Under the pieces are notes generated by a model that was not told the origin of the DNA, did not search any database, and saw only the letters and a program-made list of their open reading frames with translations. A stretch of DNA of 64,000 nucleotides, from contig CAIIXF020000007.1 in assembly GCA_903813345.2 (NCBI GenBank), forward strand, positions 16,536,714 to 16,600,713. The letters are read 5' to 3'. Below, piece by piece: positions 1 to 64,000 of this stretch (positions within the stretch are counted from its first letter, which is position 1; each line of letters opens with the position of its first letter). The stretch is from Owenia fusiformis (taxonomy: Eukaryota; Annelida; Polychaeta; Sabellida; Oweniidae). Made by a program: the position numbers and the translations under genes.

Positions 1-620
1 GTAATTCAAGTGATCCTGGAAATTATCGTGGACTATTTATATCAGACTGCTTGTCAAAATTGTTCTCCATAATAATGAATAATCGTTTATATAACTATGT
101 TCAAGAAAATCAAATCAAAACCAGATTGGCTTCAAGAAAAAGTCACGAACCACAGACCACATGTTTATTATTCGTACGCTTATTGACAGATTTATACACT
201 TTGAGAAAAAGAAAATGTATATTTGCTTTGTAGATTTAAGAAAAGCATTTGATACGATATGGTATAAAGGGCTGTATCTCAAACTTCTTCAAGCAGGAAT
301 TCGAGGTCATTTTTATCACATGGTAAAACACATGTATACTAATTCAATGGCATCAGTTAGAATTAACAGTAACGGTGACCATACTGATATCTTTAAATGT
401 GAGAGGGGGGTTAAACAGGGGGACCCCCTTAGTCCATTAATATTTATATCAATGATGTTGTTGAAGAATTAACACTGGAATCAGACTTAAAATTACAAAA
501 ACCAAAAAATAAGTTGACTGCTATTGGCAGATGATTTAGCCATAATTACTGCAAATAAGCTGATATGGACATAAAATTGAAAAAAATAAACAGTTATTGT
601 AAACAATGGAACCTAGATAT
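1..620 (+). pseudogene. Non-LTR retrotransposon (LINE) reverse-transcriptase fragment, truncated by the window edge
   Basis: Two overlapping plus-strand frames carry recognisable LINE reverse-transcriptase blocks. Bases 1-155 read like the NYRGLFISDCLSKLF block. Bases 161-472 hold a block with FVDLRKAFDTIW and then CERGVKQGDPLSPL, which match the RT palm motifs around the first catalytic Asp and the GxxQGDPLSP block. A frameshift near 155 separates the two. The LADD-type catalytic box lies near 527-545 in yet another frame, so a second frameshift falls between 470 and 520. The 5' part lies outside the window and nothing recognisable follows about 620. The motif style resembles the CR1/Jockey-type clades, but I cannot place it further. 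It is a dead copy. Confidence 0.85.
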
Positions 621-3600
621 CAATACTGATAAAAGTACAATAGTACAATAAAGCATTGAATATATATGACACTATATAATCAATACAAATTATGTTTTAG
701 TTAACAGGCAACCCCATTGATTATTACTAGCGAATGTGGCAGAGCCTTGAGATAAAACTACATAAACCACAGACCCCAGGATAAAAACGAACAAACCAAC
801 CTCACATATTTGAAATCATGAAGTCAAAAAATAAAACAATCATAATGCTATTATCTCTAATGACTGTGTTATGTGGATGGGACTGAGGAAAAGTTATTGG
901 AGTCATACTTTGAAGCTAGTTTATGATGTCAGCTGTCACAACGTTCGGTCCATCTACAGGTCCTTCTACCATTTTATTGTCTATTGGAGAATGAGAGTCT
1001 ATTGTAATTTCAGAATCATATATTGTCTTTTCATTACTAATTTGATATATTCTCGTTCTATTGCAATTTCATTGGTAATTCTTTTTTGATTTTGTAGGCG
1101 TTGAATTAGATATTTTGGATGATTTCATTCGATTATTGTCAATCACTGAAATTGTCATAAATTCATCACTTGCTACAATTATGTGTTTATTTATTGATTT
1201 CACTTCATTTGGTATTATTACAGAGAAATTTCTTGTTGTCATTCCAAAGGAGCACGTAGGTTATCGCAAACAATTTCAAACGATTCTAACTTGAATTATG
1301 AATATTTTCTTATCATGAACATGGGTGTATTTTTAAATCCATTCATTATCTTCAAGAAAAGTACATATAATGATAATTTAGTTAATCAGACCTAGTGATA
1401 TTGAAGGGGCAATGGACCAATCAACATACTTTTTAAAAATTGTGGACCTAATTTTCACCAAAAATGCAACGTTTTATTATATTGTTGAATGCATAATTAG
1501 AATGTGCATGTTCGATTTCCTAAAAGGAAAAGTTGATTGCTCCAGGGACTTTAATGATACTGAATTTGGATGACCAAAATGAACTGAAACTAATGGATAG
1601 CATGGGATTTTTCAATGGAGAAATAACATGGGGAACACTTATCTTAAAGCAATTAAGTTTTTCTTTCAAGAACTATTTTATACATCAATATAAAGAATAG
1701 TAATGCATTAAACATTGTAAAAAAGATTGCATTTTTGGTGAAAATGGGGTCAACATCTTTGAAAAGGTGTGTTGATGGGTTGATTGCTAGTTAAATATCT
1801 CCAAGTTTGTTTGACTTTTTTTATTACTGTGCATAATTTTTTTTGAGATAATGAATTGATGTAAAAGAGAAACTTGTCTTCATTGTCAGAAAATAGTCAT
1901 AATCCAAGAAATACCCTTCTTAAATTGTTTGCGATAACGCACGTGCTCCTTTGCCTCTTTTTCAATAATTTTCTCATCTTCATCTCTTCTTCTTCATGAT
2001 GTTCTATAAGGTGATTTATAATTTTTATAGTTTTTAAATTTAAGAGTTCGTAATGAAGGACAGTAAGCACATGTAAATCCAACCACTTTGAAATGCAAAG
2101 AACATATCATTAGAATCCACATGGTAAATTCACACACTTGGCTGATCATAATTTTTTATAACATTCTCCTTACTCGATACTGAAGGGGAGTCGGAACGTC
2201 TGATATGCATGTAATCAGTCAATATGGTACGACGAAAATGCGACTTCTGCACATGTTAAAATTTTTTGTCAAAACTCAACTTTTGTTCAAGTTGATACGG
2301 TTGTCTTTCGAACGAACTAGAGACTTACCTCATTCGAAAGATCCCAAAAGACTTTATCTATACTCAAAATCTTAAATCCCAGCATAGTGGAATGCGCCGT
2401 CAGTCCGCTTTTGATATTTTGAAGTGAGTTTGGTTTCGTAGATCGTCAGATTTCTCCGACTGAGATCGGTTTATCTCAAATCGGTTCGTTTATAAATGCG
2501 AATTTCTTTACCCTTGTAAGACGCATGCGCAAAATTGATTTATAAACGTGATTGGTTGATGATTTTCTCCTGAGCATGCGCGAAGTACGATGAACACTTA
2601 TGATGAAGACATGTAGAGCATTACTAGCTCTCAAACGAAATCCCAAGATTCAGATCATTTTGCTATGTTTGCTAAGCGTGTATACGTGAATGACAAGCTG
2701 TTTTGAGTAGGTCAAGTACTTGTTTTAGACACAACATTGATTTTGCTTGACATTGAGGTGCACATTCGCACTTTTGAGCATGTTAATACAAGTTGATTAC
2801 ATCCTTAGCAGGAGGCGGGTTTTCGAAAAATCTGTTATCTAATTCACTCGATTATCGTATGGATATGTACTAGATTATAGTATTTCTGTTGACGTTTTAA
2901 CACCACATTATATAGAATTACGATGCAGAATGATAATAAAACACAAAACACTACTAAATTCCACTTGTTATTTCACAGGAGGTAAAAAAATGCACACTGC
3001 CTAGATTTTTTGTAAGGGTTGTCAGACATCGGATTGGCCACCATGTTTGAAATGAAAATATCACTAAATAGAGCTTTGCGCATGTCATAACAGGTCGACT
3101 GTAATATTAAGTATTATGTATATCAACCATAGATATATTGATTTTGTGGTTTTGGCAATCTAAAAACAGAAAATTTTGTGAAATATACATTTTTTTCAGC
3201 GGGTTTTTGATTTTGCTCCATCTATCAACTCAGTTCAGGTATTTCGGTTGAGTCAATCACTGAATCATGTTACCAAATGAATCTTGAGTCTCTTATACAG
3301 CATATGGAATACCATCTGTAAGTAAAATGACATTAAGGTGGTAAAGAGAAGAGAAGCAAACATACCTTTCCTCCGACATTTTGGATTTTGCGCATCTTGT
3401 CGAGTCTTTGATCACGCACTTGTAATAGTAGGCGATCACTGTACATACAGTGATATTGTTGAGTCTATTGAGTTTCGTGATATGAAACTTTCTCAATTTA
3501 TTCACAACATATTTGGACACATTTTGTCAAAAGATCAGCTAGATTGAAAAGAAATCCAATAATTAAATACAGCATCATTCCTGAAACATATGGAACACCC

Positions 3601-3760
3601 TGTATGTACTGTATATCATGAAAAGTGTTTTCTAAGCTCCATTGTAAAGTTGTTAAACTTCATTTAAAACGCACCAAAGCGTTTAGTTCTTATACGCACA
3701 CGTGTCATTAATTAAGTATATCTTATCCAAAATCACATATCCCTGTGACATTCCATGTTT
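621..3760. other. Gene-poor spacer
   Basis: No open frame here has gene-like content; the short ORFs are chance. The interval 2400-2620 is locally richer in CpG. It holds two GCATGCGC-type palindromic motifs (about 2523 and 2573), a form bound by NRF-1-like factors, and a GATTGGTTG CCAAT-like motif between them. This could be an old promoter, but no downstream exon was found. A mariner-like end (CAGGGTGTTCCATATG, read on the minus strand) lies near 3588-3603 with no clear partner end. Confidence 0.4.
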
Positions 3761-3765
3761 AGAGG

Positions 3766-3872
3766 TTATGTCACGTGGCATATATGCCCGAGGTCTCAGT
3801 GACATATGGCCCGACCTTGGGAGGGACATTGATCTCTGAGAACCGAGGGCATATGTGCCACGATAGTGACAT
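3766..3872. repeat. Short foldback hairpin
   Basis: TATGTCACGTGGCATATATG at the left is matched by its complement (GGCATATGTGCCACGATAGTGACATA region) at the right, with inner CCGAGGTCTCAG/CTGAGAACCGAGG pairing. The imperfect palindrome is about 107 bp. It is probably a MITE or the subterminal part of one, and it sits 12 bp from the next element. Confidence 0.6.
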
Positions 3873-3884
3873 AAACGATTTATA

Positions 3885-4131
3885 ACATACCTATGATGAT
3901 GTAGACTGGTCAGAGAGTACCGTTTTCTTATAGAATTGACAAAGAAATGGTTTGAAAATGATTGAAATGAGTTACGAAAAATTGCTCGCGCAGTTTTATC
4001 TTCGATTGATTTGTTATGACGTCAGCGCCTTGACCAATCAGAAAGTAAGCGGGCGCGGGCTTTTTAAAACTTATACTGGCCCGGTGTCTTGTGTACACTT
4101 TGCACTATACATCATCATAGGTATGTTATAA
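3885..4131. mobile_element. MITE with ~24-bp terminal inverted repeats
   Basis: TTATAACATACCTATGATGA at the left end recurs as an exact inverted copy at 4107-4131. The enclosed ~200 bp has no ORF. Size, perfect TIRs and lack of coding capacity indicate a non-autonomous DNA transposon. The family is not assigned. Confidence 0.7.
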
Positions 4132-4807
4132 ATACTAAATAATGCACCAAGCGCAGATTTGCGACTGAAGTTGGTTGGTCAGGGGCATGATTAGAGAATG
4201 AAATGTGATGGAAAATAAGATGGAATAATGAGTCACACAGTATACTAGGTAAGGTGTTAGGGAATATATGAAGGCGATCGATATCATCGAGCTGAGAGGC
4301 TTCTCCTTCAGGAGTCGATGTGATATAGTTGATGTATCATCCTAACTGTAGCATTACACGGTCTCACCTGAACCAAACAACACTGTTTGTTACCCAAGAA
4401 ATCTGGAATAAACCTGATATAATTTGTGCCTTGATCATACTTAACATTTATTGCTAATCCAACTGAAGTGAAAAACTTGTTTCGTAAGCCATGCTCATGT
4501 TTCATTCTACCCTTTGCATTAGTTCGACTTCACTTACTTACTTACTTAGTATTAAAAGAAAGTTTCGTCTAGTTTATAACTATCTGCGCATAGGGTAGTT
4601 TCATTGTGATATTATTATCGATCCAAATAAAATAGGTTCTGATGATATTGATAGTCAATATTGAATGACTATATTAGCATAGACTCTCTTAACTTCTTGA
4701 AGTCTTCCAAATGACTTTAGAAAAAAGCACCTGTGAAAAAATTGTTCTCTAGTACATCTCCATGGGTTTGGTTATTCTGTTTGTGAGTATTCCTGAATTT
4801 TGCCTAT

Positions 4808-5599
4808 CTAACCCTACTATCACACCAAACTAGTTCTCACTACGTTCTCAAAAACGGGCTTCAACTGTGTACGAACGGACTGGACGTACTTAGAACCGTT
4901 TGGGGTCTATTTACAAACTTCATCGAACTTACTCGAACGGATGGGTCCTCTAGACCTTAGAACATGCTCAAAATATTCTCTTGGTCGTCACGTTCTAAAA
5001 TTAGAACGAGTGACAACCTACTAACGACGAGCTTGACGTACTACGAGTGGAAGCGTCGTACTTCAATCCTACTAGGGACGTTTTACAACGAATTGAACTA
5101 GGACGTATTGAAAACGAGGTATAACTTATTGCAAACGGGTTAAAACTGATTAAGAACGTACTTATCAACGAGTTAGCAAAAATTTAGCTATCACACCAAG
5201 CAAGTTGCCACTGCGTTCTTCAAAATTGGTTTTAAACTGTGTGCGAACGGAATGAACGTAGCTACAACGTTCTACGGTCTGTTTACGAACTTCATGGACT
5301 TTCCCGGACGGGGAATGTGATTTAGAATTTTGAATCGATTCGAAATTCGATGGCGACCATACCGTTCTGTAATCAGGTCATGATGACCTTCTAGACTAAG
5401 GGACGCGTTACACGACGTTGCACACCGACGTGGTGCGACCTGAACGAATGAGATGGACGTATTGAATATTGTTTATGAACGAAGTAGCTAATTATTTTAG
5501 ACATATTTCCCGACCACAGCCAGATTGAGCCCGTTTTAAGACGTTTTCGTAGGACTGGCAAGAACGGGTAAGAACTAGTTTGGTGTGACGGGGGGTTAG
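4808..5599. mobile_element. Non-autonomous DNA transposon, 792 bp, with internal direct repeat
   Basis: The ends are inverted copies: left CTAACCC then TCACACCAAACTAGTTCT, right the same read on the other strand. The block from TATCACACCAA through GAACGGA-rich sequence is present twice in direct orientation (starting about 4820 and 5189, ~370 bp apart). The interior is full of diverged AACG/CGTT words and has no convincing ORF. No clear target duplication was identified. Confidence 0.65.
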
Positions 5600-6840
5600 C
5601 TTCTGACATTAGCTCGCAAGAGTAGCCTAAGAACATTATTCCACTTGATCGCAATCAGACCGAATTTCTAAACAGGGGGATGAAAAAAGTCACTAGTTAT
5701 ACTAATGAACTATCTGTATATCTGGTCGCGTTCGATGTTTTTGAAGTATCATACCTATTTTCATAATGTGACGCACATGAAACGCTTCCGATTCTTGAAA
5801 GACGTTCTAATTCAAATTTTTGTCGCAACTTTTTCTCATTTCATTTTGCAGATGTTTCCATCACATTTCATCATGGGATTTTTTAATTTGTTTTCCTTCT
5901 CAATTTTATTACAGTTGCCTTTCAACGTCAATTAAATAGCAACATACTTCCCGATTTAGAATTTTGATTTATAGACGATTCGTGATATGCAAAACATCCT
6001 AGTGTAAAATATTGCTTCGTGACTTGCTATCGACATTTTGCATTCCAACTACATAGAATATACATAAAGTTTAAAATGTGTAACATACATCTGAATAACT
6101 TCAGCGTATCTGTATGAAGAAAACTCAGAAAATGGATAAAGCATAAGCGTAAGCCAGTGCACCCCCCCCCCCTCCCATAGCTCATAAAAATAGGACCGCG
6201 GGCATACAAAAACACACGGTGCAGTACATTAATTATTTGAATGTTTTATTTTTAATCCTTTAGAAATATTTTTGATTTCTTAGCCTCATTATTTAAGGAT
6301 TTAAGCCGTGGACTCATTGCATTGTGTGCTGAATCATTCCATTGTACTAGAGCGGGGAGAATAATTCTTAAGTAAATGGAGTATAGCTGGTTTGGCAGCA
6401 TTTTCAGTTAGGAGGAAGTCTTGGATGAAAATTCTATCTAGGTGATAGGCCCCAAAAAAATAATTGTTTCATTCTAATTAACTTAAGATATCTTGATGTT
6501 TGTAAGTTGAAAACATTGACATTATATATATGAATCATTTGCAAAATAAATGATGCCAATTACTTCTACAGAATTTGAAAAATAGTACAAAGTATGTACC
6601 CCAGGGGGCAAATTCGTGACCCATTTTACTACTTTTTTTTGAAAAATTTGACATTTTTGAGATGGGTAATTTTGTGTATGACTATAGCTGATGCTTGTTG
6701 CTTCTAGATCTATCCCTCTTTGATGATAAAGATAGTTTTGTAGTATGGAAATGAAATAAGATGTAAAACATGATTAAAATGGGTTTTAAGGAAGTTTTAA
6801 GTTTTAAACTAGACAACAGCAACGCCAAAGCGGAGCAAAT
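5600..6840. other. Spacer with no recognised gene
   Basis: AT-rich sequence with a poly-C run near 6162-6173 and a few short chance ORFs. Nothing recognised. Confidence 0.4.
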
Positions 6841-6841
6841 T

Positions 6842-7090
6842 CCATCGAACAGCCATGGCTGGCATATTTACAAAAAAAGTATATAGCATGGCAGCCATTT
6901 TTCAAATTGGCCACCTTCTACCAAAAGTTTCATTAGACAGTGTGCAATGCTTAAAGTATTCACATACCAAATATGAACAAAATCGCTCCACTACTTTTCG
7001 AGTTATTGTAAAATACGTCAAAATGGGGGCCATTTTGAAAAATGGCCACCTTCTACAAAAAGTGTCTTTAGACAATGTGCCATGCTTATA
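6842..7090 (+). repeat. ~134-bp satellite, left block (about two units)
   Basis: The unit contains ATGGCNGCCATTTT, then CACCTTCTACCAAAAGTGTC, GTGCCATGCTTATAGTATTC and CTCCACTACTTTTCGAGTTA. Equivalent bases recur at 6911 and 7045, giving a period of about 134 bp. The array is cut at ...CATGCTTATA by the large palindromic element and resumes at 11815. Confidence 0.8.
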
Positions 7091-8589
7091 TAGTGGGCTG
7101 TATAGCAAGGTTGGTCGGGGTCGGGAGCTGGGGATAATTTAATTGTTTAAATATAACAATATAATCATCCTACATTAGAATCCACTCAGTCTAACATCAA
7201 TTTCTGGTGCGAAAGTTGTCATTTTTGAGTTTTACCCCCCTTGAAGACAAATTCTTGGGGGTACTATGACAAATGCTTATAACTAAAGAAGTATTTATTT
7301 GACAATCTTCATTTTTGGCATGGGTAATTAACAGGTATGTAAAAGTAGAATTTGAAAAATTCATACAAATCGGGTGATTAGTCTATTCTAAAGATAATAA
7401 TTCAGGTATTTTCAAGGGTCAATTTCAACATTTTCTGAATGTCGACATGAAGTGAAAATAACACTATGACCCAATGACATATTTATTGAATGTTTTTAGG
7501 CTTTAGAAAATAATTTGACTATATAAGCTAAAATAATAACATAAGAATTGTGGCATATTGATAATTCTTCATCGCCATTCAGGCACAAATAAACCCCACC
7601 CCCTCCCAATTTTCGAATATAAAGGTCTATATCTGAAACTTCCTCAAATAGCTATATTTCAGAAACTATTACAGCCTATATTCCAAAATTTCTCATGGTG
7701 ATTTTACACATCATACTCTGCATAATAGGCATATAATTGAGATTTATCCATTCTATAGTTAATAATTAAGGTATTTTCAAGGTTCAATTTCAACATTTTC
7801 GGAATGTCGCCATGAAGTAAAAATTACATGACCCAATGACATATTTATTAAATGTTTTTAGGGTTTAGAAAATGATTTGACTATATAAGCTAAGATAATA
7901 ACATAAGAATTGTACGATATTGATAATTCTTCATCGCCATCCAGGGATAAATACCCCCCCCCCCCATTTGCGAAAATCAACGTTTTTACCTGGAACTTTC
8001 TCAAATAGCTATATTTCAGAAACTATTTACAGCCTCCATTCCAAAATTTCTCTTGTTGATTATACACATCATACTCTGCATATTATACATATAATTGAAG
8101 TCTTAACACTTTTCTGAGGGTGTACCTAATAATAATAGTATATTTATTAGACATCTTAGAAATCAAAATATATGTTTTGGAAGGTTGTCACAATACTACA
8201 AGAGAGATATTTTGGATTGTCATCATTTTTAAGAATATTACAAAAACATATTTATATTATGCAACAATCACCTATTTTCATTTAACATAATTGGAATATA
8301 TTATCCAGCTAGTTTTAATGATTTCAGTATATGCATTTAATCCTGAGATGCACTTAGGTTTGATATCCATGAAGTAATCATTTCTTTTTTGTTTGAAATT
8401 TAGTCTCTAAGCATAAAACTATAAGCATTAAATCTGTATGCTTTAGGATATGCATAATCAGTACCGATAACATTCAATTGACAACATTCAGTCAATATTC
8501 TTGACAACATTCAATAATGATTAATATGTTCGACCAATATGTTTTTGAATAACTTCACCAATACAATTTGCTTGAGTATTCACTTCAAC

Positions 8590-9210
8590 ATTTGCTTTAA
8601 GCTGAAAAGATTTCATCTATGTCATTGTTGACTTCATTATCTGTTATATCATCATCAATTTCATCATCTGATTCTCAGTTATAAATGTCTACCAACTCTT
8701 GTGGAAGAATGGCATTTGGATTTTCAGCCCATTGTATATAAAGTTCGCCATCTTCTAGGATCCACCCATTTTCTGCTGGAGAAGGTATATCCATTTGGGC
8801 TTTGTGAGACTGCTTCCATATGTAACCTTGGTAGTTACATCTTTTACAATGTTGAACAAGGGATGACCTGCATGGAGAAAGGAGACTGATGTCTATCCCA
8901 TCATAGTTGTTGATAGAGGCTTGAGGTTGAAATCTGTTGGCAAAATTTATGTATGGTACATGATTGATGTCTGTGTTTTTTTCCCCGTACATGATGCACA
9001 CAAATCTTTCAAGTTTTTGAAGATGCCTTTGGTCAAGAACTATAGATTTTCCAAGTTCTTGAAAGATTGCATACATGTCCTCTCTATTGATCAGCTGTTT
9101 CAGAGGGTTTATTTTTCCCTTTCTCATGAAGGCACTGGTGGTATCACACCCTGTAAATCAGTGGATACCGATCAGGGTGACTGTGATTGGATCATCTAAA
9201 CCTAACTGTC
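8590..9210 (-). pseudogene. Decayed ORF in left arm of the palindrome (GCDTTSAF / LERFVCIMY family)
   Basis: The open part is 8675-9127 (150 residues). Upstream, in frame but past one stop, is TGCDTTSAFMRKGK; after it come LERFVCIMYG, then LVQHCKRCNYQGYIWKQS and PSPAENGWILEDGELYIQW. This series matches my recollection of a widespread, uncharacterised invertebrate family linked to mobile DNA (GCDT...GK, LERFVV..Y, LLQHxKRAxYQAG..W, PSPxxWGW). A stop also sits before the acidic tail (ESDDEIDDD), where the other arm has an open codon. The function is unknown; I infer that it belongs to the element. Confidence 0.6.
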
Positions 9211-9714
9211 TTCACATCAATGAGGCGCCTCTTGTTTGAAACTCCAGTGTCTAGGGCTAGGTCTAGGACTTCCTCACTAACAACATTTGACCCATCACTG
9301 ACAGACAAAGTAAATTGGCGTGTTCTGAATTTTTTTCATATTTGTCCTTCTTCCATTCTGCGAGGATAAGTTGGACAAGCTGAATTTTGTTTTTGCTATT
9401 TGAAAGGAAGTCCTTCCAAGTTTTTGGGCCTTAAGTTATGGGAGCTTTCACTAGCAGTGGTTGCATTTTACCTCCACGCCTTCTCTTAAATTCAGAACAC
9501 GCCAATTTAGGTAGGTGGGAGCTGAGGCCACAAGACCATACTTGTCAGAACTCCAGACACAGATGTTATCATACTCCTGCTGATTTACCTCAAACACCTA
9601 CTTCTCAAAGTACTGTATGACACTGGAGTTTCAAACAAGAGGCCCCTAATTGATCTGAAAACAGTTGCAGCAGTGTTGGGTGATCCAATCACAGCCACCC
9701 TGATCAGGATCCAG

Positions 9715-10290
9715 TTTTACAGGGTGTGATACTACAAATGCCTTCATGAGAAAGGGAAAAATAAACCCTCTGAAACAGCTGATCAAGAGGGAGGACATGC
9801 ATGCAATCTTTCAAGAACTTGGAAAATTTATAGTTCTTGACCAAAGGCATCTTCAAAAACTTGAAAGATTTGTGTGCATCATGTACAGGGAAAAGAAAAA
9901 AACAGACATCAATCATGTATGATACATAAATTTTGCTAATAGATTTCAACCTCAAGCCTCTATCTAACTATGATGGGATAGGCATCAGTCTCCTTCCTCC
10001 ATGCAGGTCATTCCTTGTTCAACACTGTAAAATATGTAACTACCAAGGTTACATATGGAAGCAGTCTCACAAAGCCTAAATGGATATACCTTCTCCAGCA
10101 AAAAATGGATGGATCCTAGAAAATGGCAAACTTAATATACAATGGGCTGAAAATCCAAATGCCATTCTTCCACTAGAGTCGGTAGACATTTATAACGAAG
10201 AATCAGATGACGAAATTGATGATGATATGACAGATAATGAAGTCAACAATTTTATATATGAAATCTTTTCAGGTGATGTTCATAACTAAC
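9715..10290 (+). pseudogene. Decayed ORF in right arm of the palindrome, same family
   Basis: Inverted partner of the left-arm ORF. It contains RKGKINPLKQLIKRED, LERFVCIMY, a frameshifted stretch near 9900-9970, NYQGYIWKQS and a stop just before MDIPSPAKNGW. The last part (10080-10289) is open and ends in the acidic tail EESDDEIDDDMTDNEVNN. It carries more damage than the left copy. The two copies let the ancestral family be recognised even though neither is intact. Confidence 0.6.
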
Positions 10291-11814
10291 AATGTTCAAC
10301 TGCTTGAAGCAAATGTTGAAGTAAATACTCAAGCAAATTGTATTGGTGAAGTTATTCAAAAACATATTGGTCGAACATATTAATCATTATTGGATATTGT
10401 CAAGAATATTGACTGAATGTTGTCAATTGAATGTTTAGTCATCGGTATTGATTATGTATATCCTAAAGCATACAGATTTAATGCTTATAGTTTTATGCTT
10501 GGAGACTAAATTTCAAACAAAAAAGAAACGATTACTTCATGGATATCAAACCTAAGCGCATCTCAGGATTAAATGCATATACTGAAATCATTAAAACTAG
10601 CTGGATAATATATTTCAATTATGTTAAATGAAAATAGGTGATTGTTGCATAATATAAATATGTTTTTGTAATATTCTCAAAAATGATGACAATCCAAAAT
10701 ATCTCTCTTGTAGTGTTGTAACAACCTTCTAAAACATATATTTTGATTTCTAAGATGTCTAATAAATATACTATTATTATTAGCTACACCCTCAGAAAAG
10801 TGTTAAGACTTCAATTATTTGTATAATATGCAGAGTATGATGTGTATAATGAACAAGAGAAATTTTGGAATGGAGGCTGTAATAGTTTCTGAAATATAGC
10901 TATTTGAGAAAGTTTCAGGTAAAAATCTTTATTTTCGCAAATGGGGGGGGGTATTTATCCCTGGATGGCGATGAAGAATTATCAATATCGTACAATTCTT
11001 ATGTTATTATCTTAGCTTATATAGTCAAATTATCTTCTAAAGCCTAAAAACATTTAATAAATATGTCATTGGGTCATGTAATTTTTACTTCATGGCGACA
11101 TTCCGAAAATGCTGAAATTGAACCTTGAAAATACCTTAATCATTAGCTTTAGAATGGATAATTCTGAATTATATGTCTATTATGCAGAGTATGATGTGTA
11201 TAATCACCATGAGAAATTTTGGAATGTAGGCTGTAATAGTTTCTGAAATATAGCTATTTGAGGAAGTTTCAGGTATAGACCTTTATATTCGAAAATGGGG
11301 AGGGGGTGGGGTTTATTTGTGCCTGGATGGCGATGAAGATTTATCAATATGCTACAATTCTTATGTTATTATTTTAGCTTATATAGTCAAATTATTTTCT
11401 AAAGCCTAAAAACATTCAATAAATATGTCATTGGGTCATAATGTTATTTTTACTTCAAGTCGATATTCAGAAAATGTTGAAATTGACCCTTGAAAATACC
11501 TGAATTATTATCTTTAGAATGGATTAATCACCCGATTTGTATGAATTTTTCAAATTCTACTTTTACATAACTGTTAATAACCCATGCTAAAAATGAAAAT
11601 GATCAAATAAATACTTCTTTAGTTATAAGCATTTGTCATGGTACCCCCAAGAATTTGTCTTCAAGGGGGGTAAAACTCAAAAATGACAACTTTCGCACCA
11701 GAAATTGATGTTAGACTGAGTGGATTCTAATGTAGGATGATGATATGGTTATATTTAAGGAATAAAATTATCCCCAGCTCCCGACCCCGACCAACCTTGC
11801 TATACAGCCCACTA

Positions 11815-12470
11815 ATAGTATTCACATATCTGATATGAACAAAATCGCTCTACTACTTTTCGAGTTATAGTTAAATACATAAAAGTGGCGGCCATTTTGA
11901 AAAATGTTCGCCTTCTACCAAAAGTATCTTTGTGCCATGCTTATAGTATTCACAAACCAAATATGAATAAAATCGCTCCACTACTTTTCGAGTTATAGTA
12001 AAATATGTTAAAATGGCGGCCATTTTTCAAAATGGCCACCTTCTACCAAAATTGTCATTAGACAGTGTGCCATGCTTATAGTATTCACATACTAAATATG
12101 AACAAAATCGCTCCACTGCTTTTCGAGTTATAATAAAATACATTAAAAATACGTCAAAATGGCAGCCATTTTCCAAAATGACCGCCTTCTACCAAAAGTG
12201 TCTTTAGACAGTGTGCCATGCTTATAGTATTCACATACCAAATATGAACAAAATTGCTCCACTACTTTTCGAGTTATAGTAGAATACGTTAAAATGGCGG
12301 CCATTTTGAAAAATGGCCACCTTCTACCAAAAGTGTCATTAGACAGTGTGCCATGCTTATAGTATTCACATACCAAATATGAACAAAATCGCTCCACTGC
12401 TTTTCGAGTTTCAGCAAAAATCGTAAATTAACAAGTAAAGGCCGCCATTTTTCAAGATGGCTTCTATGTG
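11815..12470 (+). repeat. ~134-bp satellite, right block (about five units)
   Basis: Continuation of the array at 6842-7090. ATGGCGGCCATTTT-type starts recur near 11886, 12012, 12160 and 12294, each followed by CTTCTACCAAAAG and ACTTTTCGAGTTATAG. One unit is shortened. ORFs over this block on either strand are by-products of the repeat. Confidence 0.8.
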
Positions 12471-12474
12471 CTTC

Positions 12475-12800
12475 TTACATATCAAGAGGGGGATTAACAC
12501 CAATGTTCAAAGATGACATACGCTTAAAATGTAAACCTGTATTGAGATGACATACGCCTCTGATTGGTCCAAAGCGATAGACACAAATGGCGGATTCAAC
12601 ATTTTCTAATAACGCTTCGAATAATATTATGTTGATTCCTGGCGTTTTAACCAATATCATAGCTTGGTTTTTCACATCAAGATAAAGAAGTATGTAAAGA
12701 ATATGTTTAAATCGATTAAAACATCACGACGACGCGCTATGTACGAAAATTAACTGGTGAGAATTTGCACAAACGAAGGTGGTACGCGTATTATGTCAGT
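12475..12800 (-). repeat. Dispersed repeat, copy 1 (inverted partner at 27640-28020)
   Basis: It contains TGACATACGCTTAAAATGTA, CGCTTCGAATAATATTATGT and AACCAATATCATAGCTT. The complements of these recur in the same order at 27810-28010. A CCCCCCCCCC run follows near 12822-12832. It is non-coding and the family is unknown. Confidence 0.6.
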
Positions 12801-12899
12801 CATCGCTAAAGCTCTGGGGCTCCCCCCCCCCCCTTTTTCATATCTACATTTCTAGCTTTATTAATGTCCTTTATAATTTTTTACATTTGAAACATATTG

Positions 12900-13135
12900 C
12901 TATTTCAGTTTTACATATTGTACCTAAATTACTGTAAAATCGGCACTAAAATGGCCGCCATTTTTAAATGAGTGGCCTTTTTGAAAATCGGCTTTCGAGC
13001 AGAACTTCTACCCCCATAGGGTATATGTGTACAAAATATGACCAAAATCGGGCAAACGGTATTTGAGTTATTGCCCGGACGGACGGACCAACGGACGGAC
13101 GCCTGGTCGATCCCATAGGCTCACTGTGTGAGCCA
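12900..13135 (+). repeat. Dispersed intergenic repeat ending in a GGACGGACGGA tract
   Basis: ATGGCCGCCATTTTT, then CAAAATATGACCAAAATCGG, TGAGTTATTGCCCGGACGGA and GGCTCACTGTGTGAGCC. The wording resembles the neighbouring satellite, so it may be a diverged relative. GGACGGACGG tracts followed by a short palindrome are common near MITE-like repeats in marine invertebrates (general recollection). Confidence 0.4.
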
Positions 13136-13179
13136 AAGATATATTATGATAAAACTACAGGCAAATAACAAAATGTTAG

Positions 13180-13890
13180 TTACAAATATTTCTAGTCCTT
13201 TATTACAAACATAAAATTGGCTCGATTTCAGAGTCAATTTGCTGTCATATATATACTTGTTACTTAGACATTTTATTTGAAAATGTTACATATATATTCG
13301 TATATGTAAGGAACTTCCAACGCTGTGATATCATATAAGTATAGTGGATACAATCTGCACTTGTCAACGTACATCTCCTGGATAAATATGTATACAAATG
13401 TGTTCTGGGATACCAACGTATTCTGACTCTTGCTGAAGTGTTGTGACTTGTTCGAAGTATACTTATCTTATCAAAAACACATGATAGATGCGATGATGGA
13501 TACTCACGGTATGTCCGGAGCTTCCACAAAAATTATATTAATATTAGGTTTGAACAATAAAGGGCCCGAAAAATGGGTCCACCTTAGGGTCCCCGGCTCC
13601 GACATCCTCAAGTTGGTACCCTGTTCGTTTTCTTAAATCAATGTAGGGCATACCGAGGAATTCACCAGGGTCGTATACATATTAATATAAGTGGATTCAT
13701 CGAAATAATTCCAGCATCCATCTTTCGAATCAATTAAAAAAACAAAAGAACAATGACAGTATGATCAAAAATACAACGGAGAAATCGATGGAGTGAATTT
13801 GTTAAAATAAGTTTTAGAACACTTTGGGAAGAGTCATAATTCATAAATGTCACATTGTTCTCTCATTCCGAGATATCATTAATGTTGAAA
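13180..13890 (-). promoter_or_regulatory. Probable 3' UTR and poly(A) region of the ZP-domain gene
   Basis: Downstream of the TGA stop at 13891-13893 there is no further exon-like sequence. An AATAAA hexamer on the minus strand lies at about 13198-13203, and another, AAATAAAA, at about 13270. The stretch is AT-rich with no repeats. The end of the transcript is inferred only. Confidence 0.4.
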
Positions 13891-13967
13891 TCATTGCCAT
13901 AATAATGTCAGAATCGCAACCACAACCATAAGTGTAGATATTGCGTTGAATGAACCATGGGACGACG
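13891..13967 (-). CDS. Last coding exon: C-terminal hydrophobic tail
   Basis: Codes [20 protein letters not shown], then TLLWQ and TGA. One hydrophobic segment at the very end with almost no cytoplasmic tail fits either a transmembrane anchor or a GPI signal (small residues SSHGS just before). Tectorins use a GPI signal, so this is plausible but unproven. Acceptor CTTTTCAG. Confidence 0.88.
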
Positions 13968-16900
13968 CTGAAAAGATAAAACAAAGTCTATATTAGTTTT
14001 CATTGTTTTACTAGATGCATTTAACTTTGGAAATTGTGTACTAATTATTGATGTCTATATAATTAGCGGCATCGACTGGAAGCAATCTTTTAAAAAATGT
14101 TTTACATGAATTTTATATGAATTGTTTGTGACACAGAAATAAACTATATTAAACTTAAACTCGTTCAAACTAACAAAACTACACCAGCAGACAAAATTAA
14201 ACGTATGATTCACTTTAAACCAGACATAATGTACGATGGTTTCAATCAATAGCGTTGGTTAGGCTGCCAACGTATACCAATTTGTAAAAGAACCAAGTGT
14301 CACATCAGTCCCATGACGGCCCATGACCACCTTGAAGTCCATGGTCACATGTGATACCAACAGTGCCATTGACTCCGTGAAACCTCGAACTTAGATTCCA
14401 TGGCCATGAGATGTCATGTTGTGGGCAACAGGGTCCCAGGCATGTTTATGGAATTCCCAGAGTAGCTGATTGCTGTATATTTGGATGATTGACAGGAAAG
14501 GGAATTCCCAAACTACTATTTAGCAATCAAATAAAAACATTAACTTATAATCCATAGAACAATTTTCAATAACAACGATATGAGACCCCTTACCATTAGA
14601 ACTGGATCCATCCACATTCACAATCCACTTCTTAATATAAAGTATCTCATCGTCAGAAACAGAACGTTTTCTCAATCCTTGTGTTATCTCTCCATCGCAA
14701 TCAGTCTAAAACATTGGAAAATATACGTGTTAAAACGGAAGGACGTCTAGGCATGTAGCCTGCCCTCTTCTAAATCTTTGATGCGAACTAGTACAATTAA
14801 AAAAAATAAAACTGTTCATAAATTAATACGGAAACAACTACATTGTTCAATTAAAATATCTTGGAATATGGTCGTGTCATCTTTAGGTCGCAAGCCGATG
14901 TATCCTTTTCATTGCATAGTCGCACGGTGCACGTTAGAAACACAGTGGAACCACTCGGAAATTTAAATGCTTTTAGATGTAATACTTTCGTTTCATCCAA
15001 GATTTCAACTGGGTTTTCCATGTCAAAAATTGTATATGATCTCCGGCTTATGCATCTTAAATAAAATAAATTGTTTTAAAGAATAAAAATCAAGGAAGTA
15101 CAAAATAGTAGTATATGCAAACAAATCAAATTGAGACAACATGATCGGTAGTAAGAGAGAATGCTATCAGGTAAAGGTGATGGATCTGTTATTAACCACC
15201 TGTGGACAATGGCATATTCTAGTTCTACAGTTGACTTAAATCAAGTGTTAATGGAATCAAGTGTTATGGAAACAGAAATTATTCGAACTTGTTACCTATC
15301 CTGAATAATGACAAGTTCGCTGTCGGGATCTTCCTTTGTGTCACTTGCAACACACGACTCTACTGTGTATGGGGCGCCACCTATAATTGCATCAAGAACG
15401 TCAATATCATTTGGATTTGAAATCGTACACATTGAATTTGTACAAAAATATTCGAACTTAGTAAAGACAGAGTACCTTCAATTTGGATGAACTTCAATTG
15501 CAATGGATCCCCAATGTGCACGTTGTCTCCTATATCCTTCCCCTCAGTATCTGTGACTTTTATTACAATCGGGGAGATTTCTCCAATTACAGTCCCTCCG
15601 TCTTTGAGCTTATCTCTTAAAAGTTGAAAGAATTAAGACTTTCATATTGTCAGTCCTACCTTAACCACGGATTTGTCTTCACAGAGAGATATCTTTGAAT
15701 ATGAGCAACCTATAACCCCTTTTCATTTAGCCTATTGTATTATTAAGAAAAAAAACCGTAACTGGTTACTTCATTTGATTTAAAGTAGTATATAGGGTCT
15801 TAAATCATGTTCTTTTTCTGACTTACTCTTCTATAGAATCTACTGCACCCCAGGATACACTTAGTTCACCATGTGCCATTGCTGAGCACCGGGCAGTAAC
15901 TATCTCATCAAGGAGTGTGATGACATATGGGTCATACTGAATCACAATTCTCACTTCATAAGTAACCATGCCAATCTAGAAATTGATAGGATAAAGTTTA
16001 AGTCTATAATCTATCAACCAGACATGCATGCATCAATATATAATACATACAGATAAGCCTGTAGCCGTGGGGGAGGGGGAGCTGGGAGAGCGGAAGCTCC
16101 TCCTGGCCAGAAATTCTTTCAAAATCATACAGTTTTTTACCCTTCTGAGCACATTTCACATGATTTTTTAGCCAAAACTGTCAAAAGCCCCCCTTTGCAT
16201 AATCTGTCTATGGGCCATTATTTAGTAAACTAATGCCCTGGTCACATTTGCACCGATTTTCACTACGGCGCCTGGCCGATTGAGTATTTTGTTCAAAATT
16301 GAATGCAATATTGAACAAAACACTCAATCGGGCGGGCGGGCGCCGGCCGATGGATCGGAGCAAATGTGACCAGGGCATTAGTAATATCTATATAGGTGCT
16401 CAATAGATTTAATCCGACCGAAATAAGTTTCTTGTAAAATAATAGTAGTTTGAACTAAGTAATATTATGATCATTGTTCCAACACTTTAAAGTTTTTCGA
16501 TAAAACAAATTCAAATATACGACAAAACTAATCGTATGAAATCTCAAATCGATCTGTTACTAGGAAATATTAAGACATATTTGTTTTCAAGCAAACTTCA
16601 CTCCGCAAAGCAACTTCATACCGAGGGTGTATCAGTTTTGGCGACTAATCCACAGTCCGAATGACCAATTTCGCTGCTGACAAATGCCCCTGTTTGTTCA
16701 GTGAATTCACAAGGGGCGTTGAGATGGTTTGGAATGAATATCCGACCAGTAAACATGATTAAAGGTGATGTCCCAGTATATGGAATTATTGTAACCGTCA
16801 TGGCTGTCGGAGAACAGGTAACATCCACTGTAAATATAAAACATGTGTTGAAATGAATATGAACAGTCGTACATTTCGGTTTACAAAATAATTGCAGTGT

Positions 16901-19900
16901 ATGTTACACTATATTATTGGTTGACCCAAAAACTTTTTTATCTTGATATAAAGTTTTGAATGAACTAGTGGGCTCGACACTAGCTTTTACTATTTACCTC
17001 GTCGTTTTGAGCAATCATCTCCTGTGAAAGGATATTTGCAAATGCATTCAGCAGTTCCTTGATCAGTCGCGACACATTGTAGTGTATTTGCCTCTACACA
17101 TCTAGAACTGCAATCTTCAGGGCTGGCCACCTTGTCTGGAAAATATATTTCTAGAATCACAGACTGGACGAAGATTCTAAGATTCAATGCAAGGACTCGA
17201 CCATGGCATATATGAATATGATAACGCAACCACGTTAATGCGATTTGTGTATATTATACACTCAGTTTGTCCATGGAAGAAAGAGAGTGCAAGAGATGAA
17301 GCTGGACTAATTATTACTTGTTAGAGAGATAAGGTGACTTGGACAAGAATAGGGGCTTCTGCTTTGGAGACAATGGTATAAGTTGGGTATATCATGGCCT
17401 TTTATTTCTTGCTCAATGTGTCAAGTACTTCAAGGTCCGTCCTCCTTATAAAATGTTTAAAAATCCCCTATTGGACGTAGAGACTTTATTTTAGTGCATT
17501 TTATTACTGCATCCCCGGACTTCAGTTGTCCTCTTGTCATATTGGTTATAAAATACCACCAAAATAGATAAACCTCTGATCTGGTTGGTGACATTGTATA
17601 ATTTAGATTGCAAAAACGAAAACAAAAAATCACCACGACATTTTAATCACAAACGTGCGTCAATATCACATGTTTAAGGAAATGTGTTTGTGAACAATAA
17701 TATCTATAATGTCTTGAAAGCATTCATAGTTTTATTACTATGGTGTCACAATATGTATAGCAGAATTAAGATGAGTTGACATGTGGGCAACTGCTATGCA
17801 TGTTATCTCATCAGATTTTACATTTGAAATGGTATTCTCTTGTCTTCTGAACTATTTGTACATTTTTACACAAACATTATCCAACTGCATTAGATTGATC
17901 ATGTATTCGACATACCTTCATCAATGTTACAGGCATATCCCGAGATCCCAATGGGACATATACAAGAACCACCATCTGCTACCCAGTTACACGTTCCTCC
18001 ATTCTGACATCCAGTATTCTCACGTCTGCAATCGAACGTTCCGAATGTTGCTAAAATGGAAAAAGAAGGAATTAATACAGAAATTATATTTCAATTGTAG
18101 CAGAATTTCAAACGCTTTACAGGATCTAATTCTACATATCTAAAGGCAATGTAAAAAGGCCAATGTCCTAGGTGGGGACTGTAAAATAGAATAAACTTTA
18201 CCTCTGTTGTTTGATGTAAAATTGTCAGCTGATTTGACACATTCAGAGTTTATCTGCAAAATGATATATTATTAAGTACAACCATGGGCTTTCAATAGAT
18301 TGAATACCCATGGTTGCAACATACCACACGTTCCATAAACGTAAATAAATGAATACATTATTAAATACGTGTTAGAATTAAATTGGCGAAGTATACCTTA
18401 CTATATCCTTCCAAACAAGGACAAATGTATGACCCTAGAGTATTTGTACACTTTGTATTAGTTTTACAATTGGAGCTGCCATCACTGCATTCGTTAATGT
18501 CGGCGCAAAGTTTACCATTACCATGGTAACTAGATTTACACGTGCAGGTGTAAGATCCTTCGGTATTAGAGCAGTTGGCATTGATATCGCATGGTCGCTC
18601 AGTGGTGCATTCATCGATATCTAAATATTAACATACACATTATTTGAAACGTGGAAATGATGTTCTGTTGCGCTCAACGCACATAAAGGATTTTTAAAAT
18701 AATGTTAAATCAAAGATAAATGAATATTGTATGCACCATTTAACTGCATTTTCAACCTTTTTGAAAGATGATCAATCCAATGTAAAACTAAAATGACTAC
18801 AAAACCAATTTAACCTACCAACACAATCTGATGCACTAGCATCGTTCTGCTCATATCCCGTATTACAAATACAAGAAAATGAACCATTTGTATTCTCACA
18901 ATAGGCGTTTCTTCCACAAGCCTGTGGGTCATCGCATTCATTGATATCGTCGTCACAGTTAGGACCTCCCCATCCATCAATACAATCAGTGCAACCAATG
19001 GCGGCGTCACACCGTCGTGCACGACTTCCACATTCGCATAGATTGGCACAGTTGTCGCCCCAATACAATGGATCACAGGCTGAAATGTGAGTAGTCTTCG
19101 TGTTTTAGATTTCTCGATTTCTACATTCTGGTATGCCAGAGCCCCTCTCACTTTGGAAGGATAAAGACAAAGGGGGGTACGGTTATTAATTGCGATGCGT
19201 TACTTAAGGGTTGCAATTATGGATTTCCTATGTCCAAAACAGAATACCCGAGTTTCAGCAAAGATGTTTGAAATGAGGAACACTGCATGCATTGAGTTCA
19301 TTTATTATTATCGCTTCCACATTATAACATACTTATGAATTGTTTCATTGCTCTCATATGTTATTTTCTTTTTACAATTTTAATGGTATACACCGGAGCT
19401 TTTTCAGCATTATTGGTCATGTCAGATACCCCAAATGTAATATGTACCCCAAATGTAATATGTATTATGTCATTCATATTTTATATATTTGTAATTACAT
19501 CAAACCTTTGCAAGATTTCTTGTCGTTTCCCAATTCAAAGCCTGGTTCACAAGAACATTCAAAACTGCCATCTGTATTTGTGCACTTTGTTTCACAACCA
19601 TGTGTATCATTCTCACATTCGTCAATATCTACATGAATGTATGTAGTATGTACACAATTTATTATGCATTTTCTATTGTTTCAAATATTAAAGACAATAG
19701 TGGTGGACACAAACAATAAATGTCATACAAGGATCGTTTAATAGGTAATATGATAGTGTCAAGATATGTTGATATCATATGAATGTAGCCGAATAACATT
19801 TGTTCAGAAAACACGAGAAACTGGCACATGTGCCATAAGTAATTTTCCTTTCAATTCAAACGTTTTACAAAATTTACATGTATCATTACAGGAGTGCTTT

Positions 19901-22900
19901 GAATATCACAGAAACGGTTACTAACTTACGATATTTTTTCCTCTTTGAAAATACTTTACAGAAAACCATGTCTGTACAACATTTATCTTTTAGGTGCTAG
20001 TTCATTTCGTTTTTTCCTATCTGTATTTTATAGTAATTTTCATCTCACACAAATTGTATCAGCCCGGACATGAAAAGGCTGATGAACATACCTATACAGC
20101 GTTCTTGGTTTTCGAATGTGAAGCCACGCTGGCAGAAACATTCAGGGGTACTAATGGAAGACCTACAGCCATACTCGCAATTCAAACCAATGTCAGTACA
20201 TGGTTGTAAGCTGCCTTGTACTAAAAGAATAAAAGAATGAAATTATATTCTTGAATATTTTGTGATCACCATCGCCAGGTGCAAATCATTTTAATTTATT
20301 TGCTTCTTCCCTTTATAAGGAATGTTATAAAAACCCTTCGACCTTCGACCTGCACCTTCGACCTTCACCTTCGACTTACAGGGTGTTCAAAAAGCGGGCC
20401 AAAAAGAAAGTTATAAAAACCATTCGACCTGCACCTTTGACTTATTGACGTTTTATACTCAGTTATGCATGCAGTTAGTAAACGATGTGTCCCAGGAGAA
20501 ATGAAAACAGTTCAAGCAAACACTTCAAGCAAATGATTTCCATCGATCGTTTCTTGGCCTCCTCCGTTGAAGAGTATAAAGAATTGCACAAGGGGGGGGG
20601 GGATCTGCGCCAGTCTATTTTTGGTTCTGTTTTTAGCGCATGCGTATTAAATCCAGTAATTTGATTTGTTTAAATTATTAAACGCATGCATGTGCCGTCC
20701 ATAACTGAAATACAGATATAATTTGGGGTTTGTAGAAAAAACCGGGTACCGGGTAGTAAATCCTCCATGCTTGGTTCAAACTTGGTACCCGGTACCCGGT
20801 ATCCAGACGAAAAAACCGGGTACCCAAAAAACGAAAAAAACAACATAATTAGATCATTAAAAAACGTGTAAGATTTGTTTTGAATTTACAAAAATGTATG
20901 TAACTTCCTTCAAAATTGAGCTATAGGCTTCAAATAAAAAGCATTGTAATTAAAAGGCTCTTTTCTTCCTCTATCATCATGGTCATTTTTGGTAGCCAAC
21001 ACTCTCAAAAAGCTCCCCCTTGGCCGGGGGGGGGGGGTACTGGTCAAATTTTTTTACAGGGGGGTGCCGGTGAGACTCAAAATACCTACCCAATTAATTT
21101 TTAAAAAACAAGACCCACTTCCGGCGATTTTTTCAATAAAAGTACCCATACATTTTTAGGATTTTTCAGAGTAGACCCAGTTCTAGGGATTTTTCATCAA
21201 AATGGGACTCATATCTAGTGTTTTTTCTTCAAAATGGGACCCACATCTAGGGATTTTCCGGTGAAAAAGTGACCCACTTTAGCGGTACGTCCCCATACAG
21301 TATAGCCAATATGTGGTAAATCCTGGCTGCGGGCCTGCTAGTCACGTCTGAGACATGGACTTGAGTCACGTTTCTAACGTATTTCCTAATAGGCCTACTT
21401 ATATGCGTGTTTACAATTATATGAGTTATATGCAGGGCTGTCAACTTGGGACCATCTAACATGAGTGACTTCCAAATGTTGAACACCTTCCTTCAAACTT
21501 TGGACAGCTTCAGTGAACACCTGGCAGATTTTGGACACCTAAAATTTTTCCAGCTCGCGTGATATATACACATATTTTGTACCAAATGCGTGACATAAAC
21601 GGCAATCGCGTGCAAAGACCGAACGGAATGCGTTCGCTTTTCTTCGCCGTTCGGTTTTTTACCGTGTCGGCATTTCACAAAAAACGATTATTAAATCATT
21701 TGGATGAAGTTGAAAATGAAATTCATTTTCTAAAAAATGTCCACACTATAAGCTCCTAAGGGATACCTTCTATTGAGAGATTGTGCAAGAGCAATTGCCA
21801 TATATAGACTTGAATAATGCAAATTCACTTTTGACATTTATTAGCTTAATGCTTGCCAAGAAGATTCAAAAACCTCTAGCAGCTCTTATTCATAATATGT
21901 ATTCAAAAAGGCAATTTGACTATGGCAGATTATAGGAGTTACATTTGTGAAGTCCAGACTTGGTTAAAACTGATACTTTTTAGAATTAAAGATATAACTG
22001 GGCAGCAGGTGTGTGTCCCCAATCTGTTATAATCATTTTCCAGCACTTGACTACAAAATTTATTGTATCAATACAGTTTATTTATGCATGCATATTCATT
22101 TATTGTGATAATGGCCATTAATAGAAAATATTTGTCAAAGCATTTAAAGATGGCAGCACTTAAATACTACTCTATCTAAGAGTGCTCTATTAAGTCAACT
22201 TACTCTAGTCAATATTCAATTACAATTAGATATACATTTAATGGTGTCTCCTAAGCCGATGCCGGCTGGTGGTTTTTTTTAAAAAAAAAGTATTTATTAT
22301 ATGATATTGAATGTAGTTTTTAAACCTGTGACACAGAAATAAAATATTTTAAACTTTAAACTTAATTAAAAATGGGTGTCGACTTTTTGCAATCAACCGA
22401 AGATACCTCAAGAAAAGCCGGAGATTGCCGAAGCTTTTCTTTGCAAACGAAGTTGGCCGAGGGTACCACGAATGTGAAGAGGATGTCTCTAATTGGTCAA
22501 ACATAGAGGCTCGGCATTCTCCGTCAGATTGAATCGGCAAAATTCGGTTGAATATCAACAAAATGCGTGATTTGCGTGATATTTGATCATACACGCTAAA
22601 TTGATGCGTGATTTCTATTTTTTCCAGCAAATGCGTGACAGGGCAGTATATGGAAATCCTTGAATGGAAATATTATGTATTATATAGTTTCGACAAGAAA
22701 ATATGACTCTTTCGTGGTCTGAGATCGGCAAAAATAGCTTCTATAATATTTTCTTTTTGGACACCCTGTCGGTCGAAGGTGAAGGTCGAAGGTGCAGGTC
22801 GAAGGGTTTTTATAACATTCCCTTTTATAATAGGTTACATAATTCTAACCAATTTCACACAATTTAGCATCATCCAAACTTGTGGTGAACCCTTCTTCAC

Positions 22901-25900
22901 AAGAGCATGTAAAACTTCCAAATGTATTTGAGCACTTCTGCTGACACCCACTTGTACCATCAGAACATTCGTCAATATCTAAAAGGAGAATTTTCAGCAT
23001 TAACATCTTTAAAGGGGAATATCGAATAAAAGCACAATTTGAGTACCCCCTTGACCAAGTTTGAGGACTCAACTTATTCTTTACGATATAAATTTTGACG
23101 AATTTTTTGAGAAAAAGACATTCTCCTTTAAGTTGAAAGTTTTGTGGTTTTTAATTATGTGATACTGAATCCTGGATGGCGGGGAGGGTCTACTATATCT
23201 AGTAGGGAGGTTAAGCTCACGTGTTCAAGAAAAAACTGCACGTTAACGTTTAATATTACCCCCTGGGATTACTGTTCCCCCTCTCAATTTTTTTTCTAAG
23301 GACCCAATTGAAACTATTTTCCTTATACCTTTATGCTCAAGCAGGCAAGTAAATACTACGTAGGGGAAAACGCATCTCCAGAGGACCATAATTCTACACG
23401 TTAGGTTCTCTTAAAATCATGTAGGTTAAACTCTCTACTGTTTATAGGTTAGTGCACAGTTTGAGGTATTCCGGTGTGAAAGAAATGATGGTCCCCCAGG
23501 GATTATGGTCCCCTTAACGGCCCTTACTGGACCTGATTGTGTATAAGATAATGAGGGAAAGAGTTGAATTTAGGTCACCATATAAATCAATGGAGAGTAG
23601 GACCATAATTTGATAGGACCTTCTACTCTTTTACACCTGGTTGTTTTCCGGGTTGTTTTCTTTTTGTAATCCCGCTTTCCCTTTCTGAAATGTTTACTTG
23701 CACTTGTATCTCTGACAAAAACAGTTTCCTCAGTTTTTTATTCATTTTTTACTTGTCATATTGTATACCTTTTGATGATTATATTTGTCAGTTTACATGT
23801 AAAATAATAAATTTATAATAATAATAATTTCACCTATACATTCTGTATCGCCTGTCAGCACATAACCAGGATTGCAAACGCAGTAAAAACTCCCTCTCGT
23901 GTTGATACATTCATGTCCCATTGTACATGGATTGCCATCAGTACATTCATCTCTGTCTACATAGTGAAAAGAAGTTCTAATATAATCAGTATTGCATAGT
24001 GTTGTTGATCCGTTCCATTTATTTCAAGATAGAACATTGAAAAAGATTTGGTGAACAGTCAAGGAATTTGCCCTTGTATTGAACTTCGGTTCTTTCAATC
24101 CAAGTTTCAATGAGTTATCATTCTATAAAAATGTGAAGAACATTTTAGAATACAAAAAGTATTAGTCCATCTATTGACGTATGATGATGTTTCATTCATA
24201 AGAATTGTAAATTATTTTAGAACTACCCTGCACGCAGAGTCGAGTTATAAACTACGGAGCTCTCTTTTAAGAAGCGAAGTTGAACGAATGCAAATGGTAT
24301 TTAGAACGTTTACATACCAACACATCTTCCGTCGATTTTATCATGTCCAGAAGAACATTCGGAGCAAATAAACATATTTCCTGATCTCTCCTGCTCTTCG
24401 GGTATATAATCTGTGCATGTACCACCCTCCCCACATGGATCCCCCTCGCATCCATCAGTGTCATTCTCACAATTATCACCTGTAAGCAGAGCATCATTAT
24501 TTTGGTCATCATGTTGATGCTGATCTATACATATTTTTTCTTTTTAAATTCATTACCCATATCAACATACACTCATTTCAACATATACTGTAAATGCAAT
24601 AAACACGGACTATTCGTTTTCAGTCTTACCTTCCCATCCGACTCCACAAGCACACAGTGCTATGACAAAATAACCAGTGGATACCGGCTGTTCATCTGCC
24701 TCTACTTCAAAATTACACTCTCCATTGCTGGAACATCCTGAGCAAATCCATATTGTAATTCGAGATTCAGGAGACCGTGCACCCAAGCCATCTATAGCTA
24801 TGAATCTACAGAAAATGAAGATAATCAAATGAATCAAATCCCAATGCTACATTCTGACATGAGGTTTAATTTATCCTCACTATCCAAATCCTTCTTGATC
24901 TTACTTTTGTGTCGAACTCTTTCGTGGATATCGGAGGATGTGAAACTCACAATGGCTTTCCTACTTTTATTTTGTCGTTTCCACATCATTTGAGACCGAG
25001 ATCTATTGTTTTAAAGTTAACCCTTGCATCACTTGTGTTTATATTTTTTATAATGCAAATGTTTACCCATGTCAATGATTTGTTTGAAATGCTCACGACA
25101 GGTTAAATGGTACCATATTTTCTGGTGTCATTGTGAACTTTCCTGTTTCGTTGTCAAAAGCTGCACCCTCTGGTAAATCCGATGTAAGTATCACACTTAC
25201 AGTGTCGCTATCGCCATCCTCTGCAGAAACTGTGACCTCAGCCTGTTCTCCAACAATGAAGTTTTGTTTCAGTGAGTCTATGTACAGCCTTGGGGATTCA
25301 TTTTCTGCAATCCGAATAACCAACAAATAATATGTTTAATCAATCAATGTCAATTTCTAAATACAAAAAGCAGTTTGATTTCGCATTTCTAAATGAGAGC
25401 TTGTTAGTAAGGTCAGAGTTAACGTTACCTGCAATGATAGCGTCTGCAGTATTTTCTACATTTATAGACAATGTGGAGAGAGCAACTTCATCATCACCCG
25501 TGGCTAAGTAGTCAAAAACACATGCGATCTCAGATTGACATGCGGCATTGGCATTGTCCCGCTCCTCTTGGGTGAAGTCCGATAGAAAGAGAGGCTCAAA
25601 TGATGCATCTGAGAAGTCATCTATTGTTTCTCCATCATTGTAACATAAAATAGATTCACCCTGTGTTAACTTCCCTAAAATATTAGCAGATTATTGATAA
25701 TGTGTTTCAAGGTGCTTATATAACATTATCATTATTGGTTGATCGTCATAATTAACTGATACTCTCAAACATGGCTGCAGAAATGCGGGCAAAAATGTTT
25801 TTTGGCGATGTTTCCACGCAGGAATCAAGACATGTACATAATTTATTTCTTCATCATTTCCCGAGTTGGTATATTTAGTAGTATTTCCTCTTACAGAGCC

Positions 25901-28900
25901 CTCCAAAGTCTTTATATATTGTTTTATCGTCACTATCCTCGGGAAGTACATCACCATCTGGTTTGGTGAAATCATCAGAAGGATCCCCATTAAGTGTGCC
26001 CATTAGACCAGAGGTTGAGGCTGACTGTGGGGCTGTTACAGTGATGGACAGACTGCGTACTGACACCGATACATTTAGAGAAAATCCTGTGACGAAGATA
26101 GGCGATAAAACAATGAAGAGAGAATTATATTATAACTAAAATCTTGATGTGACATTTTTTCGTCAGAAGGATCACCATTAAGTGTGCCCATTAGACCAGA
26201 GGTTGAGGCTGACTGTGGGGCTGTTACAGTGATGGACAGACTGCGTACTGACACCGATACATTTAGAGAAAATCCTGTGACGAAGATAGGCGATAAAACA
26301 ATGAAGAGAGAATTATATTATAACTAAAATCTTGATGTGACATTTTTTCGTGGCACTGAATTATTTCGATTTAATCGTAAAGGTCATTAAAATGATTCAT
26401 TAAGAATGTGCCCAACTACAAAACAGTAATATATGAGAAAGTGTATACCTGACACAAAAGAAGCAGTAACCAGCCCTTTGGTGTTATCAAAATCTATGCT
26501 GAGACCAGTTTCTTCTAGCGTTCCCGGTTGTTCGGAATTTGATAACTCCTCAATTTCACTCGTTTTGTCTTCCCCGTTGACACGTATAATCATATCTACC
26601 AAAAATAAATTCAAAATCGGTGAATCTATTTCAAGTTTAATTAAATCAGCTATACTCATATCAAATATTTCAAAATGAAATACTACACTATAAATTATTC
26701 AATAATTCGAGTGAAATACATTATTTCACGAGGCGCTTGCGTGATTCGTTTTTATTCCATGATCACTGAGATGGAACGCTCCAAAATCAAGTCAAATTCC
26801 TTGGCCTGGCCGGAGAAACTCAGACAGAACAACCTTACTCACCCATAGATTTTTTGATCAATTTTGAAAAAAAATCCTCTAAAAACCATCCAGAACGATT
26901 TTATCGATAGATTTAACGTCTTTTTCGATATCTTTTTCGTCCACATAACACTTGAAAAGGTTCAAGGACGTTTCCATTGATTTAATGGTGTCGTTCTGGA
27001 TGGAATTTTAGAGGATTTTTTTCTTGAAACTGCGAACGAAGGATGGGGAATATTACAAGAGTGCCACTCTGCAAAGTATTCATCATGGACTCAATAGGCA
27101 CATACAAAGTGAATGTCTAGCAATGATATAATAAAACAAATATTTCATTATATGTTCGGGCAATACCTGTTGCACTTTCAATGATTTTTGCAGCATGTAT
27201 TTCCCTCGCCCTTCGGGCTGCGGGCAATACATGCTACAAAAATCATTGAAAGATGAACAGGTATTGCCCTCCATAGAATGAAATATTTGCTTATCATTCC
27301 ATGATGGTGTTTCCTGCAATCTGATTGGTCCATGTGACACCATCATGAAATAATATATAGTTTTTACTACTAGTATACTAAGTGCAATGTAGCGAAACGT
27401 TTTTTCGACTTTCGTCTGCCATATTGGATTTTTACTAGTTCATGAAAACAATTTCGTATGCTTCAAATTGTTTTCTTATATTTACAGATGTGGGTTTTTT
27501 ATTCTCAAATTATAAATTGTGATGAAAAACAGATATTTATAGCAAAGTGCAAATATTAGTACGCGTCAGCTTAAACTAATCGCCATCGAATTTTTCAGTA
27601 ACAGTCATATCCTGGATGGAAATCTTAGGCGTCGAGCTACTTAACTTTATTCCATGATAAGAGGAGGGAAAGCCCCAGAGTTTCAAGATGACAGACATAA
27701 TTACCTCTCTTGCTTACCACCTTCGTTCGTTCGAATTTTCATCGGCTAGTTATCAAATACTACACTTCGATTGGATGTTATAATTGATATAGGCATATTC
27801 CGTACACCTTTCTTTATCTTGATGTGAAATGAGAAGCTATGATATTGGTTAACACGCCAGAAATGAACATAATATTATTCGAAGCGTATTTCGAAACTTT
27901 TGAAACCGCCATTGATGACGTCATTTGTTTGTCGACTTTTGACCAATCAGCGACCGTGTCATCTCAATACAGATTTACATTATAAGCGTATGTCATCTTT
28001 GAACCCTGGTGTTTCTCCCCCTCTGTTCCATGATGGTGTTTCCTGCAATTTGATTGGTCCATGTGACATCATCATGGAATAATATATAGTATTTACTACT
28101 AGTATACTAAAAATCCATGTACTGTAAGTTTATGCAAACTCACCAACCAAGTTGTTGTGTAATTCCACACAGAATTTATCGGAAAGTTCATCCTTGGCAG
28201 CAAATGCTGTGAAGACAGTCGCTCTGGTAGCGGTACCATTGGCAGTTAAAGCAGCTGACGTTCTTCCATGTAGATTAAAATCTGTTGTTCTAATAAGCCA
28301 GTATTCCCCCAAGCCATTAAATGTGTATTGTTTGCCATCTAAAGTGCGAACGTGTGGATCACCCCAAAACCAAGCTGCAATATAACAAACGTAACTTGGA
28401 TGAGCTGGAATGGGTTTCTTATTGGGTAAACAATGATGTATTGAGAATCACGTAACTTCGTTTCCGTCATCTTCAAGGTAAGAAACCTTTCATATTATTT
28501 ATATATCACAGACATTTGGAAAACGAACAGTAAAAAACACAACTGGAAAACAAATCCAAAAACGGTATACTTACTCCTACGGGGAGGAATGTATCCTTCA
28601 CAAGTATCAACCGGCCGACGTCTCATGAATATATCACAATTGTCAGATGCTTCACAGCAATAATAACGCCCCATGACATCACCTTCTACATGCTGTACAC
28701 TTGTTCTATCGTGGTAGCGGAGAAAATGGCCTGCCCCAGAGTTGATATCAGTCAATAAAGGTCCCCCAGATGACCACCAGGTAACCCACCAGTCATCACT
28801 GTAGCAGCATAACTTAAATCAGATAGAGGTATTGAACATTTTCAGAAAGGCCTCGGTTGAGCTAGAACCTTCTGTTTAATTGCCCCTAGTATTCCCACGC

Positions 28901-31900
28901 CCGATGATCGGGAAAATGGGACGGAGGCCAGGGGGAGCAGGCAATTTTTGTTCTGCTAGAAAGTTTAACAAATCTGGATGATTTATTTTTGCAAGAGAAA
29001 GTTTAATACTGAATAGTTGAACGAATAGGCGCACGGTACAGTAATATAAGTTACTAGTACACGGTGTCCAACCCAAACGCTCTTACATACACGACAATGG
29101 GTTTCATTACTGAAACTAAACAAAGAAACGCTCCGGAGTAGAAAAATTGGCGGGCGGGAATGATGAGCCGTCTGACGATTTCCCCAATAATGGGAATAAG
29201 AGGTATGAGTTACTTATTTCGAGTATACCATTCGATGGGTGTGATATTCATTTTGTACTTGGCTGGCCATTGACGTTTAAAACTTGGTTCAGTGCAATCA
29301 CACACAGTGTTTTCAGGTGTTCTCATATCCCATTCTTGGAAACCTCCCTAGATAGGTGTGAGCTGATCATTTTTCCCATATAGGTGTTCAAAAGTTCTCC
29401 TTTCTTCCTCTTTCAACTCATTATAATATTAAATATTTGATGTTGAAATCAAATGTTATGAAATGCTCTTGACTGATCAATCTGCTGTCTTAATGATTTC
29501 TTGAGAATTCATCCAATTGAATTTCGTGTAGCATTTGAGGTGTTCTTGTTCAAAGGCTAGGGATTTCAGTTATCTGTTATTATATTCACACCCGGTGATC
29601 GTGAATATGGGACGGAGGGGGGGAGCAGGCAATTTCTGCTAGGAAATTCAACAAATCTGGAAGATTTATTTTTTCAAGAAAAAGTTTACTATTGAATTGC
29701 TAAATGGATAGGCACACGGTATGGTAGAATATGTTAGGTTTTCTGGGATTTTTTCTGAAATGATACGCATCTAAGGTATGAGATCTATTAAAAAAGGCGC
29801 AAGGCCATCAACAGGCACAAATCAACGTTTTTGCTATAAATCAAGCAACAATGGTCTGGACGACCTGTAATAAATACTTGTAAGTGATGTTATCATAACT
29901 AAATTAATGTCATTGCTGAATTTATAAAATAAGTTTCCATATGTGAAATAAAAAATAATCGAAAATAATGAATTTGGGACGGAGGGGGGGAGGGGACGGA
30001 GGGGGGGGAGCAATATGTATATAAGACATGATTAGAGATGTTTCGCGACTTTAAGTCCTTTTACTCCAAATGTCCCCATTTTTCAGTCTCCAGGGGTATA
30101 TCATCCAGTTTTTTACTAAGTTAATGAGTTCATTTTTCAAATACAAGAATTCGTGTGAAGTTGTTTCACTTTATAGAATTATTGCTCCCCCCCTCCGTCC
30201 CCTCCCCCCCTCCGTCCCATTTTAATTATTTTCGATTATTTTTTATTTTACGTATGGAAACTTATTTTATAAATTCAGCAATGACATTAATTTAGTTATG
30301 ATAACATCACTTACAAGTATTTATTACAGGTCGTGTAGTCCATTGTTGCTTGATTTATAGCAAAAACTTTGACTTTTGCACGTTGGTTGTGTTGCGCCTT
30401 TTTTAATAGATCTTATATCTTAAAAGAGTATCGGTTGAAAAATAATCCTAGAATACCTAACATATTTTATCATACCGTGCGCTTATTCAATTTGCAATTC
30501 AATCGTAAACTCTGTCTTGAAAAAATAATTTTACCAGATTTGTTGAATTTTCTAGCGGAAATTGCCTGCTCCCCCCCTCCGTCCCATTTTCACGATCACC
30601 GGGTGTGATATTAGGTGTTTTACCATAATCTGATAATATATTCTTCATTTTTCAATTAAAATATTAAATGAGGCTTTCATGTGAAGTTTTCTTTGGAATT
30701 TCATTCCAATTCTCAAAAAACTCAAGATATGATTTTGTCTCAATGATGATTTTCCGAGATTGGACACATTTAAAATCATCCATGATATCACAAATAATCA
30801 ATTTTTGATATTATATTATGATCCAAAGATTCTAGTTTATGCTCATAAAAAATTGGGTTGATGGAATTGGAAGTTAAGAAATTATATACTTAGTAACTTA
30901 TTTTTAATGGTTGTGACTCAATTCGCCAATGTTCTTCTGAGATAATGAAGATATAATGATACATCCCAATGATGATAGTTTCTTTGAAAACATAGGATAA
31001 TTGTGATATCATATTACAGAGTCTCTAGCCAAATTACTTGGCTAGAAGACATGGCAGGTGGATTCACCGTGCAGGAGTTAAAACGTTTGTCCTAGTGAAA
31101 AATAAATTTAAATGTTATTTCAAAAATCGTAATACCGTAATGAGAATACATTTATGTATTAAATTAGAATTGAAACTAACACTACATCCTTTGTGAGATA
31201 TTGCATACTTTTGTCTAAAGGAGTGGTATCGATATGGCGAACTTTTTGAACACTCGTTTCTCTTAAACCAGTCATCAAAACATTCTGAAAATTTTACACA
31301 TCGTCAATTTAATGGTCATCTTTTGGATGGTAACATAATTTGAAATATATATTTATACTTTTCTCTATATTGTTTTAGAAAACACATGAGACACTTCTTT
31401 TGTTCTTGGTATCATATGTTCTATCTGAACCTCATTGGAACAAAACGATATAAACAAAACGTGTTAAGGTCTATCAATATTGTAATTGTACAAAGGAAAG
31501 TTTGGTTGATTTTAAAAAGTATCTTGTTTATGAAATAAAAGGTTTATCTTAATTTTTATCTATTTAGGAGGGGGGGGGTTGTTGTAAGTTTTTGCATATT
31601 TTTTGTTAAATCAATCAAAATGTCTTTTGTATAACTATAATATTGAGAGGTCTAAGAAAATGTTGTATATGCAATTTTGTTCCAACAAGGTTCGGAAAGA
31701 CGTTTTATTTCATTCTCAAGAATTGTTAGAAAGGAACAAAAAACAATTGCACTAAAAACAAAGAATTTTAACAAAAACTGTTATGTAAAATATATATAAA
31801 TAATTTTTGCATTCAATTGTTGCCAATCAGTCAACATTACACAAAGGAAGTGTGTTTTTATAGAATGTTTTCAATAATTGGTTTAAGAGAAAAACATTGT

Positions 31901-34900
31901 TAAATTCAGTTCACCATATCGATACCTATCCTTTAAATCAACGGCTCCAAAGAAAAATGGCGGATATTCAACGACAACGACAAAAAATGGACGAAAATCT
32001 CGTTAATGTCTGACATTATAGCTGGCTGTAAATTCAAAGTAGCAATCCAAAAGATTTGAACTAATCGATGATCACTTCGTGTGTGTTTTAAAAGTTGGTG
32101 CATATTCCCATGTTAACTCAATACGTTCAGTCAGAACATTGGTTGATTAAGTAGTATAGTAGGAACAAGGGGTTCCCATGCACCCATAAGGTGTGAATAA
32201 GTTACATACATTTTTGTAATCCCTAGGCTGTCTATTTAATGAATTCATTTGTTAACATTGCCAACTAATGTCCCATAGTACTTTTATGGCGGCATTCAGT
32301 TACCATGGTTACGCATCTTTAGACATCTTACCTTGGTATCTTAAATCATTTGTAGCTCTGTCATTATTTGGTCTATAGAAATGATATTGGTACCAAATTA
32401 AACCTCGTTAAATTTCCAATAAATTTCTGATATTCAATTATGCAAATTATCTAATTTGCATAAATTATGACGTCATCAATCTATTTTTGGTTTAGAATTT
32501 CCAACTATAGCAACGAATCTATCAGAACTTAGGCCGTATGGCAAAATTTCTGAAAGGTTTTGTCCTTTATTCTATTAGTAGAAGGTATAAGCAACATAAA
32601 AGTGAAAACAGATTCAAAATTGAATCAGTATTACGAAAGTTATGTAACTTTCGAGGCAGCTATCGTGAATGTCATTATTTGACAATAATATACATTACAT
32701 CTTACCTTGGAGTCTTGAATCAATGTAGCTTCGCCATTATTTGGTCTATAGAGATGATATTGGTATCTGATTAAACCTTACTAAATTTACTATATGGTTA
32801 CAATATTGAGTTATGCAAATTAGCTAATTTGCATTAATTGTGACGTCATCAATCCATTTTTGGTTCAGAATATCCTAGTATAGCAACATATCTATGAGAA
32901 CTGAGGCCGTATGACAGAATGTGTGCATAGTTTTGTCCCTTATTTGATGAGTGGAAGATATAAGCAACATTAAAGAGACAACAAATCTTCAAAATTGGAT
33001 CAGAATTAACAAAATTATCCAGCTTTGGAGGCAGCTACTGTGAACGTCATTGTTTTGACAATTATAAAAAGAATATTAAATTAACAAAAAAAGTAACAAC
33101 CATAGTTGTTTCAGTCTTATTGAGTAAAAATGTGCATGTATTGAACTGAACTAATAAGTATGTGGAAAGGTTACATGCATTTTGACTATCATTCACAGGG
33201 GTCAAAACGGTTATCTCGATCCTGTATATTAAAGATCCAATCTTATAATTTACCATGCACATTCAATGATTCATATAAATAGTATACATATAGTCTGATT
33301 TTCATCATATTCTTCATATTCTTGATTCTTAAAGCATCTGAAGTATATAGCAGGATTAGAAGTGAAGATGATTCATCATATTGTTTATGTTATATTTCTA
33401 ACATTTCAGATGCTATGGTAACATCACTTGATAATGAGGTTTTTACATTTCACGTTCTTAATGAGTTAAAAGTAAGTTATTCTCCCTTTGCTTTAGAGAT
33501 AAATAGTCGCATGAATTTGTTTAGAAAAATTATAACTTAATTAATTTAACCCCCCCTGACAGCCCCCATATTTGAAGATTTTGGTGAAACCTGGCAAAAT
33601 ACATTAATTATTAGGTTTTAGTAGCCCCAAGAATCTATACAGGGGCCCCAAGTGGCCCCCAGAAGCTATACTGTGCTCCCCAGAAGCTATATGTTGGCCC
33701 CCAGAAGCTGAATAGTGGCCCCCAGGAGCTATACGGTGGCTCCCAGAAGCTATACAGGAAACCCTGTTGCCCCCAGGAGCTATACGGTGGCGCTCAGAAG
33801 CTATACAGGGGCCCCCAGTGGCCCCAAAAAGCTATACGGTGGCCCCCACAAGCTATACAGGGGCCCCCAGAAGCTATACTATGGCCCCCAGAAGCTATAC
33901 AAGGGCCCCCAAAAACTATACTATGGTCTCCAGAAGCTATAATGTGGCCCCCAGTGGCCCTCGGAAGCTATATGATGGCCTCCAGAAGCTAATTAGTGGC
34001 CCCCAGGAGCTATACGGTGGCTCCCAGAAGCTATACAGGAAACCCTGTTGCCCCCAGGAGCTATACGGTGGTGCCCAGAAGCTATACAGGGGCCCCCAGT
34101 GGCCCCAAAAAGCTATACGGTGGCCCCCACAAGCTATACGGGGGCCCCCAGAAGCTATACTATGGCCCACAGAAGCTATACAAGGGCCCCCAGAAACTAT
34201 ACTATGGTCTCCAGAAGCTATATGGTGGCCCCCAGTGGCCCTCGGAAGCTATATGATGGCCTCCAGAAGCTAATTAGTGGCCCCCAGGAGCTATACGGTG
34301 GCTCCCAGAAGCTATACAGGGGACCCCAGTGGCCCCAAGAAGCTAAACGATGGCCCCCAGAAGCTATACAGGAGCCCCAAAAAGCTACATGATGGCCCCC
34401 AGAATCTATATCTAGGCTCCCAATGGCTCCCAGAAGATGTGAAGGGCCCCCAGTAGCCCCTAGAAGCTATACGGTGGCCCCCAGTGGCCCTGAAAGCTAT
34501 ATAGTGGCCCCCAGAAGCTATACAGGGGCCCACAGTGGCTCCCAGAAGCTATATGATGGCCCCCAGAAGCTATGCAAGGGCCTGCAGAAACTGTACTGTA
34601 TCCCCCAGAAGCTATACAGGGGCCCCCAGTGGCTCCCAGAAGCTATACGATGGCCCCCAGAAGCTATGCAAGGGCCCGCAGAAACTATACAGTAGCCCCC
34701 ATAAGCTATACGATGGCCTCCAGAAGCTATACAGTGTCCCCCAATGGGCCACCATATAGCTTTGGGGGCCACCGTATAGCTTCTAGGGGCTACTGGGGGC
34801 CCTGTATAGCTTCTGGGAGCCATTGGGGGCCATCATATAGAATCTTGGGGCCGTCATGTAGCTTCTGGGGGCTGCTGTATAGCTTCTGGGGGCCATCGTA

Positions 34901-37900
34901 TAGCTTCTTGGGGCCACTAGGGTTCCCTGTATAGCTTCTGGGTGCCACCGTATAGCTCCTTGGGGCCACTAATTAGCTTCTGGGGGCCATCATATAGCTT
35001 CTGAGGGCCACTGGGGGCCACCATATAGCTTCTGGAGACCACAGTATAGTTTTTTGGGGGCCTTGTATAGCTTCTGGGGGCCATCGTATACCTTCTGGGG
35101 GCCACTTGGGGCCCCTGTATAGATTCTTGGGGCCACTGTGGGCCATCATATAGCTTCTGGGGGCTTCTGGAACATAATAATTAATGTATTTTGCCAGGTT
35201 TCACCAAAATCTTCAAATATGGGGGCTGTCAGGAGGGGGTTAAATTAAGTTATAATTTTTTTTAACAAATTCATGCGACTATTTTTCTCTAAAGCAAAGG
35301 GAGAATAACTTTCTTTTAACTCATTAAGAACGTGAAATGTAAAAACCTCATTATCAATAGTGATGTTACCATAGCATCTGAAATGTTAGAAATATAACAT
35401 AAACCATATGATGAATCATCTTCACTTCTAATCATGCTATATACTTCAGATGCTTTAAGAATCAAGAATATGAAGAATATGATGAAAATCAGACTATATG
35501 TATACTATTTATATGAATCATTGAAAGTGCATGGTAAATTATAAAATTGGATCTTTAATATACAGGGTCAAGATAACCGTTTTGACCCCTGTGAATGATA
35601 GTCAAAATACATGTAACCTTTCCACATACTTATTAGTTCAGTTCAATACATGCACATTTTTACTCAATAAGATTGAAACAACTATGGTTGTTACTTTTTT
35701 TGTTAATTTAATATTCTTTTTATAATTGTCAAACAATGACGTTCACAGTTACTTCCTGCGAAAGATATTTGGATTTTGATATAATAGCTTTCCCACGGAG
35801 CATTTGGACAGCTCAATGATTGTGACCTTTGAAATCGAATTAAGTCGATCAGCGGCTTACTTTTGGTCTCTAACTGTGTCTTACATCAGTATCATCAATC
35901 CGTGTAAGTGTTGGAGCGCTGGAGTACTTCTTTTTTATCAAGACTTTTAATTGTTAGTCGAGTGAATCGTTTTACTGCCAAATTCCAATATGGCGGTTTC
36001 TGCTCGGACATTTTCGTAAATCTCCGGAGGTTGTCCGAACCTAACTAATTTTCAAAATTCATTTCGTTTGTTGCGTATCTCGCACCTAGCAAACTGCCAT
36101 ATTTGAAATAGGTCTAAAAAACTTTCACTCGATGAACAATTTACAAGTCTTGATCGAAAAAGAAGTACTCCAGCGCTCCAATAACACGGATTGATGATAC
36201 TGATGTAAGACACAGTTAGAGATCAAAAGTAAGCTGCTGATCGACTTAATTCGATTTCAAAGGTCACTATTGATCAGCTGTTCACTTCTCCATTTGAGAG
36301 CCATAAGTTTCAAAATTTAACATGGCTCTCGAAGTGAGTAAGTTCACAGTAGCTGCCTCCAAAGCTGGATAATTTTGTTAATTCTGATCCAATTTTGAAG
36401 ATTTATTGTCTCTTTAATGTTGCTTATATCTTCCACTCATCAAATAAGGGACAAACTATGCACACATTCTGTCATAAGGCCTCAGTTCTAATAGATATGT
36501 TGCTATACTAGGATATTCTGAACCCAAAATGGATTGATGACGTCACAATTAATGCAAATTAGCTAATTTGCATAACTGAATATTGTAACCATAAAGTAAA
36601 TTTAATAAGGTTTAATCAGATACCAATATCATCTCTATAGACCAAATAATGGCGAAGCTACATTGATTCAAGACTCCAAGGTAAGACGTCATGTATATTA
36701 TTGTCAAATAATGACATTCACGATAGCTGCCTCGAAAGTTACATAACTTTCGTAATACTGATTCAATTTTGAATCTGTTTTCACTTTTATGTTGCTTATA
36801 CCTTCTACTAATAGAAAAAAGGACAAAACCTTTCAGAAATTTTGCCATACGGCCTCAATTCTAATAGATACGTTGCTATAGTTGGAAATTCTGAACCAAA
36901 AATAGATTGATGACGTCATAATTTATGCAAATTAGATAATTTGCATAATTGAATATCAAAAATTTGTTGGAAATTTAACGAGGTTCAATTTGGTACCAAT
37001 ATCATTTCTATAGACTAAATAATGACAGAGCTACAAATGATTTAAGATACCAAGGTAAGAGTCTAAAGATGCGTAACCATGGTAACTGAATGCCGCCATA
37101 AAAGTACTATGGGACATTAGTTGGCAATGTTAACAAATGAATTCATTAAATAGACACCCTAGGGATTACAAAAATGTATGTAACTTATTCACACCTTATG
37201 GGTGCATGGGAACCCCTTGTTCCTACTATACTAAAGCCTCAACAAGATGAAATATATTTGTTATTGTCCTCATACAGGAGGTTTCACTTGGTTTTCAAAA
37301 CTTTTGGTTACCTCCGATTATACCCCGGAGACCTAAACCCAAATCGATATCGGGAGAAGTACAGGGTGTCAAAAAACAACGGCACCCCCCTCTACAGCAA
37401 AAAGTACTTAATATTACATGGTGTGTCGTATCTCATTTTAAAGACAATTTAATTCTGGAGTTACCTGAGAAATTTCAGCTTTATATCATATAATTTTACA
37501 GATTTGCAGCTGATTCTTAGTAGTTGGTATGACCACCAGTTGCTGCTCAAACAGCAGCTTATCTAGACGGATATGATTTCAATGAAAATTCAGATAAATG
37601 TGTAGCATTGCATAATCCTCTAAGCACTTTCCTCAAATTCTTCAGAAATACATCCTCGCTGTATCTTTTTTCAAGAGGCTCTTCGTCCATCAGTTCCTAT
37701 ACCCTGTTTTTCAGAACTGAACCCATATGTTCAGTGCAGTTGAAATCTGAGCTAATTCTTTCATATTCCACTTTCTGAAGATTTGACCTTTAACCAGTAT
37801 AAGAGAGCAGCAAATAAAGTACCAAAGTAGCAAACTTTGAAACAATGTAACTTTTTTAATATTAAGTTTTATTAAATGAAATTTGATGAATAACTCCAGA

Positions 37901-40900
37901 ATTAAATTATCTTTCAAATGATGTATGACACAATATGGAACATTCAGGACTTTTTGCTGTAGAGGGGGGTGCCGTTGTTTTTTGACACCTACCTGACCAA
38001 AACCATCTACAGTAGCAAACCTCTGGTAGGCACATGCAAAATACCAATCTATTCGGAATCTTCTATCCCATGCTGCGGCTCGAAAACTACATGGACATGG
38101 TTCTAAATTTGTTGCATTAACTGGCGTGTCCAATGGAAAAGTGCGTTTGTCCTTCGCAGCCCAGACTACACATTTTTGGTCGAAATTAGGTTTGTTATCT
38201 CCGTTCGTATCAAGACGGAATATCCATTTTCCATTCAAACCTAGAAAGACATAATAGTTCATTCTGATAGCTAGGCATTCGTAAACATTTTCTTGCCAAT
38301 CAGAATGCAATTGTAATCATAAGTTAATTAAACTAAATCAAGATAGTTCGACTCTGGCTAATCAATGTGACTATGATGATTTTAATTTAATAATTAGCTT
38401 TAAATACCGTAGAATAGTATTTATTCTTTACTATGTCAGAAAACAATCAGAAATGATCGATCGAATAATAGTAGGGGCAGAAATCGCAAATTTAGATATT
38501 AGGAAATAAATAAAACTTTATAAATAACCTTTGTAAATTTTTCTATTTGCACGGTATTGGTATTTATATTGGTATTTTTAATATTTTACATCTCAGAATC
38601 AATGCTCACACCTACCAGTATTTCCTTTCAATCTACCAATATTTAAGATGTCAGATTGTCGAGCGAGATAATGGTTAAAGAAATTAACACCATCGCCAGC
38701 ATCATAACCCATGTTAGCATTTTTCCACGGTTTCCAGTTCATATCACCGTAGTTAAATAAGGTATACGTTTTCATTCCATAAGTTACCAACACAGTCTGG
38801 TGTGTAATAGTCTACAACATAAATGTACAGGTCTTGGGCGAGCCATCATGATAGAGGTCCTTCTATAGATGTTTCCTTTTCACAAACACTAATCTGAGTC
38901 GATGGTATCAAGGTCTATCAAGGTTCTAGATTTTGGGAGAATGTTGCCCTCTAGATAACTCTAAACACCGAATTTTAATAAAAAACAATAACTTGATAAA
39001 CGATTGATAACTTCAGAAGCAATGGTCCATGCAATGGTCAGATTAGTATGAACAATTTACACACAATGAATAATATGCATTTACAGGGTGATCAATAAAT
39101 AAGGTAAAAGTATCTGGCATTTTATAAATATTGGTCCAAACATCCTGAAAATTGGTCAGAATATACCTTGTACATTTCTGAATTAAAACATATAAATATA
39201 TAACTGCAAAACGTTTCACATTGCACTGGGATAATGCTCCGTCTCACAATGCTATTCTCACGGTACAAATCATTGAAGCACTGGGTTTCCCACTGTTAGG
39301 TCATGGGTACTATACTCTCCTGACTTGTCCCCTTATGATTTTACCGTCATGGTGAGCTGAAGAAGGGGTTTAGGGAGTTTCTCATGGGATGACTTGAAGT
39401 CAGTTGTCTTGAAAATTTGCACGCTATGGGAAAATGGGTTCAAAAGACTGGAGTAGAAGACATGAACTATGTTAAAAACAAAGGACATTAAGTAGCAGTT
39501 ATGAAGTATGCAATAAGAATATGATATGCCATTTCAACTGTGATTTGAAATATATTATCAAAAGTGTTTCGACTGAAAATTTAGTTTTTTAATAGTTGCC
39601 CCGGTGTAAAAGGGTAGGTGGTCCTATCAGATTTTGGTCCTACTCTCTATTGATTTATATGGTGACCTAATTACAATTATTTTCCTTATTATTTATACAC
39701 AGTCAGGGCCAGTAAGGGTCGTAAGGAAAGGGGACCATAATCCCCAGGGGACCATAATTTCTTTTACACCGGGTCTTCATGCTTTCTGTTGCTATGGCAA
39801 CCATAACTTCAACCAATCACAAAACTTTTTTTTATTTATTTTTTTATTGAATCAAACATGAAGTAATACATTTAACAAGGCAAAAATGAAATCTTAAGCC
39901 ACTCTCACACCACCTCCATTCATTCAGACATTCGCAACAATCATACCCAAAAGTTCTGGAATATATAAAAACAAAGTGACACGTCGTAAAAAGTTCGCGC
40001 ACGTATTGTTACACATTTTCGCTTTTTAACACCACAGAATGTGACGTTTTTTGAGAAAAATGTACACATATGGAAATCCTTTCGTCCTCCACATTTACCT
40101 CTATATCTCAAATTATTTAAGGCGAATAACTCTGATATCGTATATGTATTAACAATGGGTTAGGAGTATCATAAAACACGAATCGATTGATATTTTAGGT
40201 GAAATAAATATACGTGTTGCTGTGCTTGAAAATAGGCGAATGGCGTAAATTAGCCCTATTTGAATAATTTTGAAAACCTTTCGTCCTCCACTTTTCCACA
40301 TACAACAGAAAACACATACTTTTGCGAACAAAATCAACTATTTATTAATAAACTAGAGTTTAAGAACAAAATAATCATGTATGATTTATTAAAAATTGAT
40401 CTCGTATTTTTTGTTTAATGTACACCTGAAAAGTTGAAGGTAACAAAAAATGAGCAAAAAAGGTCGCTGTCAACAGATTCTATTTTTCAAACTCTATGAC
40501 GTCACAATATGGGACGCTTACTAAAATTCATCCTTTGATATAAACCTTCCATCTACCTTTATCAAGACGAAAAATAAGTATAATAGTCATATTGTTTGAT
40601 GTATGAGCGTTTAAAGACGAAAAATAATTCAAAATGTAACGTGTCAACAGGGGATATTTGCCAGATGTTTTGGTAAAAAACTCTTTTTAACAAAGAACGC
40701 ACAAGAATTGTGAACGGAGTGTAGTTGATCTAAAAACTTCATCGAAACAGCTTTAAAATGATATATAACTTAAATTAGAATATTATCTTATCATCCGGGG
40801 AATCAAAGTTACATTCACGCGATACCCTTAAAAAACAAATGCACCACCTTTTTGCGACGCATCAGTATTTTTAAATTGAGTCACGTCCAAGTTTGGATTT

Positions 40901-43900
40901 ACCTCATTAAATTGTTTTGCATATATATAATATTTGATTGCTAGTGATAGCCTTTTTAGCAAAATGTTTACATTATTTACAGATCTTCCGAACACCATAT
41001 CATGGGCATTAAAATCAAGATTTACATTAAATAATTTCTCTAAATTCAAAAAATCTGAACCCGCCTACATTCCCAAAACTTGTACTTTAAAGTGTCTAGC
41101 ATCCTGTTTAATTCCTATCTGCGTTAAGTAATGCCTTGGTCACATTTGCTCCTATTTTCACTACGGCGCCCGGCCGATTGAGTATTTTGTTCAAAATTGA
41201 ATACAATTAATATTGAACAAAACACTCAATCGGCCGGGCGCCGGCCGATGGATCGGGGCATATGTGACCCAGGCATAAGCATTTGTGGCACAAATACCAT
41301 GAAAAATCTTAAGTTGGAGTTGTCGACTTTTATTTTGTTTCGTGCAGCTATAAGCCATTTTAAAGTAGTCTGTTCTTTTTTACTCACGATCATGTTCATC
41401 TTTATACAGTGGTTCCAAATATGTGTTTCTATTGATTATTTTTTGAATTGACTTAACTGTTAAACCATTCAATGACATTGGTTTTCCGCCAAGTGTGAAA
41501 TGCACAAGATCCGTCTGTAGGCTCGGTTCAAAGACAGAAGTTAAGTCTCGCTTCACAAAATCACAAATCACTAAACTTTGATCTGTAACTTAATATATCA
41601 ATTCAATAATGTTTGAACATTATTCTGTGCAATTTTTATGAGGATTGGGTAAAATCTGAAGAAATGTCATATACTTTTAACTTATTTATTGATCACCCTG
41701 TATTCACTTAAAACAACATTACTGTACTTTGTGTGATGACATTTTGCGACATGTTTTTAAATGTTCCCCAAGTATGCTTTCGATCTCTGTTCATGATCAT
41801 GATCAGTCTGTTAAGCTTACTTGTTTGGGGGAGCTGCCGCTTCCGAAACCTCCATTGTAATTGTAATAGTAGTCTATGTAGTTTGAATCGTAGTACCAAT
41901 ATGGATAGGGGTATACGTGTATCCATGTCACGACGATCATCCAAGTAGCTTCAAACACGCCATTTGTAAATTGTGATACATCAGCACTAACTCTTTCTAA
42001 CAATGTTTGGCCGCTGGTATTTTCGTCATCTACCATATCGTATGTGTGGTAATAAACACCAGAAGGCGCTGAGCTTCCACGAGTATCATGGTCACCCCAA
42101 AACGAAGCTACAATTGCTCTACCATAGCGTTCTCGCAAAGGAAATTTATTAGCCCACCAGAAGATGTACGGTCGATTGCAACTTATTAGCCCGTTTGAGC
42201 TGATCTAGTAAGAAAATGTGCTATGAATCAAAACAATTCATAACCAGAAGACACCCATGGATAGACATATAAAAGTATTTTATATATCTCTGGCTAGGCA
42301 ACCGGGCTAGGCAAATGCAGATTTTCAGAAATTACCACTTTAAGACAACAAGACTTGTTTTAAAGTAATATAACAATAAACAATACATGAAATGGAATGC
42401 TATAAACTGGATTTAAATGATTACCCAGGAACCACGTAACAACCACCGAGTGACACTATTATTTCTTTTTTGTAGAAAATGAATGTTTTGGTGCATTGTT
42501 TTCATCGCTGTTGGTAGTTACAGTTAAGAAAAGGTATTATCATTTTCTCAATAATTGATAGGTACTTTATGTTTCCTTGCCTTTAAAACTTTTTCCAATA
42601 CCAATCGAAATATTTAAAATGGACTATAATGCGGACAGATGTATGTTTGTCTATCTTGGCATAGTTTTGAACGATGCAGAAATTTTCTTTGACTGTGGAA
42701 CAAAAGCCTGTAGCGTAAAGGTACCTATATCGTTTTAATCCATATCAGAATGGCTTTAAATGCTAGTAGCTGAGGGCCCCAAAGGGATGGTAGACCAGAG
42801 ATATGCGTTGCTATAGTAACCTTATCCATGAAATATTACCTACTTTGATACATAACAAGATCTCACCTCAGATATTAAAGGTGTACTTGTTTTTAACTAA
42901 TGAAAAATCAAACATGAAATGAAATTCTATGGACTGGATTATTGACATGTCATTACCTAGCAACCACATAGCAGCCACCTAGCAACAGCATTAGTTTTTG
43001 CAGAAAAACTAATGACATTTTGAGATATTATTTTAAATGCCGTTGGTAGTGAAGAAGAAGTTGAATCATGTTCTTCAATTTTAATAAGTATTTAAAGTGC
43101 GCTTGCCTCTAAATCTTATTACATTACAAAACAAAGGCGTGTAGTGTAGGCTTTTATATCATTTTAATCTACGTTAGAATGCCTTGAAATACTAGTGGTT
43201 GAGGGCCCAACAGGGGTGGTTGACCAGAGATATGTGTTGTTATAGCAACCTTATATATGGAATATTTCCCTAAAGTTGCCAAAATTGCACATCTAATTAA
43301 AAAGAATATTGTTGCTAGGTCCTAACTTGTTATGCTCAGGGTTTCAAATATGTATTACTTAATATTCTTAAATGTTTATTTTAGAACTACAAACATACCA
43401 TATCAACAATATATAATTCAAATCCTAAAGAAAATATATCATAACTTATATACCCCTTCTAATTTTGAACATTTAACTATAAATGTCTATTAATTGCATC
43501 TTTTATTGATGTTACCATGGCAACGAGATAACAGCGATTAGTCTGATTATGGGAAAAGAAGGCTTGGGTCAAAAGCACCCAATCCTGTGAGTATGGCATC
43601 TATCCGTATGTATTTATTAAACAAATTATACAACATTCAGGCTTGGGTGATACATGTACTTGCTTAAACTGGTTGCTATAACAACCAATATCTATGCCCC
43701 ACCACCCCTACCAGACCCTCAACTGCTACAAGTTACAGCCTTTGATTATGCCAACAATGTGTCATAGGTGGCTAAACTGTTCGATCAAACGCTGCGATCG
43801 GCAAATTTATGAAGCCTTTTCCAAGACCAAAATATACCGTAGTACACTTTAGATGTACGATGTCACTATTTGTAGTACACTTTAGATGTACGATGTCACT

Positions 43901-46900
43901 ATTTGACCGGTTTGAAGCAAAGACAATGATGTAGGTTTGATGTAGGTTTTAAAAAAATAATTTAAGGAATGCATTAAGGATTTCATGTTTGATTTTTTGT
44001 GTATTCGTTTAGGAAGACATTTAACTTTTTAATAACGTTAAAAGATTTTCGAACAGTGCTCAATTTTTTTCGTAGTCAATCTACCCATATACTGTAATTG
44101 GTCGGTTGGAAAATGTTGTGTTTTTACACATTTCCTTTGATCATTTCCTCCCCTGTCGTCTAAGAGTTTAAAGATTTTTATGAGAATATGTTTCTTTAAA
44201 CAGCACAATTAAAGTCTGTTGAAGATTTAATAAGTATTAACATTTTGGCTATACTTTAAAAAAACATAAGTGTATGTTGTCAACTCGAATGCACGTTGTC
44301 CCATTGAACTTACTCAATTCACAGTTAACCCTAATGGAGACAACGTACGCGTATTTTTCATAACACTAACAGACATGGGGGTCAGATGCATTTAAAATTG
44401 AAACAGAACAATTACAGAATTACTTCAATTTGATTGAACTATTGAAACTTTCCAGATATATCATAAACGGGAATTTAAAAAGTCATATCCAATAAGCTAG
44501 TTTGGATCAGTAGATCTATCTATCAACGGTAAGGTACAGACACCAAATAATCAAACAGGCTGGAAGGAGACTCCGTGGCAGCACTAGTCTTTAACATATT
44601 CTATTCCGAGACACTGGATGAGAGTTTTGGCTGGAAGCTAACACACTTATGTTATGCTGGCCTGTAAACGAACTTTTAGTTAGTGCACTTAATGCTACTC
44701 AAGCTGGTCTTATCAGCTAGTGAGTGACGTCACTGCTAGGATTTCCCAACATATGGCCTAATGCTTACACAGAAACTCTTTGGTATCTAAAATGTGTGAT
44801 CATCTTTAAAATAGTATTACAGCTTGTAATTAATACTGAGTTGGGTCTTGAAATTAACACTTTAAGAAATTACTACCCCTTCCTCTAATGTTTCCAGGGT
44901 TTCTCTTAATTTGAGTGAAAGTTTATCAGATTAAAGCACCTTGATGATGGGCTGGTTAGTTAATAAATGTATTCTCTCTGAACATTCTGGCAACTTGAAC
45001 ATTAAATCTCTCAAAATTGCAGGAAGGGATCAACTTGATTCAAAATTGTTCATTTAGAGAATTGTCTTGCCTATGCAGGATTGAAAGAATTGTTTTGATC
45101 CCTTCCTGCAAACGCCCCCCAGACATATTTTACTAAGACTACCCCCAAAATTGGGAAATCCTAATCCTAGTTACATCTCACAAGCAAGTGGCTGTCTTAA
45201 TAGCAACCAAATGCCAGCAATGTTAAAAAGGTCAAGTTACACATTAGCGCTTTAGTGGTAGTCAGCTATGCAGGCTTTGTTTACATTCTGCAGCAGCTGA
45301 TAGCAGGTCACCGGCTTTTCCTAAACTAAAAGATCACTGCTTAACATAAGTGAACACCAAATGGACACAAATTAACCACCACCACAACAATACTTTCATA
45401 AAATGAAAAAGGAAAAACGATACTTGAACATGTTCGTTAAAGATCACTTGTTACTCATAAAAACCTTAATGAATTTCGAAATGAAATCATTACATTGTTT
45501 AATATTACGTATATCTCGTGAATTTCAATTACAGGGACAACGTACATTCGAGTTGACAACGCACATTTCTGTTTTTTTAAATTACATATTATATTATATT
45601 ACATATTAATATTCACTGTACCTTGTCGATGGTAAGGCGTGTTATAGTACCGAATGACGATATGAATGACACGTACACACGCCTAACCATCGACAAGATA
45701 CTGTAACAGTGACAAAATATACCGTAGTACACTTTAGATATACGGTGTCACTATTTAACTGATTCATGTTTGATTTTTGTGTATTCGTTTAGGAAGACAT
45801 TTGACTTTCTAATACCATAGTTGACACTTTCTAGTGTAGTTTAGAGAAACATATTCTCATAAAAATAATCGACACTCCTAGGCGACAGGGGGAAAATGAT
45901 AAAAGAAAATGTGCAAGAACAACATTTTCCAACCGACCAATTATATGGGTAGATTGACTACGAAAAAATCGAGCATTGCTCGAAAATCTTTTAACGTAAT
46001 CAGAAAACTAGTCTTCAAAAGCGAATACACACGAAATTAAACATGAAATATTATAAAAAGTATTCCCAAGATTAAATTTTTAAAACCTACATCACACCTG
46101 CATCATAGTTTTTGCCTCAAATCAGTTAATAGTGACACCGTACATCTAAAGTGTACAACGGTATATTTTGTCACTGTATCTTGTCGATGGTTAGGCGTGG
46201 AAAAAACAATTGAAATTTTATATTTGGGTTTGGCTGAAGTCAGTTATCAGTCTTTTAGAACAAACCTAGGATGAAGAAAAGAATGAATATTAAAGCATAA
46301 ACTTTACAATTTTCAGAAACACTTCTGCGCCATTTTGAGTAGTCACGTAATATCTCGCTACCAACGAGATCTCGTTTTTAAAACAGAGGCTTGTGAGAAT
46401 TTTTATATGGGGCCTATAGGGAGTTGCATATCCTTTCTTTTCTTCATCCTAGAACAAACCAAGTTTTTTCTTTGAGGAAACTATCACACATTCACTCTTG
46501 ATAACACGAGTATATGATGGCGAGTATATAACAATGGTAATGGTATATGATAATTCAAAGTCATGACGAATATAAATAACAATATTTTCAAACTCTACAC
46601 AAGAGGCCTTTAATAAAGTCTAAAACTATCCAGCTGATTTTACCGCTACATTACATTACATTGCGATCACAACCTAGAGTGAAGAGTCACAACTTCTTTC
46701 ACTTAACTACTTACAAATAAATTCCTACATTTGCGGTTTGCAAAGAATATCCCGCCACGTGGTACTGGAATTGGATCCGATGCTTTGTCCAAGCCATTTT
46801 CGACCCTGATATCATTCTGCTCCTCTCCACATGGATATAAATTATCCCCTGTGTAAAATTATTTATATCACATTTAATTAATTAATCAGTATTATAACTA

Positions 46901-49602
46901 CCTCAATCCGATCACGGACTTTAAGATCTGTGATCCGATAGACCAAATAGTGGTCATATGTACTCATAGTACTGAGTGTTGAACCTAAAAGTGCGTCTCA
47001 TTCGAATCTCATTATTCTTTAGAAAATAGACCTCGATTGTTGAAAAGGGCCTACGAAGTGATAAAGATGAGTAAAAGTCTGCCATTTGAGAAATTCAAAA
47101 GCAAAGGCAATTTAGATAGCAATAGAAACATTTCAGTTCAAATATCAAGGGCCATTTAGATGCCAATAGAAACAAGGAAATTCAACTCCAGTCCGTACAC
47201 ATTCATGGCCATACCCTGCGTGCAGAGTCTAGTTAAACTACAAGACGAAGCTCTCTTTTAAGAAGTGAAGTCAAACGAATGCAAAGGGTATCATGGCCAT
47301 GTAGATGCCAATAGAAACCTGGACATACTGTACACATTAAGGGCCATTTAGGTACCAATAGAAACATGAACATTTGAATCCATGCATTCGGGGCAATTTA
47401 GATGAAACATGAACATTCCAGTTCATACACATTCATGGCCGTGTAGATGCCAATAGAAACATTGACATTCCAGTTCATACACATTCATGGCCATTTAGAT
47501 GCCAATAGAAACCTGGACATTCCAGTTCACACAGATTCATGGCCGTGTAGATGCCAATAGAAACATTGACATTCCAGTTCACACAGATTCATGGCCGTGT
47601 AGATGCCAATAGAAACATTGACATTCCAGTTCATACACATTCATGGCCGTGTAGATGCCAATAGAAACATTGACATTCCAGTTCATACACATTCATGGCC
47701 ATTTAGATGCCAATAGAAACCTGGACATTCCAGTTCATACACATTCATGGCCATTTAGATGCCAATAGAAACCTGGACATTCCAGTTCACACAGATTCAG
47801 GGCCATTAAAGGTGCAACAATTAGTGCAATTTACTGAATTCAATGATCATGGACTAGTGTCAAAATATTTTTTGGATATTTCATCAAGACTAACGTATAT
47901 TTTAACTTTCTCCAAAGAAACCCTGGATGAACATTATTTCAGCTGATATTCCTCTTGAAACATAATGGATCTTAAAAATCTATAAGAGGGACTCCCTTTA
48001 TAGAAGCTTTGAACTGAATTTACTCTTCTAATGCTGAAATTGATAGTTCATACATACATTTTAAGAAAATAGGTACAAGTGTGTCAAAGAAGATGTTAAG
48101 CCAAATGTTGCCCTGATAGCTCAGAAAAAGGAAAAGAAACCTGGACATTCCAGTTCATACACATTCATGGCAATTTAAATCCCAATAAAAACAATGACTT
48201 TCTGGTTCACACACATTCATGGTCATTTAAATGCCAATAGAAACTAGGACATTCCGGTTCACACATATTCCTGGCCATTTAGATGTCAATAGAAACATGG
48301 GCATTCTAGCCCATACATATTCATGGTCATTTAAATGCCAATAGAACTGTGACACTCCGGCCCAAACATATTCATGGCCATGCCAATAGAAACGTGGAGT
48401 TTTTACAGTCTAGACACATTCGGACAATTTACATGTAGATGCCAATAGAAACTATGAAATTCCAGTCCATGAATATTCAAGGCCAATTAGATGCCAATAG
48501 GAAAATGGATATTCCAGTTCGTACACCTTCAGGGACATGTAGATGGCAGTGAAATCCTGGACAATAATTTGTTTGAAACTGGCTAGATCGTTGCTAAACA
48601 GAATGGAATGACTTATTTCAATTTTAATCGAGATGATTACATTCAATATATCTTTTCGTAATGATACCTTAACACCCCAGTCACATTTCCTACGGCGACC
48701 ATGCGGCCTATTATTTCTGCGGTCAGTAACATTTCTACGCTCGCCGTGGGATTTTTGCGGTCGGATACTTTTGCAGTCACATTTCCTACGGCAGCCGCAC
48801 GGCGAGTTTTTTAATTTCTGTTGATTTAACGTTAATTCTTCTTTGTATTTTATCTACATCAGTACAATTTATAAATGTCGTTTGTAGTGTTAGGATATAG
48901 TGTCGAAAAAAGTGCAAGAGAAATATAATTAAGTTGCTGTGGTATCAGTTACCTTACATCAAACAGTATACGTATTGTGTTGTGTTAACAACAAATATAT
49001 GACCGAAAACTGACATTAAAACTGTTTCCAAAAGTACATTACCCATCAAACCCTATCAAACGCAATTCAACAGCAAACCCGACATGCGGCCACCGTTGGA
49101 CCTTTCTGCGGTCTGGCAACGGCCTGTTGATTTCTACGGGGACCGCAGAAATTAACAAAACATTATAATTCCGAGTTATAATTTCTACGGCTACCCTTCG
49201 GCCTGTAAAAAATGGATACGCCGTACGGAGACCGCAAGGCGAGCGTAGTTTTTCTACGCTTGCCGCAGAAATTCACTGATTTAATTGATCTGCGGTCGAC
49301 GCACGGCCTCCGTACGACAAATGTGACTGAGCCCTAGAGCGTACACCCTTACACCCGTTTAATTTGGTACCTTTTTTGCCGGTACTTACCAATAGATATT
49401 AGTATCTCTGTTTTGTTTGTATCCCCGTCTTCCATCTCATCGTATTCTTGAGTGGTTATATCTGCTGCTGTATATGAATTAGTTGTTGTCGTTGTTTCGA
49501 ATGTTGTATCTTCATCATAATAATCATAATCTACCGTAGTAGTGGGAGGTACTAATGTCGTCGTATAATCGTAATACATGTCTTCTAGATCTTGGGCTTG
49601 GG
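13891..49602 (-). CDS. NIDO-AMOP-VWD-EGF-ZP domain extracellular protein (29 coding exons; first exon not found)
   Basis: Exons, 5' to 3': 49602-49390, 46848-46715, 42204-41821, 38811-38616, 38240-37993, 28812-28575, 28374-28144, 26595-26449, 26086-25895, 25674-25429, 25304-25097, 24805-24630, 24479-24318, 23956-23834, 22978-22850, 20214-20092, 19628-19506, 19079-18819, 18620-18397, 18253-18202, 18050-17916, 17135-16998, 16827-16622, 15975-15827, 15615-15476, 15380-15296, 15055-14881, 14705-14594, 13967-13891. All but one donor are GT, all acceptors AG, and every phase agrees, giving about 1675 residues. The front half matches MUC4/Mesh-like proteins; the ZP end matches tectorin-like matrix proteins. 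It probably acts at the cell surface or in an apical matrix, where ZP modules polymerise. The first residues (AQAQD) look like a signal-cleavage boundary, so the signal peptide should be on a missing upstream exon. No named orthologue is claimed. Confidence 0.88.
14594..14705 (-). CDS. Post-ZP exon with basic cleavage site
   Basis: Codes [20 protein letters not shown], then [13 protein letters not shown]. The DC pair closes the ZP domain. RKR|S is a furin-like site placed as in ZP proteins, where cleavage releases the polymerisation-competent ectodomain (family knowledge). Acceptor AATGTTTTAG; donor AATG|GTAAGG. Confidence 0.85.
14881..15055 (-). CDS. ZP domain exon 5, without a canonical donor
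   Basis: Codes [20 protein letters not shown], then [20 protein letters not shown] and [16 protein letters not shown]....VFLTC.V.LC is the ZP-C end. The next exon's TDCDG must follow LK, and phase 0 fits exactly, but the base after CTAAAG is ATGACA, not GT. If not spliced, the frame runs MTRPYSKIF and stops near 14845. Confidence 0.85.
15296..15380 (-). CDS. ZP domain exon 4
   Basis: Codes [20 protein letters not shown], then [14 protein letters not shown] is a standard ZP-C block. The intron before it is only 95 bp; acceptor AATTATAG. Confidence 0.85.
15476..15615 (-). CDS. ZP domain exon 3 (ZP-C start)
   Basis: Codes [20 protein letters not shown], then [17 protein letters not shown]. The V.IGDPL.L.F.. 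motif is the first ZP-C strand. Phase 1 end. Confidence 0.88.
15827..15975 (-). CDS. ZP domain exon 2
   Basis: Codes [20 protein letters not shown], then [20 protein letters not shown]. The Y.V.I.IQYD......D....ARC stretch is the last ZP-N strand and the linker to ZP-C. Donor GAAGA|GTAAGT, phase 2. Confidence 0.88.
16231..16380. mobile_element. 150-bp palindromic MITE, copy 1
   Basis: TAATGCCCTGGTCACATTTG at the left and its complement at the right end at 16380. The inner arms CACTACGGCGCC and TTGTTCAAAATTGAA also pair. A second copy lies at 41129-41277, and a longer element with TCACATTT ends lies at 48673-49335. Confidence 0.85.
16622..16827 (-). CDS. ZP domain exon 1 (ZP-N)
   Basis: Codes [20 protein letters not shown], then [17 protein letters not shown] and [13 protein letters not shown]....M.V.I.......G.......C and the later DCG are ZP-N landmarks. 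68 codons after the split first codon; phase 0 end. Confidence 0.88.
16998..17135 (-). CDS. EGF-like exon 9
   Basis: Codes [20 protein letters not shown], then [16 protein letters not shown]. It ends with a basic SKRR just before the ZP domain, a possible protease-sensitive linker (inference). Confidence 0.85.
17916..18050 (-). CDS. EGF-like exon 8
   Basis: Codes [20 protein letters not shown], then [13 protein letters not shown]...GC.NGGTC......C.CP.G..G..C is the classical EGF (non-calcium) pattern. Confidence 0.88.
18202..18253 (-). CDS. 52-bp micro-exon between EGF modules
   Basis: Codes [17 protein letters not shown]. It converts phase 0 back to phase 1 and supplies the final Cys of the preceding EGF. 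The acceptor ATTTTGCAG and donor AGAG|GTAAAG are good. NFT is a glycosylation sequon. Confidence 0.75.
18397..18620 (-). CDS. Two calcium-binding EGF modules, exon 7
   Basis: [20 protein letters not shown] and then [20 protein letters not shown], the second closed by [11 protein letters not shown]. The exon ends in phase 0, unlike the phase 1 exons around it, so the second module continues into the 52-bp next exon. Confidence 0.88.
18819..19079 (-). CDS. Laminin-type EGF plus calcium-binding EGF exon 6
   Basis: Two modules. The first, [20 protein letters not shown], continues [19 protein letters not shown]; it is a tenascin/laminin-like EGF with WG..C..C. The second, [20 protein letters not shown], is a cbEGF that ends CICNTGYEQ. 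It is a fused exon, 261 bp, phase 1-1. Confidence 0.9.
19506..19628 (-). CDS. Calcium-binding EGF exon 5
   Basis: Codes [20 protein letters not shown], then [16 protein letters not shown]. Consensus cbEGF; closest in the array to the exon at 22850-22978. Confidence 0.9.
20092..20214 (-). CDS. EGF-like exon 4
   Basis: Codes [20 protein letters not shown], then [16 protein letters not shown]. The six-Cys EGF pattern is kept but the DxDEC calcium motif is absent. Phase 1-1. Confidence 0.85.
20329..22821. mobile_element. 2.5-kb TIR element filling one intron, ~9-bp target duplication
   Basis: Left end GGAATGTTATAAAAACCC runs into CTTCGACCTTCGACC repeats; the exact complement closes the right end at 22821. 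Flanks CCTTTATAA (left) and CTTTTATAA (right) give a 9-bp target duplication with one mismatch, a length typical of Mutator-like elements. The interior has no recognisable transposase but holds a GGTACCCGGTACC palindrome region (20740-20830), a ~41-bp tandem repeat and GCGTGA-rich tracts. Confidence 0.7.
21090..21290 (+). repeat. ~41-bp degenerate tandem repeat
   Basis: About five units of the type GACCCACATCTAGGGATTTT followed by TTCATCAAAATGG, preceded by a long G run (21027-21037). It lies inside the 2.5-kb intron element. Confidence 0.6.
22850..22978 (-). CDS. Calcium-binding EGF exon 3
   Basis: Codes [20 protein letters not shown], then [15 protein letters not shown] full cbEGF in one phase 1-1 exon, the symmetrical exon type that duplicates readily. 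The whole of the next intron is one transposon (20329-22821). Confidence 0.9.
23466..23638 (-). mobile_element. ~174-bp MITE, CCGGTGTAAAAG family, copy 1
   Basis: Ends CCGGTGTGAAAG and, inverted, CTTTTACACCTGG. The interior (ATGGTCCCC, CCTTACTGG, CACCATATAAATCAATGGAG) is the complement of 39600-39773. It lies in the intron between the EGF exons at 22978 and 23834. Confidence 0.75.
23834..23956 (-). CDS. Calcium-binding EGF exon 2
   Basis: Codes [20 protein letters not shown], then [19 protein letters not shown]...C....C.NT.GSF.C.C..GY is the cbEGF consensus, including the Asn for beta-hydroxylation and the calcium-binding Asp/Glu. Confidence 0.9.
24229..24304 (+). repeat. ~75-bp dispersed repeat, copy 1
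   Basis: ACCCTGC(A/G)(C/T)GCAGAGTC, ACTACGGAGCTCTCTTTTAA and AACGAATGCAAATGGTAT recur at 47211-47290 in the same orientation with about 10% differences. It is non-coding; the two copies sit in different introns of the same gene. Confidence 0.75.
24318..24479 (-). CDS. EGF-like exon 1
   Basis: Codes [20 protein letters not shown] and later [16 protein letters not shown]. Eight cysteines, with an elongated loop between Cys pairs. The donor GTTG|GTATGT lies only 13 bp from a dispersed repeat (24229-24304). Confidence 0.8.
24630..24805 (-). CDS. Linker and CxxC-rich exon before the EGF array
   Basis: Codes [20 protein letters not shown], then [13 protein letters not shown] and CACGVGWEG. It closes the cadherin-like module (F.A.D.LGA.S) and begins the Cys-rich C.GC.N.G.C...C.C..GW.G unit typical of MUC4-like proteins. 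Confidence 0.82.
25097..25304 (-). CDS. Cadherin-like / Ig-like module exon
   Basis: Codes [35 protein letters not shown] and [20 protein letters not shown]. The A.DGD.D.V...L...LP.GA.FD..TG.F..TP pattern marks a cadherin-like beta-sandwich module as found after VWD in MUC4-like proteins. It carries one predicted N-glycosylation sequon (NET). Confidence 0.85.
25429..25674 (-). CDS. Post-VWD region exon
   Basis: Begins [17 protein letters not shown], then [17 protein letters not shown], then [16 protein letters not shown]. This matches the segment after VWD in MUC4-like proteins (W.....ES.F.Y..G, F.P.F, C....C.FD...TG). Donor GCAG|GTAACG. Confidence 0.85.
25895..26086 (-). CDS. VWD domain exon 3
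   Basis: Codes [20 protein letters not shown], then [19 protein letters not shown] and [10 protein letters not shown]. These fit the VWD end (GL.G..NG..SDDF..P.G, then I...FG..W); the W codon is split with the next exon. The first ~110 bp and the acceptor are duplicated just upstream at 26164-26274. Confidence 0.9.
25976..26351. repeat. 188-bp tandem duplication across a VWD exon/intron boundary
   Basis: Bases 25976-26163 and 26164 to about 26351 are nearly identical direct copies with an offset of 188. The unit includes the 5' part of the VWD exon 3 (ending in the GDPS codons), its acceptor TCGTCACAG and upstream intron. One seen difference (ATCCCCAT against ATCACCAT on the plus strand) turns GGGGAT into GGTGAT in the coding sense of the outer copy. 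Confidence 0.92.
26449..26595 (-). CDS. VWD domain exon 2
   Basis: Codes [20 protein letters not shown] and on to [19 protein letters not shown]. This is the central beta-strand region of a MUC4-type VWD. Frame joins on both sides (phase 1 in, phase 1 out). Confidence 0.85.
26853..27030. repeat. Short foldback
   Basis: AAAAAAAATCCTCTAAAAAC with CATCCAGAACGA at the left pairs with TCGTTCTGGATGG and TTTTAGAGGATTTTTTTCTT at the right. Loop about 60 bp, no ORF. Confidence 0.65.
27130..27296. repeat. Foldback hairpin
   Basis: AAATATTTCATTATATG, GGGCAATACCTGTTGCACTT, and GATTTTTGCAGCATGTATT pair with their complements across the centre CCCTTCGGGCTGCGG. About 165 bp. It lies in the large intron after the first VWD exon. 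Confidence 0.75.
27298..27380 (+). repeat. ~83-bp direct repeat, copy 1
   Basis: CCATGATGGTGTTTCCTGCA through ATATATAGTTTTTACTACTA recurs at 28026-28109 with few changes. Each copy contains its own small hairpin (GATGGTGT/ACACCATC). Confidence 0.75.
27640..28109 (+). repeat. Dispersed repeat, copy 2 (inverted partner at 12475-12800) plus second direct-repeat copy
   Basis: TTTATCTTGATGTGAAA, AAGCTATGATATTGGTTAAC, CATAATATTATTCGAAGCG and ACATTATAAGCGTATGTCAT are complements of words at 12475-12690. The last 84 bp repeat 27298-27380, so the two direct repeats bracket the unit. Confidence 0.65.
28144..28374 (-). CDS. VWD domain exon 1
   Basis: Codes [20 protein letters not shown], the classical VWD start (GDPH..T.DG..Y.F.G), then [17 protein letters not shown]. 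It continues with [17 protein letters not shown]. The GDPH Asp/His pair is intact. Acceptor ATATTGCAG; donor GTTG|GTGAGT. Confidence 0.92.
28575..28812 (-). CDS. Second half of AMOP domain
   Basis: The acceptor ATTTAAG precedes [17 protein letters not shown], the AMOP QCCY block. Further on are [30 protein letters not shown] and YIPPR, the CC...C...RP..Y.PP end of AMOP domains. Joined to the previous exon it gives FGQ-LCCYS. Donor AGGA|GTAAGT, phase 1. AMOP domains are known from MUC4, Mesh and ISM proteins. Confidence 0.85.
28890..29060 (+). mobile_element. Single-ended relative of the 29586-30608 element
   Basis: CCCGATGATCGGGAAAATGG, GACGGAGG, GGGGGAGCAGGCAATTTTTG and TTTAACAAATCTGGATGATT follow the left arm of 29586-30608 with about 15% change. 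No right arm was seen. Confidence 0.6.
29586..30608. mobile_element. 1.0-kb palindromic element with G-rich subterminal tracts
   Basis: TCACACCCGGTGATCGTGAA at the left, complement at the right; the arms pair for about 400 bp each. The arms hold GGGACGGAGGGGGGGAG tracts both near the ends and at the inner edges. Flanks end TAT (29583-29585) and begin TAT (30609-30611), a possible 3-bp target duplication. No ORF. Confidence 0.78.
31213..31936. mobile_element. ~724-bp non-autonomous TIR element
   Basis: Left TCTAAAGGAGTGGTATCGAT followed by ATGGCGAAC; right, inverted, GTTCACCATATCGATACC and TATCCTTTA. About 26 of 29 end bases pair. AT-rich interior with a G run (31569-31578) and no ORF. Confidence 0.65.
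32328..33060 (+). repeat. Two tandem ~372-bp units in the left arm
   Basis: CTTACCTTGG, TTATTTGGTCTATAGA, ATGCAAATTA, TTGTGACGTCATCAAT-type and AGGCCGTATG occur in the same order in each unit. A 78-residue ORF across unit 1 (32538-32774) reappears in the right arm with two changes, but it has no family resemblance and I take it as chance conservation of a recent duplicate. Confidence 0.75.
33632..34744 (+). repeat. Minisatellite core, forward half (21-bp unit, 281-bp higher order)
   Basis: Unit about GGCCCCCAGAAGCTATACAG. Groups of units form a 281-bp higher-order repeat: GTGGCCCCCAGGAGCTATAC recurs near 33715, 33996 and 34277. Since 21 is a multiple of 3, several frames stay open and read PRSYTVA-type repeats, without any sign of a real gene. 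Confidence 0.88.
34745..35166 (-). repeat. Minisatellite core, reverse half
   Basis: The same unit in opposite orientation (GTATAGCTTCTGGGGGCC). The switch occurs around 34745 within one unit (CCCCAATGGGCCACCATATAGC). The reverse half is about 2.6 times shorter than the forward half, as expected if array length drifts in each arm. Confidence 0.88.
35750..36341. mobile_element. 592-bp element nested in the right arm, 9-bp target duplication
   Basis: GTTCACAGT occurs at 35741-35749 and 36342-36350, and once at the same place in the uninterrupted left arm. So the insertion is precise and younger than the palindrome. The interior is itself a foldback: TTTGAAATCGAATTAAGTCG and GCGCTGGAGTACTTCTTTTT pair with their complements at 36145-36265. 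A 9-bp duplication is typical of Mutator-like elements. Confidence 0.88.
37362..37989. mobile_element. Mariner/Tc1-type element touching a splice donor
   Basis: The TIRs read GGTGTCAAAAAACAACGGCA from the left (37364) and, inverted, to 37989; pairing runs on for ~95 bp. TA dinucleotides flank both sides (37360-37361, 37990-37991), as for IS630/Tc1/mariner elements. The left end has CAG before GGTGTC that the right end lacks, suggesting terminal loss. The interior shows only scraps of transposase-like reading on the minus strand, so it is non-autonomous. Confidence 0.75.
37993..38240 (-). CDS. End of NIDO and first half of AMOP domain
   Basis: Starts [12 protein letters not shown], the last NIDO strand, then a linker with CVVW and the AMOP signature [17 protein letters not shown] (family form CPCTL.QA..D.RF). 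It ends at FGQ. The splice donor CAG|GTAGGT is partly formed by a mariner-like transposon whose end begins at intron position +4. Confidence 0.85.
38616..38811 (-). CDS. NIDO domain exon 3
   Basis: Codes [20 protein letters not shown], then [11 protein letters not shown] and [11 protein letters not shown]. These match the NIDO second half (VLVTDG.YSF.LFNYG.MNW, GYDAGDG). Two donors are possible, 2 codons apart; ACTG|GTAGGT is chosen because it keeps frame with the next exon ([11 protein letters not shown]). Confidence 0.88.
39600..39773 (+). mobile_element. ~174-bp MITE, CCGGTGTAAAAG family, copy 2
   Basis: CCGGTGTAAAAGGGTAGG at the left, TTCTTTTACACCGG at the right. It is the inverted counterpart of 23466-23638 and is nested inside the mariner-type element 39084-41700. 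Confidence 0.78.
41129..41277. mobile_element. 150-bp palindromic MITE, copy 2
   Basis: TAATGCCTTGGTCACATTTG at the left with a complementary right end, and CACTACGGCGCCCGGCCGAT with its complement. About 90% like 16231-16380. It is nested in the mariner-type element. Confidence 0.82.
41821..42204 (-). CDS. NIDO domain exon 2
   Basis: 128 codons. Opens with ISSNGLISC, then [21 protein letters not shown] and [12 protein letters not shown]. These are the NGLISF, FWADVDTR, GxVYYR and VVTW landmarks of NIDO domains. It ends in a Tyr/Gly-rich stretch before the donor CAA|GTAAGC. One extra Cys (SC) is present where NIDO domains usually have SF. Confidence 0.9.
42400..43740. repeat. Diverged tandem repeat (~440-530 bp units) with an inverted end
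   Basis: GAGGGCCCNAANNGG, GACCAGAGATATGNGTTG and ATAGNAACCTTAT occur near 42770 and 43200; the complement (GGTTGCTATAACAACCAATA) is near 43665. An upstream block (CTATNNACTGGATT, AACCACNTANCANCCACC) also recurs. Non-coding, in the NIDO intron. Confidence 0.55.
43829..46199. repeat. Composite foldback region
   Basis: AATATACCGTAGTACACTTT with AGATGTACGATGTCACTATT at 43829-43915 (partly duplicated in tandem) recurs directly at about 45718 and inverted at about 46127-46169. Longer arms (43990-44330 and 45530-46060) pair, including GTTGTCAACTCGAATGCACG. ACGCCTAACCATCGACAAGA at 45676 is inverted at 45617-45642 and again at 46178-46199, which outlines a ~525-bp palindromic element (45675-46199) beside an older relative. 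No coding capacity. Confidence 0.65.
46715..46848 (-). CDS. NIDO domain exon 1
   Basis: Codes [20 protein letters not shown] and continues [10 protein letters not shown] to a GIFFAN segment. This is the usual start of a NIDO (nidogen-like) domain: LYP.G...D, then a hydrophobic strand. Acceptor TTTTACACAG, donor TTT|GTAAGT, end phase 0. The following intron is 4.5 kb and holds a composite foldback region. Confidence 0.85.
47095..47800 (+). repeat. 52-bp minisatellite
   Basis: Unit GATGCCAATAGAAACCTGGA, CATTCCAGTTCATACACATT, CATGGCCATTTA; starts at 47706 and 47758 give a period of 52. About a dozen units with two common variants (CATTTAGATG and CGTGTAGATG). The ~75-bp dispersed repeat (47211-47290) interrupts it. 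Confidence 0.85.
47211..47290 (+). repeat. ~75-bp dispersed repeat, copy 2
   Basis: ACCCTGCGTGCAGAGTCTAG, GACGAAGCTCTCTTTTAAGA and CAAACGAATGCAAAGGGTAT match 24229-24304. It lies within the minisatellite, so it inserted there or the array expanded around it. Confidence 0.75.
48130..48545 (+). repeat. 52-bp minisatellite, degenerate outer block
   Basis: The same GCCAATAGAAAC...CATTCCAGTTCA...CATTCATGG words with more changes. It is separated from the main array by about 330 bp of single-copy sequence. Confidence 0.75.
48673..49335. mobile_element. ~660-bp TIR element related to the CACATTTG MITEs
   Basis: CCCAGTCACATTTCCTACGG at the left; inverted CCGTACGACAAATGTGACTG at the right. Subterminal TTTCTACG/CTGCGG and CGGCGAG words repeat many times in both orientations. 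It ends 55 bp from the donor of the N-terminal exon. Confidence 0.65.
49390..49602 (-). CDS. Exon coding the Thr/Tyr/Asp-rich N-terminal region
   Basis: The acceptor TTATAACAG precedes the exon and the donor G|GTAAGTACC ends it. It codes about 71 residues, beginning [16 protein letters not shown], with Thr runs, alternating Asp-Tyr pairs and one NKT sequon. Such segments are usually O-glycosylated, and Asp-flanked tyrosines are often sulfated (family knowledge). Phase 1 at the end joins exactly to the NIDO exon. Confidence 0.8.
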
Positions 49603-52600
49603 CTGTTATAATTAGAAAAAAAAAATCTGAGAAAGTGAACAAATCAATAATTTGTCCGTGCTTGGAATATTATTATACTAGAATTTCCCTCACTGTATAT
49701 TAATTTAAATACTTTTCATTGGTTGCAATGATCATTGTTGTACCTGTTTATATAAACCATAATCTGACTAAGTTCCAGAGAGTACCGCGGAACGATGAAG
49801 TATGATAACTATATAATGCATGTGGAAGATGAAACAAAAACAGAAATGACAGACAGAAATACTTTGTGTCTCAATGTCAAATATGATCTAAAGCAATCGA
49901 TCAAAAAATATAGATTCAATTTGAAGCGATGTGAACTTAGATGTATTAAAATGTTTAACAATCCATTGATATGGAATTATTTTTGCTTCTGTATTCGTTA
50001 AATAGTACTTATAGCATGGGCGTAGCGCCTGTTACGCACAGAACGCCCGTGCGTATCAAATGAATTTGAAAAAAATTTAAAATGTCTTAAAATGCCTTGT
50101 TTGCACATTTATTGCTGATTCGGTATTTGTATATTTAACCAATACGTTTTATCAGAATAGATAAGGCTGGTTTGTGGCACTTCGACTCTGAGAGAACGTA
50201 TATCCAAATGTTAAGTCAATAGTCCAGCAATAGTCGATATCCCCATGTTAAATACACATTTTGCTCAAATCCTCATTTTCTAAGTGAAAGCCCCTGATCA
50301 TAACCCATGCATGTACATGTAGAAACACTATGCAACCAACTCCTGATACGCTCACTCGTCCAGATATTGATCACAACAAAACAAAAATGACGTCACTCAA
50401 AATCATAGGATATCCTATACTTATAGAATCACCTTATTTCTGAGAAGTAGTTTCGATACTTTCATTTTGATTGCGAGAAAGAAAAATCATCCAAAGTAGG
50501 ATATGCCTGAGTTACGTTTATAACAATCACCAAAAACTTTATGAATCTTAGAAAAATTTTGTCAAAGGAAAATGAGTGAAAATCTGCTTTTCATTTTAAA
50601 TAAATAGTATCCGGAAAGCTGTTTATAAAAAATATTTAAAACTGAAAATGAAAAATAGACCCTTGACGAAATCCTCGATAACTTAAGAAATCCAAGAGAT
50701 AAGCCTAAAAATTGTGAACAGTATATGATTAATATTAAAGTTTGAAAGTGATAAAAATATGGTTCTTCAATTAGAGATGGGTCTTGATTTTGGGGGATGT
50801 GTTCACTTACATGTATATGCAGTTTTTCCATTTATTACTGTGATTATCTAGCATTAGATTTACAGGGTTGGCACTAGATACCCGTATATACGTTGAGTAA
50901 AGCAAGGAATAGCATTTATAAATATATACATGCATGCTGGATAATATAAAGTTCAACGCTTACAATGTTCACTTAACTCCAAGGTTTCATTTACAGGACA
51001 ATGTATTTTTAAATATATGAGATGATCATCATTTTAAAACAAGAAGTTATAAATGAAAAATTATGAACAAAAAATTCGATTTGAAAAAATGTATTTCTCC
51101 CAAACGCTTCCTCACCTTCGTTCCAATGAAATTCCAATATATGACAATAAACATACTAAAAACTATACATTACGTAACATATATAATCAGCTGACAGCAT
51201 ACCTATCAGGCTGTTCCAAGGAGATTGTAAAATAATCACGTTTAAGATTAAAATCAATCGACTGAAGAAGAGCTTCATCATGTTGGCTGAATCCCCTCAT
51301 GGATGTAAAAAGCTTCCTTCACAATCACAATCTTATCGGATCGTATCTCAACATTATAAAAAAAGTCACGTATATAGGCGTATATCTGGATAATGCCGGT
51401 GTTAAATTTTTTAACTCCTGCCAAATGTTTACACGGTCCTTTAGAAAATAACGTCGGTCTTAAAGGAATCCAACACCTTGCAAAACTTCTTAACGGAGAG
51501 GAATAAGGGAAAATGCTTGCCGGATTCTGAATCTGTGTATTTTTTAATGATTTTTCACCGTCTTAGAATTTCAATTTTTTTCCTTTGAAAAAATGAGATT
51601 TGCATTGTTTTCCAATTAGACAAATGAGTAAACATGAATAGCCCGAAATCTAACGGTGAGAATTTGTTTTAAAAAATCATGGATATCAAGGCTAAATATA
51701 GCTATACAATAAACATAAAAAACCAATGCTTGGACTCTTCATATTCACACAAAAAATTAATTAGTAAATGAGGTTTGATATTTGTGAGAATAAGTTGTAC
51801 GAGTCGCAATGCTCTACAAACACCAGACTACAGGGTGGATTAGGACCAATGACACACATAAAAATTGATTTAAAAACATTTCATGATAATTATCTCAAAC
51901 AAAAGCAGTTAGCGAAGGATACATTTCATTACACTCAATAAATAGTTATCACTTTTGACTATATATACATATCTCATGGGAATGTATTTCCATCTGCTCA
52001 AGATATCATATTTTAGCTTCGAAAATCACAATCGTTGGATAATACATTTGTCTCAGAATGATAGGCCACCCTGTAGCAATGTAGCTTTCACTTGAAGTGT
52101 ACCCTTGAGAATAATGAACTTACTTTCAAATTGGTCTTGCTTTTGTGGTGTATGTGGCATTTTAGCAAATCTGCCACGCTCATTTCTTTCCAGAACCATC
52201 TTGTTCACATGTAACACTAGGCTATACGCGCATGTATAGACAGATGACATAGATATACATATAAATTATATATTGCACCTGTATTTACTTACATGGGAAT
52301 ATTCCCTTTGGAAAAATGCAAATACATGAACATATATTTTCATCTTATATATGACTTCAAGCTAACATATTATTTCATATTTATATTTTCATAGTTAGTC
52401 TAACATAAATAATAGATCCATGAGAACAATATTCTTTGTTTTCTTAAAAATTGATGGGTTTACTGTGAATTCAATAAATTACAATTTGCAAGGGGTAAGT
52501 ATACTGTATGACCTTAGTTGCAAAGTACTGTTTATATATGCAGCTCAATAGCATAAAATATGTTGAATGAAGCATATGGTGGGGATTAGTCGTGTGACAC

Positions 52601-53950
52601 ACAAACTGACCAATACATGAGGGTATTAGCTACTTTTCACAGAAACCAAAGGAGGACAGTGATTTTATTTCAACTGGGAGCTTACCTCCACACGACTGAT
52701 CATGTGACCATGGTGTTGGGTCCCTTTAATCGCTGTATACAATATATAATACATTATTTATACTTGTCGTGAAACGAATTTAATTCTTTAGAATTTAATA
52801 TCATACACTTAAATTCAAAATTCAAAATATTTAAGAATATTTTCAAAATGAAAATGATCCAATAGTCGAATTCGTAGAGAAGTTATTTGTGTGCCATTTA
52901 TGATAGCAGTGACTAAATTTCATTTAAAGCGATGGGACCTGCCGTCCCCCCCCCCCCATAACCAGTATAACCCAACACCATGAGAAAGAAGAAGAAAGGA
53001 GCTTTTTATGAAAATTGCGTCAATTTTTGTGAAATTCAAAGTAAATCTTATTTTTTGGCTTAAATGTTTTGGCGATCGAACATTTCTTGGTTTTAATCGT
53101 TATAATGAATAACCCAACAGGCCATTCTGGTGCTCCTTACATATCCACCGTTCCATTCCGATGCGCCAAGTTATCTGATTAAAATCATGGTATTTTTCAA
53201 AATGCCATCATCTGTCATAGTGCAATCAACTGAAGGGCAGTGTATGCGTCGTTTTGAATCTTTATAGAATGATTGAAGAGAGTATAAGTGATAATATAAA
53301 TCATGGCGTGACTGACATGGAAGTGTACCACGCCTGATTTTATTTAAGATAATTCACCAGGGCATTTAGACTTTTTAATCCTTGAGAGAGTTAAATCAAT
53401 TAAAAGTCAAAAGCGTTGCATATTTTAATAGTTTCTTTTGGCGCATTACATTTATATCAATTAAATTCAAAACTCAATCCTAGACCGACATCAGCCTATA
53501 AGACATTTGTAGAGACATTTTTCTAAAAAAAAGTTAAAGATGTATATATATATAATATTTCATCTTCTGTGATAAAACTACAAAGCCTGGTATTATAGTT
53601 TGAAAATTCTCCGTTTCTCCTTTTGAAAATCGGTGTTTTAATTAGCTATTTTAAGTTTGTCTGGGAAAACTCCATGTTGAAAGGATTTATTAAATATCAA
53701 AAGTAAAGGCTATATAAGCTCATTCTTAGCATGTTTTACAATAATCAGTTTAATATTATAAAGAGATGCTGCCCTTTCTTTCAAAGTTAGTATCAATAAT
53801 GACAGTTCTGTTTCATCAACTGGTGTTAAATGCCCACTTTGCGTATTTTCAATGTTTTTGGACAAAATAGAGACTTTTATTTGAATTCTATAGAATGTCC
53901 AATGTATTGATAAGAACCCTATCTTTATGTAATTAATACAATTGAAAATT
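49603..53950. other. Upstream region of the ZP-domain gene; first exon expected but not found
   Basis: The missing signal-peptide exon should lie here or farther right. Minus-strand donor-like sites occur (for example after GTGTGGAG near 52680 and after TTTGAAA near 52118), but none follows a Met plus hydrophobic stretch. Apart from the MITE at 51831-52073 the region shows only chance ORFs and a C run (52946-52957). Confidence 0.4.
51831..52073. mobile_element. 243-bp mariner-type MITE
   Basis: CAGGGTGGATTAGGACCAAT at the left and inverted ...ATAGGCCACCCTG at the right, each flanked by TA (51829-51830, 52074-52075). No coding capacity. Confidence 0.72.
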
Positions 53951-53964
53951 GGTGTGTTCAATTT

Positions 53965-54185
53965 ACTCATGTGTTTTATGGAGTGTTAAGTTTACTCAAG
54001 TGGTGTGTTCAGTTTACTTTAGTGATTTATGGAGTGCTTAGTTTACTCGAGTGGTGTGTGTTCAATTTACTCGAGTGAGTTATGGAGTGTTAGGTTTACT
54101 CAAGTAGTGTGTTCAGTTTGCACGAGTGGTGTGTTAAGTCTATTCGAGTGATTTATGGAGTGTTTAGTTTACTCGAGTTGTGTGT
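53965..54185 (+). repeat. ~60-bp minisatellite (TTTACTCGAGTG type)
   Basis: TTATGGAGTGTTAAGTTTAC, TCAAGTGGTGTGTTCAGTTT and ACTCGAGTGATTTATGGAG recur about four times with small length changes. A second short array (GGATGACACCA/TAGTAGAAA words) follows at 54345-54425. Confidence 0.75.
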
Positions 54186-54546
54186 GAACACAATGAACCT
54201 TGTTTGATTCCTAATCAGATGATTGCTAATTTGATGTATTATTAGAATTTGAAGCTATGAAGTGAAAGTATTGCATTATTTGAAATACTAGTATTCTTAT
54301 ATAATTTAGACAATAGAGGGGATAATATCGGTTGGAAGAAAAAGATGACACCACAAAAGGATGACACCATAAAAGGATGACGCTAGTAGAAAAAGGATGA
54401 CACTAGTAGAAAAATGATGACACTTGTAAAATGTTATAAGAAATAGATGACAATGCATGATTTCTATATTTCATAATCCCTTTGGACCAAATACTTTGTG
54501 CTAAATATAAGAAATTAGCTTTCACTTATACAAATGCTGAAAATGG

Positions 54547-54856
54547 TACCTATCCCTAAGTAACATCATACAATCCAGTGTTACTTCACTTTAAGGATTG
54601 GGTGAGAGATTTTGGAGGTGAAGTACAACTGGATAGATCTCCAACCTTTAAAGGGAGGGGAGGGGCGGGAAACATTTTAAATAACCAGACCCATAATCCG
54701 TCACTATTCCATTCCTTCGTCACCCCATTTCAAAATCCCTCAATATACTGATTGGCTTGTTCACATGAATATGTATAGATGTCACTTAGGATAGTACCTA
54801 TCCCTAAGTAACATCATACAATCCAGTGTTACTTCACTTTAAGGATTGGGTGAGAG
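54547..54856 (-). repeat. Pair of identical 62-bp direct repeats at the element's 3' side
   Basis: TACCTATCCCTAAGTAACAT to GGATTGGGTGAGAG occurs at 54547-54608 and 54795-54856, 248 bp apart. The position just beyond the recombinase fits the B1/B2 repeats of Ngaro-like elements (inference). Confidence 0.7.
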
Positions 54857-55052
54857 GTTTTTTCTGTTCTTATATTTTGTTATCACAACTTTATGCCAAT
54901 AATATGTAAATTAGTACAAAGTACCCTCCCAATACTCAAATAAAATATAAAAAACATTTTTGGTACCAAAATAGTTCATTTATTACTACATGTATTACCA
55001 TTGAAATTACAGTTTGTTTTGTTTTGTTTTGTTTTTTACTTATTATTGTCCC

Positions 55053-56199
55053 TTACAGTTTAATATTGTTAGTCTCACAGGAGTGTTTTTTATAGATATT
55101 CTCTGGATCATCACTAGATGACATTGACTTAGCCAACTTTTCCGATGTTATACATGAATCCTTCATTATTCCTGATCTAGAGTAGTGCTGAACACTATCA
55201 TAAGAAAACCAACCAATGTGATTCATAATATCTGATGAGGACTTAGCTGCTCCTGAGAGCATCAGGGTAATTGCACAACCTGCTCTAAGACTGTGGGGAG
55301 TCTCCCCTTCAAAAATACCCAGGGTAGTCAAATATAGGCGAAGTCGATCATACATTGCATTATAAGATAATCTATCATTTAGAACTATACCAGATTCAGT
55401 TCAGCATCTCCCTGATATAAAACTCTATACCCTTAACAGGGCAAATGATCTCATCCTCACATTTTTTTAGCACATAAACATTGCTTTTATCACCTCTTAA
55501 TGTCTTTCCAAATGTTCTATTGACAACAAAGCCTGAACCATCTTCAAGTCTAGATATTTCTTGACCTTTCAGGTATGATAAGTCACCTGCTCTTTCACCC
55601 CCGCTAAATTGCAGCTTCAAAAAGGCCTGATCTCTCAATAAAACAAATTTTTGTTTCAATGTAAGGTCTTTTCTTCCTAGCTCCCTATCAATATACTGGA
55701 CTATTGACCTAAGTTTTGATCTAAAAAGAGGCTTTGCCTATTTTGGTTTAACATGGCTCATAGCTTGTTCTTCTTTTATGAATTTTAGATATTGTCTGAT
55801 CAAATTTGACTTAACTGGATTCCCCAGACTTTTGACATTATCCCATTCACCTACTTTTCCCATGTCGTTAAAGGCTTTCGTGAGTTGATATATCATATTT
55901 TCTACTGTGCCTGCTGCTAGACGTTTTGGACAAGAACAGTTACATCCACCTTGCTTACCTAAAATGATACATGTAATATTGTGTACTTGAGTTTTACCTG
56001 ATAAATCTTTCCATATTAAAAACTTTCTTATGTCTTCTGGTGTTACAGAATTCAATGGGTTACATTCACCATACAAACATTCAGCGAATGAGGTTAAAGA
56101 GTTTATTGCACTGTATATCAATTTTATTTTCCTATCGAAATTATATAAAACGTGCTCCCCTGAATCAATATAGATGCTCCACAGGCGTAACAACCCCAA
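55053..56199 (-). pseudogene. Tyrosine recombinase region of the retroelement
   Basis: Recognised by the C-terminal catalytic block HSLRAGCAI, then GW and a Tyr-containing HYSRSG segment, as in phage-integrase-fold recombinases of DIRS/Ngaro elements. The N-terminal part has a Cys cluster (CNCSCPK). Open in several stretches; treated as a fossil part. Confidence 0.78.
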
Positions 56200-56769
56200 G
56201 ACTTCACTATAATGGACGAATAAAGAAGTATAAAAATGCCCATCTGAATTTTGTTATATTTATTCTCCTTGGGAAGAGAGAAAATGGCCTTGAACCTAGA
56301 TTGCACGCGCGATCTGAAGTAGGCCTACGTGCAATGTATTTCTGATGTACAAGAATAATCTAATTGTACATTCCGTATTGCACCAATCAATCGAAATATT
56401 GTAAAACAAGCATATTTCTAAATTGAGTAAAAGGAAGTGTTTTAAACAAAAATGATAATAATAATATCAATATATATATATAATTTGCGCAAACTTTCAA
56501 ATTTCTGTCAAGATCATAAAGTTGTTGTGTGATCAAAATAAGCTCAGTTTCATCACAAGGGCGCCGGGGATTAGTATTGTGTTAAAAATTAAATCCACAT
56601 AATACTCCCATCGCCAAGGCCCTGATACAGTGTGAATCTGACCTTATGTAAGCGAGGTATTATATTGGGCGTGTTCACTCAGGTGTTGTAATAATCGCTC
56701 GCGAATCACAGCTCTGTCACGGTGAATAGAGGAGACACGACTCGAATTCAAATTAGTTTTAGCCTACTT

Positions 56770-56965
56770 CAAACGTATTCCGAGTGAACACAATCAGGGG
56801 GCCCAAACATTGTGAACAATTTATTCACAATTACAGGAGTGAGCGTGATAAGCTCTACTCAAAATGTAATCTGAGTGAACTCAACATGGGGGCCTAAACA
56901 TCGTCAACTATTCATTCATAATTACAGGAGTGAACGTAACCAGCTCTATATTCATGTAGTCTAAT
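56770..56965 (+). repeat. Two-copy ~92-bp tandem repeat between the retroelement parts
   Basis: CTGAGTGAAC...GGGGGCC(C/T)AAACATNGTNAAC and ACAATTACAGGAGTGANCGT repeat once, starting near 56778 and 56870. Non-coding spacer between the RT-RNase H and recombinase parts. Confidence 0.65.
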
Positions 56966-57305
56966 GTGCCTATGTAGACGTCATCGTAGGCTCATGAATA
57001 TAGAGTTCAATTGATCGAAACCGAAACAACACGTTCACTGAAGTGTGATTTATTAAGAACAACAAACGATTATTTGTATTTTTATATTCTAATTCATTTC
57101 CTTATGCTATGATGAAGTTTATTCAACGGGAGTCGCAATTATTTATATATACCGTACAATAAACACTTTAAGCTTTTCACTATTGAAACACTTTTCTTAA
57201 AAGAGTTCTGTGAAGAAATCCTTCTCTGAACTTCTCTGACCCGTTCATCTATGTCACACCAATACACCATTTTTCCATCAATATTATTCTGAAAGTACAA
57301 ATATT

Positions 57306-59522
57306 TCAATTATCAAGCCGAAATGCCCACAAGTTAAACCTGATTCCATAAAGATCCTTGACATAGCCACATTTTGAAGGGTACAATAATGCAGATTTGC
57401 TTCCTTTCTTTGCTAATAACAACTTGGTTTTTGACATAGCCTCCAGTGTTGGCCACCAAGGCTGTAAAACCGAAAACTCTGGTACAATAATTGTACACCT
57501 CTTGACCTTAGACTGTTTCAAAAATTTCACCAAGTGGAGAATGAGGCAAAATGGTGGGAAAACATAAGGGTTTTTCTCAACTTCCAACTTCTGACTGAAA
57601 ACGTCAACTCCGGAGCTACCAGGTAAAGGATATGGGGTAAAATGTCTTAAAGGTTTTCCATCAAAGCCAATCACTGAATTTGAATCAACAGCCATGAGAT
57701 CTACAGTATGAGGGCCAAAACGAGATTCAATGAGATCCCATAATTCTCTTGTCAGTTTTGCATCTTTATTAGAGAGCCTTCTGGAAGGAATATCTGCTGG
57801 ATTTTCCTTACTGGGAATATACCACAACTTCAGATCTATATTGAACTCAACGCAAGCTTGAAACATTTCCTTCAATATTGCTAACATTTTCGAATCTCTA
57901 TAACCACCATTGGACCAAGCATCTACCACAGCCCTATTATCCACAAATATGTAAGTTCTTGAGTTTGATAAGGTGTCCTTGTATGCCAAGATACCACTAA
58001 GAACAGCTTGAGCCTCTTTGATATGGATACTTGATTCTGAGACCTCCCAATAGTCTCCAGAGACAATGTCATCTGCCTGAGATTTCAATACAATACCGTA
58101 CGCATAGAGAGACGAGTCTGTACATAACACAAAACGATTGTGGTATTCTTTCCTCCATGGTACAATTCCATCCCAGTTATCTAAGAATTTCCAATAAGAA
58201 ATTTCATCTCTGAGTTCAGGTGTAATGGTAACATTCCTACTATTCTTTGTTGCCAAAGAAATAGCCCTGTTTGCCACCTTTGTATACAACTTGGAGCCAG
58301 GTACAACCAGAATCATTGAGATACATTTTCCTACAAATCTTTGGAGAACCTTTAAACTGACACATTCTTTAGAAAGAAGGTATTCCCTAATCTCAATAAA
58401 TGACAGCTTTTTGTCTTCTGGTAGGCGAAAACACAAATCATTTGTGTCAACAATGAAACCTAAGTATCTCAAGAGTGTTGAGCCTTCTAGATTGCATTTC
58501 TGTAAGGCCAGGTAATAGCCTAGGCTTGACATGACATGAATGAATGTGTGAACTTGACCAAGGCTACGTTTTCTGAAATCCGAGTTACTTTCATTGACCT
58601 GTCTATTGACAATCAACAATCTATCATCGATATATTGAATAGTGACCAAGCCCATTGATCTAAGGTATGACGTTGCGAGCATTCCTACAGATTGATAAAT
58701 GTATGGGCTTACTGACCAGCCAAAAGGAAGGGTTCTGTACGCCATTACCCATCCCCCAAACACTATACCAAAGTAGGTGGACGACTCCTCAGACAACAAT
58801 ATATGATCGTAACCAGACTTCTCATCTGTTGAAAAAAGAAGGGCGCCTGATTCCACCAACCTGTGAACAGAGTTCAATGTTTCAAGTTTAAAAGGCATAT
58901 TTCTCATCCACAAATTTAGATAACGTTCGTCATGGCACATTCTAGGCTTTGTAGGTTCTATAAGAATAGGCATGACTACTTTCGGCAACTGACACTCGCC
59001 CAGTTTCCCAATTAATTTGATAGCTCCAGATTTTATTTTCCCAACTAGATTAGATCTTATGAACTCCACATGATCCTTGCAATTTTCAGCATTCTTGAAA
59101 AATCTTTTTGGAGGTGAATCACTGTCATAATACTGGCCTTTAAATTGACCTTTGAAATGAGTGAAGAATTCAGAGACATTGACACCATCTTTTAACCACT
59201 TGTTTATATTTACATTTTCTGATTCCTCTAGTAATGTGGCCCATTCCGATAGGAAAGGTTCTCTGTGTAAGTTGCCAGAGAGGAATTCATTTGGATTCAG
59301 TACACACTGTATATGACATTGACAATGTTCAGCTTCATGAATATGTTTTAAGTGTTGTCTATTGTCTTCACAAGAACCTACACCAGTAGAACCACCATCT
59401 CCAATGTCTACATGCACATAACTTTGTGTGTTCTCATGAACCTGTATCAAGTCTGGTCTGAAACTCCCCCTGTACTCCCAGTCTGGAATTTTGTAAACCT
59501 CAGATATCAGGTTTTCCTGCAA
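57306..59522 (-). CDS. Reverse transcriptase-RNase H ORF of the retroelement (738 residues)
   Basis: Long open frame. The RT part is seen in TRTLPFGWSVSP-like and QYIDDRLLI blocks (catalytic Asp pair), after an N-terminal region of about 170 residues. The RNase H part follows (CTDSSLYAYGIVL, IKEAQAVL, FVDNRAVVDAW, PSKENPADIPSR), then a C-terminal stretch with DLMAVDSNSV and FTPYPLPGSSGVDVF, typical of DIRS-group pol ends. An AG acceptor lies a few bases before the homologous region starts. It looks whole. Confidence 0.88.
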   Translation of the reverse strand: MQENLISEVYKIPDWEYRGSFRPDLIQVHENTQSYVHVDIGDGGSTGVGSCEDNRQHLKHIHEAEHCQCHIQCVLNPNEFLSGNLHREPFLSEWATLLEESENVNINKWLKDGVNVSEFFTHFKGQFKGQYYDSDSPPKRFFKNAENCKDHVEFIRSNLVGKIKSGAIKLIGKLGECQLPKVVMPILIEPTKPRMCHDERYLNLWMRNMPFKLETLNSVHRLVESGALLFSTDEKSGYDHILLSEESSTYFGIVFGGWVMAYRTLPFGWSVSPYIYQSVGMLATSYLRSMGLVTIQYIDDRLLIVNRQVNESNSDFRKRSLGQVHTFIHVMSSLGYYLALQKCNLEGSTLLRYLGFIVDTNDLCFRLPEDKKLSFIEIREYLLSKECVSLKVLQRFVGKCISMILVVPGSKLYTKVANRAISLATKNSRNVTITPELRDEISYWKFLDNWDGIVPWRKEYHNRFVLCTDSSLYAYGIVLKSQADDIVSGDYWEVSESSIHIKEAQAVLSGILAYKDTLSNSRTYIFVDNRAVVDAWSNGGYRDSKMLAILKEMFQACVEFNIDLKLWYIPSKENPADIPSRRLSNKDAKLTRELWDLIESRFGPHTVDLMAVDSNSVIGFDGKPLRHFTPYPLPGSSGVDVFSQKLEVEKNPYVFPPFCLILHLVKFLKQSKVKRCTIIVPEFSVLQPWWPTLEAMSKTKLLLAKKGSKSALLYPSKCGYVKDLYGIRFNLWAFRLDN

Positions 59523-59714
59523 TAACCAATTATAAAAGTGATATACTGTATGACATAAGAATGGAATTCTCTAAAAGTACTGTGCATGTAATGGAGAAGA
59601 TGGTTCCACCGGTGTAGTCCAAACAGAAAAGAAAATTTTCCTGTATAAAGGGTTTAGTTACCCCAGGACCAAGACCAGTGTTACCACTTCCTAGACTAAG
59701 TAATTCATCTTTCA

Positions 59715-60320
59715 TTATTCATTTTTGATCGATTTATCCTTGAGATCTTTCATAATCGCACAATCTTTAAACATGTGACCAGGCCTTTCGCAGAAATGGC
59801 ACCTCCCTTGGAAACCTCTTCCCCTCCCCCTTCCAAAGAATCGTGTTGCTCCCCTAAAGCCTCGGTTTTGATTGAATTGAAACCCAAAACCTTGATTTCT
59901 CGAATTCTGAAAGGGAACCATGTATGGCATGAAAGAAGGCTGGTTGTTTTGGTTATTCTCATTATATGATTTCTCACTCTTTGCATTTTTTTGAGTTATT
60001 TGTAGGCACTTTGAAAGGCTTTTCATAATCTTATCTCCTGAAGATGAAAAACTTGTTATTACAAAATTGGCAACATCTAAGGATTCAGAAAATTTAGTGG
60101 CCATGTTACTTATTTCAGTGTATGTCTCTTTCTCTTTATGATCTACAGATTTCGCAGCATCTGCTAGTTCTTCTAACGCGAGTAAAAGGTCAGCTTTTTT
60201 CGCATCCTTGGACAAGGCTAATCTTCGTACCTTCTTTACTAGGTCATCCACTTTCTCCTTCTCCATGGATTCTAATTTTCTTTTTAGATTTGCCATCTCG
60301 GACATCTCCTGAAAGTTCAA
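59715..60320 (-). CDS. Gag-like ORF of the retroelement (201 residues)
   Basis: An N-terminal Lys/Glu-rich predicted coiled coil, a Gln/Asn-rich middle, an Arg/Gly-rich RNA-binding stretch (GRGRGRGFQGR) and a CCHC zinc knuckle CHFCERPGHMFKDC near the end. It sits just upstream of the RT ORF on the same strand. A CTTTCAG acceptor precedes its first codons, so it may be spliced to an upstream exon. Confidence 0.8.
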   Translation of the reverse strand: MNFQEMSEMANLKRKLESMEKEKVDDLVKKVRRLALSKDAKKADLLLALEELADAAKSVDHKEKETYTEISNMATKFSESLDVANFVITSFSSSGDKIMKSLSKCLQITQKNAKSEKSYNENNQNNQPSFMPYMVPFQNSRNQGFGFQFNQNRGFRGATRFFGRGRGRGFQGRCHFCERPGHMFKDCAIMKDLKDKSIKNE

Positions 60321-61366
60321 AATAACTGAAATTAGTCAAAGCTAAACCAAATCCTATTCAAAACAAAGCTTGATAAGAATAAATTAGGTATTCAATAACA
60401 ATTTTTGCTCTACCACTGAGCCCCAAGTTCGACTGATTCACTCTATTCAATATTGCATAAGCATTGCGGCCATGCCTCCCATAAAAAGGTAGCACTATTA
60501 TTGCAGGAATAATCTAAAATAGTACATTTTTGTTCCAAGAGTATTTTGCCAGTTAAGTCCATTAATTTCAAGGCTATGATCAAATAGTATGCTATGTCAC
60601 AAATTCGACATAATGATTGTTTTGAAGCATTGCGATATATGTACTCATGCCCAATACTATTACAAATAACATGCTTTCGTACACAATACAATGTTAATAA
60701 AAGCTATTCAGGTCGCGTTAGTCACTTTTCTAGGAGTCGTTGCATGTCACATTTAAATTTCATCATTCAACTTTGCTGATTTCATTCATTTCAAAACATA
60801 CAAAACATTAAATGAAATAAATCTATGTTGTATTCCATATTTCTATTCAGTTTTATCACTAGTTGGCAAATAAAATCATCCTCACATATCCATATACCTA
60901 CACTGCTATATAGCCTAGTAATTTTCCACTTCAAAAAACTTCAGTCAGAGGAATGCTCAGAATTGTTACTTGCAAGCAAGTTTGTCATATTCATTTGTAA
61001 AATATTCTGAGTCCTATAAGTCAAATTTACCCTTTCCACATACCCCTTAGAAAGTCCCATATTTATGTGTACACTGATGGTAGACTTGAGATTGAGTTAC
61101 TCCTATATGCTTATGGTTACGTTTTATTTTTATAAAGTATTATTTAATAGCCATGTGTAATATCAATTTTGAAATTAATTTAGTTACATCTGTATTCAAT
61201 ATGAACATGATGTTGTTTCAACAGCAACTTGGATCATCTCTTTATGATGTCACATGTAAACTTAAGTACTTTTAATCTGTATCTTGTATCAAGCTTCAGT
61301 TCCCAAGTCTTTCAATAACAGAAAAATCCCATAATCTAGTTCAAGTATACTCACACTATCCACCAG

Positions 61367-61603
61367 GCTTTCGTATCTTGTGAGTCAGTAGTCTTTGAGC
61401 CTGTCCCTCCAGCCTCCACACTAGTCTGGTCAGCTGTTGCTTGTGCCACTTTTTTAATTGAGTCGCCTTTCGGTTGACCAAGCTCATTCGCAAGTATTAC
61501 TGCAGTACTCAAAATTAGTTGCATATTCTCCAGATTGACTTCCTTGTGCGACATCGATATGATATCCTCCATTGGCACCTCACAAATTAATTTCCATTTC
61601 TCT
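61367..61603 (-). other. Possible spliced upstream exon of the retroelement (or of an unknown gene)
   Basis: Acceptor TTTATTTTGTAG at 61604 and donor ATAGT|GTGAGTATAC at 61366 bracket an open frame (KWKLICEVPMEDI, ENMQLILSTAVILANELGQP). No family recognised. The next downstream acceptor on the same strand is at the Gag-like ORF. Confidence 0.4.
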
Positions 61604-62356
61604 ACAAAATAAAATTTGCATATTTTAAAGTCAACAGGAATTAAAATTCTCTTTTACCAATTGATACTGATTTGATTACTTGTTTTACATAACTTCGATT
61701 TAAGACTTATTATAAACTCCTTATACAATGCTAGGCTAACCACCAGACCACAAACTATTTCCATTTTCACTCATTTTATTTAACCTTTTCCATGCCAAAC
61801 ATACCTATAAGTATGTGTGTTTTAAAATTATTAAAGAAGGCGGCATTAGAAACGTAGTGCCAAGTGATATAGATCCTAGGGCCTACATGATCATGATAGT
61901 CGGATAATGTTAACAGTTTAAAAGATTCAATTAAATGACCTCAAACAACTTAAGTTTATTCACACTCCCTAGCAGCTTGGTATGCATAGTCTATCATAAT
62001 ACCAAATGTATTCTACAGCGTATGATACACATAACGAGTCTGGACATATATAACATTATTCCAGAGATGTGAAGTACAGCCAGTCTAACTACATTTTGAC
62101 GATGAGGGTGTTTGGACAGTCAATGCTCATAAAGTGGTTGCGGTATTGCCGCAACGATAGCAGTTGCGCTCATGCCGCAATATTAATGTCAAATTCAGTG
62201 CTAATATTATTTATTAAATTTGAGAGTTAAAAAATAAGTATTTATTTACAAATAATAAATAAAATCATAATGTTTGGAGGCGGTTTTCTGAAACAAATAA
62301 TGATATGCTGATTCCTGACAGGCACAGATATATTCACTCCTGATCTACAACAAAAA

Positions 62357-62370
62357 TGGCGGACTCTGAG
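62357..62370 (+). other. Candidate first coding exon of a rightward gene
   Basis: ACAAAAATGGCGGACTCTGA is followed directly by GTAAGT. A MADS(E)-type start with a strong Kozak purine and an ideal donor is typical of first coding exons. A second start with donor, AACCATGGAGCATTTGCC to CAAGAG|GTAAAT, is at 62883-62911. No second exon is seen in the remaining 1.1-1.6 kb. ATGGCGGA also occurs by chance in local repeats. Confidence 0.25.
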
Positions 62371-63796
62371 TAAGTTGGCACGTTTTTATTTCTATTTGTT
62401 CAACTTATTATGTTGGGAGGAAGAGTGTGGGGTATACTCGGCCATGGGTACACGTAAATAAACTCGGGGGAGGGGGGTATGTATGCAATTCTTGGGGGGC
62501 GGAATGTGCAGTCCTATAGGATCAGGACGATCTTTTTTGTAGACACTGGTGGGCCAAATTTCAAATTAAATTCCTAACTTTATTGTATTTTAATCCACAT
62601 CAGGGGTCATATCCAAAGCATTTTAGTTAACTATAGCTATAAACATGGGCTCTACCATGATAGAGCCCATGCTATAAACGAGATGAGATCCGTAGAACTT
62701 CGATGTATGCGGTTACATATTGACCTGACCTAGCAGCTAGACTATATCCTCTACTACTTTTTTCAAGGCCTGACTGCGTCGCTAACATGCTAAGAGTTAG
62801 CTGACGTTTGGGAGTCTGTCTTACCTTCTAAAGGTTAGAACCCGAATCTTAATGAAACCATATCACCTTTGTTCCGTCAACCATGGAGCATTTGCCACAA
62901 CATCCAAGAGGTAAATCATGGATCGAGAAAATGAATGATTTCCTTGTAAGTTCCGGAAGTTTCAATACGAAAAATTACCGAACATATGTGAAAACCGAAT
63001 ATTTGTTCGTTGTTTTCATGATTTACAGGTTCGTTTGTTCTTCAATGTTTTGGTCTAAATTATAAAGCATCACCAACAGGTCTTACTCTATTAATCGACT
63101 AATACAGCAGACGGCTCATATTTCTACGTAGCATTTCATTCAGACCAATAGTGGGAGTGTAGATCACGCAGTTTCGTTCGTTGCGTACTTCACTTGAAAT
63201 TGGTAATTTTAAATATTGACTACTTCACTTAGCTTGGCGGATGTAGAACATTGCTTAATATTCTTTTAATTTTCACACCAGACATGCTTGGTTGACACGT
63301 CAACAAAGTAAAGTTCAAGGTCAATGCGTTATTTCGTGATAACTACAACGCCTTCCCGGAAGTCAACATTGATGAAAAATGAAAAAGTCGGAAAAGCATT
63401 TACGCTAATTTCTATCAAATGCTATGTTTATGCATCATCATCGATGCAACAAAGGTGATATGAAAAAAGTAGTAGTCTGAAATTTTTTGGAAATTTGGAT
63501 ATAGACTAGACCTGACCATGGGGCTTTTTTGACATTGGCTTATATTTCCGTTTAACGAAGTCCGCCATGTTTGTTTTTGAAAAATTTTAAAAGAAGATTG
63601 AAATCACCAACAGGCGAGATCTTATTCAAGACGACTGACCCAGAAAATATGAATTATCGGCAATTGTCGAAAATAGTTCCCTATGGACTAACAAGGGTCA
63701 TGTCTTATCCAATTCCAGGACTTATAGTCCTGCACCTCCCTGGTAATCTGGTAATGTTTTCAATCAAACTGTGTCAAATATATAAGGGTTATGTAC

Positions 63797-63916
63797 TGGG
63801 AGGTTTTGGATACAGGGAATATCCCGAGGGATATACAATATATCTTCCCGAGGGACCGAAGGGACCGAGGGAAGATGTATTGTATATCCCAAGGGATATT
63901 CCATGTATCCAAACCG
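63797..63916. repeat. ~120-bp palindrome
   Basis: GGTTTTGGATACAGGGAATA, TCCCGAGGGATATACAATAT and CTTCCCGAGGGACC pair with their complements around the centre at 63858. It may be a small MITE. ORFs read across it on both strands for this reason. Confidence 0.75.
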
Positions 63917-64000
63917 ACTGTGCATAACTGGTGTATCTCATACTTGAGTGGGTTTAGGGTAGATATAACCTTTTCGACCTTTTTCAAATGACCAGATATT

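Follow-up and report, generated by a model that had tools for sequence, protein, structure and literature searches.

A foldback family with a strand-switching minisatellite in Owenia fusiformis, and a folded candidate transposase locus that hints at how such elements arise

INTRODUCTION

Foldback (FB) elements of Drosophila have long arms with internal tandem repeats, a plan shared by the family described here, the likeness being in plan only. Where the autonomous partner of such an element is missing, as described for Tetris (PMC4079207), it can be hard to tell what moves the element and how its palindrome originated. Among Academ transposons, target duplications are described as 3–4 bp for AcademX and 9–10 bp for AcademH, lengths that are related there to the nuclease (AcademX) and to the helicase (AcademH lineage) (PMC10045372).

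Here we analyze a foldback element in a window (the whole stretch under study) of 64 000 nt from Owenia fusiformis (assembly GCA_903813345.2, contig CAIIXF020000007.1, positions 16,536,714 to 16,600,713, forward strand). This one genome holds a young and fairly uniform foldback family together with one candidate locus for the transposase. The locus has the same ends as the family and itself contains a palindromic duplication that has hardly mutated, its joint being still readable. As candidate source and family coexist in one genome, the mechanism becomes directly testable.

RESULTS

The window element (Table 1) has inverted arms of ~1.4 kb that are 96–98% identical; they pair between 32152–32324 and 37061–37233 (173 nt, 99% complementary), 32326–32933 and 36453–37060 (608 nt, 97%), 33054–33428 and 35359–35733 (375 nt, 98%) and in further segments. 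It shares 1955 20-mers with its own reverse complement, but none in each of 20 shuffles; among 12 window tiles of the same size, the two that overlap the element gave 605 and 125 shared 20-mers and the other ten 0–257. Long inverted arms, internal tandem repeats and little else place it in the foldback structural class. An earlier note on this DNA, made from the sequence alone, had described a 5.1-kb foldback element at this place, and its interval holds with 5082 bp, but includes a nested insert of 592 bp, without which the element proper measures ~4.48 kb. The proposed AAG duplication can be read from the flanks (TTAAG-TAGTATAG...ATACTA-AAGCC). Each arm indeed carries two tandem units, spaced by 373 bp; each left-arm unit contains ATGCAAAT, ATTTGCAT and TGACGTCA. 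The central minisatellite (period 21 bp) occupies the + strand between ~33.6 kb and 34743; beginning at 34745 it lies on the opposite strand, up to ~35.17 kb. Its switch sequence, CCCCCA-A-TGGGCC, leaves a spacer of at most one base, which bears out the spacer-free flip at 34745 claimed earlier.

Table 1. Features of the window element (positions in the window)
Feature	Position	Strand	Remarks
Foldback element	32152..37233		5,082 bp; 4,481 bp once the nested insert and one of its 9-bp duplicates are subtracted
Left target-site duplication	32149..32151		AAG
Left end segment	32152..32324	+	starts with TAGTATAGTAGGAACAAGGGG
Left-arm direct units (2)	32351..32986	+	373 bp apart, 81% alike
Inner arm segment ('mid'), long-array side	33054..33560	+	
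Long 21-bp minisatellite array	33609..34743	+	281-bp higher-order duplication; left edge approximate
Strand-switch junction	34743..34745		CCCCCA-A-TGGG; common to 29/36 extracted elements
Short 21-bp minisatellite array	34745..35172	-	right edge approximate
Inner arm segment, short-array side	35243..35733	-	
Nested palindromic MITE-like insert	35750..36341		592 bp; 9-bp duplication GTTCACAGT at 35741-35749 and 36342-36350
Right-arm direct units (2)	36442..37035	-	373 bp apart, 80% alike; also with ATGCAAAT, ATTTGCAT, TGACGTCA
Right end segment	37061..37233	-	finishes with CCCCTTGTTCCTACTATACTA
Right target-site duplication	37234..37236		AAG

The element is one of many. Searching the genome (498 Mb) for its first 20 bases, as the earlier note had advised for finding other copies, returned 199 exact matches (101 forward, 98 reverse), while the same 20 bases written backwards gave none on either strand. 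From the first 100 end matches listed (C1–C6), 90 pair up into 45 convergent pairs bounded by the TAGTATAGTAGG ends, and we estimate that about a hundred members of the family have intact ends. MITEs are usually <600 bp (PMC3573991); with a median length of 4389 bp among these 45 pairs the family is not to be classed with them. For closer comparison 40 stretches were extracted, representing 37 places, of which L016, L044 and L048 were not counted (no recognised end in the stretch). They are mostly the best matches to the query, and intact copies are therefore over-represented. A 3-bp target duplication flanks 33 of the 34 elements examined, the window copy included (all except L014); a head-to-tail dimer of two 5.17-kb copies (C2:970579-980910), which differ in three alignment columns and share the bases TA, is left out of this count, its outer duplication CAT being read separately. 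Related empty sites without a gap across the join were found for two other insertions (L046, 129/132; L012, 126/140). A related site for L042 aligns at 68/75, its single gap lying away from the join, and the candidate site for L025 is ambiguous, as it sits in tandem repeats. The window copy itself, for which an empty site had also been sought, gave none among 40 scored of 1121 candidates. Together, ends, pairs, duplications and empty sites support the reading as a foldback element. The 15-kb copy L029+L030 was considered as an autonomous element and rejected: its coding insert begins inside an arm, its frames differ, and we take it as a nested insertion.

With at most two edits, the switch junction of the window recurs in 29 of 36 entries (window included, dimer counted twice, so that two entries are the halves of one dimer). 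Exceptions include L018, which has a different switch, and L043, without a recognised junction. The elements with the shared junction sit in different flanks and in both insertion orientations. Since the junction is shared across the family, the palindrome has a single origin that preceded the family's expansion. The longer array lies on the same side in all 25 copies that could be measured on both sides (out of the 29 entries with the junction), which rules out a private event of the window copy; the unequal arrays are ancestral, and both asymmetry and junction are older than the spread of the family. Array growth after formation of the palindrome, as suggested earlier, is partly supported: array lengths differ from copy to copy, but the asymmetry and the junction predate the spread. 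The short array of the window copy finds its best match in the middle of the long array, ~260 nt from the junction (88% over 410 nt), which suggests an off-centre fold-back followed by repeat turnover.

Between separate copies of the family, arms differ by a median of ~2%. Twenty columns, 14 of which form one indel, are diagnostic for the side of the element, and by these 3 of the 25 copies comparable on both sides (of 29 entries with the junction) have been converted; mixed side types occur in L024, L025 and the window copy. The two arms of one copy are mutual nearest relatives in just 5 of 58 cases (29 entries with the junction). Conversion is thus exceptional, and homogenisation of the arms as a general rule can be discarded. 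The inner arm of the window copy has its closest match in a copy at C8:12515323, which carries the nested MITE at an equal distance of 891 bp from the element end; given both observations, the window lineage has probably transposed with the insert on board. The right end of the C8 copy was not found within the short stretches examined.

A candidate for the source of transposase is the locus L031+L032 (C6:37684700-37698240), which contains a transposase gene, has the same ends as the foldback family and is flanked by an AAT duplication. Its first 727 bp are 97% like the window element; the sequence shared with the foldbacks amounts to ~0.73 kb per end and no more, its inner part not being common to them. 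The locus is itself a foldback with arms of 5021 bp (99.92% identical) and a remnant of the old right end. The joint lies inside this old right end, ~272 bp from its tip, where a 4-base microhomology, GAAA, leads into an inverted copy of the 5.0-kb left half. Among 84 candidates scored, only the two arms of this locus match the transposase piece at near 100% identity, and no minisatellite-like units were found in it at up to four edits of an 18-mer. With the same ends and a 3-bp duplication, its transposase is the likely motor of the foldback family, and the gene appears to have become palindromic by a recent folding.

The distant intact relatives L050 and L051 (1526-aa frames, 33–34% to the L031 piece) begin with TAGT, and their target duplications measure 3 bp (AAG in L050, TAC in L051); the arm motifs ATGCAAAT, ATTTGCAT and TGACGTCA are absent from the L050 stretch examined. 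The right end of a closer relative, L049 (70–78%), looks similar when read by eye. The transposase proteins have no significant match in Pfam, NCBIfam or PDB. Pfam recognised neither a nuclease nor a transposase domain in the proteins of the group (nuclease matches in 0 of 14 C-termini), and no helicase in the 1526-aa relative or in the L031 and L049 pieces (open frames of ≥120 aa scanned); the L031 transposase gave a sub-threshold match to DUF6589 alone (E = 0.14), and at one locus in the genome the L031 query and DUF6589 both match, the latter above the cut-off. In the 14 C-termini the residues E3, A4, D5, D28, D30, G84 and D86 are invariant, a pattern that we take to be like that of XPG/FEN nucleases. 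The best PDB profile matches of the C-terminus are four exonuclease 1 sequences, which at E = 0.24–0.25 are not significant, at most hinting at a nuclease-like C-terminus. Target duplications of exactly 3 bp (33 of the 34 elements, and also L050 and L051), the lack of a helicase match in the pieces scanned and the putatively nuclease-like C-terminus suggest that the transposase is Academ-like and probably AcademX.

DISCUSSION

We consider it likely that the window element belongs to a family of non-autonomous foldback DNA transposons, moved by cut-and-paste through an Academ-like transposase in trans, whose palindrome was generated by fold-back template switching during break repair. The foldback copies would be excised and reinserted, resulting in 3-bp target duplications, with the transposase coming from an element of Academ-like, probably AcademX, type that carries the same ends. 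In the ancestor, one good end may have been combined with an inner segment and the 21-bp minisatellite. During repair of a break, a strand growing outward through the array would have switched template at a repeat out of register and then returned along the arm as far as its end. Such a fold-back would at one stroke yield another functional terminus, unequal arrays and an almost spacer-free switch. L031+L032 shows the same type of event in a younger form, with its switch at the GAAA microhomology. After formation the arms have diverged mostly independently, with occasional arm-to-arm conversion, and array lengths have changed. No non-palindromic progenitor of the foldback family was found. The window family and the folded transposase locus suggest how foldback elements arise, and more tentatively, at slightly less than even chances, we propose that foldbacks are born in a single step: an Academ-like autonomous element with a broken end folded back at a 4-base microhomology and, by copying its intact end, turned into a palindrome of 13.5 kb in which both termini are good, and the same step in a minisatellite founded a family of about a hundred copies.

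Palindromes could also form by deletion between two inverted neighbouring insertions, i.e. from head-to-head dimers, and not by fold-back copying within one element. Dimers do exist in the genome, though the one on C2 is arranged head to tail, and a microhomology is equally expected from the end joining of two copies; the arms of L031+L032, however, are far more alike than those of separate family copies, and none of the scored candidates offers a second locus with the transposase piece near 100%, so that we hold this route to be unlikely. Less probable still is that the family owes its movement to another, unseen element sharing these ends, L031+L032 having captured an unrelated transposase gene between its arms. 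The single locus with near-identical transposase, whose inner part is absent from the foldbacks, would fit such a capture, but the TAGT ends and 3-bp duplications of the distant relatives and the right end of L049 indicate that transposases of this group and ends of this kind belong together. Assembly is difficult in palindromes and minisatellites, and the earlier note had named an assembly join of two loci as the outcome that would speak against its reading. Such an artefact has next to no probability: the 3-bp duplications lie outside the elements, and 29 of 36 elements, with differing flanks and in both orientations, show one and the same junction, which excludes a join of two loci.

A foldback family with an Academ-like transposase would carry this plan over to a group of transposases for which we found no report of foldback forms in the open-licence literature searched. 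Tetris of Drosophila virilis is likewise a non-coding foldback with long arms and tandem units (~220 bp) that vary in number, but has duplications of 8–10 bp and is presumed to be of Mutator type, its autonomous partner not having been found; a strand-switching minisatellite, as in the window family, is not mentioned in the available text on Tetris (PMC4079207). Galileo also has long, internally repetitive arms that grow by tandem units, and its arms recruit internal, even coding, sequence in inverted form, for which a model of double-strand break repair has been proposed; it differs in its 7–8 bp duplications (D. willistoni), its P-type transposase and its arms of up to ~1.26 kb in D. mojavensis, compared with 5.0 kb at L031+L032 (PMC3573991, PMC4168063). 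In spite of the similar plan, membership in the Mutator-type foldbacks (FB, Tetris) or in P/Galileo is hardly credible: the 3-bp duplications (33 of 34 elements) rule it out, and the transposase that shares the ends has no Pfam match to the Mutator or P groups. The likeness to Drosophila FB seen in the earlier note thus holds for the plan only. With AcademX the family shares the length of its target duplications, described there as 3–4 bp and related to the nuclease (PMC10045372).

Structure of the foldback element

Repeat analysis of the element (5,082 bp, window 32152-37233) recovered the inverted arms, the tandem units and the central minisatellite that the earlier note had described, with two units in each arm at a spacing of 373 bp instead of 372 bp. 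Copies of the minisatellite unit GTGGCCCCCAGAAGCTATAC lie on the + strand as far as 34743 and are reversed from 34745 onwards; the proposed strand flip is real, with a single A between the two arrays. The element ends in TAGTATAGTAGG...CCTACTATACTA, and AAG is found on both sides of these termini, confirming the 3-bp target duplication. The element and its own reverse complement have 1,955 20-mers in common (none in 20 shuffles), and same-size window tiles not overlapping the element have 0-257 (n = 10). Folded as single-stranded DNA, the 301 bases around the junction reach -107.5 kcal/mol versus -53.3 for 100 shuffles, as expected from an inverted repeat.

Features within the element and elsewhere in the window
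Feature	Window position	Location or strand	Remarks
Motifs ATGCAAAT, ATTTGCAT, TGACGTCA	32440-32475, 32813-32848 and mirror positions	each arm unit	may be bound by the transposase or a host factor
185-aa frame	33716-34273		probably no gene; the 21-bp unit, a multiple of 3, can hold a frame open
Nested palindromic MITE-like insert, 592 bp	35750-36341	right arm	9-bp duplication GTTCACAGT
Relic of Academ-like transposase, C-terminal part (FTGCDTTSAF...)	8675-9157	-	from the transposase group of the candidate source
Open frames with reverse transcriptase (PF00078, E 9e-11) and ALOG-domain (E 1e-17) matches; zinc knuckle sub-threshold	55738-60335	-	presumably a DIRS-type retroelement
Tandem array, 135-bp unit	11815-12410		4.4 copies, 84% matches

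A family with 3-bp target duplications

The foldback family is real and young. In the 498-Mb assembly (525 contigs, the twelve large ones, C1-C12, together about 477 Mb), the genome search proposed in the earlier note located exact copies of the element's initial 20 bases at 199 places, split 101 to 98 between the two strands; the backwards control gave none. Forty-five convergent pairs account for 90 of the 100 end places listed; their median length is 4,389 bp (4.0-4.9 kb in 28 of 45). For closer comparison 37 places in 40 stretches were sampled, many of them best matches to the element, so that the sample leans towards intact copies; the 36 entries extracted count the window copy as one and a dimer as two. 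A 3-bp duplication of varied sequence flanks 33 of 34 elements, the exception (L014, TTT/ATG at its ends) being perhaps a recombinant between two copies.

The empty-site search likewise proposed yielded related empty sites for other insertions, but none for the window copy among the 40 scored of 1121 candidates. The L046 insertion sits in a repeat found also at window 27659-27790, and its related site is 129/132 identical and gapless at the join; that of L012 (126/140, gapless) is a diverged repeat of the element's flanking sequence, inverted and close by, and that of L042 (68/75) has one gap, away from the join. The candidate for L025 sits inside tandem repeats and is ambiguous.

Two copies are of unusual build. 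At C2:970579-980910 (L039 501-10000 and L040 1-832) copies of 5,168 and 5,166 bp form a head-to-tail dimer, whose halves differ in 3 alignment columns, with a common TA at the joint and an outer duplication CAT; either tandem duplication or an excised circle closed by end joining could have produced it. The 15-kb copy at C1:37172921-37187877 (L029 1780-10000 and L030) carries a coding insert inside its arm, with a 988-aa frame, a 188-aa frame without significant match and a repetitive 376-aa frame whose match to Pfam DNA_pol_D_N (E 2e-8) arises perhaps through its repeats.

The nested insert of the window copy is 75% like its own reverse complement across about 570 nt. It is a member of a repeat family with 893 candidate places in an initial screen (40 of the 40 scored nearly full length at 96% or higher). 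The copy starting at C8:12515323 also holds this MITE, 98% identical and placed alike: window 36342 and its counterpart C8:12516214 both lie 891 bp from the element end. The same C8 place is the nearest relative of the window's inner arm (100% over 437 bases; next 98%). This equal distance and closest arm match are most simply explained by transposition of an element already bearing the MITE. The two short stretches examined at C8 do not contain the right end of that copy.

A single off-centre palindrome

Of the 36 entries, 29 contain the 29-base switch junction at 0 to 2 edits. The seven others are L018, whose switch differs, L043, with no recognised junction, L035, L036, L046 and L047, which retain almost no minisatellite, and the coding locus described below. 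Copies are inserted in both orientations, so that either the long or the short array may be met first; when the junction is used to set the direction, one and the same side is longer in all 25 measurable copies (817-1,554 nt, median 1,043, versus 390-484 nt, median 432). The short array of the window copy aligns best to the middle of its long array, at 88% across 410 nt and about 260 nt away from the junction. Inner arm segments differ between sides at 20 diagnostic columns, 14 of which are one indel, and most copies retain both side types. In L023 both sides are of the long-side type and 99.8% alike, in L021 and L022 the short-side type prevails on both, and single columns show a mixture in L024, L025 and the window copy. 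From the common junction, the same-side asymmetry and the kept side types we conclude that a single, off-centre palindrome-forming event preceded the spread of the family, with arm-to-arm conversion since then in a minority of copies. Array growth after palindrome formation, suggested in the earlier note, agrees with the lengths varying between copies but not with the long/short asymmetry, which predates the spread.

A candidate source locus and its transposase group

The 13.5-kb locus L031+L032 (C6:37684700-37698240) shares its ends with the window element, is 97% identical to it over the first 727 bp and has a duplication AAT. Its positions 2048 to 7495 hold six successive open frames of 132-473 aa, all on the same strand; we infer that they are exons of a single transposase gene, since the 457-aa and 132-aa pieces match single long frames elsewhere. 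Searching with the 457-aa piece gave 53 matches from 84 candidates, all scored: both arms of the locus itself, L049 at 70-78% and others at 21-38%, some of these within one continuous open frame, the longest 1,622 aa. By eye the right end of L049 resembles the foldback end, and a 56-bp arm block of the coding locus and the window is 84% alike near it. L050 and L051 (6.43 kb, 99.7% identical to each other) have 1,526-aa frames, inverted ends of 518-521 bp beginning TAGTGGAATGGG, and duplications AAG and TAC.

Pfam and NCBIfam returned nothing significant for the transposase pieces of this group. An acidic pattern EAD...DxD...GxD is common to 14 C-termini, for which a PDB profile search placed four exonuclease 1 sequences on top, at the GCD motif (E about 0.24, not significant alone), followed by unrelated receptors (E 0.7-1.2). 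PMC10045372 gives duplications of 3-4 bp for AcademX and 9-10 bp for AcademH and links them to nuclease and helicase; on these grounds we call the group Academ-like, probably AcademX. The coding locus is the probable autonomous partner of the foldbacks.

Origin of the palindromes

The outer 5,021 bp of the coding locus are repeated inverted at 99.92% identity. Inside, a remnant of the original right end persists (8099-8525, 99.5% like arm positions 272-699), at which the sequence turns into the inverted left-half copy, with GAAA shared by the two sequences that meet at the joint. Such a joint would result if the right end broke and was repaired from the left half of the same element, the copying being closed on the remaining end homology. 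Marzo and colleagues propose a comparable route for Galileo (PMC3573991), and in yeast, fold-back inversions whose loops can reach thousands of bases are documented (PMC7467729). The foldback family may have been born by the same kind of event; its arrays form an off-centre, almost spacer-free inversion, and no non-palindromic progenitor was found. Taken together, we consider it likely that these are fold-back-born palindromes which spread using an Academ-like transposase.

Our literature search of open-licence papers found no report of a foldback form of Academ. Recruitment of coding sequence into arms is described for Galileo (PMC4168063), and the plan of the element is already known from FB, Tetris and Galileo; new are the transposase group of a foldback and the readable birth of a palindrome.
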